In this document: positions 1-64,000 of the stretch, piece after piece
How the letters are laid out: each line of letters begins with the position of its first letter
Position numbering within the stretch: the stretch's first letter is position 1
DNA from: Rhizophagus irregularis
Taxonomy: Eukaryota > Glomeromycota > Glomeromycetes > Glomerales > Glomeraceae
Assembly: GCF_026210795.1 (NCBI RefSeq)
Contig: NC_089430.1
Span: 744,001-808,000, forward strand
Length of the DNA: 64,000 bases
Direction: 5' to 3'
The notes under the pieces: generated by a model
What the model was told of the DNA's origin: nothing
Database searches by the model: none
What the model saw: the letters and a program-made list of their open reading frames with translations, nothing else
Position numbers and translations under genes: made by a program

Positions 1-2292
1 TGAATATTTTGATAATATAACAAGTATGAAATATTCAGGTATTTATAAAAAATCTTACCTTATTACTCATTCAATCTACTTATATAAACTAATATTTAAT
101 AAATATTTTTATGTAATGACAGAATGTTTGGATTGTGAAGTTAAAGATTGAAATAGAAATGTGTCATTTTATGTTCTTGGATTTTTGATGTGGTAGTCAC
201 TTAGCACAATTATATAGTTTCTGTTTAACACGCACTGATTATGTGAACTTCTTTTTTTCATAAATAAAATCAATTTGTGATATGTTTATTAAAAATTATC
301 ACCGATGAATTTTTAGTCAGTATAAACGTAGTAAATTCTAATTTTAAATGTGGAAATACTATTCGTAAAAAATCCAGATACCATGAAGAATAAAAGTATG
401 AAGCATAAAGCATATAAAGTATATAAAATTACCATTAAGGACTAGGCCATGATTGGGCGAAATTCTTGGTTAATATGATTTTCTAGTTAAAATTGAAAAA
501 ATTGAACTATATACAAATAAGTCATTTTGGTATTCTGCAATGGTCGCCCATGATCAGTTACCAGTCAGTCATAACTGGTAGTTAAGAACCTTTAACCAAT
601 TACTGATCACTTTAGTTGACCATTTAACCGACCGTTTGACAACAAACTCTATAAATAATTTGAATTTGTGTAATATAGAAACGCGTGATATGTCCGTGCC
701 TGATCTATTCCATAATTATTATAATTATTATGGCCTGTCTGGTCATGTATACATTCTGATCCAGTTCCGGTTAATGAAATTTTGATTGGATATTATTTAT
801 AATACTAACAATAATTTATTTATTTCTTTTTTTTTTTGATCAGCATGTTTTTTTTTTTAAACCGAATTCCTTTTTTTTTGTATTATTAATATTTTTTATT
901 TTTTATTTTTTTTTTCAAACCCGACTTATTTTATTTATTTTTTTTTTCTTCAGTTTTTTTTTTATTTTTGGTTTTTTTCAATGCCAATAATAATTTTTTT
1001 CGATCAGGTTTTTGTTTTTTCAGTCACCGAATATAAATTTTTTAAAATTATTTTCTATTTATTTTCAATACTGGAAAATAATTTTTTTAATTTTTTATTT
1101 CAGTCTTTTTCAAATACCGAAAATAATTTTTTTTTAATTGGTTTTTTTTTATTTTTTTGATTTAAGCTGAAAAATTTAATTTTTTTTAATTTTAACTGAT
1201 CTTTTTCTTTTAATTATCGCAATATCAAATATATAATATTTAGTACAGTGGCTATCAAAAAATTAAGTTTGAATTGTGTAATGTGTAGTATGCTGCGTCA
1301 AATCTACTAATAGATCGGTAGAGAATGCCAATAATTTCTTCTATATCAACATGAGATCTTTTCTGGTGTTTTTAAGTTTCTTTATTGGGTTCTAGAAGTA
1401 CTATGTGGGTTAGACTTTCAATAGTATTAAAGAAATGTAGTAACATTCTTTTTTTTTTGTTTTTAGACTACTCATCACTGGAACATTCTATAGACTTGAA
1501 CGAACCTGCACTTAGGTACTGTATATAGAGGGATGTTGGGTATAGCAATAATATACTGCCATATTTAAATTTTTTTATGTAAATTTCATATGATGTATAC
1601 TGACATTTTTACTAAAATTAAACAATTTTGGAGCAATAGAAGCAACGGATGGCTGCCAGTAATTAACTAAAGTTAATTATTTTTTATTTTGTTTGATATT
1701 TTGGGATTGTCTCAGTTTATAATAGGTATTTGGCGTTTATTTTTTAAAAAACAATCAAAATAAATTAATTAAAATTTCTTTTTTTATTCTCGGGCTTTAA
1801 ACAAATGAAATCAGTTTATCTTTGAACTTAAATGACTAAGCATCAATTGTAATTTTGCTTAATATAACGATTTTATTACGAGCAAATTTTTAATAAATAA
1901 AAACTCGCTCTTGATTACTTACTTCTCTTTATTCTTTAGCAGTAGCAATGCAATAGCATCATCTTTATCATCTTTTAAATTAAATTATTTTGACGCGCTT
2001 TTTTGATTTTGTCTAGAGTGTTTTATATATTTTAATAACTAATCCATCTTTAAATTCGTTATATTTGTTATATTTGTAGTATTTTATATGTTTCTTTGAT
2101 AGTTTTTAATTTTTATCTATCTGGAGTATTTAATGAACTCGTTTTTTATTAATTAATTTTGCGTAATACTTGAAGAAAAAAATGAAGGTAAAAAGTTTTG
2201 AACTAAAAAATGGAACAAAAAGTAAGAAAAAATTGCGAGTAAAAATAATATGCTGGAAATTAGATAACTACAATTTATTTCGAGAGAAGAAA
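1..2292. other. Gene-free AT-rich stretch
   Basis: No credible reading frame was seen. The stretch holds a dispersed repeat copy (640-1200, listed separately) with long T runs at about 820-1210; the rest is plain AT-rich spacer. Confidence 0.6.
640..1200 (+). repeat. Dispersed repeat copy 1, with poly-T tail region
   Basis: Contains GATCCAGTTCCGGTTAATGA followed by AAATTTTGATTGG and then several hundred bases of interrupted T tracts. The same order (core, then T-rich tail) recurs on the minus strand at 20800-21302, and the core recurs at 10042-10175. The boundaries are approximate and the class of repeat is unknown. Confidence 0.5.
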
Positions 2293-2557
2293 CCCTGTAA
2301 AAAAAAAATGTCCGGAAATTGTAGCTAAAAACATCCGGAAAATGTCCGTGTGTCCGGAAAACGTCCAGAAAATTGCAATATTCCGGACACTTTCTGGACG
2401 CTGGGTCTGAACCCTCCTAGACATTTTCTGGACATTTTCCGGAAAATGGAAATTTTCCAACGTCCGGAATATTGCAATATTCCGGACATATTCCAGACAA
2501 ATAAACATTTTCCGGACGTTTTCAGCTACAATTTCCGGACATTCTTTTTTTATAGGG
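2293..2557. mobile_element. Hairpin MITE-like element, CCCTRTAAAAAA termini
   Basis: A 265-bp element starts with CCCTGTAAAAAA and ends with the reverse complement of CCCTATAAAAAA. Terminal inverted repeats extend about 37 bp through TGTCCGGAAATTGTAGCT. The inner part is also an imperfect palindrome built from TCCGGA-containing words, so the whole element could fold into one long hairpin. Reading frames on both strands here are by-products of this symmetry. A flanking AAA on each side may be a 3-bp target duplication, but this is weak. An element with the same type of ends lies at 46256-46382. Confidence 0.75.
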
Positions 2558-2657
2558 AAATTTTATTGGAAACTTAATTCAGAATATAATAATAATAATA
2601 AGATGAATGAAAATTATAGAACAAATCCTAATAATAGATTTGTACAAACAAGACATG

Positions 2658-3302
2658 ATCTAATTGTAATAAATATACTGTAGCAAAAGAGTGTTGGCAC
2701 AACAATAATAGGCTTCAAAGAGGTGCAAACACAAGTAAATTAATTTGCTGTACGTGCGAAAATTCTCTGGAAGTATCACAGTTAAATGTTCAAGAAGCAC
2801 GAATAGCTGATCACACATGGCGCAACGGCTCTTATGTTCTTGTGTACACCCTCCAAACGCGTATAATAAGCAGTGGTTAATTGCATCCGTATGTGATACT
2901 GTGCCATCTTCATTTACAATAAGCTCATTTTCGAAACCTCATTTTAGATGATGGCGTAATTTTTCAAGTTCATTTACTAGTGAATTCTTGAGTTTTTGAG
3001 ATTTTTATTTTTTTTAAAAAAAATAAAAATTAGAAAATAATATTTATTTCCAATTTTTTATAAATAATAAATTCAAACAAAATTTTGTTACATAATATTC
3101 TCATTGTATACCTGTGATTCCTTTTCTACATGTAATCGTACCAAACTAATTAACGTATTAAACACTCCATAATAATATTCACCGCAAATATTACATGGCC
3201 CACCCAAATCTTTTCGATACACATATTGACCACTTGCCAAATGTACCATAAAAGAGGTCCTCATTATTCCATCAGGATATCCTCAAATTTTTGCCATAGA
3301 GT
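2658..3302 (-). pseudogene. Decayed Cys-rich protein, one intron, in-frame stop
   Basis: Reading right to left, an open stretch at about 3300-3114 gives GGPCNICGEYYYGVF and RLHVEKES. A GTATAC donor near 3113 and an AG acceptor near 2983 bound an AT-rich intron. The reading resumes as LVNELEKLRHHLK, meets a TGA (about 2940), and continues open to a TAG near 2658, giving NEDGTVSHTDAINHC, GGCTQEHKSRCAMCDQLF and LLEHL. Cys and His pairs (CNIC, CAMCDQ) suggest metal binding. No start codon is seen and the reading stops just upstream. It resembles the multi-copy uncharacterised proteins linked to transposons in these fungi, but I cannot name the family. Function is probably lost. Confidence 0.5.
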
Positions 3303-3955
3303 TTCTTTATCTTTTAGATGTAGTAACAGTAGGTTAGTTTCAGATCAACATGATAAGAGCTCATCGTGACATTTTTTTGTCAGAGAAATCAATTCTCTAT
3401 CTTTTATTTCGGAGATAAAATTTAAAACTGATTTGCACTAATTAAATCGTTTGAAGTCAAAAAAGAAATTGTAGTAAGTTTATTTCATTTATGAAATAAC
3501 AAACGACATCATATTCAAACTTACTTGCAATTTTTATTGTATTTCTCTAAATCCAAACTTTTGTGTTATAATAGAAAGAATTCGTTGCTTTCCATCTAAT
3601 CTGCATTTATTAACTTTGATCGCTTCTTTGATTGTTTTCTTTTATAAATTCGACTTCATTATTATAAACACCATTTAGCAAATTCTTACTAAATAAGTAT
3701 GGAAGTGTGGTACTGTCACTACTGGAATTCACCGCGCACGTCCAAAATTCAGGCTATATAAAAGTAAATTTTTTTTTTTTAGTAAAAATCTGATTCAATT
3801 TTTAACTACGTGATTATATCAGATCGAATTTTATGAAATTTTAGTATAAATGGCTAATTACAAAAAAACTTACCTTCGATTTTTGCTTTTTATAAGGCGT
3901 TAAATTCGTACAACCCACGCTTTTCATCATCTTCCTCCAAGCACGTAACTCCCAG
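3303..3955. other. Non-coding stretch before satellite
   Basis: Contains scattered fragments that may continue the minus-strand pseudogene upstream (short Lys-rich readings near 3350-3450), with several stops. No intact gene was seen. Confidence 0.45.
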
Positions 3956-5279
3956 TTCTGACCTACACTGACTATGAACAAAAAAAGTAAAAAATAAACT
4001 CAACCAAACGCGGCCCATTTCGAGCTCTCACGTAATGGTTGTGATTCTTAGATAGTTCATAATAAAGTAAAAAAACCATTAACAATAAACATACCAAAAG
4101 TGAATACAAATTTCTTAATCAGCACGGCAGATCACTGACTCTGACCTACACTGACTATGAACAAAAAAAGTAAAAAATAAACTCAACCAAACGCGGCCCA
4201 TTTTGAGCTCTCACGTAATGGTTGTGATTCTTTAGATAGTTCATAATAAAATAAAAAACCATTGACACTAAACATACCAGATCACCAGTTCTGACCTATA
4301 CCGACTTTGAACGAAAAAAAGCAAAAATAAACTCAACCAAACGCGGCCCATTTCGAGCTCTCACGTTATGGTTGTGATTCTTTAGATAGTTCATAACAAA
4401 GTAAAAACCCATTAACAATAAACATACCAAAAGTGAATACAAATTTCTTAATCAGCACGGCAGATCACCGGTTCTGACCTACACCTACTATGAACAAAAA
4501 AAAGTAAAAAATAAACTCAACCAAACGCGGCCCATTTTGAGCTCTCACGTAATGGTTGTGATAATTCATAACAAAGTAAAAACAATTAACACTAAACATA
4601 CCAGATCACCGGTTCTGACCTACACCGATTATGAACGAAAAAAAGTAAAAATAAACTCAACCAAACGCGGCCCATTTTGAGCTCTCACGTTATGGTTGTG
4701 ATTCTTTAGATAGTTCATAATAAAGTAAAAAACCATTAACACTAAACATACCAAAGTGAATACAAATTTCTTAATCAGCACAGCAGATCACCGGTTCTTG
4801 ACCTACACCGACTATGAACAAAAAAAAGTAAAGAACAAACTCAACCAAACGCGGCCCATTTCGAGCTCTCACGTAATGGTTGTGATTCTTAGATAGTTCA
4901 TAATAAAGTAAAAAAACCATTAACAATAAACATACCAAAAGTGAATACAAATTTCTTAATCAGCACGGCAGATCACTGACTCTGACCTACACTGACTATG
5001 AATAAAAAAAGTAAAAAACTCAACCAAACGCGGCCCATTTCGAGCTCTCACGTAATGGTTGTGGTTCTTTAGATAGTTCATAACAAAGCAAAAAACCATT
5101 AACACTAAACATACCAGATCACCGGTTCTGACCTACACTATGAACAAAAAAAGTAAAAAATAAACTCAACCAAACGCGGCCCATTTCGAGCTCTCACGTT
5201 ATGGTTGTGATTCTTTAGGTGATTCATAATAAAGTAAAAATCATTAACACTAAACATATCAAAAGTGAATACAAATCTC
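3956..5279 (+). repeat. Satellite array, 8 units of long and short forms
   Basis: Eight head-to-tail units each begin TTCTGACCTACAC (with small changes) and contain AACTCAACCAAACGCGGCCC and GAGCTCTCACGT, followed by GGTTGTGATTCTTTAGATAG. Starts lie near 3956, 4140, 4289, 4471, 4611, 4794, 4980 and 5122. Long units are about 183-185 bp. Short units are about 140-149 bp and lack the AAGTGAATACAAATTTCTTA block. The order is long, short, long, short, long, long, short, then a final partial unit. No open reading frame spans units. Confidence 0.85.
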
Positions 5280-5403
5280 CACTTTTAAAGATTAACCTTG
5301 GGGTGGGTTCCCGTATGATGGGACCTGGTCATCTATTTGCAACCCTTTAAAGCCGTCTGGCCAACACGGTGTGCAGTCAAAGATTATGGCCAGTGGGTCG
5401 GAG

Positions 5404-5693
5404 GCAATGTTATTATCCGTAAAAGCCTTTTGTTGTTCGTATGGACCATCCCGTCAACTTTTTTTTTGTTAGAGAGTTTAGTTTTATCCATAAAAGACTT
5501 TAATTGTTCGTATGGACTGTCCCGACACCTTTTTTGTTATTAGAGTTTAGTTTTATCCATAAAAGACTTTTATTGTTCGTATGGACTGGCCCCGTCATCC
5601 TTTTTTTTGTTGGAGAGTTTAGTTTTATTCATAAAAGCTTTTTTGTTGTTCGTATGAACAGTCCCATCATCTTTTTTTGTTAGAAGAGCGGAA
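5404..5693 (+). repeat. Four tandem copies of a ~70-bp unit
   Basis: Each unit carries the words ATCCATAAAAGACTTT, TTGTTCGTATGGAC and TCCCGTCA followed by a T run and GTTAGAG. The copies start near 5404, 5468, 5538 and 5609. The sequence just upstream (5300-5400) is less AT-rich and may be part of the same repeat family. A short reading frame crossing this block is not credible as a gene. Confidence 0.7.
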
Positions 5694-6834
5694 CAGAGTT
5701 TTTTTATTAGGTAGTAGCTTTTTTGTTAGGAAGATGTCCCCTTTTTATATTATTTTCTTATCCCGTGATATAAGTCTATCAACCATGACGTCATCTTTAC
5801 TATAATTTTAAATGGCCGAGCTATCATATGACTAAAAAGGTATTGAAATCATTGCGTCACGACTCACGAGTTTTTTTTTCTTTCAAAAAAAAAAAAAATT
5901 GATAAATTTGTAACCCCAACTTTTGTATAACTTATTCTTAATGAACAGCAAATTTCCATATCGGTTAGACTATTTGCCTTAAAATACAGCGGAGAGTCAA
6001 ACCTAGAAATACAAATATGCATGATCGCATGATCAATTTAATCAATATTAGCAAAATTTTAATGTAAGAAAGTTTATCATCTGAAAATAGATGATAATTA
6101 CACAGCCTCAAAAAAAAAATAAAATAAAATAAAATTCCGACCAAAAAAATCTTTTCATCTAATCAAATTATTCTAACCATGATAAATATGGAATAGATCA
6201 GGCGTAAAGGTATCACGTGTTTCCTTAAGGCTATTTATAATTTTATACAGAGCAAGCGATGACATTACATGCAAATATTATATTAATAATATGTAACTTA
6301 CCTACAATAATTTTATAAATTAATAATTTTGTTAGTTTAAATTAGCAGTCACCCGTTACTTCGCACTGACATCAATGGTTTTAAACCATTTAATAAAGTA
6401 TGCACAAATAAATTACATTCATGATAAGAAAAATCATAATATCTATGAAGAATTTAAAATATATAAATATAAATTGAATTTCTTAACCATTTAATAATTG
6501 TAATAATTGTTGACAATAAACTTTTACCAAAATTATCACAAAATTTGCTTGAAATCTTTAAATGATGAAGATATTATGATATTACAATTGAAGTTGACAA
6601 TGTCCCTGACGTAAAATATTTCGTGCTCATATGATTATTTTAAATTATCGTTCCCCTTATTTACGAAGAAGTTTTATCAACAAATAAAAAGAGGAATGAT
6701 GAAACTTTGGCGCACCAAATATTTCACCTGAAATTTTTAATGTGGTTAATGTGGTTTTAAGGTAAAAAAAATATATATATATAAAATAAATATTTATAAT
6801 TATTATACTTTATTATTCAAAAGTGTTTATTTTA
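5694..6834. other. Non-coding AT-rich stretch
   Basis: No gene, RNA gene or clear repeat was seen. Confidence 0.5.
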
Positions 6835-7610
6835 GATATATTTATGGAGGGAAATTATCTTTGGGAGAATATGAGGTTTAGGATATCATCGAAATCTTGG
6901 TCACTGCTAATGAACTTGGCCTTCAAGAATTATTTCCTTATTTAAAAACCTTTTTAATTAAAAGAAAATTTGATCGAATGGAACAAAACTTTGATTTGAT
7001 ATATCGAACGAGTTTTGAAAATAATTCTTTTACATCTTCAAAATACTGTACTAATTTAATCACTAATCAATTGAATGAATTACAAGTCTGGGAACATGTG
7101 ATTATATGGGGACTTGCTCAAAATCGGGGACTTCCATCTGACATTGAAAACTATTCAAAAGATGATTTCAATGAAATATCAGAACCTGGGATAGGATCAT
7201 CAATAAGACCAAAAAATATTGATTCTACAATCATTATATTTCAACATGTTGAATTAATCTCAAAATGGATTGATAGATTAGAGAACACGGACAAGATATG
7301 AATTTAAATTAATTTCTCGTGGATTTCGTGACGGATGTACGGTTAAAAAATTCCATGAAATTTGTGATAACAAAGCCCGCACTGTTACATTTATTAAAGT
7401 TAAAGACGGTGATAAAATTTTGGGAGGATATAATCCGATTGAATGGAAATCTAATAATCTTTATGGTATTACTAAAGATGGTTTTATATTTCTTTTAGAA
7501 ATAATGATTATATTTTAAGTCGCATAATAAATGAAAGGAGCGCTACACGTAACTGTTGGAATTACGGTCCATCATTTGGAAATGGTGATTTGTGATTATA
7601 TGGGTTAAAT
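6835..7610 (+). pseudogene. BTB/BACK-TLDc domain protein, broken
   Basis: The reading starts inside the end of a BTB domain (YIYGG) and runs through ILVTANELGLQELFPYL, typical of the BTB-BACK junction in this fungal family. It continues through QVWEHVIIWGLAQN of the BACK domain to a TGA at 7299-7301. In another frame it resumes as the TLDc start: FKLISRGFRDG, KKFHEICDN, then ILGGYNPIEWKS up to about 7518. Relative to intact relatives as I know them, the BACK part has lost about 27 residues before QVWEHV and a larger piece before the linker. The TLDc domain is frameshifted and unfinished. There is no upstream BTB start. Intact members would be Cul3-adaptor-like or TLDc proteins; this copy is dead. 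Confidence 0.75.
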
Positions 7611-7789
7611 ATTAGTTGCACAAAATAGAAGTTTTATTATAGAAGTTGAGTTTCAAATTGTATAGAATTAACGAAAAATTCATAATATTTAATTTTATAG
7701 TTTCTTTTTTCATATTAGATTGAAATATTTTATTTTTTGTAATTTCAAAGGATAAATTTTATTGATTAAAATACTTGCTATAATCTTTT

Positions 7790-9110
7790 ATATAGTATCG
7801 TTTAGCCATTCCATTATTATGGGAAGACACATTTTCAATTAAAAAACTTAAAAATTATCATTTCATTGAAATTTATTTACAATATTTAGAAGAAAAGGTA
7901 AAGAAAAATTACAAGATTATGGTATTAATAAAAATTTATTTCCTTTAAATACATTATTCAATTATCTTAGTTTCATTAAACATTTAAATACACAGAATGT
8001 TATTACAATTATTAAACTGTGAGTTAGAAATTCATCAATTAGAGAAATTGGAAAGCAATCAAATCAAACTTACATTACAGAATATAATCTTTTAAATTTA
8101 TATATGAATCATTATTTAAGATATTTATTGAAAGAGAAACAAATTTGAATATTTTTGACATTTTTATCTTATCAAATGATGATTGTGATTATTTTAATAT
8201 TGTTTTTAAATTAATTTTACAAAATCAAAGTTTCATTTATAATATCAAAAATTTAAATTTCAACATTTATCCAACACGCATAAATATAACAACAATTATC
8301 CTTTATTTAAAATCAATTAATATAATGTCGTTATGATCAATATTTTAATATAATTCATTTACCACATGTATCTAATTCCAGAAACTTAAATTATTTATTT
8401 ACTTCATTCAAAAATTCTAATATTTTGAATACTTTAAAAATAATTACTTTTCGTAATATTAGTTTTAATGACATTTTTGCTTTTAATAAAATATTTGAAC
8501 AATTAAATTTTAGAATCTACTCATATTATTGATTGTGACTCTTTAAATTCTTTTATTCAACGAATTCTTAATATTACCAAACCTTTTAAATTAAAAACTT
8601 TATTTATGAATAATGAGTTACTGAATATTGATTTATTACAAAAATCTGGTAAGTATTTAGAAAATGTTAGTTTTGGGAAATATTGGTCAAATCTTAATCA
8701 TCTTGCAATTCATTAAATTCATCAGATAAGTGATATATTGAAATTAGCTTAATTGTATTACAAAATTTAGGACAAATCCTACCTTAAATTAGAATATTTA
8801 GATTTAAATCTTATAATTGAAAATGCAAGTGATTTTGAAATATTTTTAAAAATTCTCTCAAAATACTTTTATTAATAGATTATGTATTAGAATTATTATT
8901 ATTCGTGAAGGCGGGAATGATATTTTACATTATATAAAGGTTAAGTTAAATATTTGGGTTTTAAGGTGAATAATAATGATTTATTCGTCTTAAAAGATAT
9001 ATAAAGTAAAAGAATTTAAATTATATAATATTAAGGTTCAAATTTATTCTTCTTTAAGTACTGAATTTGTTTATACTTTTAAAAAAATGTATTAGTAACT
9101 AATGTATTCA
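7790..9110 (+). pseudogene. F-box/LRR-like protein of glomeromycete type, heavily decayed
   Basis: Fragments in shifting frames keep the order expected for the large F-box/LRR-like family of these fungi. Near 7960 is LFNYLSFIKHLNT, near 8400 is NYLFTSFKNSNILNTLKI, near 8510-8720 are DCDSLNSFIQRILNITKP and LLQKSGKYLENVSFGKYW, and near 8770-8890 are NLGQILP and LEYLDLNLIIENASDFEIF. Frameshifts and stops separate the pieces and no single frame exceeds about 60 codons. The F-box itself is not visible. The assignment rests on family resemblance recalled from experience. Confidence 0.55.
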
Positions 9111-11261
9111 TTATAAAAATCATATATATTTTCTTTCTACAGATTATAATAAAATGCCCATTGACGTGACGTCGTGCCATCGCCAAATTGGCAATTAAAA
9201 GAAAAAAAAGCTTGACAGAACAATATCTTCCACTGAATTCCTAATATTGATTAATCGAAAATTGGTTCGTTTAATAATGCGTGCGAAGTTATAAAATGTA
9301 CATAATTTTATTCCAAAAAAAAACTTACTAATTGACGAGAAAATTATTGCTGTTTCCATAAAATTATTAACTTGTTCAATAATAATTCTAGTAAATAATT
9401 TCTGTATACAGTATTTATTATCCATAAGACTATAACAACTGACATTGGTTAATGATTCCGTTATACTATTTCTGAACTCGTTTTCACATTGCAACTTTTT
9501 AATTTTTCCATGTCCTTTTATGTCATATTTTATGCTTTTAATGTTTCTTGACTTGGAATTTTGATTGAAAAATATATAAATTTTAACGTTTTTTATATTT
9601 TTTAAAATAAATATTTACGTATTTAAATTTTTGAACACCATAAAAAATAATTCATATATAAAGAATTTTATTTGACAATTTTATAACGAAAATATTATTC
9701 TAAACATAAAAAAATAACTGAGTAGGATAGTAGAATATTTAAGTTTATATAATTATCATCAAATTTAATAATAATAATAAAAATACTAACTATAATATCA
9801 GTACAATGATTTTTGTTCACCTAAAATTTCATTTATACAAATTTTTTACCCAATTTTATTGAAGCAAAATACTAATAAGATTACTTCTTACAATCTAATT
9901 TTGATTACATTGACATTATTGTAGAAAATTGACTATTTTGTCTATTAACAAGAGGTCATGTTCACGGGAAGTCTATAGAAGATTTTAATTAAAAGTTATT
10001 GTAAAAAATGACTTATTATTGCGTAACTAAAAAATTTATTTGACGTTTAGAATACCTCCATATAGATAATTTGTATAGCAGAAAAATTTATAATTTAGTT
10101 GCCATGTAAACATTCCGATGGCCAATTCATGTGGCTAATCCGATTCCAGTTAATAAAATTTTGATATTTTTATAGGTAATAAGTAAAATAGTGCTATACG
10201 TTGATATGAGCTCAGTACGAACGCCTTTATATTTTGATAGTACATACGTTTACATAAATTATACTAGTACTGTACTAAAAATACTTTTGTACAACTTTGG
10301 CAGTTCATCTTGGAATTTTTTTACGAAACTTTTCTCTCATCCTATTTCTTCCTAATAATTTTTTTTTCATAATTATTCTTCCAACGAACAGTTTTTACCA
10401 CTATGATAAAATTTTTTAATATATACAGTCAGGGATCATGTTACAACTAAATTTTTGTATCCGGATCAGTTTCTACTAACTGTGTTTTGAACCAAATACT
10501 ATAGTTATTTCTTTGAAAATTTGGAAAAAGATCCTTTTAATTTCACGAAAAAATCACAGTTTAATGTTTTGGAAAGAGTTTCTTGTTCCCTTAAGAAAAT
10601 ATTGATTAAAACGAAAATTGAGATAACTTCCCTAATTTTACATATCTAAATAATTTATTTTCGTTGCTTATTTCATTTTTTTAAAAAAAAACACTTTCAA
10701 GAATTTATTATTTCTCTTAAATAAATAATACTGATAACTATTAGATGCTAATATTTGACGGAAGTCACAGAACCTATATAAACATTATGCATAATAAATT
10801 TGAAAATTTGATTAGGTCCAAAGCTTTAAACTATTTAAAAAATTTTTATATAAAATAGTACTTTTTATTTTTTTTATAGAGAATAGATGTTTTTTTTACA
10901 GTGAAGATTTTCAATTTTTATTATTTTTTCGTTTATATTTACAGTTTCAGTTTTATTTTATTGTATAGTCTTTTTTTGTAATATTTTTTTAGAATTTTAT
11001 TTGCATATATAAAAATTTAAGTCAACACATTTACGATTTTAAAGAAAAAAATCACTGTATTTATTTTTAATGAAGTAATACAAATAAAAAAAAACAATAA
11101 CAATGAATAAAAAAGATAAGTAAATTACAATGATCAAGGAGAAAGATGCTAATAAAAATGAAGCAACAATGGAGTAATGGAAAATAATAGAAGATGAAAG
11201 GGAGTAAAAAATAGTAATGAGAAGTGATAAGAAGCAAAAAGGAGAAATAGGGCATGATGAG
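9111..11261. other. Non-coding stretch with one dispersed repeat
   Basis: A 99-codon minus-strand frame at 9195-9494 has no recognisable motif and a low-complexity end, so it is not called. A dispersed repeat copy (10042-10175) is listed separately. Nothing else was seen. Confidence 0.5.
10042..10175 (+). repeat. Dispersed repeat copy 2
   Basis: Begins with GTTTAGAATACCTCCATA and later carries GTGGCTAATCCGATTCCAGT and TAAAATTTTGAT. The same blocks, in the same order, are found on the minus strand at 20800-21302; the second half also matches 740-780. Confidence 0.6.
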
Positions 11262-11719
11262 AGATGAAAAGTAGTGATGGGAGAAGAGGAGTGATGGGAG
11301 GTAAAAAGGAGTGATGGGAGACGAAGAGGAGTGATGGGAGACGAAAAGGAGTGATGGGAGACGAAAAGGAGTGATGGGAGACGAAAAGGAGTGATGAGAG
11401 ACGAAAAGGAGTGATGAGAGACGAAAACAAGTGATGGGAGATGATGAGGAGTGATGGGAATGATGGGAGACGAAAAGAAGTGATGGGAGATGAAAAGAAG
11501 TGATGGGAGACGAAAAGAAGTGATGGAAGATGAAGAGGAGCGATGGGTGAAGAAGTGATGGGAGATGAGGAGTGATGGGAGAGGAAAAGGAGTGATGAGA
11601 AACGAAAAGAAGTGATGGGAGACGAAAAGGAGCGATGGGAGACGAAAGAAGTGATGAGAAGATGAAGAGGAGTGATGGGAGACGAAAAGGAGTGATGAGA
11701 GACAAAAAGAAATGATGGG
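11262..11719 (+). repeat. 20-bp minisatellite, purine-rich
   Basis: About two dozen copies of AGTGATGGGAGACGAAAAGG with small changes (TGAGAG, GATGAAGAGG). The tract is strongly purine on the plus strand. It is open in all three minus frames (about 230-260 codons, Ser/His/Phe/Leu-rich), which follows from the lack of stop words in the unit and is not evidence for protein. Confidence 0.9.
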
Positions 11720-14062
11720 AAATAAACAGGAGAGAAAAAGAGATAGTGGAAAATGAAAAGTAGTAATACAAAAAATAAAAAAATGATCATGATAGGAGGT
11801 TTGGTAATGATAGGAAACCAAGTAAAAAATAAAACCATAAATTAAAAAAAAATAAAGTTAGTAAGAAATAAAATATAAGATAGAAACGAAATAAAAAAAA
11901 ATAAATAAAAAGTAAAAAAACATACTTTATTAATTGTGGAACTGAAAGAACTAAATAGTATGACTGGAAATATTCAGATGTGATAGAAAATATAGTTTAT
12001 ACTTTAATTGATTAGATATTAGAAACTGTTTAACCAATAAAAAAAAATCAGAAAATGTACAAATATAACCGAAGTTTTTTGGATGTTGATCACACCTCTT
12101 TTCATTTTGTAGCCAATCGTTAAATTTCAAACAAGTTGATAGTCAATCATGTGATATTAGTTTATTAAATGAGACAATATCTTAGAAAAATAAAGAAACT
12201 ATTAAAATAATCTAAATTGATCATACGCAAAGTTTATTATTACGATAATTGTAGACTAACATTATTTTCATATTTTCAATTTTAAATAATACATTAAAGA
12301 TGATATTTGTACAAAAAGAATACAAAGATTCGTAAGTAGTATTCTAATAATTTATTGATTTTTTTAAACTTCATTTGAAAGTTTCCCCAATAACTTTTTT
12401 AAATAATGATATGAATGTTTTGAGAAATAAGTGTTTAGAATCGTAGCTAATTTTGTGAAGGCTAATATAGTAAAAATTCCCATCTATTATATTGTAAGTA
12501 ATGTGGCGTCGCTGCTCTAAAATTTCTAATTATAATTTACAAAGAGATAAAATGAATTAAGTTGGTAATAATAACTTTTTGTAAGTTCACTTTTTTTTTA
12601 AAAAAAAAAACATAGCCAGTTTATGTGAACAAATTGTCCGACTAATTTGGAATTTGTGTAAAAATTGACTGTTAATCATCACGTGGGTTATGATATTGCT
12701 AAATATATCGCTTACAACGCTTTTAATAAAACATAATATGATAGAATTAATTCATGACAAGCTGGACAAGCTGACTAGTCTGACTTTTAACAGATTATTT
12801 AAAAACGCGTGATATTTCAATAACGGATAACTACGATAACTATAGCTTTTGATGATGATAATTGATTAATTGATTAATTTAATTAATTGACGCGTTTGGT
12901 AAATAATTATATAATTATAATGTCTACGCCAACTTTCATAAGCTAAACCAATCAGAATTTGAAGACAATACGCTATTTATTTGTACAAAAATTAAAAATC
13001 TCAAGTCTATTTTATTTATTTGCTGTCAATATAAAAAAATGGCTTGTCTTCATATTTTTCAGGTCTATTACAACTCGAGCCTTTCACCATGCAGCAGGTC
13101 TGTATAGTTTCTTACTGGGTTTCTTTTCGGTTCTTTGCTTAAACGTTTTTAACGAGGCCATCACTTACTTTTTTATGATTTCTTTAATTTTCTTTTTAAT
13201 CTTTTTCATTTAATTATAGATTTTCATAAATCAGAAACTGGACAACTATTAGTTATTTGTATTAAGAAATTATACAATAGCAATTCAGACTTCTGCTCTA
13301 TAAGGAATTTGAAAAAAAAATAGGAAGAGGTGAACATGTTACCTCCTCTTTTCATCTGGATTTTTCAAAAATATCCTGAGTCAGCTGCACATTTTTTCAG
13401 AAGGTTTATCCAATTACACTTAATATGATGTATGGTAAAATATTGGAATAACTTTTAGATTGTGTATGTACTAATTTTAATATTTATTTTTAAAATTAAC
13501 TAATCAGCTGATTTCTCACTTCCTAACTGGATATTTCCCAAAGGCTGGATGAGGGTATGGCTAAAAAAGCACTGATTTATGTATATACTGAATTTATTAT
13601 TCCTCACATTTTTTCATTTAAATTACCAAATATTTTTTTAGAAAGTATGGGTTAAACTCCTGAGAACATGGTTTAAATGTATCTTTTTATTTAATAGAGC
13701 AGAATTGTACAGTTTTTATGAACTTTTTTATTTTATTTATTTTTTTGTTTTATTCTCCTTATTCTTCGTTTGATGACTGGCTTATAATTGTGGCAGCATC
13801 CAGAAAATATTTAACTATATAATGTTAAGGAATGTATTATTTATTATTGTATTTTGAAGTATTAGGGGTTGGACACTTCAAATTTGATTTTTGAAAGTGA
13901 AAGAGTATGGCGAGAGTAGGGGTCATATTCAATAATTTAGTTTTGAAATGAAAAATTTTAATTAATAAATATGGGTAATTTTGCAGTGTATGAATTAACA
14001 ATTTTTTCAGTATATGATATGTATTGCGATATTATTTGTATAAACAGTGTTTTCATCTCATT
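11720..14062. other. Non-coding AT-rich stretch
   Basis: No gene was seen. A plus-strand frame at 12959-13213 is Phe-rich and hydrophobic with no family resemblance and is not called. Confidence 0.5.
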
Positions 14063-14128
14063 ATAATTTATAGTTTTGCAAAAGATCCTGAATTAGAATA
14101 TTATACATTAGTTATGAAATACGAGATA
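14063..14128 (+). pseudogene. Relic of a protein-kinase N-lobe (beta4-beta5)
   Basis: The short reading YSFAKDPELEYYTLVMKYE matches the pattern (YG)xxxDPxTxxYxxVMxYA, the beta4-beta5 strands of the kinases elsewhere in this window, for example ITKDPQTEEFMMVLKFA in the gene ending at 45081. No glycine loop, lysine strand or C-lobe surrounds it. It is a fragment only. Confidence 0.4.
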
Positions 14129-14795
14129 TCATGCTTACCATATTATACTTTCCACTTTTATTGTCGAAATTTTGTAAAAATTTTACAATTAGTTAAAATT
14201 AGTTACAGTTAACTAGGAGATGGAAGTTATCAAGAGCAAAAAAATATTTCCATAAATCTCGTGAAACAAGATGGTTAATTTTAATCTTTAGAAATTGCGT
14301 GAAAATTAGTTTTTCCCATGAAATAGATGTTTAAAAATTGTTCTTATCATTAAAGTATTGTGAACTTATATAGTGTCGCAGCCGTCGTCCACAAAAATGG
14401 TATCCGGATTTATATTCTGAATCTTTGGGATTAGGTTAATGGTATTAGGGTTGTAATTTTGTTGCATAGTGTCTCATCCTAACCAGCTACCATTTTTTAC
14501 GACATCTCACATGATAAATTGTCTTCCTAAAGCATAATCCTACGTTTCACTCAATAAAATATTGATAAAAATGATATATTTAAATAATTTAAATATATAG
14601 TAAGTTAACTACAAAATCGCCAGAAAACAGCCCAAATAAATAATAATAAAATATAGATAATATACATATATATTTTAAGATTTTTACGAAACAAAAAAAA
14701 ATCTAATACTACTTATTTAATGCATGAAGTCACAGTATCAAACAAAAAAGTTGACTAGTAAATTGTATATCAACCGTTTTATATAGGGTTTTTTC

Positions 14796-17267
14796 TTATT
14801 GTTCCTATCAGAATAAATATAATTAATCAATAAATAGTTCATATTAAAATTTAAATAAACAAAATAAAAAAAATAAATACTAACCAATTCTTTTTTAATA
14901 TTGCTAATATATTCTGATACTTTATGTATTCCATCATTTTCTTGATATAATTTATACCATTTTAAAGCCTTTCCTTTATTTACTGGTACTTGATTATCTA
15001 AAGTATCTATTCCATATTCATAACATATAGCTAAAGAATATTGAGAGGGTATAAATCCATTTTTAGCAGAATTTTTATATAATTCATATGCTTTAAAATT
15101 ATTTTTTTGTATACCATAACCATATTCATAAAAATTTGCAAGATAATATAAGGCTATATTACATCCATTGTTAGCAGCAATTTGATAAAATTTAAATGCT
15201 TTTTTGAGATCTTTTTTAATACCATATCCATAATGATAACACCTTCCAACATGATAATAACCATTTATAACATTATGCTGACTTGCATGTGTATACCACT
15301 TAAAAGCCATATCCAAATCTTTATCGACTCCAAACCCTTTATAATGAAAAAATCCAATAATCACTTTATAATGTTGTGTAGCTTGATTATTAGCAAAATA
15401 ATTCAAAATTTCGCGTGATTTTGCCTTATGATTTTCCAAAAATTTATAAAAATCGAAACTCTTTGTAAATCCATTATTGTGATATTTTAAATATGCTTGA
15501 AAAATTTCCTCTAAAAGAGTATTTGATTTTTTTTCGTTCTCATTATTTTTAGATGAAATGGGTGATGATGGTGGAGGTGTATCTAATAATACACACTAAT
15601 ATTATTAATAAATCATAAGCAAATCATAAATATACACGTACTTACTGGTTTGATTTTCAGTTTGATTAACGCTTTTATCCTCATTAATGTTAGACGAAAC
15701 GGGTGATGATGGCGGAGGTGTATCTAATAATACAACATTAATATTATTAATAAATCTTAAGCAAATCATTAATAAATAAATATGTACTTACTAGTTTGAT
15801 TTTCAGTTTGATTAACGCTTTTATCCTCATTAATGTTAGACGAAACGGATGATGATGGCGGAGGTTTATCTAATAACACAATATTAATGTTTTTAAATAA
15901 AATTTTAAACAAACCAACAATAAATAAATGTGCACTTACCAGTTTGATTTTCAGTTTGACTAACATCAGATGAGATGGATGATTTTCTTTCGTTATCAAT
16001 ATAAAATGAAACAGATGATAATGGTGTACCTAATAACGTATTGTCATTAGTATATGTAAACAAACATAATAACAAATAATATATTGTACTTACTGATTTG
16101 AAAATCACTTGATTTTGATGATTGAGATTCTGTTTCATTATTATTATTATTCTCAGTAATCTCCGAATAGCCTTCATTATCGGTGTTAAATTCTAAAGAA
16201 ATTTTATTTAATTTATCAAAAACATCATCAATAGTTGGTCTTAAATCTGGATTATCATCCCAACATTTCTGATAAAGATCCACATAAGATGAAGGTGTGT
16301 CAATTATTGGCTGTTCTCTATAACCCATTGCGATTTTATAACCTAAAATTTGAATTGGAATGGTTGAAAAAGGCGGATATCCACTTGAAATTTCCCATAA
16401 AAGAACACCTAAACTGTAAACATCAGACTTTTTATTTCTAACATAGTTGTCAGTTTTATAACATTGTGGTTCGACATATGCTGGCATTCCATAAATTTTT
16501 GAAATTGACGTAACATCGACAGTCGTTTGTTTGGATAATCCAAGGTCCGCAATCATCAATGTATTATCATTAACTAATATATTTTTTGCATGCTATAAAT
16601 AAAATAAAATGAAATAAAATTTTAGAATTTATATATTTATATTATAAAAAATAAATTTTATATTACCAAATCTCTATGAATTATTTCTCTAGAATGCAAA
16701 CACTTCAATCCCAATGTAATATCCAAAGCCATTTGAATTTTGTCTTTCCATTGAAGTGAAGCAAAGTTATTTTCTAAATATTCTCTTAAATTTCCCTGAT
16801 TGGCGTAGTGTAATACCATAATATAATTGTTTGATGACGGCTCTAAACCAATAATTAGTTAAAATAATTTTTTTATTTAAAAAAAAAGTATAAAATATTA
16901 TATCTTTACCTTTGGTAATTCCAAAACACCGGTTTATATTTGGATGAAAATTGACCTTTCTTAAATTCTTTAACTATTTAAAATACAATAATAATAAAAT
17001 TTAGGCTTAGTACTAACTACAGTATCATATTCAAAATTAATTACGTACCTCTTTAAGAAACTTGTTCATATTATCTTCATTGATTGAAGAATTGCTTGCA
17101 AGAATTTTTAATGCTACTTTACTTCTACAACTTTTCCAATCAGCTCTATTTACTATTCCGAAGGCTCCATTACCAATATTTTTCATATTGCTAAATTCAT
17201 TATACTCGAAATAATTGATATCATCATCTTTTATTTTTTTGTCAATCCAATCATTTGGTGATGTCAT
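14796..17267 (-). CDS. Protein kinase with C-terminal Sel1-like repeats
   Basis: Nine inferred exons (high to low): 17267-17049, 16973-16910, 16842-16667, 16592-16094, 16029-15940, 15869-15792, 15723-15646, 15582-14885 and 14804-14796; about 636 residues. All joins keep frame and use GT-AG. The kinase domain shows a glycine loop IGNGAFGIV, lysine K54 in VALK, catalytic loop HRDLHAKN, DLG instead of DFG, then SDVYSLGVLLWE. A Ser/Pro/Asn linker made of copied micro-exons follows, then about four Sel1-like repeats (for example GYYHVGRCYHYGYGIKKDLK and YYLANFYEYGYGIQ), which usually serve as adaptor surfaces. All main catalytic residues are present, so activity is plausible. The last 9-base exon is weakly supported; without it the frame would run to a stop at 14738. 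The product is probably cytoplasmic, as no signal peptide or membrane segment is seen. Confidence 0.85.
15646..16029 (-). repeat. Tandemly copied micro-exons in the kinase-Sel1 gene
   Basis: Exons 15646-15723 and 15792-15869 are both 78 bases. Exon 15940-16029 is 90 bases, and the start of the last large exon (from 15582) repeats the same beginning. Each encodes a version of PPPSSxVSSNINEDKSVNQT. Each is flanked by introns of 63-70 bases that also resemble each other. All are in the same phase (1-1), so addition or skipping of copies keeps the frame. They lengthen the linker between kinase and Sel1 repeats. Confidence 0.8.
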
Positions 17268-19817
17268 ATTTAAGAATAATGTGCAAAAGATTTAAACTTA
17301 GCCTAAATCGTTTTTTGTAAAAAAAAAAAAATTAAGCGTCTTAGGAATTTTGACTTTTTATGCTGATCAATAGCCGCAATGCTATTTTCGTTAATGAATG
17401 AAGCATGTAAGGACTGATTTTCATACGATTGTGATTTTGTTCGTAATACAAAGAGGACACGCACATGAAAGACAATCCACGTGATTTTTTCACCACCGGT
17501 GTCACACTACTATATCAAACGCACGCCATACTTAAAGCTATTTCATGACATTTTTTCGTGGTTACTTATTAAAAACTTTACGCAATTCTTAAACAAAGTA
17601 CAATACAGAGGTAAAACGAGAATTTTTTGAAATAATGATGAAAACTTATAAAAGTTTGAGGCCATTATATTTATATGGACCTTACCGATTAATATTCTTG
17701 ATAGGCTCTTGGTAGGTAGCTTGTTATAACGAAATGCAGAAATAACATAAATACATAATTGGTAAAAAGATTATGCAAAAAAAAAAAATTTTGGCGTTGA
17801 ATTTATTCTCCGATTCCCATGTATTTATTGAAAAAGGTGAATTAATGTTATCGCGTATTTAACAAATGTGGCTTTTTGTATGATCAATCTACTTGAAACA
17901 CATCACATAGATTTAAAAAATTAAGTACAGTAACTCTGTGTGATGTAAGATTTTCATGTTCCACCAAAACCATTTTACTATTTTTCCCAAGTCTAAACAT
18001 ATAAGCTTGTTTAAAGTAAACGATAAATCACTGTTTACAAAGTCCAAATGGGCATTTCACAATCAAGGTATGAATAAATATGCATTTGATAACATCTTTT
18101 CATACAGATTTCCAAAAACATTATTAGCATCACAGAAAAAAATATTTTTTTTCGTGTGGGTAGATGTGTATTAAAAAATGCTTTTCTTGGCAAAATTTCG
18201 CTGTCCATTTGTCAGAATGTCACATTATTTTGAATGCTTATATACAGTGCATAAAAAGAATTTTTGCTTGAAAATAGAATCCATAATTAACTTAGGAAAG
18301 AAATGCTAGAATTATGGTCAAGCAGTTTTTTTTAAAAAAAAATTGACTCGCATAAAATCTGTACTGAATGACAATTAATCAATAAAATTAATCACATGGC
18401 ACCGAATTTATCGATATTTTAATACAAATAATTTACCTATAACATTATAGTTTACCTATAACATATAAAGCAAAATAAACATTTATAAATTTAATATAAG
18501 GATTATTTATTATTTCTTTAGATACATTATCTTGTCTAATACTGTATATACAGTAGAAAATATATGAAAAAAATTAATTACCAAAAAGCATGATTGTATT
18601 CTTAAAGTAGTATAAAACCGTTTAATGACTTGAGAGTAACGCGCAAAACATAATAACAATATTTGATTCAATTAGGCAATGACGTGACAGTCGTGACATG
18701 ACAAAGTTTGATACAATCTTTAATGAGGGCTTGAGAAATTTTCTCCGTTAGATAGTTAATATGTAGAATATCAATAAATCAGTAACCGATTTGGCAAAGA
18801 AGTATATTGTTATAAATATAAATAAAATATTGTCTTTTCTTCATGAATCTTTAATATCAATCTTATAATTTTACATCGCTTATAGCGTCATATTAAGTTA
18901 GTACCCGCGTCATAAATCTAAGTGTAAAAGTTTTAAAATTCCTAAAATTAGTATATCTAATTTTTGCTATATATTACCAAAGTACTACAGATTTCTTGAT
19001 ATAATTATATAATCAGTGTTATTAGCAACGCTACAATTCATCAAGGAGTAGCTTCTGTATAATAATAACGATATGTTTATAATAAATTAAAATATTTTAA
19101 CTTGGCAAGAACACAGCACGATGATCAAATAAGTTTATTATCTATACGGGAACGTACTTTTATATTAAATCAAAATATGTAATTTTATAAATTGGTGGTT
19201 AATCGATTCCATAAATCAGGTAAATATAAAAAAATCAATCCAACATAAATAATTTTCTTTTTGATTATTAATAAACTTGATTATTAATAACATACTTCTT
19301 AAATATTTTATCAAACTTATGAAAATACCTTTAGTAAGTTGTTTATTTTTGAGTATTCTTAAAAAATACTTTTTTTCCTTAATATTTTAACGGAATAATT
19401 TATAATATATTTAGTTGAAATTATCCATTCAGAAGAAAGTTCATGATTAATAGGACTAGATATTCAAAGTGTAATTATATTGTAGAGGACGAGACAATTG
19501 CAAAAATCCACTTTATGTGTTAAACAAATTGGTATATTCAAAGTTACTGGAAAAATTCCATCAAGCCGTACTTCTTATAAAGAAAATGCATGGTTATAAC
19601 TTTTGGTAAATATAATATTAATACTATATTTTTTAATTTCCGATAATAGAAATACTCATTTATAAGTACATATTAAAAGGTGAAAGTTATAATCAAGATG
19701 ATTTGAGTAATAATAACGAATATGTTTTGACATCATCTTTTGACCTCTATATTTTCGCAGTTCGGTGATATTTCAACCTCCCTACCCAATAATTATTTAT
19801 ATAATATATTTATCATT
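17268..19817. other. Non-coding stretch with an orphan promoter-like block
   Basis: No gene was seen. The block at 18181-18249 resembles the promoter of the gene at 58594 and is listed separately. Confidence 0.5.
18181..18249 (+). promoter_or_regulatory. Orphan copy of a promoter block
   Basis: Contains TTCTTGGCAAAATTTCGCTG, GTCAGAATGTCACAT and TTTTGAATGCTTATATACAG. The same words in the same order lie at 58491-58569, just before the ATG at 58594, where CTTATATACAG sits where a TATA element would. No gene follows here, so this is probably the remnant of a lost gene copy. Confidence 0.55.
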
Positions 19818-19951
19818 TGGGTCTGGTACAAATCCCGAATGTCAAAATCCCGAAAATCCCGAACCGGGCAGCATTATGCTTAATGTTGGCCAATATTTCG
19901 GGATTTCGTACCATTCGGGATTTTGACATTCGGGATTTTGTACGGATCCCA
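19818..19951. mobile_element. Small hairpin element rich in CCCGAA/TTCGGG
   Basis: 134 bp with ends TGGGTCTGGTACAA and the reverse complement of TGGGATCCGTACAA. Inside, ATCCCGAATGTCAAAATCCC appears on the left and inverted on the right. No coding content and no clear target duplication. Probably a MITE. Confidence 0.6.
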
Positions 19952-20799
19952 TCAACGTCAATCAATGACAACCTAATACATAATTAAATACACATTCAGA
20001 TGTTACAACTGGTATAATTATTGGATCTTTAGTTAATGACATTTTTATTAATAAATAGTTGGAACTTTTTTATTTATACAAATGGTATAAAAGCAAAAAA
20101 GAACGAAATAACCTAATAATCTAATTCATAATCAAGGATAAGAAATATCTTGATTTCTGAAAATTCATAAAATCATGTACGAGGAATAATCCCTATGACA
20201 AATAGAAATGTATAGTGAAGTATATGATTTGTAAAGATACAAGGAGTAACTTTACGATTGAACAGCAAATTTTCGAAAAAGTAATATTATTTTTATATTA
20301 AATATTATATCTTGCTATACATTACGGCGGATTTATGAAATTTTGCAAAAACTCCTGCTGCGTCCTCGGGAATTAAAATTGACTTACGCTTTTTCCCTAA
20401 AAAATATCAAATAATGACAACCTTTAACACTAGAAAAATTGGTTAGATAGTTGGAAAATTGGTTAGACGCAAGATTTGGATACAAAAAAATTTTTTGGGG
20501 CACATTTTTGACTGTTCACTAATAAATTTGGGACTTAAATAACTAAAATACTGACGAATATTTATTTGCACGATGGACAAATTTTGGGTATTTCATAAAT
20601 CCGCCATGATGAAATTATAATTTATATTTAATAAATTTCCAATTTTTATTATTGACATTAAGGTCCTATAATTATCCAGACAGCATCAAATAGTAACCTT
20701 AAAGGTGAAAGAAAGAAAAAAAATGAGAGAAAATATTGGCAAAAAAAATAATTATGTAACACCGCAGTGTCAAGATCTTATATTACTTTTTTTTTTATT

Positions 20800-21302
20800 A
20801 TTGTTATAATATTTATGTGACTTGAATCTAAGATTATGAAGGAAAAAAAATTTAAACACAATTCGGTTTAAAAAAACCAAATCGAAAAGAAATTTAAAAT
20901 ATTTTTAAAAAAACTTTGGTTATAGAAAAAAAAAACAAACAAAAAAAGGAAAAAAATCGTATAAAAAAAAACTGGAAAAAAAACTGGAAAAAAAAATTTG
21001 AAAAAAAAGGTTTGGTTGGAAAAAAATAAAAAAAATGTAATTATATATATCTTTATACGATATACTATACATAAATGCGTGTTACTAAACTTTTTTTATC
21101 AGGATTGTAAGGAATAAAACTAATCAAAATTTCATTAACTATATACATAAATATATATATTTGTGTATATATATATCTGGAACTGGATTAGCCACACAAA
21201 TTTTACCGATTAGTCATTGGGACTTACACATGACTCTAATAGTATCACATGTTTTCCTTATACAATTCAAATTATTTCTATGGAGGTATTCTAAACGTCA
21301 GA
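20800..21302 (-). repeat. Dispersed repeat copy 3, with microsatellite insert and poly-A/T region
   Basis: On the minus strand it starts GTTTAGAATACCTCCATAGA and carries GTGGCTAATCCAGTTCCAG. The core is then split by a TA-rich run of about 30 bp before GTTAATGAAATTTTGATTAG. A T-rich tail follows (A-rich on plus, about 20840-21020). Compared with copy 1, the microsatellite has expanded inside the core. Confidence 0.55.
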
Positions 21303-21350
21303 AGAATAATTTTTAATTGTATAGGTATGCACATCTTGATCTCATTTAGA

Positions 21351-22187
21351 TTAGATTGCGTAATCTAAACCTTGAGAATTATCATCATATTCTGGAAGGT
21401 CATCTGTAAAAGGATTAAGTAATCGAGATGTGTAAATAGCTTGTGGATGGGTAACTACTTGGTAATTTTTAATGGATGAAAGATTTGCTTTTCTATATTC
21501 TTCTGCTTTCTTAAATTGCATTCCAATTTCTTCATTTTCTGTGGAAAAATCCACCATATATGACTTATGTAATGACTCAATTAATTTATTTATACCAAAA
21601 ATATCTGGTCTATTATTCGGGTTTAAATCCCAACACTTTTTCATTAAATCAATATACCATTTTGGTGCTTCTGGTTCATTTATTTCAGGTCTAACTCCTT
21701 TACAAATATCTAATGCAAGAAGATGATCATGTGCACGATTGTAAAAAGGTTGTTTTCCAGTTGCTACAAAATACATTATCATACCAAAACTATAGATATC
21801 TGATTCCTGGGTATAAGGCCTCCTTCTCAATACTTCAGGAGCCACATAAGGCATAACTCCATAGATTTTAGTTTCATCTATATCTATATCACCAACTTTT
21901 CCACATAATCCCATATCTGAAATTAATATCCAATCCTCAAAATTATGCATTTTACTTAAAAATAATATACTTTTTTGATGAATTTCTTTAAGGCCATTAA
22001 TAATATTGAGCAGTGCAAGTAGTTTATCTTTCCAATTAAAATACTCGTAGTTTTCATTTATCCAATGATTGAAATTGCCTTCTGCTGCATATTGGAGAAC
22101 CATAACATATTCTTTCGTATCTGGATGTTGAGATATTCCATATATATTAAGAATATTACTTTCTATATTTATTGAGTATTTTTTAAC
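21351..22187 (-). CDS. C-lobe exon of the array gene, lacking HRD catalytic loop
   Basis: 279 codons including stop. It starts VKKYSINI, supplies beta4-beta5 (YGISQHPDTKEYVMVLQYA) and the C-lobe. The catalytic loop should follow IHQKS, but the sequence passes straight to ILFLSKMHNFEDW, as if about ten residues holding the HRD...N motif had been removed in frame. The Mg-binding motif is DMG (ISDMGLCG). The rest of the activation segment (MPYVAPEVL), SDIYSFGMIMYF, and CWDLNPNNRPD are well kept. The tail AIYTSRLLNPF resembles the AIYISR tail of the kinases at 35288 and 43526. The fold is probably intact and phosphotransfer absent: a pseudokinase, presumably a binding or scaffold domain. Confidence 0.85.
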   Translation of the reverse strand, partial: VKKYSINIESNILNIYGISQHPDTKEYVMVLQYAAEGNFNHWINENYEYFNWKDKLLALLNIINGLKEIHQKSILFLSKMHNFEDWILISDMGLCGKVGDIDIDETKIYGVMPYVAPEVLRRRPYTQESDIYSFGMIMYFVATGKQPFYNRAHDHLLALDICKGVRPEINEPEAPKWYIDLMKKCWDLNPNNRPDIFGINKLIESLHKSYMVDFSTENEEIGMQFKKAEEYRKANLSSIKNYQVVTHPQAIYTSRLLNPFTDDLPEYDDNSQGLDYAI

Positions 22188-25100
22188 CTATTAAATATTT
22201 AAGTAACAAAAAATAGTTAAATTTATAAAGAATTTTTCTATTAAAATGATTTTTAAAAAATTTCATACCTCATTTAAAAATTTATTACTAATATTTTGTG
22301 ACTTATGTAAGCATTTTAAGGCAACTATTTTATTTGGTTTCCTTTTATATATATTTTTATCTGTACCATATTTTAATGGACCATTTTTCCAATTTGCAGA
22401 ATATACTGTAGCAAAGCCACCTTCACCTACTTTCTTAAAATTATTGAACTGATTATATGGTATCCATTCAACTACTATATCATCACATTTATTAACTTTT
22501 AATTGCATTTCTTGAATGAAATCATCAATTTTTTTATTTCCACTCGTCCACATAAGAACTAAAATATAATCACCTGTATATGAATTTTGAGAAATTCCAT
22601 ACAATACTTGAAAAGCTTTATGCTTTGTTGGATAAATTTTAGCCTAAACATAAATAAAGAGATTGTAAACATATTAATTACTAAAAAAAGTATTAAATAC
22701 TTAAAAAAATTTCATACCTCATTTATTAAAGAATCAATAGATTCTTGTGAATTATGTAAATATTTTAAAGCAACTTTTTTATTTGAATCTCTTGTATAAT
22801 ATTTATCATCCTGATGCTTTTTGTGTAATGGACCATCCTTCCATATTGCTAAATATGATGTTATAAGGTCATTTTTGCCTGTTTCTTCAATTTCATTAAA
22901 CTGATTGTATGGTATCCATTCAAGTATTATATCATCATAATCATTAATTTTAAGTTGCCTTTCTTGAATGAAATTATCAATTCTTTCATTTCCACTAATC
23001 CAATTTATCAAGTTTATAGTATAACTTTGAACAAAAACATAATCACCTGTATCTGAATTTTGAGATATTCCATACAATAATTGAAATGCTTCATGTTTTG
23101 TTGAATATTTTTTAGCCTAATAAAAGAGATTGTAAATAAATATATTAATTAAAAAGTATTTAAATATTTAAAGAAATTACATACCTCATTTATTAAAGAA
23201 TCAATGGATTCTTGTGAATTATGTAAACATTTTAGAGCAACTTTTTTATATGAATCCCTTGTAAACTCTCTATACTGATAATGTAATGGACCATCCTTCC
23301 ATATTGCAGAATATATTGTTATAAGACCATTTTTGCCTGTTTCTTTAATTTCATTAAACTGATTGTATGGTATCCATTCAAATACTATATCACTATGATA
23401 GTTATAAATTTGTAATTGCATTTCTTGGATGAAATTATCAATTTTTTCGTTTCCACTAATCCAATTTACCATGTTTATAGTATAACTTTGAACCAAAATA
23501 TAATCTCCTGTATCATTATTTTGAGATATTCCATATAATGCTTGAATTGCATCATATACTGTTGAATATTTTTTAGCCTAAATATAAATAAAAAAGGTTG
23601 TAAATATATTTAACTAAAAAAATATTAAATATTTGTAGAAATTTCATACCTCATTTATTAAAGAATCAATTGATTGTGAATTATTTAAATATTTTAAAGC
23701 AACTTTTTTATTTGAATCTCTTGTGTACTCACTATACTCACTATCATATTTAAGTAATGGACCATCCTTCCATATTGCAGAATATATTGTTATAAGGCCA
23801 TTTTTGCCTGTCTCTTTAATTTCATTGAACTGATTGTATGGTATCCATTCAAGCACTATATCACTATGATAGTTATAAATTTGTAATTGCATTTCTTGGA
23901 TGAATTCATCAATTTTTTCATTTCCACTTGTCCACATAAGAACTAAAATATAATCTTCTGTATCTGGATTTTGAGATATTCCATACAATTCTTGAAATAC
24001 ATTATGTTTTATTGGATATTTTTCAGCCTAAGTATAAATAAAGAGATTGTAAATATATTAATTAAAAAGTATTTAAATATTTGAAGAAATTTCATACCTC
24101 ATTTATTAAAGAATTAATGGATTCTAAACATTTAAAAGCAACTTCTTCATTTGAATATCTTTCATACTGATCATATAATGGACCATCCTTCCATATTGCA
24201 GAATATACACCATTTTTGCCTGTTTTCTTAATTTTATAAAACTGATTGTATGGTATCCATTCAAGTACTATTTTATAATGGGCATTAATTTTTTGAATGA
24301 AATCATCAATTTTTTTACTTCCACTAATCCAATTTGTCAAGTTTTTAGTATGACTTTGAACCAAAATATAATCTCCTGTACTTTGATTTAGAGATATTCC
24401 ATACAATACTTGAAATGCATCATATTTTGTTGAATATTTTTTAGCCTAAATATAAATAAAAAAATTATAAATATATTAATTAGAAAAATATTTAAATATT
24501 TGAAGAAATTTCGTACCTCATTTATTAAAGAATCAATTGATTGTAAATTATGTAAATATTTTAAAGCAACTTTTTTATTTGAATCTCTTGTGTATTCACT
24601 ATTCTGATAATTAAATGGACCATCCTTCCATATTGCAGAATATATTGTTACAAGACCATTTTTGCTTGAATCTTTAATTTCATTAAACTGATTGTATGGT
24701 ATCCATTCAAATACTATATCATTATATTTATTAATTTTTAATTGCATTTCTTGGATGAAATCATCAATTATTTCATTTCCACTAATCCAATTTGTCAAGT
24801 TTATAGTATAACTTTGAACCAAAATATAATCTCCTGTATTTTGATTTTGAGATATTCCATACAATACTTGAAATAATCCATTGTCTGTTAAATATTTTCT
24901 AGCCTAAATATAAATAAAGAGATTGTAAACATATTAGGTACAAAAAAAGTATTAAATACTTAAAGAAATTTCATACCTCATTTATTAAAGAATCAATAGA
25001 TTCTTGTGAATTATGTAAATATTTTAAAGCAACTTTTTTATTTGAATCCCTCGTATAATTTTTATCATCCTTATGCTTTTTGTGTAATGGACCATCCTTC

Positions 25101-28100
25101 CATATTGCAGAATATAAAGTTATAAGGCCATTTTTGCCTGTTTCTTTAATTTCATTAAACTGATTGTATGGTATCCATTCAAGTACTATACCATTATATT
25201 TATTAATTTTTAATTGCATTTCTTGGATGAAATCATCAATTTTTTTTATTTCCACTTGTCAATATATAATTATTTTGAACAAAAATATAATCTTGTGTAT
25301 CAGGATTTTGAGATATTCCATATAATATTTGAAATTTACCATCTTTTATTAGATATTTTTTAGCCTAATAAAAAAAGATTGTAAATATATTAATTAAAAA
25401 AGTATTTAAATATTTGAAGTTACTTCATACCTCATTTATCAAAGAATCAATTGATTGTGAATTATGTAAATATTTTAAAGCAACTTCTTTATATGAATCT
25501 CTTGTACAATCACTCCATTTATTTTTCTTATATAATGGACCATCCTTCCATATTGCAGAATATACTGTTATAAGGCCATTTTTGCCTGTCTCTTTAATTT
25601 CATTAAACTGATTGTATGGTATCCATTCAAGCACTATATCATCATATTCATTAATTTTAAGTTTCCTTTTTTGAATGAAATTATCAATTTTTTCGTTTCC
25701 ACTAATCCAATTTGTCAAGTTTATAGTATAACTTTGACCCAAAATATAATCTCCTGTATCTTGATTTTGAGATATTCCATACAATACTTGAAATGCTTTA
25801 TGTCTTGTTAGATATTTTTTAGCCTAAATGTAAATAAAAAAGATTGTAAATATATTAATAATTAAAAAAGTATTTAAATATTTGAAGAAATTTAATACCT
25901 CAGTTATTAAAGAATCAATGGATTCTTGTAAATTATGTAAACATTTTAAAGCAACTTTTTTATTTGAATTTCTTGTATACTCATTATACTGATAATGTAA
26001 TGGACCATCCTTCCATATTGCAGAATATATTGTTATAAGGCCATTTTTGCCTGTTTCTTTAATTTCATTAAACTGATTGTATGGTATCCATTCAATCACT
26101 ATATCATCACAATCATTAATTTTTAATTGCATTTCTTGGATGAAATTATCAATTTTTTCGTTTCCACTAATCCAATTTGCCATGTTTATAGTATAACTTT
26201 GAACTAAAATATAATCTCCTGTATCTTGTTTTTGAGATATTCCATACAATACTTGAAATAATCCATTGTCTGTTAAATATCTTTTAGCCTAAATATAAAT
26301 AAAAGTGATTGTAAATATATTAATTAAAAAAGTATTCAGATAGTTGAAGAAATCTCATACCTCATTTATTAAAGAATCAATTGATTGTGAATTATGTAAA
26401 TATTTTAAAGCAACTTTTTTATTTGAATCTCTTGTGTATTCACTATTCTGATAATGTAATGGACCATCCTTCCATATTGCAAAATAAATTGTTATAAGGT
26501 TATTTTTGCCTGTCTCTTTAATTTCATTAAACTGATTGTATGGTATCCATTCAAATACTATATCATCACAATCATTAATTTTTAATTGCATTTCTTGGAT
26601 GAAATTATCAACTTTTTCAATTCCACTTATCCATATATAATTATTTTGAACCAAAATATAATCTCCTGTATCTTGACTTTGAGATATTCCATATAATATT
26701 TGAAAATTTTCATCTTTTGTTAGATATTTTTTAGCCTAACAAAAAGAGATTGTAAATATATTAATTAAAAAAGTATTTACATATTTAAAGTTACTTCATA
26801 CCTCATTTATCAAAGAATCAATTGATTGTGAATTATGTAAATATTTTAAAGCAACTTTTTTATTTGAATCTCTTGTATAATTTTTATCATCCTTATGCTT
26901 TTTGTGTAATGGACCATCCTTCCATATTGCAGAATATATTGTTATAAGGCCATTTTTGCCTGTTTCTTTAATTACATTAAACTGATCGTATGGTATCCAT
27001 TCAAATACTATATTATCATATTTATTAATATTTAATTTTTTTAATTGCATTTCTTTAATGAAATTATCAACTTTTTTAATTCCACTTATCCATATATAAT
27101 TATTTTGAACAAGAATATAATCTCCTGTATCTGGGTTTTGAGATATTCCAAATAATATTTGAAAATTTTCATCTTTTATTAGATATTTTTTAGCCTAATA
27201 AAAGAAATTGTAAATATATTAATTAAAAAAGTATTTAACTGAAATATTTGAAGAAATTTCATACCTTATTTATTAAAGAATCTATGGATTGAAAATTATG
27301 TAAACATCTTAAAATGACTTTTTCATTTAAATCTCTTGTATAATTTTTATCATCCTGATGCTTTTTGTGTAATGGACCATCCTTCCATATTGCAGAATAT
27401 ATTGTTATCTGGCCATTTTTACCTGTCTCTTTAATTTCATTAAACTGATTGTATGGTATCCACTCAAATACTATATTATTATATTCATTAATTTTTAATT
27501 GCATTTCTTGGATGAAATTATCAACTTTATCATTTCCACTTGTCAATATATAATTATTTTGGACAAGAATATAATCTCCTGTATCTGGGTTTTGAGATAT
27601 TCCATATAATATTTGAAATTTTTCATCTTTTCTTAAATATTTTTTAGCCTAATAAAAGAGATTGTAAATATATTAATTAAAAAAGTATTTAAATATTTGA
27701 AGATATTTCATACCTCATTTATTAAAGAATTAATTGATTGTGAATTATATAAATATTTTAAAGCAACTTTTTTATTTGAATCTCTTGTGTACTCACTATA
27801 CATACTATCTTCTGTGTACTCATTACTACACTCACTATACTGCTGTAGTAATGGGCCATCCTTCCATATTGCAGAATATATTGTCATAAGTCCATTTTTG
27901 CCTGTCTCTTTAATTTCATTAAACTGATTGTATAGTATCCACTCAAATACTATATTATTTAGTTGCATTTCTTTAATGAAATTATCAACATTTTCATTTT
28001 CACTTGTCCATGTATAATTATTTTGAATAAAAATATAATCTCCTGTATCTGGGTTTTGAGACATTCCATATAATATTCGAAATTTTTCATCTTTTGTTAG

Positions 28101-31100
28101 ATATTTTTTAGCCTAATAAAAAGAAATTGTAAATATATTAATTAAAAAAGTATTTACCTGAAATATTTGAAGATATTTCATACCTCATTTATTAAAGAAT
28201 CTATGGATTGTAAATTATGTAAACATTTTAAAGCAACTTTTTTATTTGAATCTCTTGTATAATTAGTTTCCCCCAAACTACTCTGCCTGTGTAATAATGG
28301 ACCATCCTTCCATATTGCAGAATATATTGTTATCTGGCTATTTTTACCTGTCTCTTTAATTTCATCAAACCGATTGTATGGTACCCATTCAAATACTATA
28401 TCATTATATTTAATAATTTTTAATTGCATTTCTTGGATGAAATTATCAATTTTTTCGTTCCCACAAATCAAATTTTCCATGTTTATAGTATAATTTTGAA
28501 CAAAAACATAATCTCCTGTATCTGAATTTTGAGATATTCCATACAATACTTGAAATGCATCATATTCTGTTGAATATTTTTTAACCTAATAAATGAAATT
28601 GTAAATAAATATATTAATTAAAAAGTATTTAAATGTTTAAAGAAATTACATACCTCATTTATTAAAGAGTCAATGGATTGTGAATTATGTAAACATTTTA
28701 AAGCAACTTTTTTATTTGAATCTCTTATGTACTCACTATACTGATAATGTAATGGACCATCCTCCCATATTGCAGAATATATTGTTATAATGCCATTTTT
28801 GCTTGTCTCTTTAATTTCATTAAACTGATTGTATGGTATCCATTCAAATACTATATCATTACATTTATTAATTTTTAATTGCATTTCTTGGATGAAATCA
28901 TCAATTTTTTCGTTTCCACTAATCCTATTTGTCATGTTTATAGTATAACTTTGAACTAAAATATAATCTCCTGTACTTTGATTTTGAGATATTCCATACA
29001 ATACTTGAAACGCACCATATTTTGTTGAATATTTTTTAGCCTATTATAAATAAAAAGGTTTGTAAATATATTAACTAAAAAAAATATTTAGATATTTGAA
29101 GAAATTTCATACCTCATTTTTTAAAGAATCAATTGCTTGTGAATTATGTAAATATTTTAAAGCAACTTTTTCATTTGAATCTCTAGCATATTTGCATTCC
29201 TGATGCTTTTTGTGTAATGGACCATCCTTCCATATTGCAGAATATATTGTTATAAGGTCATTTTTGCCTATCTCTTTAATTTCATTAAACTGATAGTATT
29301 GTATCCATTCAAATACTATATCATCATAATCATTAATTTTTAATTGCATTTCTTGGATGAATTCATCAATTTTTTCATTTCCACTAATCCAATTTGCCAT
29401 GTTTATAGTATAACTTTGAACAAAAACATAATCACCTGTATCTGAATTTTGAGATATTCCATACAATAATTGAAATACTTCATGTTTTGTTGAATATTTT
29501 TTAGCCTAATAAAAGAAATTGTAAATAAATATATTAATTAAGAAGTATTTAAATATTTAAAGAAATTACATACCTCATTTATTAAAGAATCAATGGATTC
29601 TTGTAAATTATGTAAACATTTTAAAGCAACTTTTTTATTTGAATCTCTTGTGTACTCACTATATATACTATCTACTGTATACTCATCACTATACTCACTA
29701 TATATATATACTATCTCCTGTGTACTTATTACTATACTTACTATACTGTAATGGACCAACCTTCCATATTGCAGAATACATTGTTATAAGGCCATTTTTG
29801 CCTGTCTTTTTAATTTCATTAAACTGATTGTATGGTATCCATTCAAATACTATATCATCACAATCATTAATTTTTAATTGCATTTCTTGGATGAAATCAT
29901 CAATTTTTTCGTTTCCACTAATCCAATTTGCCATGTTTATAGTATAATTTTGAACAAAAACATAATCTCCTGTATCTGAATTTTGGGATATTCCATATAA
30001 TAATTGAAATACTTTATTTTTTGTTGAATATTTTTTAGCCTAATAAAAGAATTGTAAATAAATATATTAATTAAAAAGTATTTAAATATTTAAAGAAATT
30101 AAATACCTTATTTATTAAAGAGTCAATGGATTCTTGTGAATTATGTAAACATTTTAAAGCAACTTTTTTATTTGAATCTCTTATATAACTACTATGACAA
30201 TACTTCTTGTATAGTGGACCATCCTTCCATATTGCAGAATATACTGTTATCTGGCCATTTTTGCCTGTTTCTTTAATTTCATTAAACTGATTGTATGGTA
30301 TCCATTCAAGCACTATATCATCACAATCATTAATTTTTAATTGCATTTCTTGGATGAAATCATCAATTTTTTCGTTTCCACTAATCCAATTTGCCATGTT
30401 TATAGTATAATTTTGAACCAAAATATAATCTCCTGTATCTTGATTTTGAGATATTCCATACAATACTTGAAATAATCCATTGTCTGTTAAATATTTTTTG
30501 ACCTAAATATAAATAAAAGTGATTGTAAATATATTAATTAAAAAAGTATTCAAATAGTTGAAAAAATCTCATACCTCATTTATTAAAGAATCAATGGATT
30601 TTTGTGAATTATGTAAACATTTTAAAGCAACTTTTTTATTAGAATCTCTTGTATAATTTTTATCATCCTGATGCTTTTTGTGTAATGGACCATCCTTCCA
30701 TATTGCAGAATATAAAGTTATAAGGCCATTTTTGCCTGTTTCTATAATTTCATTAAACTGATTGTATGGTATCCATTCAAGCACTATATCATTATATTTA
30801 TTAATTTTTAATTGCATTTCTTGGATGAAATCATCAATTTTTTTTATTTCCACTTGTCAATATATAATTATTTTGAACAAAAATATAATCTTGTGTATCA
30901 GGATTTTGAGATATTCCATATAATATTTGAAATTTTTCATCTTTTGTTAGATATTTTTTAACCTAATAAAAGAGATTGTAAATATATTATTAAAAAAGTA
31001 TTTAAATATTTGAAGTTATTTTATACCTCATTTATCAAAGAATCTATGGATTGTAAATTATGTAAACATTTCAAAGCAACTTTTTTATTTGAATCTCTTG

Positions 31101-33636
31101 TATAATTTGTTTCCTTATAATTCGCCACTAATGGACCATCCTTCCATATTGCAGAATATACTGTTATAAGGCCATTTTTGCCTGTCTCTTTAATTTCATT
31201 AAACTGATTGTATGGTATCCATTCAAATACTATATTATTATATTTATTAATTTTTAATTGCATTTCTTGGATGAAATTATCAACCTTTTCATTTTCACTT
31301 GTCCATATATAATTATTTTGAGCAAGAATATAATCTCTTGTATCTGGGTTTTGAGATATTCCATATAATATTTGAAATTTTAGATATTTTTTAGCCTAAT
31401 AAAAAGAGATTGTAAATATATTATTAAAAAAGTATTTAAATATTTGAAGTTATTTCATACCTCATTTTTCAAAGAATCTATGGATTGTAAATTATGTAAA
31501 CATTTTAAAGCAACTTTTTTATTTGAATCTCTTATGTATTCACTATACTGATAATGTAATGGACCATCCTTCCATATTGCAGAATATATTGTTATCTGGC
31601 CATTTTTGCCTGTCTCTTTAATTTCATTAAACTGATTGTATGGTATCCATTCAAATACTATATCATTATATTTATTAATTTTTAATTGCATTTCTTTAAT
31701 AAAATTATCAATCTTTTCATTTTTACTTGTCCATATATAATTATTTTGAACAAGAATATAATCTCCTGTATCTTGATTTTGAGATATTCCATATAATGTT
31801 TGAAAATTTTCATCTTTTGTTAGATATTTTTTAGCCTAATGAAAAGAGATTGTAAATATATTAATTAAAAAAGTATTTAAATATTTGAAGTTTTTTCATA
31901 CCTCATTTATTAAGGAATCTATGGATTGTAAATTATGTAAACATTTTAAAGCAACTTCTTTATATGAATCTCTTGTATAAATTCCATCCCAACTCCTTGA
32001 GTTTGATAATGGACCATCCTTCCATATTGCAGAATATACTGTTATCTGGCCATTTTTGCCTGTCTCTTTAATTTCATTAAACTGATTGTATGGTATCCAT
32101 TCAAATACTATATCATTATATTTATTAATTTTTAATTGCATTTCTTGGATGAAATTATCAACCTTTTCATTTTCACTTATCCATATACAATTATTTTGAA
32201 CAAGAATATAATCTCCTGTAATTGGGTTTTGAGATATTCCATATAATATTTGAAAATTTTCATCTTTTGTTAGATATTTTTTAGCCTAATAAAAAGAGAT
32301 TGTAAATATATTAATTAAAAAAGTATTTAAATATTTGAAGTTTTTTCATACCTCATTTATTAAGGAATCTATGGATTGTAAATTATGTAAACATTTTAAA
32401 GCAACTTCTTTATATGAATCTCTTGTATAAATTCCCTCCCAACTCCTTGAGTTTGATAATGGACCATCCTTCCATATTGCAGAATATACTGTTATCTGGC
32501 CATTTTTGCCTATTTCTTTAATTTCATTAAACTGATTGTATGGTATCCATTCAAATACTATATTATCACAATTATTAATTTTTAGTTGCATTTCTTGGAT
32601 GAAATCATCAATGTTTTTGTTTCCACTAATCCAATTTGTCATGTTTATAGTATAACTTTGAACTAAAATATAATCTCCTGTACTTTGATTTTGAGATATT
32701 CCATACAATACTTGAAACACACCATATTTTGTTGAATATTTTTTAGCCTATTATAAATAAAAAAGTTTTAAATATATTAACTAAAAAAAATATTTAAATA
32801 TTTGAAGAAATTCATACCTCATTTATTAAAGAATCAATTGATTGTGAATTATGTAAACATTTTAAAGCAACTTTTTTATTTGAATCTCTTGTGTACTCAT
32901 TATACTCACTATCACTTTTGTAATCATACAGATACTCTTTGTGTAATGGACCATCCTCCCATATTGCAGAATATATTGTTATAAGGTCATTTTTGCTTGT
33001 CTCTTTAATTTCATTAAACTGATTGTATGGTATCCATTCAAATACTATATCATTATATTTATTAATTTTAATTGCCTCTCTTGAATGAAATTATCAATTT
33101 TTTCATTTCCACTTGTCCACATATAATTGTTTTGAACCAAAATATAATTTCCTGTATCTGAATTTTTAGATATTCCATACAATACTTGAAATGCATTATA
33201 TTTTGTTGAATATCTTTTAGCCTAAATAATAAAAAAGGTTGTAAATATATTAACTAAAAAAAATATTTAAATATTTGAAGAAATTTCATACCTCATTTAT
33301 TAAAGAATCAATTGATTGTGAATTATGTAAACATTTTAAAGCAACTTTTTTATTTGAACCTCTTGTCTAATTTTTATCATATTGATGCTTTTTGTGTAAT
33401 GGACCATCCTCCCATATTGCAGAATATATTGTTATAAGGCCATTTTTGCCTGTCTCTTTAATTTCATTAAACTGATTGTATGGTATCCATTCAAATACTA
33501 TCATATTATCAGAATCATTAATTTTAAGTTGCCTTTCTTGTATGAAATCATCAATTTTTTTATTTTCACTGGCCCGATTGATTTCTAAATATTCCTGAAT
33601 ATTATTTTCTGTCAAGAGTATTTTTTGAGAAAACAT
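21351..33636 (-). CDS. Giant pseudokinase gene: 25 kinase N-lobe exons plus one C-lobe exon
   Basis: Read right to left, the unit begins at ATG 33636-33634 (MFSQKILL) and ends at the stop at 21351. It consists of 25 similar exons (22269-33636) plus a final exon (21351-22187), about 10.5 kb of coding sequence in total. Each middle exon carries AKKYST...LYGISQN, VQSYTIN or VQNNY, SGNEKIDDFIQEMQL, EWIPYNQFNEIKETGKNGL, IYSAIWKDGPL, a variable piece, KKVALKCLHNSQ and SLINE. In kinase terms this is end of alphaC, beta4-beta5, linker, beta1-beta3 and alphaC, with the VALK lysine and alphaC glutamate kept. Most glycine loops are degenerate (GKNG). Every exon starts after AG and ends before GTATG in phase 0; introns are 64-75 bases. 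Twenty exons are intact and five are broken, so a full-length product is doubtful unless broken exons are skipped. Automated gene finders would probably split this unit into several models. It may instead be a cassette bank for one C-lobe. Confidence 0.75.
24977..25364 (-). pseudogene. Array unit G, +1 frameshift shared with unit S
   Basis: 388 bases. The same eight-A run as in unit S falls in the linker (about 25240-25247). The neighbouring exon in the 3' direction (F) starts with the distinctive KYLTDNGLFQ, as does R next to S. The pair was therefore probably copied as a block after the frameshift arose. Confidence 0.75.
29574..30039 (-). pseudogene. Array unit Q, microsatellite-expanded loop with frameshift
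   Basis: 466 bases, the longest unit. The variable loop has grown by repeats encoding EYT(V/G)DSIYSEYT-like pieces and holds a TA run (about 29699-29711) with four bases more than the matching run a little further on, breaking the frame. The two flanking halves are open in their expected frames. Confidence 0.75.
30575..30962 (-). pseudogene. Array unit S, +1 frameshift shared with unit G
   Basis: 388 bases. In the linker SGNKKIDDF an A run has eight bases where seven would keep frame (about 30838-30845), giving a stop just after. Unit G carries the same change at the same codon. Downstream of the shift the exon is open to its donor. Confidence 0.75.
32818..33221 (-). pseudogene. Array unit X, -1 frameshift
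   Basis: 404 bases, one short of a multiple of three. The A run in the sequence encoding QLKINKY has lost one base relative to sister units (near 33071). The variable loop is long (KEYLYDYKSDSEYNEYTRDS). Splice sites are intact. Confidence 0.75.
33292..33636 (-). pseudogene. Array unit Y (first exon) with nonsense codon
   Basis: The only unit with its own start, MFSQKILLTENNIQEY, replacing the AKKY...YGISQN part. The codon that is TAT (Tyr of YTRDS) in sister units is TAG here (33369-33367). The frame is otherwise intact to the donor. If used as first exon it would end the product after about 89 residues. Confidence 0.8.
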
Positions 33637-35287
33637 TGTTTTCAAAAGTTCAAAATTTTTTCCAAATAAAAATCTTATTTATAATAAACTTTGTAATGTA
33701 CAAGTAACAGGTAACACAAAAATCTGCATAAATTACTTATATAAGCATTATGTAATAAGGCTTGTTAGTAAAATTTCAATGTCGATCATATCAAAATTTA
33801 CTTGAAAAAATTTTTATCTTTATACAAATTCTTTTTAAATATTTAGGTAATAAATACACAATTTGCATTGAGGACACTCAAAAAATATTAAAATAGGTAA
33901 GGTCTAGCCAAAAAAAAATTACAGTATTAGTGTCAGGCAGCTACTAGAACAGGAAATAAAACTCTGGCCAGCATTATCGAAAATTGTCCAAAAAAGAAAG
34001 ATATACATGATTATTTGGCCTATTTAAATTCAAAATTCAATTATTTTGTTGTCAAAGTGGCTAAAATTGTTAAAAAAAAAAAAAATTTTTTGTTAAGTTC
34101 TTATCAATACGATTATTAGTTTAGAATTCAAAGACTTCATGTACCTCCCAGCCGTTCTCCTTTTTTAATAATAGAAAATGGGTCTCGTATAATCTGATTA
34201 CATTATAATGAAAGTATTACCAATAATGTTTATTATTTTTAATACTATATTATAAATTTGTACATCAATGATTAGAATATTTTGAATATTTTGAATTTTA
34301 TAATTTTATGGTATCAATTCTCGCATGAGAGTATTGGTAACAAGCAGGAGAAAAGATTTGAAATGTAATATTAAAGATGCATAATTCTTTACATCATACT
34401 TGATACTTCTCCAAATCTCCAATAAATGGTTTATTACGATAAGAATAACAATTTTGATTAGGCATTTATTTATGAAATTGTACTTTACGATTTGTTACTC
34501 TTTTAACCCCTTTTATTCATTTTTATGAGAGTTTTTATTGAGATTTTATTTCAAATAGATAATCGTAAATGACTTTTTCATCCTTGTAAACAAACTATCA
34601 TCGAATATGATCCAATGATCATCCGTAAATCATTTAGACATTTACGTTATTCAAGTTGGTACCTCTTTTAATTTAAAATCAAATGTTGAACATGTAAAAA
34701 TGCGAATTATATGTCATTGTATTTTTTTGTAGCCATATGGCGACCTACCGAAAAGAGTTTTATTTAAATGTCAACTTGAAATATAAAGAATGTGATGTTA
34801 ATCTGAGTGGTGTAAATTATATAAGATACACTGTTTCAAAAGAAATTATACAAACTGGTGTAGAAATTAAAAAGTTTCATAATTTGATAAAACTCATCAT
34901 TTATTTTTTCAATTTTATCCATTCAAATACATTATTACTTAATATATATCAAGTATATGAAAGGATGGTTCATTATACTAGTTTATTGGTGAATCCGTGA
35001 ATGTACTGATAAGGTATGAAATTCCTTTTCGATTTATAATGTGATATGTGCGGCTGAAAAAATATGTTGTACAGACTATTCCAATTTTGAATTAGTGATC
35101 TGCTGGATCTACAAATTATATTTTTCATATGCACGAATAGTTACACTTTATTAATTTGTATTCAAGAAAAATAAATTTTAAACTTCCGGTTTACTCTTTC
35201 TTTTTTTTGTCCAAACTTTCATTTCATTTTATATATCAAATATTATTTAAATAACTATTATATAATTTTATATAATATTTATATAAT
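33637..35287. other. Spacer between N-lobe array and kinase gene
   Basis: Probably contains the promoter of the array (upstream of 33636), but no motif stands out. Near 34955-35030 the plus strand has ATATGAAAGGATGGTTCATTA and then GTATGAAATTCC, similar to the array's exon and donor; this may be a decayed, inverted array unit. An 87-codon frame at 34737-35000 shows no motif. Confidence 0.4.
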
Positions 35288-36929
35288 ATGAATTATACTA
35301 AACTTAATACAAAATATAAATTTAAAGCTCTTGTTTCAAAAGATTTAAGAGATGAAATTGAAGAAAAGGGAGTATGTTCTAATTGTAAGAGTCCAAATAC
35401 TGGAGAAGACTGGTGTAATAAATGTGATCCAGGACGTTTTTTAAGAGAAGGAAAATCAAGTGGAGATCCTGAATTAGATAAATTAATTTATGAATCACAA
35501 CTTCAAACAAATAATTATTATCATAATTTAGAATGGATACCTTATGATAGGTTTCAAGATATTAAACCTATTGGTAAAGGAGGCTATGCTATTGTTTATT
35601 CAGCTACTTGGTTGGATGGAGAACCTAATGAACTCCATAGAGAACGTACTGGTCCTATTACAGTTGCACTTAAAAAATTTAAGAGCTCATTAAATATCAT
35701 GGAAGCTCTTACTAATGAGGTGAATAAAATTTTTTTTTGGTTAATTATTATTTGAAGTTATTACTAATAAATATTTTTTACTTAGGTTAAAATACATAAT
35801 GAATGTAATACTGGTAGCACTAGATTATACGGTATAACAAGAGGTCCACGATCAAAAGAACCTATAATGGTTTTAGCATATGCTAAACATGGAAATTTAA
35901 GAAATTATTTAAAAGAAAAATTTTCTACTTTAAAATGGGAACACAAATTAAATATATTATCTTTTGTTACATTAAATCTTCAAGTTATTCATGGATCAGG
36001 ATGTATTCATAAAGATTTACATAGTGGAAACATACTCATTGGTTTTAATGATCCAACGTTTAATTTTGGCGAATCTTTAAACTCTAAATTGAGTAGTCTT
36101 GGTTTAAACCTTAATGATGATGAATTTCCTGACACAAAAATTACTGATTTTGGGCTTTCACAATTCATAAATAATTCTAAAACTTCAGATTCTACAAATG
36201 TATGTGGAATACTTCCTTATGTAGCACCTGAGATCTTGGAAGGAGAACCTTATACAGAAGCAAGTGATATTTATAGCTTAGGGATTATTATGACAGAATT
36301 AACTACAGGAAAACCGCCTTATGGAACTGTACCTCATAATGATGATCTTACACTTGCAATTTGCAGTGGTTTAAGACCAAGAGTTGCTAAAGGAACACCT
36401 AAACGTTATATTGATTTAGTAAACCAGTGTCTTGATGCAGAACCACAAGAAAGACCTTCTAGTATTGAATTATATAGAATATTTGAAAATTGGAAATTAA
36501 AATTAGAAGATAAAAAACCATCAAAAATCTTTGACGAATTTTCTGAGGCAGATAAAATTATCTTAGAATCACCTGCTGAAATAACATTACATGATGGAGC
36601 AATTTATATTAGTCGTAATATGAGATTTCCTAATAATCTCCCTAAATCAGTAAATTCCCAAAGAGTTCAATTTGAAGATAATAATGGTGAATATTATCTT
36701 ATTTAATATATATATAATATATAATTACTGTGTAGTTACATAATTTTCATTTTATAGTTTCGGATTCTGATTTAATTAACCGCATGCTTGTTATTGCTAT
36801 TCAAGAACAGAGTCAAGGTATTTTTTTATTTGAATGTTATTATGTTTAATAAAATATAATTAAATTAACTAAAGCTTTTTTTTTATTGTGTAAGATGACG
36901 ATATGAAAATTGAAGTACTGAAAGATTAA
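35288..36929 (+). CDS. TKL-type protein kinase with Cys-x2-Cys head
   Basis: Four inferred exons: 35288-35719, 35786-36686, 36758-36817, 36895-36929; about 475 residues. The N-terminal head has C30, C33, C43 and C46 (VCSNCKSPNTG and WCNKCDPGRF), likely zinc-binding. The kinase domain starts at EWIPYDRF and has glycine loop IGKGGYAIVY, lysine K129 in VALK, glutamate E144, catalytic HKDLHSGN (D221, N226), an insertion of about 30 residues, DFG (D265), LPYVAPEIL and SDIYSLGIIM. Residues needed for activity are present; HKD replaces HRD. The two last small exons were found by comparison with the gene at 43526-45081, which has the same exon plan and phases (0, 1, 1). Without them the second exon reads on to a stop at 36706. 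Substrate is unknown; no membrane segment is seen. Confidence 0.85.
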
Positions 36930-39267
36930 TAATAACTAAACATTGTGAAATTAATGTTATTCTAACTTTTTTATTTTAATATAAATAAAAATTGACACAT
37001 TTAGACAACATATTTTGATACATTATTAATTTACTATTGTATCACCTTTTATCAAGTATTACGAAGTTTTGTATATTTGTTATTTAGTGATTCAATAGAA
37101 CGATTTATCATTTCTCATTTTTCAATAATTATTATATCTTAATAATTATGATAAAATTTAAGAACTTAGGGAAATCGTTAACGTCAATCCTTATAATTGA
37201 TGATGAGTTTAAATTTATTATTAGCAGTGTTAAGAGTTAGCTGTATTATTTCTAAAATTTAGGTTCTATGATTTTTGATTTTGTAATTAATTATATAGTA
37301 CAAAAGCCAGATAAATATAAATTAAGTACAATAGTGACCTTTTCAATTATGTTAAATAGTAATAAAATTTTGGTAAATGGAATTTAATATTTCAAAATTT
37401 ATAAAAAAATTCCAATTTACCCGCTCTCATCTTAGTATATATTAGTTATTGGGTAGGCATACACAATAATAACTGTGTTATTATGTAGACGTCCAGGATC
37501 ATGTTTAGTCTATATAAAAAGTATAATAAACAATAGGTATTTTACCTATAAAAATTAATGTGTAGTATTTAATCTAAATGACGTAATGCGTCAAAAATAT
37601 CAAAGATATTACGCAGTAATAATTTATCTAAAAAAATATCAAGTATGTTATGAAAGGACAATTTCAAAGATAATTTTCAAAGAAAACGTGAGAAGACCAT
37701 TGAATATTTTGCTTATAAAAAAAAGAATGCGATTCAAGAAAGTTTAAAAAATGAAAGAGAAATTATTAATAAATCAATTATCTCAAACGGATAATTATTA
37801 TATTAACATTCCTCCTTTTTATTCCGCGGTCCATGAAATACCTGGTCCTATATTCGGTGGAAACATTTGCTTGTCCAAAATTAATTGATGGAGTGAGTTA
37901 TCCACTCCAAATTCACTCAAAAACGTTTAACTCTTTTAATACAATAAATAGTCTCCTTTTCGTCTAAAGTTTTTTGGCAATAAATAAGTTAATACACTTT
38001 TCATAACACACGCTAAAACAGGTTTCGAGCATGATTTACTTGATCAAAATAATATTAAGACTATCAAATCTAACCGCTGTATGAATAATGGGCGAAATTT
38101 TGTCAAAAATACGATATTAAATAATCGTTAAAATCGTGAATGTATATGTGGAAAAATCTTAATATTAATATAATTCTTTGAATCTTTTAATAATTTACCG
38201 TATATTCAACTTACATTATACCAAGAATTTTTTGTAAGAAAAATCTTAATTTAAATTCCAAACAATTTCTCGTTACTTACAGAAAGTAAAGTTTAACATT
38301 TTTCTATTTAATAACTTAGCTTGTTCCCATGATTGCCAAACTATAAATGGTTTTTAATACTTTATTAATTTAAGCGTTCTTTATTTTTAATTTAAAATTT
38401 TAATTTTTATACCCATGTGTGTGCGTAGCATAGCTCAAATTTTTTTTTTCTTTTTTTTGTCCTTTTCCCGTTAAAGTTGCGTAAAACTGTGACATAACAA
38501 AACATACTTCAGAAAATTTTTTATACGATTTATTATTAAAAAATAAGGGTAGTGTAATTTATTAATTATTTACATATAATACGTGCAAAAAAAAAAATTA
38601 CATAATAAAATAAATAAAATAAAATAAAATAAAATAGAATAAAATAAATAAAATAGAATAAACAAAATTTAAAAAATAGAATAAAATAAATAAAATAAAA
38701 TAAACAAATTTTAATAATTACGAAGTCATAAGTTATATAAAAAAAAATGCTGTATTTTACTTCGAAAAATTAAATATGTATTTAATCGAGTATATCGACG
38801 ATAAATTAATGAATGTAAGGTGGTGTAAGAATATGATATTGTCTATTAATATAATTCTAAGTTAAATCGTTTGCGGTATAACGACTTTATCGCTACGCCG
38901 TAAATTTTGATTTAATCGTTCAAACTTATTGTATAATCATTTGCTTTATTTGGAATTTGATGCGTCACCCTTTTGTCAAGCACAGCTCGCCATATCAAAC
39001 TGCTACTATTATTTGCTTTATTTGAAATTTGATCGTTCAAACTGCTACGAATATTTGCTATATCTGGAATTTTCCCTGAGGTATAAGGTGGCAACAGGTC
39101 AAGGAGGACGAAAATTAAATATAATACTTGTATTATTTGCGAGATCATATTTTAAGAAGAAATTACAAAAGGTTTGTGTTTTAAGAACAATAAAATTGAC
39201 AAGAGATGCTTTTTTGAAAAAGAAATTACAAAAAGTTTTGTAATTAAGTAGTTTTTTCTTTTAATTA
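36930..39267. other. Non-coding stretch
   Basis: No gene was seen. A block at 38865-38925 (AAATCGTTTGCGGTATAACG) recurs in altered form at 42418-42470. A loosely repeated piece carrying TTTGCTTTATTTG lies at 38938-39060. Short frames here follow that repetition. Confidence 0.45.
38590..38705 (+). repeat. AAAAT-type microsatellite
   Basis: A run of AAAAT/AAAT units with occasional G or C changes. Confidence 0.85.
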
Positions 39268-39543
39268 GGCTGTTCCAATTTAATTGTTTGTTTAACGTTC
39301 AGGCCTTTTGAAAAAATTAAGGGGGAGGGGGTTTTAAGTTAAACAAACTAAATAAAAAAACATAAGAAATTTTGAAAATTTCAGGCAAAATTTAAAGGGA
39401 ATATTTATCACTATATGTTTATTAGCCTAAAAATTTTTTCAAAAATAGAGAGGGTATTTATTAATGTGTTTATTAGATCTCAAATTTTTTAAAAAATAGA
39501 GGAGGATGAGGGACATTAAACAAATAATCAAGTTGGAACAGCC
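39268..39543. mobile_element. Tourist/Harbinger-like MITE with TTA target duplication
   Basis: 276 bp with inverted ends GGCTGTTCCAATTTAATTGT... on the left and the inverse of GGCTGTTCCAACTTGATTAT... on the right. The match covers 28 bp with three mismatches. It is flanked by TTA on both sides (39265-39267 and 39544-39546), the target size and sequence typical of PIF/Harbinger elements. No coding capacity. The interior has a G-rich patch (AAGGGGGAGGGGG). Confidence 0.85.
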
Positions 39544-39980
39544 TTATTTATATTTTATTCATTTCATGCCAAGAATTTCTGGGTTGAATACTAGATAGAA
39601 TAATAATATTGCATAAAGTCAATAGTATAACAGTAAATAAACCGAATTTTCAGACCTTGTTAGTAAAAGACAAAAAAAAAAAGATAATAATAATAAAATT
39701 TTTTCTTTCATAGAAATCTATTGAATGTGCGTTAAAATTTTGTTTATTACCTGTTGATAAGCATCACTTCCTTTTTGAATGATTCCCGGAATTACGTGCC
39801 ACTTTTTCTTTGTTAATTTTCCATTAGTCACATTTATCCTTTGTGTTCTTAGTATGTAACACGAATCTATAATTTGTATTGTGTTCCTAGTACAGTATGT
39901 AACACAATGTAGTGATCAAAGTTTCTAATATAATTAATTGTTTTTTCCTTCTATAACTGAAACGAATCGTCTTTATAAAA

Positions 39981-40598
39981 CCTTTTAGGGAAGAATCGGA
40001 TATGGGAACTTCTGAGAGGGGTGTTTAACGATAATTTCAACAAAATAACCAATAAAAAAGAAGAAAGAATTATAATTAAAGAATTATGGAACTTTACTTA
40101 TGAAGAACTTAGATCAAGAATTTGGATACCACGTTGCGAGGAAATATCACGTTTAGAGAAAATTGAAGGTATACAAAAGCAGGATCTAAAGAAAAAAAGG
40201 AAAATGATAAAGATAACGGGAATAAAAAAGGAAAAATTAGAAAAACAAATGAAAAAGATAAAAGAATTAAAAAAAATAATAATAAAAATATTAACATAGT
40301 AACGAGAGATAGAATGATTAGAGCTTTAACAGAAGGAGCAAGCAAAGGTTTGGCCTGGGATCTAACACTGAAAACTTTTGATTTTAAAATATAATATAAT
40401 TTTTTTTAGTTTAAGTTTAAACTATCTATTCTAAACTATATCTATCTAAGTGCTATGTTTAATATCGTTAAACTAAAAATGTAAATTCTAGTTATAGGGT
40501 TTAGTATTTCGATACTAGGCTCTAAGTATTTTAAATTAATTATGTAAATTTTAATATTTAAAATAATTAATAAAATGCGTTACTATTAAAAAAAAAAA
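39981..40598 (+). mobile_element. 5'-truncated LINE-like retroelement with exact target duplication
   Basis: AATCGTCTTTATAAAA occurs at 39965-39980 and again, identical, at 40599-40614, directly after a run of A. This is the signature of target-primed reverse transcription. The insert ends in poly-A and keeps only the 3' end of an element. An open frame up to 40299 reads NRIWELLRGVFNDNF, KELWNFTYEELRSRIW, PRCEEISRLEK and then a Lys/Ile-rich run, which resembles the tail after the reverse transcriptase domain in LINE proteins of these fungi (recalled resemblance). Reverse transcriptase and endonuclease parts are missing. The exact duplication indicates a fairly recent insertion. Confidence 0.85.
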
Positions 40599-40614
40599 AA
40601 TCGTCTTTATAAAA

Positions 40615-43525
40615 TTTTAAAATTAAATTATTGACTAAAAAATGATTTAATTCTAATAAAGTTCAACCATTATATTAAAATGTAATATTAGAAATATGCT
40701 AAAAACAATTGTTAACAAAAATCATTGACTTCGAATGAACGTTGCAATGGTTGCATGGTCCTCAGCTATTTGTGCTAGTGTAAAGGTTGCACCTAGAGTA
40801 GTCGTCCCCTGCTTGCATACTAAATATAATATCGGATGCTTTATAGGGATTAGGGATGGTTAAAAATGTGAACATTTAAACATACAGTATTATCAGTGTA
40901 TAGTTTTAAGCGTGAACTCAAAATAATTGTTTAAAACGAACAATGAATGGATTTCCTATTCTCAAATTGAAAATTTAAGAAAAATAATCAGTATTATTCG
41001 TCTAGTGATGTAAGTCCATGTACAATATGTTATCTTAAGCAATAGCGCCAATTCTTCTTCAAAAAAAAAAAATAACCTCTTGAAAAAAATCATAAACCAG
41101 GATCGTTTTTAATTTAGCTGAAAAATATTTGGCAAAAAAATACGACGTACTTACAAATTTGAAAGTCATGTTTAATAGTTAAAAATGTTATAAGTAACCA
41201 TATGAAATTAATTATGTCCCATTTTTTATAATTACAAGTAAATGTCAAAAAATACTAATTTGTTGCATGTTAACGAGGCGTTAATTTGATTATGACTATA
41301 ATAATTTTCTTTGAACATTATTTCTTGCAATTATAAGATTTTTTTAGAACATCATTTTTTTTATATACTAGTATACTAAATAAAATGCAGAACATCCGTA
41401 CATTATCAAATGAAATTTATCCCAAGGTAAAGTAATATGCTTTATAAATTTCATACAGTATGAATATTGGAAGTGGATATTGTATATTATTTTGTCCCAT
41501 TTAATGTTAATAAAATTTATAAAATATTTAAATAGCCGGATTATCCGGTTAAAATTCGGAACTGGTGTTACCGAATAATGACGTTCAGAAAATACATGAT
41601 TCGTTCTATTAAAATCATATCAAAAAACTTTCTTACTATTAAATTTAAGATTACAATTAGTATAATAATTTTTTATGATCATGATACAATAAATTCGATT
41701 CATCTTTTTATTTAATGAAAATTGTAGTCACACGCTATGCTATTTCCTTACAATTTCACTTTAAATAATACTATATTAAATATCCAAAAGAAAAAGTCTA
41801 AGATTTTGCTAACTTGCCCTCCAGATCGGCTCATATAATACAGTAAATAATAATTTTAGTCGGCTAAAAAATTTTTTTTTTTTTTATCAAAATATCCGAA
41901 AAAAAAATTACTTTCCGCAAATAATTAGTGATATTTCGGGTCAAACTCTTCTATTCATAATCCGATCCGCTTTTCAAATGAACTTTCTCATAAACCAAAT
42001 TAGGTAAAACTCGTCTCAGCCGAAATTTTACTTATATGTTATAATTCTAAAGAAATAGTCTCAAGGCTTGTAGTTGATCATGTTGTAATTTATTACTAGT
42101 AGTATATAATCGATAAAATAAAAATAAAATAAAATAAATGAATGAATGAAATTTATTTTTAATACTATTAATCCTCTGTCGCACAAAGTGTCACTCATGA
42201 TCACCTTCATACTAATTTTTAAAAATTGCGAGTGATTAGCTTAGTGTTTTTTACTTTCGGGAAAAAAACCCAACTCCCCATGAAATAGTAAATAATACTA
42301 ATATTTAAGTTATATGGTTTATAAAAAGACGAAAGGTAAAAAGTCACGAATTGTAAAAAAAAAAGTCACAAATTGTTTTATGAATTTGCCCACTAAAAAA
42401 ATTCTAGAAAAATATTAAATCGTTTACAGTACAACGACTTTATCACTACACTACAAAATTATAAATTTTTAGCCATCATATGGGCGGATTTGATTCACGA
42501 GATAAAATTACTTTATTGCATTGGTCCTTTTGCGTAATACTAAAACTGATCTGCAAACACGAGATTTCACATCAAGTGAGTTGTTGATCAATTAAAAAAA
42601 ATTTTTTTTCAACGTTAAAAAAAAAAAATATTTTAAAAAAAAACCGTGTTTTAACTATCCGACATAGTATGTTATTTTGTGAGTTGTATGAATATTTGGT
42701 GGCGATTTTTTTTTATTTCTTTTGGCTATTTTTCTATTTCTATTTTTTTTCTTTTTTACCTTTTAGATCTAAAAATTTTTTTAAATAATATTGTTCTAAA
42801 TTCTCTTTTTTTTTGCTTATATAGGTTCATTTGAAAAGACTTATTGTAAAGATATTTTGAAAATGAATTTTTGAAAGAGTTTGGGTGGTTATCTTAAATT
42901 TAAGTATAATAAGAAAAATAAAACATTTTGAACGCTCAACATTTATGACAAAAAATAGTGAAATATAAAGTATTATAAATATTGTAATAGATTAATAGAT
43001 TAAATTTATAATTTAAAAATCAATTTTTAAGTTTTAGCTTGTAGACTCATATACTACTTGTGTACTTTTTAAAATTAAAAATTAAATTAAAAAGAAGCGA
43101 AAGTAAAAAAAAATTTTTTTAGAGTGGCTTATCGTTATCATATGATGTAACACTAATCTACATATCATAAGTCTGGCCAAAATTATGTTAATTCCGGTCA
43201 AAAATTTTTTTTTTAATCACACCTTTATGGATATCGTGCAACGCATCCTTAACTTTGCTATGCCCACATAATGCAAAATTCAGCATATTTGGGTGATGAA
43301 ACAAATCCGACGATATGTACAGTATATCAAATAAAAATAATTAATTTTTCATGTGCCTGTGAACGTAATCAATTTTTTATTTCAAGATAAATTTAGTCAG
43401 ATCACTATTGGTAAGTTTTATTAAATAATACTTCAAATGAGTGGCTTTAAAAATTTTTATCTTATTAATAGTTTAATACTAAAAAATACATAATTATATT
43501 ACAACATATAGAGTAGAAATGATTC
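40615..43525. other. Non-coding AT-rich stretch
   Basis: No gene was seen. It contains a relative of the 38865 block at 42418-42470 and several A/T runs. Confidence 0.5.
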
Positions 43526-45081
43526 TTATTCATCGTCTTCTGTATAATATTTAATAAGATCGATTTTATCAACATTTTCATTCATTTCTATATAATCTAT
43601 ATGCAATAACAATAAGTTAAATAACAAAATAGAAATGACAGAAAAATAATTAATATATAGATACCTTGATCAAATGAACTTTGAAAATCATCAGAAATAT
43701 GCTGGTCAATTAATTGTGAATCTGAAACTGAAATAAAAGACATTTGAATTTTCTAAATTCTGAATTTAAAACTATTAAGTTAATTTTAAAATTTTCACCT
43801 TTTGAATCTTCAATTTGAACTTTTGTAGAATTTCTTGGAATGGTAAGATTAGTAAAACTCATATAACGACTAATGTATATTGCTTCAGAATGAAATTTGT
43901 TTTCTGAAGTGGAATCCTGTGAATTAATATCAATAAAATTCTTATAACTTTTTAAATAATGTAAATAGTAAGATAAATTTTTGGGTCTTTTTTCGGGATT
44001 TGCATCAAGGCATTGATTTACTAAATTAATATAAACTTTTGGTGTTCCTTTGGCTACTCTTGGTCTTAAACCATTGCAAATTGCTAATGCAAGTTTCTCA
44101 TCATGTGGTACATTTGAATAAGGTGACCTTCTAGTTGTCATTTCTATCATAATAATTCCAAAACTATAAATATCACTAGCAAATGTGTATGGTTCTCCAT
44201 ATAAAACTTCTGGGGCTATATAAGGAAGTACTCCACAAACATTTGAAGAATCAGAGGATCTTGAATTTTGTATTAATTTTGCAATTCCTAAATCTGCAAT
44301 TTTTGTAACTTTAACATCCATATAAAATTGAAGTATATTTCCACTATGTAAATCCTTATGAATATAATTATTCTTATGAATAATATCAAGAGAGTCTGCA
44401 ATATTACATAAAATATTTAATTTTTCTTTCCAATTTAAATTATGAAAATTTTTTTTAAGGTACTCTCTTAAACTTTCATCTGCAAATTTTAATACCATCA
44501 TAAATTCTTCTGTTTGTGGATCTTTTGTTATACCATAAAATTGTACGATATATAAACGAAGAGAATTATCAAATTCATTATACATTTTAATCTAAATAAA
44601 TATAAAAATAATTAATATAATTTTAAATAAAAAAAAATTTAATAATTAAAAATTTAATAATTTTATAATTTTTGTAAAAAAAAATTTTTACCTCGTTAAT
44701 AAAAGTTTCTGTCATTTTTATTGAGTTTTTAAATTTTTTAAGTGCAACTATAATAGACCCGTTCGGATTTCTCCTTTTATTATTCCAAGAAGCTGAAAAA
44801 ATATTAGAAAAACCACCTTCACTTATTGATTTAATATCAAGAAATTTATCATATGGTATCCATTCTAAATTATAACGATCATCAGTATTAAGTTGTGATT
44901 CATGAATTAATTTGTCTATTTCAGGATTTCCACTCGTTTTTCCTTCTCTTAAAAACCGTCCTGGGTCACATTTATTACACCATTCTATTCCGGTATTAGG
45001 CTTTTTACAATCATGACACACACCAAAGTATTCAATGACATTTTTAGTTTTCTTTGAAAAGATAGTTTTGAATTTATGCAT
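43526..45081 (-). CDS. TKL-type protein kinase with Cys-x2-Cys head (paralogue of 35288 gene)
   Basis: Four inferred exons (high to low): 45081-44692, 44591-43799, 43727-43665, 43596-43526; about 438 residues. Head cysteines C22, C25, C35 and C38 (VCHDCKKPNTG, WCNKCDPGRF). The kinase domain has glycine loop ISEGGFSNIF with the first glycine replaced by Ser, K115 in VALK, E130, HKDLHSGN (D210, N215), DLG (D230), LPYIAPEVL, and SDIYSFGIIMIE. Most catalytic residues are present, so it may be active despite the loop change. The C-terminal tail has EAIYISRYM and ends in an acidic YYTEDDE. The exon plan and phases equal those of the gene at 35288, which lies in the opposite orientation; both carry TATATATCAAATATT shortly before the start. 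Confidence 0.85.
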
Positions 45082-46255
45082 ATAGAATATTTGATATATA
45101 ATAATTATAAAATATGTACTATTATTTATTTTGAAAGAAAAAAAATTAAAGTGAAAAAAAATAAATTTCGGCGATCGGAATAAATTTTATACCGCAGATC
45201 ACGTGTCAAATTATTGTGACGTCTTGAACGTCTGATTATCAATCATCGAAAATTTTTTTTAATCGTGTTGTTAATGGTAATAAATATAATTTACATTTAT
45301 TATATTCCTAATTTACGTTGAAACAGTAACTACATTTTACATTTTTCCTGTTGTTGACATTTGTATTATCCTTTATTAAATAATTAACTTTAGTAATTTA
45401 AATTGATTAATAGAAAAAGAGAAGCGAAAGGAAATTCAAAGAATAATACTTTATTAGCAGATGCACATCGTCTAGAACATGATGCGCAGTTTCTGCGATC
45501 ATCATGTTATTAATAAAGTTTTTTTTTTAAAAAAAAAAAAATTCAAAGAATATTATGGTTTTACCATCATGTGCTTTAAAAGTTTTGATCTAGCGACAAC
45601 TATAATTAAAATTTTGATTAATATTTTCAATTTACTTATTTATTTATTAATTTATCGAATGTTATCGAGAAAGTAACAAGATATTCAATAATGTATTTTC
45701 AATTTTATTTGTTTTATAACTTTATTATTCAATAATATTATTCACATGTATTTTTAATCGTAACCGAATATTACATTAATAAAAAAAAGTTTCTTGAATT
45801 AAGGTAAGCCTTTAAATTAACTATAACATACGCATCACATAATTAATTTACTTCCTTGAAAATCACTATTATTATTTTTTTATTAATTTTTTATTTTTAT
45901 CATAAAGCTTTTTATTGGTTAATTTCATATTTTATTTATTTGTAAATATAATTTTCTTTCAATAAATAAATAAATAAAGTCTAGTTATTTCAATTATGTT
46001 TTATTTACTTCTTATTTCTTCAATTTAAAATTTAATTTGGTTGGCATTAAGTTTGACCGAAATATATGAAATCCTAATTACTGTATCAGAAAAATTAGAA
46101 TTAATAAATTTTAAAAGTGTAATAATGTCTTATTAACACAATTAATAGATATTTCACTGATATCTTATTATCTTAAGCATCTTAACCATTTATGTTACAA
46201 TTTTAAAAAGTCACAAAGATGATAAACGATAAATATCATCATCAAAATTTTTTTG
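45082..46255. other. Upstream region of the 45081 kinase and spacer
   Basis: Probably contains the promoter of the minus-strand kinase. A 65-codon frame at 45479-45676 is not credible. Confidence 0.45.
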
Positions 46256-46382
46256 CCCTGTAAAAAATCTGATCCGTGTTTTATCTTTCCATGTTTTTTC
46301 CGTGAATGTATCATTTTCACGGAATTTTTACGGAAAACACGGAGAAATAATGGAAATATTCGGATAAAAATTTTTTATAGGG
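46256..46382. mobile_element. Short hairpin element, CCCTRTAAAAAA termini
   Basis: 127 bp. Left end CCCTGTAAAAAATCTGATCC; right end is the inverse of CCCTATAAAAAATTTTTATCC. An inner palindrome carries TTCCGTGAA and TTCACGGAA. The ends match the 265-bp element at 2293-2557, but the interior differs (CCGTG words instead of TCCGGA). Confidence 0.65.
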
Positions 46383-48648
46383 TAAAATCGCTATAATTTA
46401 CAAAAGAGTTCAATATACCAACACCGAAAATAATTTATTACTGAAATTCGGGCGAAAATTTTCCAGTTTATTAAAGTAGCATGGTATGATATAACAAAAA
46501 AGTATAACCATTTATTGAAGTTGAGAAACACCTTCTTTCTGTATATTAATTTTATGGATTAATAGTTTTCTTATGCAAATTCAATCTTAATATATAAAAT
46601 AGAAGTTGCGATTTGTGGGGGATTTCGCCCCCTAAGTGATTTTTTGTATGACTAAAATGATTTCTCTTTAATAAATGTAAATATTTTTTTGGATGTAATA
46701 CTGTTTAAAGGTATGTAACTTGGTTTGTAAAAAAAATTATCTTTTCAGTTTTATTAATAAAAAAATAAGAAAACAAAAAATAAGCATATATAAACATGAA
46801 TTTTAAATATAAAATTGCATTTTTTATATTATATTTTATTAATATAATTATAGCTTACAAATAATATTATCTTTTTTGGTTGGCTGTATTTTACTGAACT
46901 ATTTTTTTTTCAAATTTTTCTTTTTTTTTGATTGGTTGTAAATTTTACCAAACCAATTTTTTTTTAATTAATTAAATAAACAATAAAATTTTGTACCAAG
47001 AAATTTCTCAGATTTCTTTTTTTTATTTAAAAGTGAAAGAAAGGCCATCCCAAAAGAAAAGCCATCCTTTAAAAAATAAATCTTGTAGATATATCATACA
47101 TCATTAAATATATTAAAAGTTCTTTTTAATAAATAAATAATAAATGTTAATAATATATTTATTTTTTTGAATAAATAAATAATGTGTAATGTAATAAATA
47201 AAATGAAATATTTTTTTAATAATAATTATTATTGAGATTTTTTTTTTAATAAAATTTTTAATATCATAAACTGGTATGTAAGAAAAATTCACATGAATTT
47301 TTCCTTTTATAAATATAAACTGATATGTAATCATCTTTATTGAAAAATGGTCTTCTCATTGATCAATGAAATTTTTTATTGATCAACGGAAATTAAATTT
47401 TTTTACAAAAACCTTTTTTTTGATGGTACAATTAAAAATGCATTAAAAGTGGCACAAAAGTGAATAATTTGTGATTTTATTCTAATGATGTCAAAAGAAG
47501 CAATTTTGCTATATTGCTATAGCTATAATAGCTATAGCAATAGCAATTTTTTTTTTTTTTTTTTTTACTGGTTAACAATAAAAACTTATTAAGAAAAATT
47601 TATGGAAATTACAATCATGCCTTTAGTTTGATTCTAAGTTACAGTTAAAAAAAACTAAACACTAATACTAAACTAAATACCTAAAATAAATCAATAAATT
47701 GAATTATTCCCAATAAACCAGATCAAACGGAAATAATGAAAAATAAAATTAAGGAAACTCACCCTAAAGGGCGAAAAGAAATTAAATTAATTGCCGATCC
47801 ACGAATGAATCGGACCTAGTGATCGGCAAAATCAAATCTCCACTTCCAAAAAAAGTAAAGTCGGTCAATTTTTAGCCAAACCAATTAAATTTTTTTTTAA
47901 AAAAAACTTAGAGATTAAATCTATTTTGTAAAAATATAAATTTAAGTATTTCAAAACTCAAAATTTTGCGAATTGCTTTTAAATATCATCAATTAGCGAA
48001 ATTTTAGTAAAAATTATTTATCATTTTTTTTTCTAATAAAAGTACTAGCAAGAAGTCTCAAAATTCACACATATATACTTTGGACATATATTAATAGAAT
48101 ATTAAAAAAAAAATGATATAATAAATGTAAAAATATTTCCTACTTTAAGGTTAACTAACAATAATCCATTTTCCCATTTTTAATGCTTATATGAAACTTT
48201 TATAAATCAATCTTTAGGAATTTAAAAATGGTAATTTTATCTTAAAATATAAGTTCTGAACATATTTAAAGCATTTATTTTCAAATTATTAAGTGAAAAA
48301 ATTTTTCGGTTTTGTGTCGATGGTTACACAAATTACGAATTGAAGAAATTTAAAGTTTATTGGTGAAAGTTTGACTTTTTTAAGAGCTATTTTTGATACT
48401 TTAATAAAATAAAGCAAATGTCAAAGTTTTTTCATTAAAAATTTCAATCTATTCGATTAAAAATTGTTGGATATTCCTATATTGGAAATGCAGATTTAAG
48501 GGGTGGTCCGATTGGTACATGGATTACTAATTAAACATCTTTATTAATAATAAAAACTGTATTTTTCTTTCGCTATAGCTTTTTTTTTTTCTTTCGCTAT
48601 AGCAATAGCAATGAATTAGCATAGCTATAAACTTCAACTACGAAATTC
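46383..48648. other. Non-coding stretch with GCTATAGC palindromes
   Basis: A palindrome ATTGCTATAGCTATAATAGC with continuation, then a T run, lies at about 47511-47566. Related CTATAGCAATAGCAAT words lie at 48595-48612. No gene was seen. Confidence 0.45.
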
Positions 48649-49124
48649 TATGGAAAGCCATCCTTGACAAAAGGTTGATATCCAAACATCATAAAATATA
48701 ATGTTTAGACATCATGATGGTATGTCTAGACATCATATTTATGGAAAGCCGTCCTTGACAAAAGGTTGATATCCAGACATCATGTTGGATAATGTCTAGA
48801 CATCATGTTTGATATATGTAGAATAATGTTTGTACATCATTCAACATGATGCTCAAGCATCAACCGACATGATGTCTTAGACATCATGTTACCAAATATA
48901 GTAAATTTTATTTTGTGTAACTCATAAATATACTATATTTGGTAATTTGATCAGCATGATGTCTAGACATCATGTCGGTTGATGTCTTTCACATCATGTT
49001 AAATAATGTACAAACATCATCCTACATATATGAAACATGATGTCTAGACATACCATCATGATGTCTAAATATTATATTTCATGATGTTTGGACATCAACT
49101 TTTTGTCAAGGACGGCTTTCCATA
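48649..49124. mobile_element. Large hairpin element made of ATGATGTCTAGACATCAT words
   Basis: Ends TATGGAAAGCC at 48649 (and again at 48731) and GGCTTTCCATA ending at 49124. The two arms mirror each other through repeated palindromes such as ATGATGTCTAGACATCAT and through a central ACCAAATATAGTA...TACTATATTTGGT. The left end is present twice, so two copies or an internal duplication are involved. After 49124 a further partial copy of the same sequence runs to about 49735 and is split by the element at 49202-49650. Confidence 0.75.
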
Positions 49125-49201
49125 CATATTTGATATATGTAGGATGATGTTTGCACATTATTTAACATGATGTGAAAGACATCAACCGACATGATGTCTA
49201 G

Positions 49202-49650
49202 TATGGCACGCCAGGCTGGACAGATGTTTAACGTAAAAGCTAAATCATTTGACGTTAACACCATATCATTTGACTTTGGAGTACAAAGCATTTGGCGTTA
49301 AATATAAACCATTTGTCATTAATTCCAAAGCATTTGTCATTAATTCCCAAAGCATTTGCCATTAATTCCAAAGTATTTGCAAATCTATAAACAAATTTCC
49401 TATAAAGGAAATAGGATTTCACGAGACTTTTAAAAAGAAAATTATTACTTAAATTGCACCATTTAAATTTCAACCAAATATGGAAAATTATTTTCATATC
49501 GCCAAACTGTTTGACAGTATTGGCAAAGAATTTAACAATAAAGTCAAACAGTTTGTTGGTACAGCAAATCATTTGAATTTCGCAGTTAACCTTAAACGTC
49601 AAATGATTTAGCTTTTACGTTTAAACATCTGTCCAGTCCGGCGTGCCATA
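49202..49650. mobile_element. 449-bp TIR element nested in the hairpin repeat
   Basis: Ends TATGGCACGCC and GGCGTGCCATA. Inverted repeats extend over 50 bp, through CTGGACAGATGTTTAA and GCTAAATCATTTGACGTT. It is flanked by GTCTAG on both sides (49196-49201 and 49651-49656). Removing the insert and one GTCTAG rebuilds the GATGTCTAGACATCATG word of the host repeat. No transposase is present. Interior words CATTTGNCATTAATTCCAAAG are repeated three or four times. Superfamily is not assigned. Confidence 0.85.
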
Positions 49651-49735
49651 GTCTAGACATCATGCTAATCAAATTACCAAATATAGTATATTTTATAAGT
49701 TACACAAAATAAAATTTACTATATTTGGTAACATT

Positions 49736-50310
49736 AGAGGTGCGCTCCGGATGAATCTGGTCAATCCGTCATCCGGATGATCACGTGACGGATCAATCCG
49801 GATTAAAAAAATCGGATCATCGGATTATCCGCGGATTGACCGGATTGATTATAATTCCGGCCGGAATTAAGTAATCGGCATAGAATTATCCTTTTTAGGG
49901 CACGAGTAACGTTACACAAATCCAAAAAAGGCAATTTTGTTTCCCAGCAAAAATGAAATTTTGGGTTTCACAAGAATCCTAAAAAGGAAATTTTTCGCCG
50001 ATCATTTAATTTCAGCCGGAATTTATGATTAGGTATTTAATTGTTGTCACGTGACGCACGGGCATGTCGATCGTTTCCATTTTTGGCGATACCCGTTCCA
50101 CAAAAAACCAGTTTTTCTAAATTTAGTTTCCGGTCGTGTAACATAAAATTTCCTAAAAAGGAAATTTTTTTGTCGATCCCGTATAGGATAGATCGGATAT
50201 CCGGTCATCCATCCGGTCTATTTGACGGATTCATCTGATCAATCCGAATCCGCCTATTAGACGGATTGATCCTAGGATGACCGGATTGACCAGATTCGGA
50301 GCCTACCTCT
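49736..50310. mobile_element. 575-bp TIR element rich in CCGGAT/ATCCGG
   Basis: Left end AGAGGTGCGCTCCGGATGAA; right end is the inverse of AGAGGTAGGCTCCGAATCTG. TCTGGTCAATCCG is shared between the ends with a small internal gap. The interior is full of ATCCGG/GATTGA words in both directions and holds no protein. It abuts the truncated 5' end of the helicase gene. Confidence 0.75.
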
Positions 50311-50311
50311 A

Positions 50312-52774
50312 TATGGATGGCTTGAGATCAGAAAAATTGGGAATGGATTTGTCCACTTTCAAGCCCAATTATATGAAGCATGTCCTATTTGTGAAATCAA
50401 GCACGAAAAGGATCAGTTATATGGCTTTCTTCGAAGTAATGGCTGTTTTGTACTCAAATGCTATTGGCAGAAAAATTATAAACCAGATCATAAAGGATTA
50501 GCATTTGGAAAAGTGATCGAAATTTCTGCAAAACCTAAGCGAGGAATAGTCGAAAGAATAGGTGATGCTATATCAAATCCACGCCCCCTTGTAGAATTAT
50601 CAGAGACAATGATTAATGTAGAAAAATTAAAGGATGCTCCAGAAGTATATCCCGATTTCTTGGGTATTAAGAAAATGACAACACTTATTCGTTCTCCTCC
50701 GGGAACATGGAAAACCACTACATTAAGAGAGATTATTATGGCATTGAAAAATAATGTACATGATCTCTCTTCTTTGCCATGTTATATCTGGGTTTCTTAC
50801 CGAAAGTCTCTTAGTAATGAATCAAAAACGAAACTTGATGAGCTAAAAGCATCTGGTTTTCGAATTTGCAATTATCAAAATATACAAGGAGACTTATCTA
50901 TAAATGAGTGGGATATTATCATAGTACAGGTTGAGAGTCTTTTCCGTATCGAGTTTACAGCCCGTCCATTTGTAGCTATTCTTGATGAAGCTAATGCCAT
51001 TATGCGTCAAATGTCTAGTGGTACAAATGCACGAGAATCTGAGAATGCAATACGTGATGTACTAAGATCTGTGAGACATGTTTTGGCCGTGGATGCTTTT
51101 GCAAATAAATCAACACTAACCTTTCTCCAGACTTATCGTGGTGAAAATATTTGCATAGTTGATAATAAGTATCAGCCTCGTATAGGCGAGACAGTTGAAT
51201 TTATTTATGATCTGAATAGCGGAGCTGAAGCCATGCGAATAGGATATGATCTTTTGAGGCAGGGCAAACGTGTAGCATTCGTATCTACTGGAGCAGTGAT
51301 GGCTAGAGCGCTAGTAGAAAAAGCATCTAAGTTGTTTAAACCTGACAATTCTCCTGTTAAAGCCCGTGCATATTATGGGAATATGGATGGGAAGCAGAGA
51401 CAAAAAGACTTCTCTAATATTGATGTTGCTTGGGGTGAGCTTGACTGTGTAGCTTACACAAATACAGTGGAGGCGGGAATATCATTTGAGGTTACGGGCC
51501 ATTTTGATATAGTTATAGCTATTACAAACATCACCACTCCAGTTCATGTTGAGGCTCTTGCGCAAATGCTTTATCGAATTCGTGACTGTCCTCGTCGTAT
51601 TGTTTCTGTGTTTTATCAAAAAAATTCTAATGAACTTTTTCGTCCACCAGGTCGTGAAAATATCCGAGCAGAACTTGAAAGTGCTCGACCTAATAATTTG
51701 CCTACATCAATAAAGGGTCACCGTGAATGGGATAGCAACGCCATTTCTTATAAAATCGATGAATCTCCTGCTGTAATAACATTTGTCGAAGTTGAGCATC
51801 AGAAACGGCTTTCTGCGAGATATTTTATTGAGAAGCTTTGTAGTCTTATAGCCAGTACTGGTGCTTCTCTCCAACTAATAAAAATGGATGAGAGCCGAGG
51901 AGTTATAGGGAATCGTAAAAAAGTCCGCAATGAGGTTAGGGTTGAAGCACTAGTTATCAAGGAAACAGATTTTGATGCAGTTGCTACTTCCCGGAATCTC
52001 GATCCTGAAGAAGCTGAAAATCTTAAGTTTGACCAAGAACGCTCTATCCCAGATACTATGGCACTTAAACGTTTCTATATGCGAAATATTTATGGTAAAG
52101 ATATAGACAATGAGATTTGGGATAATCTTTGCAATAAAAAGTTTGTAAAACATTTCAGTCCGCCCGAACCTCAGAAACATTTCTTGCAGTTATCTCACTT
52201 TAGAAAGCAAGGCTATGATGAGGAAAGTGCAATGAAAGGGTTAGAGGTCAAAGATATTGCGCAATGGGAAGATAGCCATTATAAAGCTGGTTATAATTCT
52301 GAGAAATCAGTAGCAGAGGACTTGCACAAATCATATTCAGCTAATCATTGGAAAGTTATAAGGGAACTCTTTCAAATACTAGGCTTTACCGGCATAGATG
52401 ATAAGCGTATTTTTTCCAGTAATATAATATCAGAAACATTCACACAATCCTGCGAGAGGTTTATAAAAGTCCTGGATCAATCCCTATTACTCTTCGGATT
52501 TAAGTCTTGTGCTAAGGTAACATCGGATCTTAATTCAGCTATAAGGGCAATTAATGCAATTGCTGGAAATTGGTGTGGCTATACTGTAAAGATAAATAGG
52601 AAAAAAATAGGGCCTAAAGAAAAACAGGTTTGGGAACGTTCATATCAAATTAATCGGCAACCATATGATGGTCTTGGTTTTGGAGATAAAGGTACGCCAG
52701 AGCTTCCACCATATAGGCCGAAAACAGATAATGATATTCAGGAACTCTTTGATTCTATAGGGCAAGACAAATAA
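50312..52774 (+). CDS. UL9-like origin-binding-protein helicase with zinc ribbon, 5'-truncated
   Basis: One frame is open from about 50277 and no ATG marks its start. The first codons after the transposon encode a zinc-ribbon-like CPIC (50381), a His, GCF and KCYW, as seen at the end of archaeo-eukaryotic primase modules. A superfamily-2 helicase of the origin-binding-protein type (Herpes_ori_bp family) follows: P-loop region SPPGTWKTTT, DEAN box (50983-50994), TNTVEAGISFEV and AQMLYRIRD. The key P-loop glycine (GTGKT) is Trp here (codon 50708-50710), which should abolish ATP binding. The frame is otherwise intact for 820 codons, and the C-terminal half is less recognisable. Such genes are multi-copy in these fungi and may come from large DNA viruses or mobile elements. 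The primase part is missing, with stacked transposons at its expected place. Probably a non-functional remnant. Confidence 0.8.
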   Translation, partial: YGWLEIRKIGNGFVHFQAQLYEACPICEIKHEKDQLYGFLRSNGCFVLKCYWQKNYKPDHKGLAFGKVIEISAKPKRGIVERIGDAISNPRPLVELSETMINVEKLKDAPEVYPDFLGIKKMTTLIRSPPGTWKTTTLREIIMALKNNVHDLSSLPCYIWVSYRKSLSNESKTKLDELKASGFRICNYQNIQGDLSINEWDIIIVQVESLFRIEFTARPFVAILDEANAIMRQMSSGTNARESENAIRDVLRSVRHVLAVDAFANKSTLTFLQTYRGENICIVDNKYQPRIGETVEFIYDLNSGAEAMRIGYDLLRQGKRVAFVSTGAVMARALVEKASKLFKPDNSPVKARAYYGNMDGKQRQKDFSNIDVAWGELDCVAYTNTVEAGISFEVTGHFDIVIAITNITTPVHVEALAQMLYRIRDCPRRIVSVFYQKNSNELFRPPGRENIRAELESARPNNLPTSIKGHREWDSNAISYKIDESPAVITFVEVEHQKRLSARYFIEKLCSLIASTGASLQLIKMDESRGVIGNRKKVRNEVRVEALVIKETDFDAVATSRNLDPEEAENLKFDQERSIPDTMALKRFYMRNIYGKDIDNEIWDNLCNKKFVKHFSPPEPQKHFLQLSHFRKQGYDEESAMKGLEVKDIAQWEDSHYKAGYNSEKSVAEDLHKSYSANHWKVIRELFQILGFTGIDDKRIFSSNIISETFTQSCERFIKVLDQSLLLFGFKSCAKVTSDLNSAIRAINAIAGNWCGYTVKINRKKIGPKEKQVWERSYQINRQPYDGLGFGDKGTPELPPYRPKTDNDIQELFDSIGQDK

Positions 52775-52799
52775 TACTTCAGCTCAGATCGTTATTCAA

Positions 52800-53036
52800 C
52801 TAAGTCTTAACCATATCTGATTCTGTTTTAGTTTTTTTACTTTTGCGCCAGGCATGGTCATAAATTCCACCATGTGTGCTACAGATTCCAGTATCGGAAT
52901 AGGTTCCCATCTTACAGACAGGGCATATTGTTCTAGGATGGGCATTAAAATGTCTGGAACATCCTAATTCGCTCATACACCCTTTCCCACAAATCGAACC
53001 ATCTCTCTTGATATATTGGCAGATAAAACGACCCAT
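52800..53036 (-). CDS. Small Cys/His-rich protein, likely zinc-binding
   Basis: From ATG 53036-53034 it encodes 78 residues (MGRFICQYIKRDG). The frame is open further upstream, to about 53116, without another ATG. Motifs are CxYxxxDGSICGKGC, GCSRHFNAH, CPVC and CSTHGG, then a basic tail (RKSKKTKT). The pattern fits one or two small zinc-binding units and recurs as a multi-copy small protein in related fungi (recalled, not searched). It is convergent with the helicase gene, 25 bases apart. Function is unknown; nucleic-acid binding is a guess from the basic end. Confidence 0.55.
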   Translation of the reverse strand: MGRFICQYIKRDGSICGKGCMSELGCSRHFNAHPRTICPVCKMGTYSDTGICSTHGGIYDHAWRKSKKTKTESDMVKT

Positions 53037-53115
53037 ACGAGGTAATTTTGATACTAATAATCTCAAAACTTCATCTTCACTTTTATTATAGATATTTAAA
53101 ATTCCTTTGCTTTAG

Positions 53116-53627
53116 CGGGTCAGCTTAGTAACCGCGTCTTCGGCCAAAGTTACAAACCCTACTCACTCTTTTTGCGACGCTATTAAGGCTGGGAAGTTGC
53201 GTGATCCAGTTTATACTGAAACTGGAAAGCGTAATAATGTGCCATTTGCCAAATTCATAAAGAGTTTAAAAACTAATCAGGACGAAGATGAGATTACCCC
53301 CGAGCTTCTAAGAAAAATAGGAGCTAAACACGCCTCGATGGTTCATACCGGTCCAAATCCAACCCTCAACATCTCGACAATCTTTCAGAAATCGCATTAA
53401 GACATAAAATTAACCGTCTTGATGCAGGAAAAAATTACGCTTTGGGTGATCCAAAATCGAAGAAGGAGCCCAAATCTGAACCAGAGACAGGTGATGGTCC
53501 AAACCCCCAAACACAGGCTTCTTCACCTGCATCTCAGTCTAGAAATAACGATCCAAAAAAGTCTCAGACTATGGATATGGATTCAATGTTAGCAGAAATC
53601 GCAATGTTAGCTGAAATTCGGAAATAG
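53116..53627 (+). pseudogene. Unrecognised protein split by a frameshift
   Basis: The first frame (53116-53400) reads THSFCDAIKAGKLRDPVY, KFIKSLKTNQDEDEITPELL and RKIGAKHASMV. From about 53350 the coding character moves to another frame (NPQHLDNLSEIALRHKI, NRLDAGKNYALGDPKSKK). That frame continues through a Ser/Pro/Gln-rich stretch to MDSMLAEIAMLAEIRK and a stop at 53627. A one-base change near 53350-53365 would join the two. No ATG opens the first frame. The stretch looks like a short basic/acidic protein of unknown role with a duplicated MLAEI end. Confidence 0.5.
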
Positions 53628-53811
53628 ACGAGCCATACACAGCGCCTTCGGCCAGATTGTGCGATAAATATTCAGTTTATTTTTTTCAGATATATAAAAA
53701 TGTTAAGAAGTGATATAGATGAAATGCCAGGTTGATTAATCAGCCCTCCCTTATTTCTCATATTTGTTCAGAAAAAGAATAGATTAATTGAATCGGACAA
53801 ACTATCTGGTA

Positions 53812-54027
53812 ATGGCTAAAAAATCAAGAAATAACAGGCGCAAGACAATGGGTAAGTTTACTACTAATCCCACACAATATTTGCCCCTATGCAATCCAGC
53901 CAAATATGAGCACACATATGATAGGGCAACCGGCTTTATCACTGTCAAGAATAAAAGACAGGATAGGATTGTAGGCGTGTTCGATTATCCCGAGCTGAGT
54001 GAATATCTGGGAGTTCGATCCAACTAG
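53812..54027 (+). CDS. Small basic hypothetical protein
   Basis: 71 residues from ATG 53812. The N-terminus is strongly basic (MAKKSRNNRRKTMGKF), followed by CNPAKYEHTYDRATGFI, TVKNKRQDRIVGVFDY and PELSEYLG. No known family recognised. The basic start could bind nucleic acid or be a nuclear signal. The promoter-like block of the next gene begins at its stop codon. Confidence 0.5.
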   Translation: MAKKSRNNRRKTMGKFTTNPTQYLPLCNPAKYEHTYDRATGFITVKNKRQDRIVGVFDYPELSEYLGVRSN

Positions 54028-54183
54028 TCCGGAGCAGTGATCACTTCGCTCGAAAGAAGAATTTGCTGGGCCACTCCTGTGCGACAGAAAAATAAGTGGA
54101 TCATCAGTCAGGTCATGTGCAACATAATTTTCGCATATACTGAAAAGAAGCTATGCACGCTAACAGTACTTTATTTTTTATTA
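54027..54183 (+). promoter_or_regulatory. Repeated upstream block, copy 1
   Basis: Starts GTCCGGAGCAGTGATCA, then AATAAGTGGATCATCAGTCA and TCGCATATACTGAAAAGAA, and ends shortly before ATG 54212. A second copy at 55100-55262 stands in the same position before ATG 55272. It is either a shared promoter or a short interspersed element used as one. Confidence 0.55.
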
Positions 54184-54211
54184 AGTATAATTGATCTACA
54201 ATATTAGCAAA

Positions 54212-54979
54212 ATGTTTGATGACGCGGATGAGGCCTATAATGAATTTATCAAAGAATATGGGGAAAGGTATGAATGGGGCAATGAAGGAATTCCTAAATT
54301 TACACCAGAGTGGGAAGACTGGGAAGATCTTTTTTGCGAAATCAAAATCTATTGGAAGACAAAGGCAATTAGGCATTGGAGAGAAAAAATACTTAAGAAA
54401 TTTGTATATAGTCTGCCCGGCATAAGAAATCCAGCATCATTATTCCATGTATTCATACAATCCAATGCTTTTTACCTCCCACAAATTTTAAGCCTAATAG
54501 AATTACCGTATAGTGCCGAGGAACTTCGATGGGAAATATGGCCGGATGGTAAAGATACAGATGAGATCAAGGTAGAAAATAATGCAGATGAGGTTGATAA
54601 GTTCCGGTGTGGATCATTGCTTCAAGATGAAGACTCAATAGTGGATTATTACTCGAAGATAAAGAGATGTAACGATGTTATCAAACTCTGTAAAAATCAT
54701 CTTAAAGAAGTATTCATTAAAGGGTTAACGCCAAAAAATAAGCATTTCGCTTTAATGGATTTTGAATATATTTTTCCACCAGATTTACCTCTTGATGTAT
54801 TGGTAATAATGCTTATTCAAGTAGAAAAAGGTACAACGTCTAAACTACTCTTGCAAGCATGCTTAGACTTTATATCACAACAGCAAAGATTTGCTATTTA
54901 TAAGTCCCCAATCGGTACATACAAGATTCTCGACCGGAGGAGGAAAATGGATGATAACCGTAAACCGTCTTACATTTAG
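54212..54979 (+). CDS. Retrotransposon gag-like protein
   Basis: 255 residues from ATG 54212. The acidic N-terminus is Trp/Glu/Asp-rich. The middle carries QDEDSIVDYYSKIKRCNDVI, then LKEVFIKGLTPKNKHFALM and LPLDVLVIMLIQVEK. This is the order of the gag domain of LTR retrotransposons (SVxDYYxxFxxL...FIxGLxPxxR). No zinc knuckle, protease or reverse transcriptase follows, so it is a solo gag-like gene. It may be domesticated or a remnant, but the intact frame argues for recent function. The retrotransposon link is an inference from motif order. Confidence 0.6.
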   Translation: MFDDADEAYNEFIKEYGERYEWGNEGIPKFTPEWEDWEDLFCEIKIYWKTKAIRHWREKILKKFVYSLPGIRNPASLFHVFIQSNAFYLPQILSLIELPYSAEELRWEIWPDGKDTDEIKVENNADEVDKFRCGSLLQDEDSIVDYYSKIKRCNDVIKLCKNHLKEVFIKGLTPKNKHFALMDFEYIFPPDLPLDVLVIMLIQVEKGTTSKLLLQACLDFISQQQRFAIYKSPIGTYKILDRRRKMDDNRKPSYI

Positions 54980-55099
54980 GTAAATTTAGGTAATATCAGT
55001 CCTAGTATTGTTAATCGGCTTGGATTTTTTTTCGAGTTTCATCATTTTTCGAAGCATTTTGCGATAATAGTTTTCGTGCCGGATTAACAACACTAATCA

Positions 55100-55262
55100 G
55101 TCCGGAGCAGTGATCATCAGCTCGGAAGATTTTGCTGAGCCACAAATTGTGCGACAAAATAAGTGGATCATCAGTCAGGTCTTGTGCGACATATTAATTT
55201 TTGCATATATATTCGAAAAAGAAAACATACTAACCAGTACCTATATTTTTTTCCCGAACAAA
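55100..55262 (+). promoter_or_regulatory. Repeated upstream block, copy 2
   Basis: GTCCGGAGCAGTGATCATCA, then AATAAGTGGATCATCAGTCA, GGTCTTGTGCGACAT and TTGCATATATATTCGAAAAA, just before ATG 55272. It parallels the block at 54027-54183 over about 150 bp. Confidence 0.55.
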
Positions 55263-55271
55263 TGTGAGAAA

Positions 55272-55409
55272 ATGGCCTGCTTCACAGGCGCTTCGCTTGA
55301 AAGGAGGTCTAGTTGCAACACAGGACCAACTCCAAAAGTAAATACTGACGGCAAAAGCATATGTTATGAAAGGCTGAGGGATACGCAATTTCGAGATCGC
55401 CAGGCGTAA
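55272..55409 (+). CDS. Possible small protein after repeated upstream block
   Basis: 45 residues from ATG 55272 (MACFTGASLERRSSC). It is called only because it sits where the gag-like gene sits relative to the other copy of the upstream block. No motif. It could equally be a remnant left after the block was duplicated. Confidence 0.2.
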   Translation: MACFTGASLERRSSCNTGPTPKVNTDGKSICYERLRDTQFRDRQA

Positions 55410-55708
55410 AACCAACTATGTCTTTCCGGTAGATCTACATGTGAAAAGGTATGAGAATTCTATTTGCATGTGCCTTCATAGAACTCTTGGCATCATACGA
55501 CAATGCTAATCACTATTCTTATCTCCTTAACTTCGGCTTGGCGCTCTTTTTCCAGCAAGATATAAAGCATGTAGGAGTATGTGGAAGTTCAGCCAACTTT
55601 CCGCAAAAAAATTTAAGGTGCGTATGTGATAGAAGTTATGTATGGGAGCGAAGTGCGACATAAAAAATACTCACTATAGGCTCTTAAATTTAGGAAATTC
55701 GCTACACA

Positions 55709-56050
55709 ATGACCGATAACAATGATAGGGATGGTATTGATATCACTCTCAATTGTCTTATCGTTCCCATAGGGAACCTCTTCGATCTTCCAAGCAACCA
55801 AGTAGATCAAGCAATTACAATCAACACAGGTCGAACGGTTGGCGGACTTGAAATTGCAATTCGTAACCGGTTAAACCAGTTAGGCCTGTTGGGGGTACAA
55901 TTTTCTAATCTTTCTCTAAGTATTCGTCAGATCCATCCCGGAACAGTTAGCGAAAGACCAATGAACTCTCAAGCCTATATTTCTGTTTTTTTTAATGATC
56001 AATTTCAACCTCGAGCGGGTCACTTCCATGTCACCGTATATTCTCCATAA
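55709..56050 (+). CDS. Small protein, possibly ubiquitin-like as in Crinkler headers
   Basis: 113 residues from ATG 55709. The start DIDITLNCLIVPIGN-like pattern (DGIDITLNCLIVPIG), a later QAITINTGRTVGGLEIAIRN and a C-terminal FHVTVYSP resemble, in order and hydrophobic spacing, the header domain of the Crinkler gene that follows at 56496 (ITLFCLVKGN...SELKDAIK...HIHVIV). Sequence identity is low. It may be a solo ubiquitin-fold protein. An unrelated small protein is also possible. Confidence 0.45.
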   Translation: MTDNNDRDGIDITLNCLIVPIGNLFDLPSNQVDQAITINTGRTVGGLEIAIRNRLNQLGLLGVQFSNLSLSIRQIHPGTVSERPMNSQAYISVFFNDQFQPRAGHFHVTVYSP

Positions 56051-56495
56051 TTTTAGTGTTATGTAGCGCTATAGTCGCAATTTTTATGTATTGTAAGCCG
56101 GCTTCCGGCAACGTTTTTATTTCATAAATAAAGTATTTTTATCGAACGTTATGAGAAACGGGTCACGTCTAATGAAATGGGGTGCGAACCCGATCACTAT
56201 GTAATATCGGACTATAAATCTAACCAATCTAGCCTATATAAAAAAGCGTAGCACTATATCAGGTGATAACTGATAAGTGAGAAGAGTCTTCACAGTTAGG
56301 GAGGCGCAGTGATTAGGCGTTCGTTGCACCATGCAATTGCTGATCATACGGCAGGCTTGTGAAACAGAATAATTTCTCACATATAGTGCTCACTCAGTAT
56401 TTTTTTTCACAAATAAAATTCTTTTTACTCTTGTCCTCATATACCGCACTTTGAGCCAATAACATTTCACAAAAAATACTATATAAGTCGGAAAT

Positions 56496-58210
56496 ATGTC
56501 TATCACTTTATTCTGTCTCGTTAAAGGAAATACAACCGCGAACGCTTTCTCTGTTAAAATAAACAGGGACGAGCCTATTAGTGAACTCAAGGACGCTATT
56601 AAGGCAAAAAAGTCACCAGAGTTCGACAATTTTCCTGCAGACAGGCTCAGGCTATGGAAAAAGGAAATTCCTGACGATCAGGACGATCTCTTAAGCAATC
56701 TCATTCTCAATGACGAACCCGAGCTCCTTGCAACAAGAGAAATTGGAGACTACTGGACTGAGAAACCGCCTAAGAGGCATATCCATGTTATTGTAAAATT
56801 GCCCCGTAAGTGTCTGGAGTGTCTGGTATAGTCTAATTTTTCGTCATTTGCCCTTGTAATATTAACACGCATTCGTTTCCAGTTCTCAGCTTGGAAGAGG
56901 CGTTGTCGTGTATTCCACCACCCATAACATATTCTCCGGACTGCGTTACCTCGAAGACCACTACTAAGGCTGTAGGTGACCCGCCGGCAAGTGTGCAACT
57001 TTGGGGAGACTTTTTCGAGCAAGTGAACAGCTTTCATTTCGACCAACAGCCGATATTCGAGAGGCCGAGATTTAATGATAGATTTGCTGTGGTCGATGAA
57101 GAGGATGTTCGTAATGCCATAAATGTTAATATTTGTATGATATTGAATGATCTTACAGGACCAGACTACGTATATTCAAGGAAATCTACTGACACTCCCG
57201 GCATACCAGATTTCAACTGTCATCTCGTGGGTTCATTGATCTTGGTGATGGAAGCTAAAAGAAAACATGTTTTAGAAGATATGGGGGAACAAACATTTCC
57301 CGAATTTTATCAGACGAGTAAAGGCAAGGATGTAGTTCAACAAATCTATAATTATATGGGAGGAAACGAACTTAGATATGGTATTCTCTCCACCTATGAT
57401 AATCACTGGTTTCTACTCCGAGAGCATACAGAGCTCCGGATCTCAAAAACCCTCCCACTTCAATCTGAAACTCCACCTGTACTCAAGGCATATGCTTATC
57501 TAACTCGACGGGCGAAAGAGAATCCCAAGTCTCCTAAACCTCAAGTACTAGTGCCGGCTCATGGAGACAATAATTCACGTAATCTTCGGTCACATTCGAA
57601 ATCGACTTCCAGCTCCTCAATAGATCAACAATCAACTTCCGGCACTTTTGCAAATCAACAATCGTCTTCTAACATCCCAGTAAACCAGCAAAAGTTTAGC
57701 TTCGCGGACTTCAAGTTTAAGGGCATACTAGGTGAAGGACGAAGTGGTAAAACACTCCTTTGCGAGTTTCGTGGCGATACGATTGCTTTGAAGAGCGTAG
57801 ACTTGTCGAAGGCTCCATCGTATGTTCTGAAAGAAATGCAGAAGGAAGTAGAGATTTACAAGGAACTCGCTGATATCCAAGGCAAGTATATCCCGAAGTT
57901 GGTCTGTTATGGATATTATGGAGGAGGTATGAGCTTCGTTATCGGCATGACTATTGTCGGCACTTCGTTGAGCGACCAAAAAATAAAGAAACAGCAAAAG
58001 ACAAGGGCTATTAAGGGATTAGAAGCGATCCACAAGCATGGCATCCTCCACAATGACATTCGGGAGGAAAACATCTTAATTAACGATGACGGTGGCGTCT
58101 ATCTGATTGACTTCGGTATGGCAAGTCGGGAGGACACAAAAAAGAAGAGAAAGCTTTTCGAGGAGGAACAGCTCAAATACTCTAACTTGCTAGATAGATA
58201 TAATACGTAA
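56496..58210 (+). CDS. Crinkler (CRN)-type protein: header, PD-(D/E)XK-like part, kinase
   Basis: Two exons, 56496-56805 and 56883-58210 (intron 56806-56882, GTAAGTGTCTG...TTTCCAG); about 545 residues. The first exon is the ubiquitin-like CRN header (MSITLFCLVKGNTTANAFSV ... HIHVIVKLP). The second exon begins with a segment holding GIPDF near residue 212 and EAKRK near 227-231, the spacing of a PD-(D/E)XK nuclease core. A Ser/Gln linker follows, then a kinase domain: GEGRSGKT loop, ALKSV lysine, HNDIREENIL (HND in place of HRD) and DFG (LIDFGMA). Family knowledge places such proteins among secreted or nuclear-acting effectors and conflict-system toxins. No signal peptide is visible. The domain set looks complete, so the protein is likely functional. 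Confidence 0.8.
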
Positions 58211-58490
58211 GATTTATTATTTCGCAAATTCCTATTTCTTGCAATCTTGCGAAGCGCCTGCGAAGCGCCTTAATGGCTAACGGCTAATTTCTTATAATTA
58301 ATAATCATGTATTTTACAGACATTTCGTAAAGAAGGAGGGGCGAATTTCCAAGTCACGTAAATGTCAGGTGGTTAGTTAGACTGTAGGGATATACATTAG
58401 ACATTTAGTATAGAAGCGTCATGTATCAGTTGTATCACGGGCTAAGTCCCGATCTTGTATTTATTTTTGCATGTATGTATATTAATAAAA

Positions 58491-58569
58491 ATTTTTCTTG
58501 GCAAATTTCGCTGACCTCGGGTCAGGAAAATCACATGATATTTTTTATTTTGAATGCTTATATACAGTC
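58491..58569 (+). promoter_or_regulatory. Promoter block of the coiled-coil gene
   Basis: TTCTTGGCAAATTTCGCTG, GGTCAGGAAAATCACATGAT and TTTTGAATGCTTATATACAG, ending 25 bases before ATG 58594. The TATA-like CTTATATACAG may be the core. An orphan copy lies at 18181-18249. Confidence 0.55.
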
Positions 58570-58593
58570 TATTAGTTTTATATATTATAGATC

Positions 58594-60252
58594 ATGTCAT
58601 CCGAGCTTGAAGTATTGAAACAGCGTATCATAGAACTTGAGGCTGAGAATGCCGAAATACCTGATCTTAGAAGAAAGATCTCAGAGTTCGATGCTGAGAG
58701 AGTTGATCTTAGAAGAAAGCTCTCAGTGTCTGATGCTGAAATAGCTGAACTTAAGCGCAGTAATAACGAGTTTCTAAGAGCGAATAAGGAATATAACGAG
58801 AGGCGTGATGCTGAAAATGCCAAACTCAGGGCCACAATCGAGGAGTTGAAATCTGAGAATATTGAAGTTAGAGATAGACTCACGAAAGTGGAACAGAGGC
58901 AGGTGCTAAATGATAATTCTTCTAATGATAATACCCCTAACATTAACTCATCTAACTTCAATTCGGGTGCGGTCCATCATGAAAAACCGTTAGAGGAGAA
59001 AGAGATGGATAGTTTCTTGCTTGAGGCTCATAAGAAAATCGTTAGTAGTGAAATAAAGCAACGCAATAAGGAAAAGAAACTTAGCAAAGCAGAGCAAGCA
59101 TCTCTTAACCAAGATCAAGAATCTGACACCGGGTGCTCCACTTCTGAAAAGATACTGGAGGTATTCAATCCCGTGACTAAAATTTCAGCCGGGGCCCCCG
59201 GCCAAAATAGCCATAGGAAGAAAGGTGCAGAAAATATCGTACAATTGATAGCTGATGGTATTAAGGATGATGCCCAATCGAGTGATAAAGCCATTCCTTG
59301 CGATGTGATTTCAATTGAGAGTCTCAACCAAAATTCATCTACAGATTCATTGCTTTCTCTAGCACAATTATTCGATAAAGCGGATGATGCTGAATATGGC
59401 GCAATTCGTGCTAATCAGGAAGAGATTTTGCGCTGGTATTATTATGGAAAGGAATTTTTAACTCAGGTTAGTGTGATTGTACAAGATGGAAAAGGCAAAA
59501 TAGGTGAAAAAAAGGCAAAGGGAATAATCTATGATAAAATGTTGGAACACCTATCCATGTTGCGAAAGCAACGATCTGAAGAGACAGGATTGCGCCTCCC
59601 AGAAATCTCCCGTAAAAACTTACAAAGGAAAACTCAGAAAGCTGTAAAGATATATATAATATTTGAAAAGGTAGGCGTAGAGAATATTAAGTATATTACG
59701 ACATATAGTGCGAACTCTATTTCTGAGTTGACTAATGATAAAGTTCAAGATATCATAGATAATTTCTCCGAGCATAATGATAACGATAACGATAACACCG
59801 ATGTGGAAGAAGTACCCATGGGGATTTCAGCCGGGGGCCCCGGCCAAAATTCAGCTGAGGTAAGTGAATTAATCGCACCTATTCCTGTTACACATGGCTC
59901 TAATTCTTTAGGTAATTCATCATTCACGCCACAAATTGCTCCAGCCGAGGCAGAGAATCTTGTCGACTATGATGAGGTATATTATGATGATGATACGTAT
60001 TTTGATGATCCCATGCCTTCGTCAATGGAGAAAGGAATTAATGAAGTTCAGACAGACGATGATAGTAATTGTAGCCACGACAATGATTCCGAAGAAGAGG
60101 TGCCAGATGAATCGGATGATGACGGATATAATAGATATGATGGATACGATGAATGGGGTAATTGTGACAGAGGCTATTATTATCGTGACAGAAGACGTGA
60201 AAGGAAAACCTCTCCAATGATGAGTCCTATTATTTCACCGGTAACTGCCTAG
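58594..60252 (+). CDS. Coiled-coil protein with acidic Asp/Tyr-rich tail, unknown function
   Basis: 552 residues, one exon, from ATG 58594. Residues about 1-105 form a coiled coil with repeated ELEAENAEIPDLRRKI-like heptads (the unit DLRRK..S..DAE occurs twice). A polar linker follows. The motif KISAGAPGQNS near residue 197 recurs as GISAGGPGQNS near 410. The region about 255-380 looks folded (EEILRWYYYGKEFLTQV, GEKKAKGIIYDKML, IYIIFEKVGVENIKYI), and the tail from about 440 is strongly acidic and Tyr-rich before a basic RRRERK end. This plan is common in a multi-copy, unnamed family of these fungi (recalled). Function unknown; self-association by the coiled coil is likely. Confidence 0.75.
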   Translation: MSSELEVLKQRIIELEAENAEIPDLRRKISEFDAERVDLRRKLSVSDAEIAELKRSNNEFLRANKEYNERRDAENAKLRATIEELKSENIEVRDRLTKVEQRQVLNDNSSNDNTPNINSSNFNSGAVHHEKPLEEKEMDSFLLEAHKKIVSSEIKQRNKEKKLSKAEQASLNQDQESDTGCSTSEKILEVFNPVTKISAGAPGQNSHRKKGAENIVQLIADGIKDDAQSSDKAIPCDVISIESLNQNSSTDSLLSLAQLFDKADDAEYGAIRANQEEILRWYYYGKEFLTQVSVIVQDGKGKIGEKKAKGIIYDKMLEHLSMLRKQRSEETGLRLPEISRKNLQRKTQKAVKIYIIFEKVGVENIKYITTYSANSISELTNDKVQDIIDNFSEHNDNDNDNTDVEEVPMGISAGGPGQNSAEVSELIAPIPVTHGSNSLGNSSFTPQIAPAEAENLVDYDEVYYDDDTYFDDPMPSSMEKGINEVQTDDDSNCSHDNDSEEEVPDESDDDGYNRYDGYDEWGNCDRGYYYRDRRRERKTSPMMSPIISPVTA

Positions 60253-61346
60253 GAGAATTATTGGGCGAATTAATTACTCGCATTGACTGAATTATCGTAT
60301 ATTTCTTTTTTTCCGAATCACGTGGGTGGCTTAGATATCATGTAAACGTCATCCCTATATTCCTCCGCAGTAAGACGTCACCGGCATCCGCAGTCGTAAA
60401 GGCGCTAAGACAGAGGATCTATTAATAACCCCGGCTATAAGAGCAATATTTTTGCGTTACTATACTTATGAACTTTCCCCAATGTTCTGGTATGTTCTAT
60501 CTCACTCATTACGCAGTTCTGAATTACTAATAAAAAAACACATCCCTGATTTACATTTTGCGGATCGTAAGACAGGGCGTCGTTAAAAAGAAATTCAAAA
60601 TGGAAATAGAGTCGATTAGAATCTATGATTTACAGATCCTCGGATAAACGGTAAATTTTTATTATCCTACTGACGTTAGTGCATTCAAATTACGTGTATA
60701 TGCTAATCACATATTAATCCGTTTTTGAATAGGAATTAGTGGTAACATGTGCGGTTCGTCATCTACAGATCTCGAACAAATATTCCGATTTTTTTTGATT
60801 ACAATTGAAATAGGGATAGGTTAATAATACATAACGAACTTCCTATTTGGGAGGGGCTGTGAACTCAAACAAAAATACACCACATGCGATCTTCTGTTTT
60901 GCAAGAGATCTTAGAAGTAAACGGAAAATTTTGAGACACGGTATTGCTCCATTAGTGTTACATTAAGTTGACATAGAACCGTAATTCGTCGGATTTACTT
61001 TTAAGCCGTATTGTTAAATGCGCCTCAAATTCAGGGAGGAACATTTGTTATTATTAGACAGGATCCAGGCCGTTATAATTGCTTTAGCTGAAAAAATATA
61101 ATTATGAAAAATATAGTTATGACAAATACACGTAATTTTTATTAAATCGGGTTAAATTCTCTTTTCACGCGTAGTAAGCATACAGTATAAAATAAACCTT
61201 TCTCCCAGCGCATTTACGCAAGATAACTATTGCTATTAAAAAAATCAAGCGATATTATCTAAAAAACTTGATCCACCAATAAAATCTCAATAAAATTACT
61301 ACGCCTAATCATGTAAAGTTTGTCATTGCTCAACTCTTCGGAAGCC
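60253..61346. other. Intergenic stretch
   Basis: About 1.1 kb without a credible frame. It presumably holds the terminator of the upstream gene and the promoter of the next. No repeat was recognised. Confidence 0.5.
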
Positions 61347-62219
61347 ATGTCATTTTTGGCCTTAACCGTCATTTTTTTGTTCATTAGTCCAGCGATATTC
61401 GTAGGAATCGTCACCATGTATGGAAATCTAAAACAAAAGATCTCTAATGAACTTTCCGCACATGTCATCAAAATTCTCATCGATCTTGGTATACTAAATA
61501 ATATACCGGGAAAGAGGTCACTTCATGACCAGATCTCTACTGAACTTAATGATAAATTTGACACATGTATTTCCGATATTAATTCTATTTTCACTGAGAA
61601 GCTCGACAGAATCAATAATGATCTTAATAATAAACTTACCGCGGAAAACAAGGCACGTGATGATGACTTCACTAAGGAGACACAGAAAATCTTTTCAATG
61701 ATCAGTACTGTTACTGAAAGGCTTGATAGGATCGAAGAAGCCTGTCATAATGATTTTGGAAACATTTCGTCCGAATTTACATCAATCAAAGCTTCTATTG
61801 AAATTCTTCAAAATGATTTGGCCCAACGTTATGCGGTTGTCCAAAGAGCCAATTTCGATCAACAAAGCGTGTTCAATGAATCTGAAACTAATGAATCTGA
61901 ATTGGGAAGTTCGCTAAACTCTGCCTCAGCTTCAACTAGTTCAAGCTCTTCATCTGAAGGTTCCAATTTATCTGGAATTTTTGATATTACTGGAGATATT
62001 AGAATCCGCTTTAAACAACACTTTGATCGACTTATGAAGGCGAGGAATTATACTTCTGATGAGATGTTTATCTCGGTAGCGGTAGATATTCGTGGTCTTG
62101 GAGGGAATATTAAAATCTCAACAGTGAAAAATTTTTATAGTGGTGTTGGTCGTAGTACAGTTAGTACTGTTAATCAGATAAACGCATGGGTAGCTAGTTT
62201 TAATAATAATGCGGAGTAG
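61347..62219 (+). CDS. Membrane-anchored coiled-coil protein, unknown C-terminal domain
   Basis: 290 residues from ATG 61347. Residues about 2-27 are a hydrophobic segment (MSFLALTVIFLFISPAIF), a likely membrane anchor or signal anchor. A long coiled coil follows (KLDRINNDLNNKL, ETQKIFSMISTVTERLDRI), then a Ser-rich linker and a C-terminal block (RFKQHFDRLMKARNYTSDEM, GLGGNIKISTVKNFYSG, STVSTVNQINAWV). The last block has the look of a helix-turn-helix with ISTVKNF.. and STVSTVNQI as candidate helices, but this is uncertain. The stop is followed by an AATAAA-type signal near 62364. Confidence 0.65.
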   Translation: MSFLALTVIFLFISPAIFVGIVTMYGNLKQKISNELSAHVIKILIDLGILNNIPGKRSLHDQISTELNDKFDTCISDINSIFTEKLDRINNDLNNKLTAENKARDDDFTKETQKIFSMISTVTERLDRIEEACHNDFGNISSEFTSIKASIEILQNDLAQRYAVVQRANFDQQSVFNESETNESELGSSLNSASASTSSSSSSEGSNLSGIFDITGDIRIRFKQHFDRLMKARNYTSDEMFISVAVDIRGLGGNIKISTVKNFYSGVGRSTVSTVNQINAWVASFNNNAE

Positions 62220-62778
62220 CGGGGAAGGAACTGCCAATATATGGGTTAGGGCCTGGCAGGCATTTATGCTTTATTTCTCCCTTGAAACAACCTGCTACTC
62301 TATTGTTTTTTTATTTTCATTTTTTACTTAGCCGGCCGGCCCTTTCTCATGTATTACTTTGCAATAAAGAATGTTTTGAATGATTTTTAAAATCTTGCAG
62401 TTAGTTATATTGGTAGAAACAAATTAGTTATAGATACTTTTCGTAAATGTAAGAGAGCAAAGAAATAACTTGATGCTGGGACTCGCACTAAATGGCCTAT
62501 GATCCGCGTACTCCCTCCCTCTTTGATAGCATCATACATTTCGCTTACTACCTCCACTTTTTTATAAAGGAATCGAAAAATAAATCATTGTTTATGTAGT
62601 TCTTTCATATGTAAATATGTATATCTTTGAACTCCGAAATATAACATCAGTAAAATCAAATGATGCATAAAAAAAGTATACAAAATCAATTAATCAAATG
62701 ATGTCATCCTCATAAGATATATAATAATTAGTATTCAAAAAAAATGTTTCTTAAACTTCTTTCTTAAAATTTTAATCA
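62220..62778. other. Intergenic stretch
   Basis: Contains GCCGGCCGGCCC (62332-62342 region) and AATAAAG near 62364, probably the 3' end of the 61347 gene. Nothing else was seen. Confidence 0.5.
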
Positions 62779-62934
62779 ATGTCTTCTTCTTTCATTGATA
62801 AAGAAAGTTTTACCGATATCATATCTATCCTTCTCGTGATTTTTATCGCGTTCGTGGTCTGTGTGATTATTAAGATATCTGAATTTACTATTTGGATTAT
62901 TACTTATCTAAGGCTTTCTTTTTGTCGCTTTTAG
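62779..62934 (+). CDS. Possible small membrane protein
   Basis: 51 residues from ATG 62779 (MSSSFIDKESFTDI) with a hydrophobic run ISILLVIFIAFVVCVIIKI. In another frame just after its stop a second hydrophobic run follows (PITFVLLLIAITSYIG, then NRSKSLACSLV and a stop near 63056). The two could form a two-helix membrane protein through a small intron or a frameshift. Evidence is weak. Confidence 0.3.
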   Translation: MSSSFIDKESFTDIISILLVIFIAFVVCVIIKISEFTIWIITYLRLSFCRF

Positions 62935-63118
62935 TTCTTTCCTATTACTTTCGTTCTTCTTTTGATCGCTATTACGTCATACATTGGATATAATATTAGT
63001 AAGGGGATTACTTATATCTTCAACAGAAGTAAGTCATTGGCTTGTTCACTTGTGTAACGTAAAGTCGTTAAAAACGGATTTCTCGTATTAAAAAATTTCA
63101 TACTCTATTCCAATAACC

Positions 63119-64000
63119 ATGGCGAACATGTCTAAAGTTTACTGCGAGAAAATAGATCTCAAAAATCTAGACCTTAAGAAGGTTTATACCTTCGAAGAGT
63201 TCGAGTACATAAACGACCAACTTAAGACTCGCACTATACAACTTAACGGAAAACCAGTTAACCTCTTCGAATACAAAAACGGAAAGTTAATCCCAATGCC
63301 TCAGACTCCATACGCAAGAGAAAAGGTTGTTGCCGAGATTGTAGGACAGTTGCGCAACTGGAACATCGAAACCCATCAAAATGGAGGCGTTACCTCTTCG
63401 CAAGGTGGCTTTGATTTTAATGTCGGGGGACAGAGAACAATTCGAGCACCCGACGTTTCTTTCACTCCAAAACAAACAGACCGCGGTTTGAACGCACTAC
63501 AAAATTGGACCTTCCAAGGTCAACCCTTCACCCCAATATTTGTTGTTGAGGTTGATTTTATTGAAAGTGAAGCACAATTCCAAGTATTTGACGATAGATT
63601 CAGAAATGAAATTTTTGCACAGGGAACATCTGTGGAGTTAGGATTTCTAGTTGACATCGGCCAAGATAATAACGGCCAACTGGTGGGAACTATCCATTCG
63701 TGGAAATGGTACGAAAATAGTAATGCTGTACGTCATTATGAACATGGATGGCGAAATATGGATACCAGGGTTAGCGGTCAGCAGATTCTTCCAGGATTCA
63801 TCTTGGATGTTGAGATGATTGAAGAGGCTATCTCACAAGTATGTTGTGACGATTTATCATTGATGATTTTATTTTAGATCTTATCATTTATTTATTTCAT
63901 CAAATGATTACAGCAAGATTCAGGTTCATATGATGATGTTACTAATATTCCTTGTAACGGACCTGGATGTACAGCAACTTTTACTAGTCACCACGCTTTC
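63119..64000 (+). CDS. Uma2-type (PD-(D/E)XK) nuclease-like protein, continues past the window
   Basis: Exon 1 is 63119-63838 (240 codons from ATG in CCATGG). A GTATGT donor, an intron to TTACAG (63913) and a second exon from 63914 follow, in phase 0. Exon 1 has the Uma2/DUF820 pattern known from bacterial and mobile-element nucleases: GKLIPMPQTPYAREKVVAEI, a G-rich strand VTSSQGGFDF, RAPDVSF with the catalytic Asp, and FVVEVD with the acidic residue of the E-x-K/D core. The second exon starts QDSGSYDD and includes PCNGPGC and SHHAF before the edge, suggesting an added zinc finger (Cys-x4-Cys...His-His). Without splicing the frame would read on to a stop at 63877. Likely DNA-cleaving or DNA-binding. 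Confidence 0.75.

What the first reader, a model, noticed from the sequence alone, without database searches (positions are those of the whole stretch)
21351..33636. A 25-fold tandem array of a kinase N-lobe exon ending in one C-lobe
Seen: 25 exons of about 345-466 bases at about 440-bp spacing, all on the minus strand, all with the same order of kinase N-lobe motifs (EWIPYNQF, GKNGL, VALK, SLINE, YGISQN). One exon with a kinase C-lobe follows. Twenty copies keep an intact frame and all keep splice sites. I know of no described protein family built from many kinase N-lobes sharing one C-lobe. Inference: a giant pseudokinase of up to about 3,500 residues, or a cassette bank.
Basis: partly seen in the sequence, partly recalled or inferred. 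Interest (0 to 1): 0.95.

Follow-up and report, generated by a model that had tools for sequence, protein, structure and literature searches.

The report
Kinase half-domain repeats sharing one C-lobe
The window holds 25 tandem copies of the small lobe of a protein kinase followed by a single large lobe; it is a partly broken member of a large, seemingly undescribed family of giant kinase-like genes in a root-symbiotic fungus and its relatives, in which only the last small lobe looks built to bind ATP.

Summary
On the minus strand, 33636-21351, 25 exons repeat a kinase N-lobe before one C-lobe exon; all 25 introns are GT-AG, 20 exons are open. The assembly fits Rhizophagus irregularis DAOM197198. 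Ten further arrays were read in this genome (one diverged); one, on the same contig, is open throughout: 21 N-lobes plus a C-lobe with HRD, 2,983 aa. Of 255 deposited proteins collected with repeat queries, 136 are N-lobe repeats ending in one C-lobe, 119 N-lobes only, none otherwise, from four Rhizophagus/Glomus species. N-lobes beside the C-lobe keep four catalytic residues in 94 of 99, upstream ones in 16 of 1,017, though 978 of these keep two core tryptophans. AlphaFold models upstream units as N-lobes. The window copy looks decayed: a stop in exon 1, four frameshifted units (three in A runs, possibly errors), and a 30-base deletion of the catalytic loop. Best reading: kinases carrying a long array of non-ATP-binding N-lobes, probably for docking or recognition. 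No transcript was seen; the function is inferred. Seven literature searches found no description.

The parts
33292..33636 (-). Unit 1: first coding exon (start MFSQ..., shared with other arrays), half N-lobe; nonsense TAG at 33369-33367
32818..33221 (-). Unit 2, N-lobe repeat exon, frameshifted (one A short in an A run)
32352..32747 (-). Unit 3, N-lobe repeat exon, open
31902..32285 (-). Unit 4, N-lobe repeat exon, open
31461..31835 (-). Unit 5, N-lobe repeat exon, open
31027..31395 (-). Unit 6, N-lobe repeat exon, open
30575..30962 (-). Unit 7, N-lobe repeat exon, frameshifted (+1 in an A run; same lesion as unit 19)
30107..30502 (-). Unit 8, N-lobe repeat exon, open
29574..30039 (-). Unit 9, N-lobe repeat exon, frameshifted; expanded TA-rich insert in the beta2-beta3 loop
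29113..29505 (-). Unit 10, N-lobe repeat exon, open
28654..29040 (-). Unit 11, N-lobe repeat exon, open
28184..28585 (-). Unit 12, N-lobe repeat exon, open
27714..28112 (-). Unit 13, N-lobe repeat exon, open
27265..27648 (-). Unit 14, N-lobe repeat exon, open
26802..27194 (-). Unit 15, N-lobe repeat exon, open
26361..26735 (-). Unit 16, N-lobe repeat exon, open
25899..26288 (-). Unit 17, N-lobe repeat exon, open
25431..25823 (-). Unit 18, N-lobe repeat exon, open
24977..25364 (-). Unit 19, N-lobe repeat exon, frameshifted (same lesion as unit 7; 96.6% identical to it)
24517..24903 (-). Unit 20, N-lobe repeat exon, open
24098..24445 (-). Unit 21, N-lobe repeat exon, open, shortest internal unit
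23650..24027 (-). Unit 22, N-lobe repeat exon, open
23185..23577 (-). Unit 23, N-lobe repeat exon, open
22718..23116 (-). Unit 24, N-lobe repeat exon, open; identical stretch in P0013 (listed as R. irregularis, another deposited contig)
22269..22643 (-). Unit 25, terminal N-lobe exon with canonical glycine loop GEGGFATVY and VALK
21351..22187 (-). C-lobe exon (end of helix C, beta4-5, then C-lobe with DMG and APE); 30-base in-frame deletion removes the HRDFHTGN catalytic loop

Best explanation
The window array is a partly decayed member of a large gene family of Rhizophagus and relatives, encoding protein kinases with a long N-terminal array of kinase half-domains. Origin (inferred): an ordinary two-exon kinase gene has a phase-0 intron inside helix C; a tandem duplication that began in the linker of exon 1 and ended after beta-5 in exon 2 made a new exon that is in frame on both sides. 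Unequal crossing-over then multiplied it, each copy adding one complete N-lobe across exon joins. How the intact members most likely work (inferred): the last N-lobe plus the single C-lobe form one kinase domain with catalytic residues mostly kept; the upstream N-lobes keep the fold but have lost the ATP-binding features and serve as a variable-length, changing array of docking or recognition modules, contacting partners or other kinase lobes and so steering the one kinase. The window copy itself probably no longer makes the full protein and, lacking the catalytic loop, should not act as a kinase even if it did.
Against: No transcript or protein was seen; deposited models are predictions (the OCT59 set was refined with nanopore cDNA, but I saw no read), and no full-length model of the window array was among the 255. 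dN/dS varies (0.46-0.96; window 0.69) and some arrays show little constraint. Units 2, 7 and 19 are off by one base in A runs and could be assembly errors. The contrast in open internal units between window (20 of 24) and the other arrays (94 of 98) is weak (Fisher p 0.047), and those arrays were picked from best open hits, with broken units easier to miss. 2 of 10 other arrays show no C-lobe in the stretch read, and 119 of 255 proteins have none. Foldseek alone gave low TM-scores for the P0003 model and some non-kinase rows of low probability. P0018, the modelled protein, has HRN in place of HRD. Docking or recognition is inference; no ligand or partner is indicated.
Confidence: 0.6

Rival explanations
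1. Cassette bank: one or a few of the repeated exons are chosen by alternative splicing and joined to the C-lobe exon, giving many kinases with different N-lobes.
For: The open exons are phase 0-0 and multiples of three, so any choice keeps frame.
Against: Only 16 of 1,017 upstream N-lobes keep the four catalytic residues scored, against 94 of 99 terminal ones, so an upstream N-lobe joined to the C-lobe would rarely look like a working kinase. Deposited models join units consecutively, though they are predictions.
Confidence: 0.1
2. The window array is a working pseudokinase: broken units are skipped or the lesions are assembly errors, and the 30-base loss in the C-lobe is an adaptive loss of catalysis.
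For: 20 of 25 units open and all splice sites kept. The C-lobe deletion is exactly in frame. The lesions of units 2, 7 and 19 lie in A runs. P0013, listed as R. irregularis, joins unit 24 to unit 25.
Against: Exon 1, which carries the start shared with four of five other arrays tested, has a nonsense codon outside an A run; unit 9 carries a larger insert. No deposited full-length model of this locus was among the 255 proteins examined.
Confidence: 0.2
3. All these arrays are selfish or neutral tandem DNA, and gene finders simply string the copies together.
For: Signs of turnover: unit 24 is identical in P0013 while the other open window units match the 255 proteins held at only about 65-85%; L042 has units of identical translation and dN/dS 0.96.
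Against: 94 of 98 internal units open in nine other arrays against a neutral 3-6% per unit; constraint on core segments; a consistent terminal/upstream split also in R. clarus.
Confidence: 0.08
4. Assembly artefact (false duplication).
For: Tandem repeats are hard to assemble.
Against: Units differ (closest pair 96.6%); nanopore coverage is reported uniform, read N50 24,957 bp; all 11 exons tested of array L044 occur in P0130, a protein of the same strain on a contig of another length, so of another assembly; similar proteins are listed for R. clarus.
Confidence: 0.02

Closest known systems
Expanded kinase (PF07714) gene repertoire of Rhizophagus irregularis (PMC6123716, PMC8647823, PMC10234402; passages seen)
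   Same: Same genome and superfamily; the terminal kinase domain is PF07714. PMC10234402 counts 2,533 kinase genes.
   Different: The passages seen speak of kinase gene numbers and expansion; none mentions repeated N-lobes. In the two N-lobe-only proteins scanned, Pfam found no kinase domain.
Tandem kinase-pseudokinase proteins (JAK, GCN2; plant tandem kinase proteins such as Pm57 and Lr9: starts of abstracts, otherwise recalled)
   Same: A non-catalytic kinase-derived part lies in the same chain as a working kinase domain.
   Different: There whole bilobal domains are repeated, usually once (recalled); here only the N-lobe is repeated, up to 19 times in deposited proteins and 21 in the open gene, with one C-lobe.
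KIND domain (kinase non-catalytic C-lobe domain; recalled)
   Same: One kinase lobe reused as a stand-alone module.
   Different: KIND is derived from the C-lobe and, as recalled, is not arrayed; here it is the N-lobe, in long arrays.
Tandem exon duplication with phase-matched exons (Dscam-type banks, Ig arrays of titin; recalled, two general papers listed)
   Same: Growth by duplication of a symmetric exon.
   Different: The repeated exon is permuted: a complete lobe forms only across two successive exons, so serial inclusion, not exclusive choice, makes the structure.

Membership tests
Eukaryotic protein kinase domain, terminal unit plus C-lobe of family members | Glycine loop, beta3 Lys, helix C Glu in the terminal N-lobe | tested here: met
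   All four residues scored in 94 of 99 terminal N-lobes (10 of 109 dropped for gaps)
Eukaryotic protein kinase domain, terminal unit plus C-lobe of family members | H-x-D, D-x-G and APE in the C-lobe | tested here: met
   At least 95 of 126 keep H-x-D, 25 are gapped there, 5 lack the D; commonest ISDMGL (87) and APEV (96)
Active protein kinase, the window gene itself | HRD catalytic loop | tested here: not met
   30-base in-frame deletion removes HRDFHTGN
Kinase N-lobe fold, upstream units | Five-strand sheet plus helix C | tested here: met
Kinase N-lobe with ATP-binding residues, upstream units | Glycine loop, VA-x-K Ala and Lys, helix C Glu together | tested here: not met
   16 of 1,017 (215 of 1,232 dropped for gaps)
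Tandem kinase-pseudokinase proteins | Two or more bilobal kinase domains in one chain | tested here: not met
   0 of 255 proteins show any order other than N..N-C or N..N after joining split C-lobe hits
KIND domain | C-lobe-derived module | tested here: not met
   Repeats match the N-lobe; the definition of KIND is recalled
Mutually exclusive exon bank (Dscam-type) | Exclusive choice of one unit per transcript | not testable with these tools
   No reads at hand; deposited models join units serially

The most novel reading that the evidence does not exclude
Rhizophagus and relatives have turned half a kinase domain into a repeat module, comparable in use to LRR or WD40 repeats: probably hundreds of copies, arranged in changing arrays each tied to a single catalytic kinase, forming a diversified recognition or docking repertoire, perhaps for self/non-self or host sensing in a fungus whose hyphae share cytoplasm among nuclei (the last point recalled).
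Probability: 0.3. Interest if true: 0.93.

Novelty: new variant of a known kind. Interest (0 to 1): 0.78.

Why it matters
A kinase N-lobe is normally taken as half of an inseparable fold. If made as predicted, that is a new use of the kinase fold, a natural laboratory for allosteric N-lobe contacts, and a large overlooked part of the kinome of arbuscular mycorrhizal fungi: in the two N-lobe-only proteins scanned Pfam found no kinase domain, and in one of them it reported BCS1_N instead.

Tried and rejected
Cassette bank of alternative kinase N-lobes: disfavoured because ATP-binding residues are kept only in the terminal copy. Assembly artefact: disfavoured, see rivals. Sequence search of P0001, a protein of N-lobes only, against solved structures gave 12 rows with E 0.3 and above, none a kinase, so fold prediction was needed. 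Pfam scan of P0001 and P0003 gave no kinase match. L045 (C2:417501-426500) is a diverged array; my splice rules found no acceptors there, so it was left out of the counts of open units, exon joins and dN/dS. Arrays L042 and L043 show no C-lobe in the fetched stretch. A tree of 60 terminal and 140 upstream units without the catalytic columns clusters the two kinds (21 label changes against about 52 shuffled, 0 of 500 shuffles as low), but has few columns and does not resolve one origin. Reach beyond these species could not be judged: only the best 120 hits of each protein search are listed. Structural look-up with the model of P0018 was filled by its terminal kinase domain. Foldseek with the P0003 model had 15 of 1,744 matches at E 0.001 or better, mostly kinases, with low TM-scores; four of the 15 were two-component sensor chains of probability 0.21 or less. 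An earlier Fisher test on hand counts (p 0.006 and 0.021) was replaced by that (p 0.047).

Dropped rows: one search dropped N-lobe hits covering under 70 profile positions; one search dropped 225 of 1,341 with a gap at one of four scored positions; searches used the first 240 proteins, not the 15 found later; one search ignored N-lobe hits under 25 profile positions. The nine arrays counted were chosen among the best open hits (150 of 4,299 candidates scored), which favours intact arrays; the first unit of each locus was left out of the 98. The last N-lobe of N-only proteins counts as upstream, and in a truncated model it may be a terminal one.
Full report
Observation. The minus strand of 33636-21351 carries 25 exons with the anchor EWIPYNQF at 33492...22469 and a C-lobe exon at 22187-21351. 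All 25 introns are GT-AG, 64-81 bases, phase 0 as judged from the open units; 20 of 25 exons are open. Exon boundaries show that the repeated exon is permuted: it starts with the end of helix C, beta-4 and beta-5 (AKKY...YGISQN...YILVQ) and continues with linker, glycine loop, VALK and the start of helix C (...SLINE). A complete N-lobe therefore forms across each join. Unit 25, next to the C-lobe, has the canonical loop GEGGFATVY; the others read mostly GKNG-type.

Genome and setting. The window is G000:C2:744001-808000 of a 146.7-Mb, 32-contig assembly. Contig lengths (for example 4,919,323 and 5,829,432) equal those given for OCT59 proteins of Rhizophagus irregularis, so this is taken to be the DAOM197198 assembly of PMC10234402 (passages and one section seen): nanopore 77-85x, read N50 24,957 bp, gene models refined with nanopore cDNA. 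Two ordinary kinase genes in the window, at 35276-36706 (+) and about 45100-43710 (-), have one intron at the same place and phase, NE|GT...AG|(V/I)K. A single tandem duplication from the exon-1 linker to just after beta-5 of exon 2 would make exactly the repeated exon; this origin is inferred.

Other arrays. Of 4,299 candidates, 150 were scored in this genome with one unit; hits fall in clusters on C2, C16, C11, C9, C18, C5, C12, C13, C7 and elsewhere. The EWIPY[ND]QF DNA pattern occurs 843 times, its backward control 0 times. I read ten further places. Besides a diverged array (L045), nine arrays show about 4 to 20 upstream units; the terminal unit, seen in all but L043, is of GGF type, in some with Asp for the first glycine. 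A C-lobe was seen in 8 of the 10, each with H-x-D; not in L042 and L043. In the nine, 94 of 98 internal units found have in-frame acceptor, donor and no stop. L039 joined to L049 gives a 22-exon gene with 21 N-lobes and one C-lobe with HRDFHTGN, 2,983 aa, no internal stop.

Deposited proteins. Three searches gave 255 proteins in their listings (best 120 each), listed as R. irregularis, R. clarus, R. diaphanus and Glomus cerebriforme. With profiles made here, 136 are N-lobe repeats followed by one C-lobe, 119 N-lobes only, 0 otherwise; up to 19 N-lobes (P0241 and P0250 of R. clarus, the latter 3,061 aa). Split C-lobe hits were joined for this; before joining, 16 of 240 showed two C hits. The searches favour repeats, so these fractions are not of all kinases, and many N-only entries may be fragments. 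Exon joins inferred here equal those of deposited models: L046/P0128 11 of 11, L048/P0132 9 of 9, L040/P0139 9 of 9, L042/P0150 7 of 7, L047/P0186 4 of 4, L041/P0137 8 of 9, L044/P0130 9 of 10, L043/P0054 2 of 8, L039/P0006 4 of 18. No full-length model of the window array or of the 2,983-aa gene was among the 255.

Two kinds of N-lobe. Among 109 terminal and 1,232 upstream units of 240 proteins, those without gaps at four catalytic positions were scored: second glycine of the loop, VA-x-K alanine and lysine, helix C glutamate all present in 94 of 99 terminal and 16 of 1,017 upstream units; two core tryptophans in 978 of 1,017 upstream. R. clarus alone: 23 of 23 and 1 of 230. Single residues fall unevenly: lysine is kept in 87% and glutamate in 81% of upstream units, the second glycine in 5%. 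So the upstream copies keep their core but not the whole ATP site. Units are relatives, so no probability is attached. Nearest relatives, catalytic columns included, also separate: 95 of 109 terminal units are nearest to a terminal unit, 1,183 of 1,232 upstream to an upstream. C-lobes: of 126 deposited, at least 95 keep H-x-D, 25 are gapped there, 5 lack the D.

Selection. Upstream units of nine arrays: dN/dS 0.46-0.96, pooled 0.53 over 87; in ten-codon windows pN/pS is 0.2-0.3 for core segments, 0.7-1.0 for the beta2-beta3 loop and 1.8 for the first ten residues (end of helix C) (Nei-Gojobori-type counts, rough). Window: 0.69 over 19 open upstream units; introns diverged 0.157 against synonymous 0.177. 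Neutral simulation on window exons leaves 3-6% of units free of stops at 0.08-0.10 substitutions per site, without indels.

The window copy. Exon 1 shares its start (LLKTMFSQ...) with four of five other arrays tested (L039, L040, L041, L043; not found in L044) and has TAG at 33369-33367. Units 2, 7, 9, 19 are frameshifted; 7 and 19 share one lesion and are 96.6% alike. The C-lobe lacks 30 bases covering HRDFHTGN. Unit 24 is identical in P0013, listed as R. irregularis, which also joins 24 to 25; the other open window units match the 255 proteins held at only about 65-85%. That hints at fast turnover, but the set was not searched unit by unit and is clustered at 90%. Units 2, 7 and 19 lie in A runs and could be sequencing errors; the stop in unit 1, the insert in unit 9 and the C-lobe deletion are less easily so.

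Verdict. Observation confirmed; the giant protein is well supported as a predicted family, probably not as a product of this locus. Function as docking or recognition array is inference. Literature: seven searches (listings) and passages of four papers (PMC10234402, PMC8647823, PMC6123716, PMC8786786) show kinase gene expansion but no N-lobe arrays; most subscription journals and all preprints are not held.

Noticed in passing
window 35276-36706 (+), 45100-43710 (-), 56837-58210 (+), 16783-16131 (-): Further kinase genes or pieces; the first two are ordinary two-exon genes with the same helix C intron.
   Followed up: partly
window 14738-15595 (-): ORF with Sel1 repeats (PF08238).
   Followed up: no
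window 50276-52774 (+) and 63092-63877 (+): ORFs matching Herpes_ori_bp (PF02399) and Uma2 (PF05685), possibly of viral or mobile origin.
   Followed up: no
window 15539-15964: Tandem repeat of period 146, 2.9 copies.
   Followed up: no
G000:C16, about 2.47-4.69 Mb: Very many of the 150 scored N-lobe hits lie on this one contig.
   Followed up: partly
P0001, P0129: Pfam BCS1_N (PF08740) scores above its cut-off on these proteins (34.3 and 50.4 bits against 28.1); probably a false match that may mislabel them.
   Followed up: no
L045 (C2:417501-426500): Diverged array with about 540-base spacing, upstream units mostly without a recognisable glycine loop, terminal unit GKGGF, C-lobe HRDFH.
   Followed up: partly
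L042 3458-3712 and 3941-4195; 4380-4646 and 5483-5749: Units with identical translation, a sign of very recent duplication.
   Followed up: no
L039 2565-2810 and 6902-7147: Two unusually long introns of 245 bases among otherwise 70-74-base introns.
   Followed up: no
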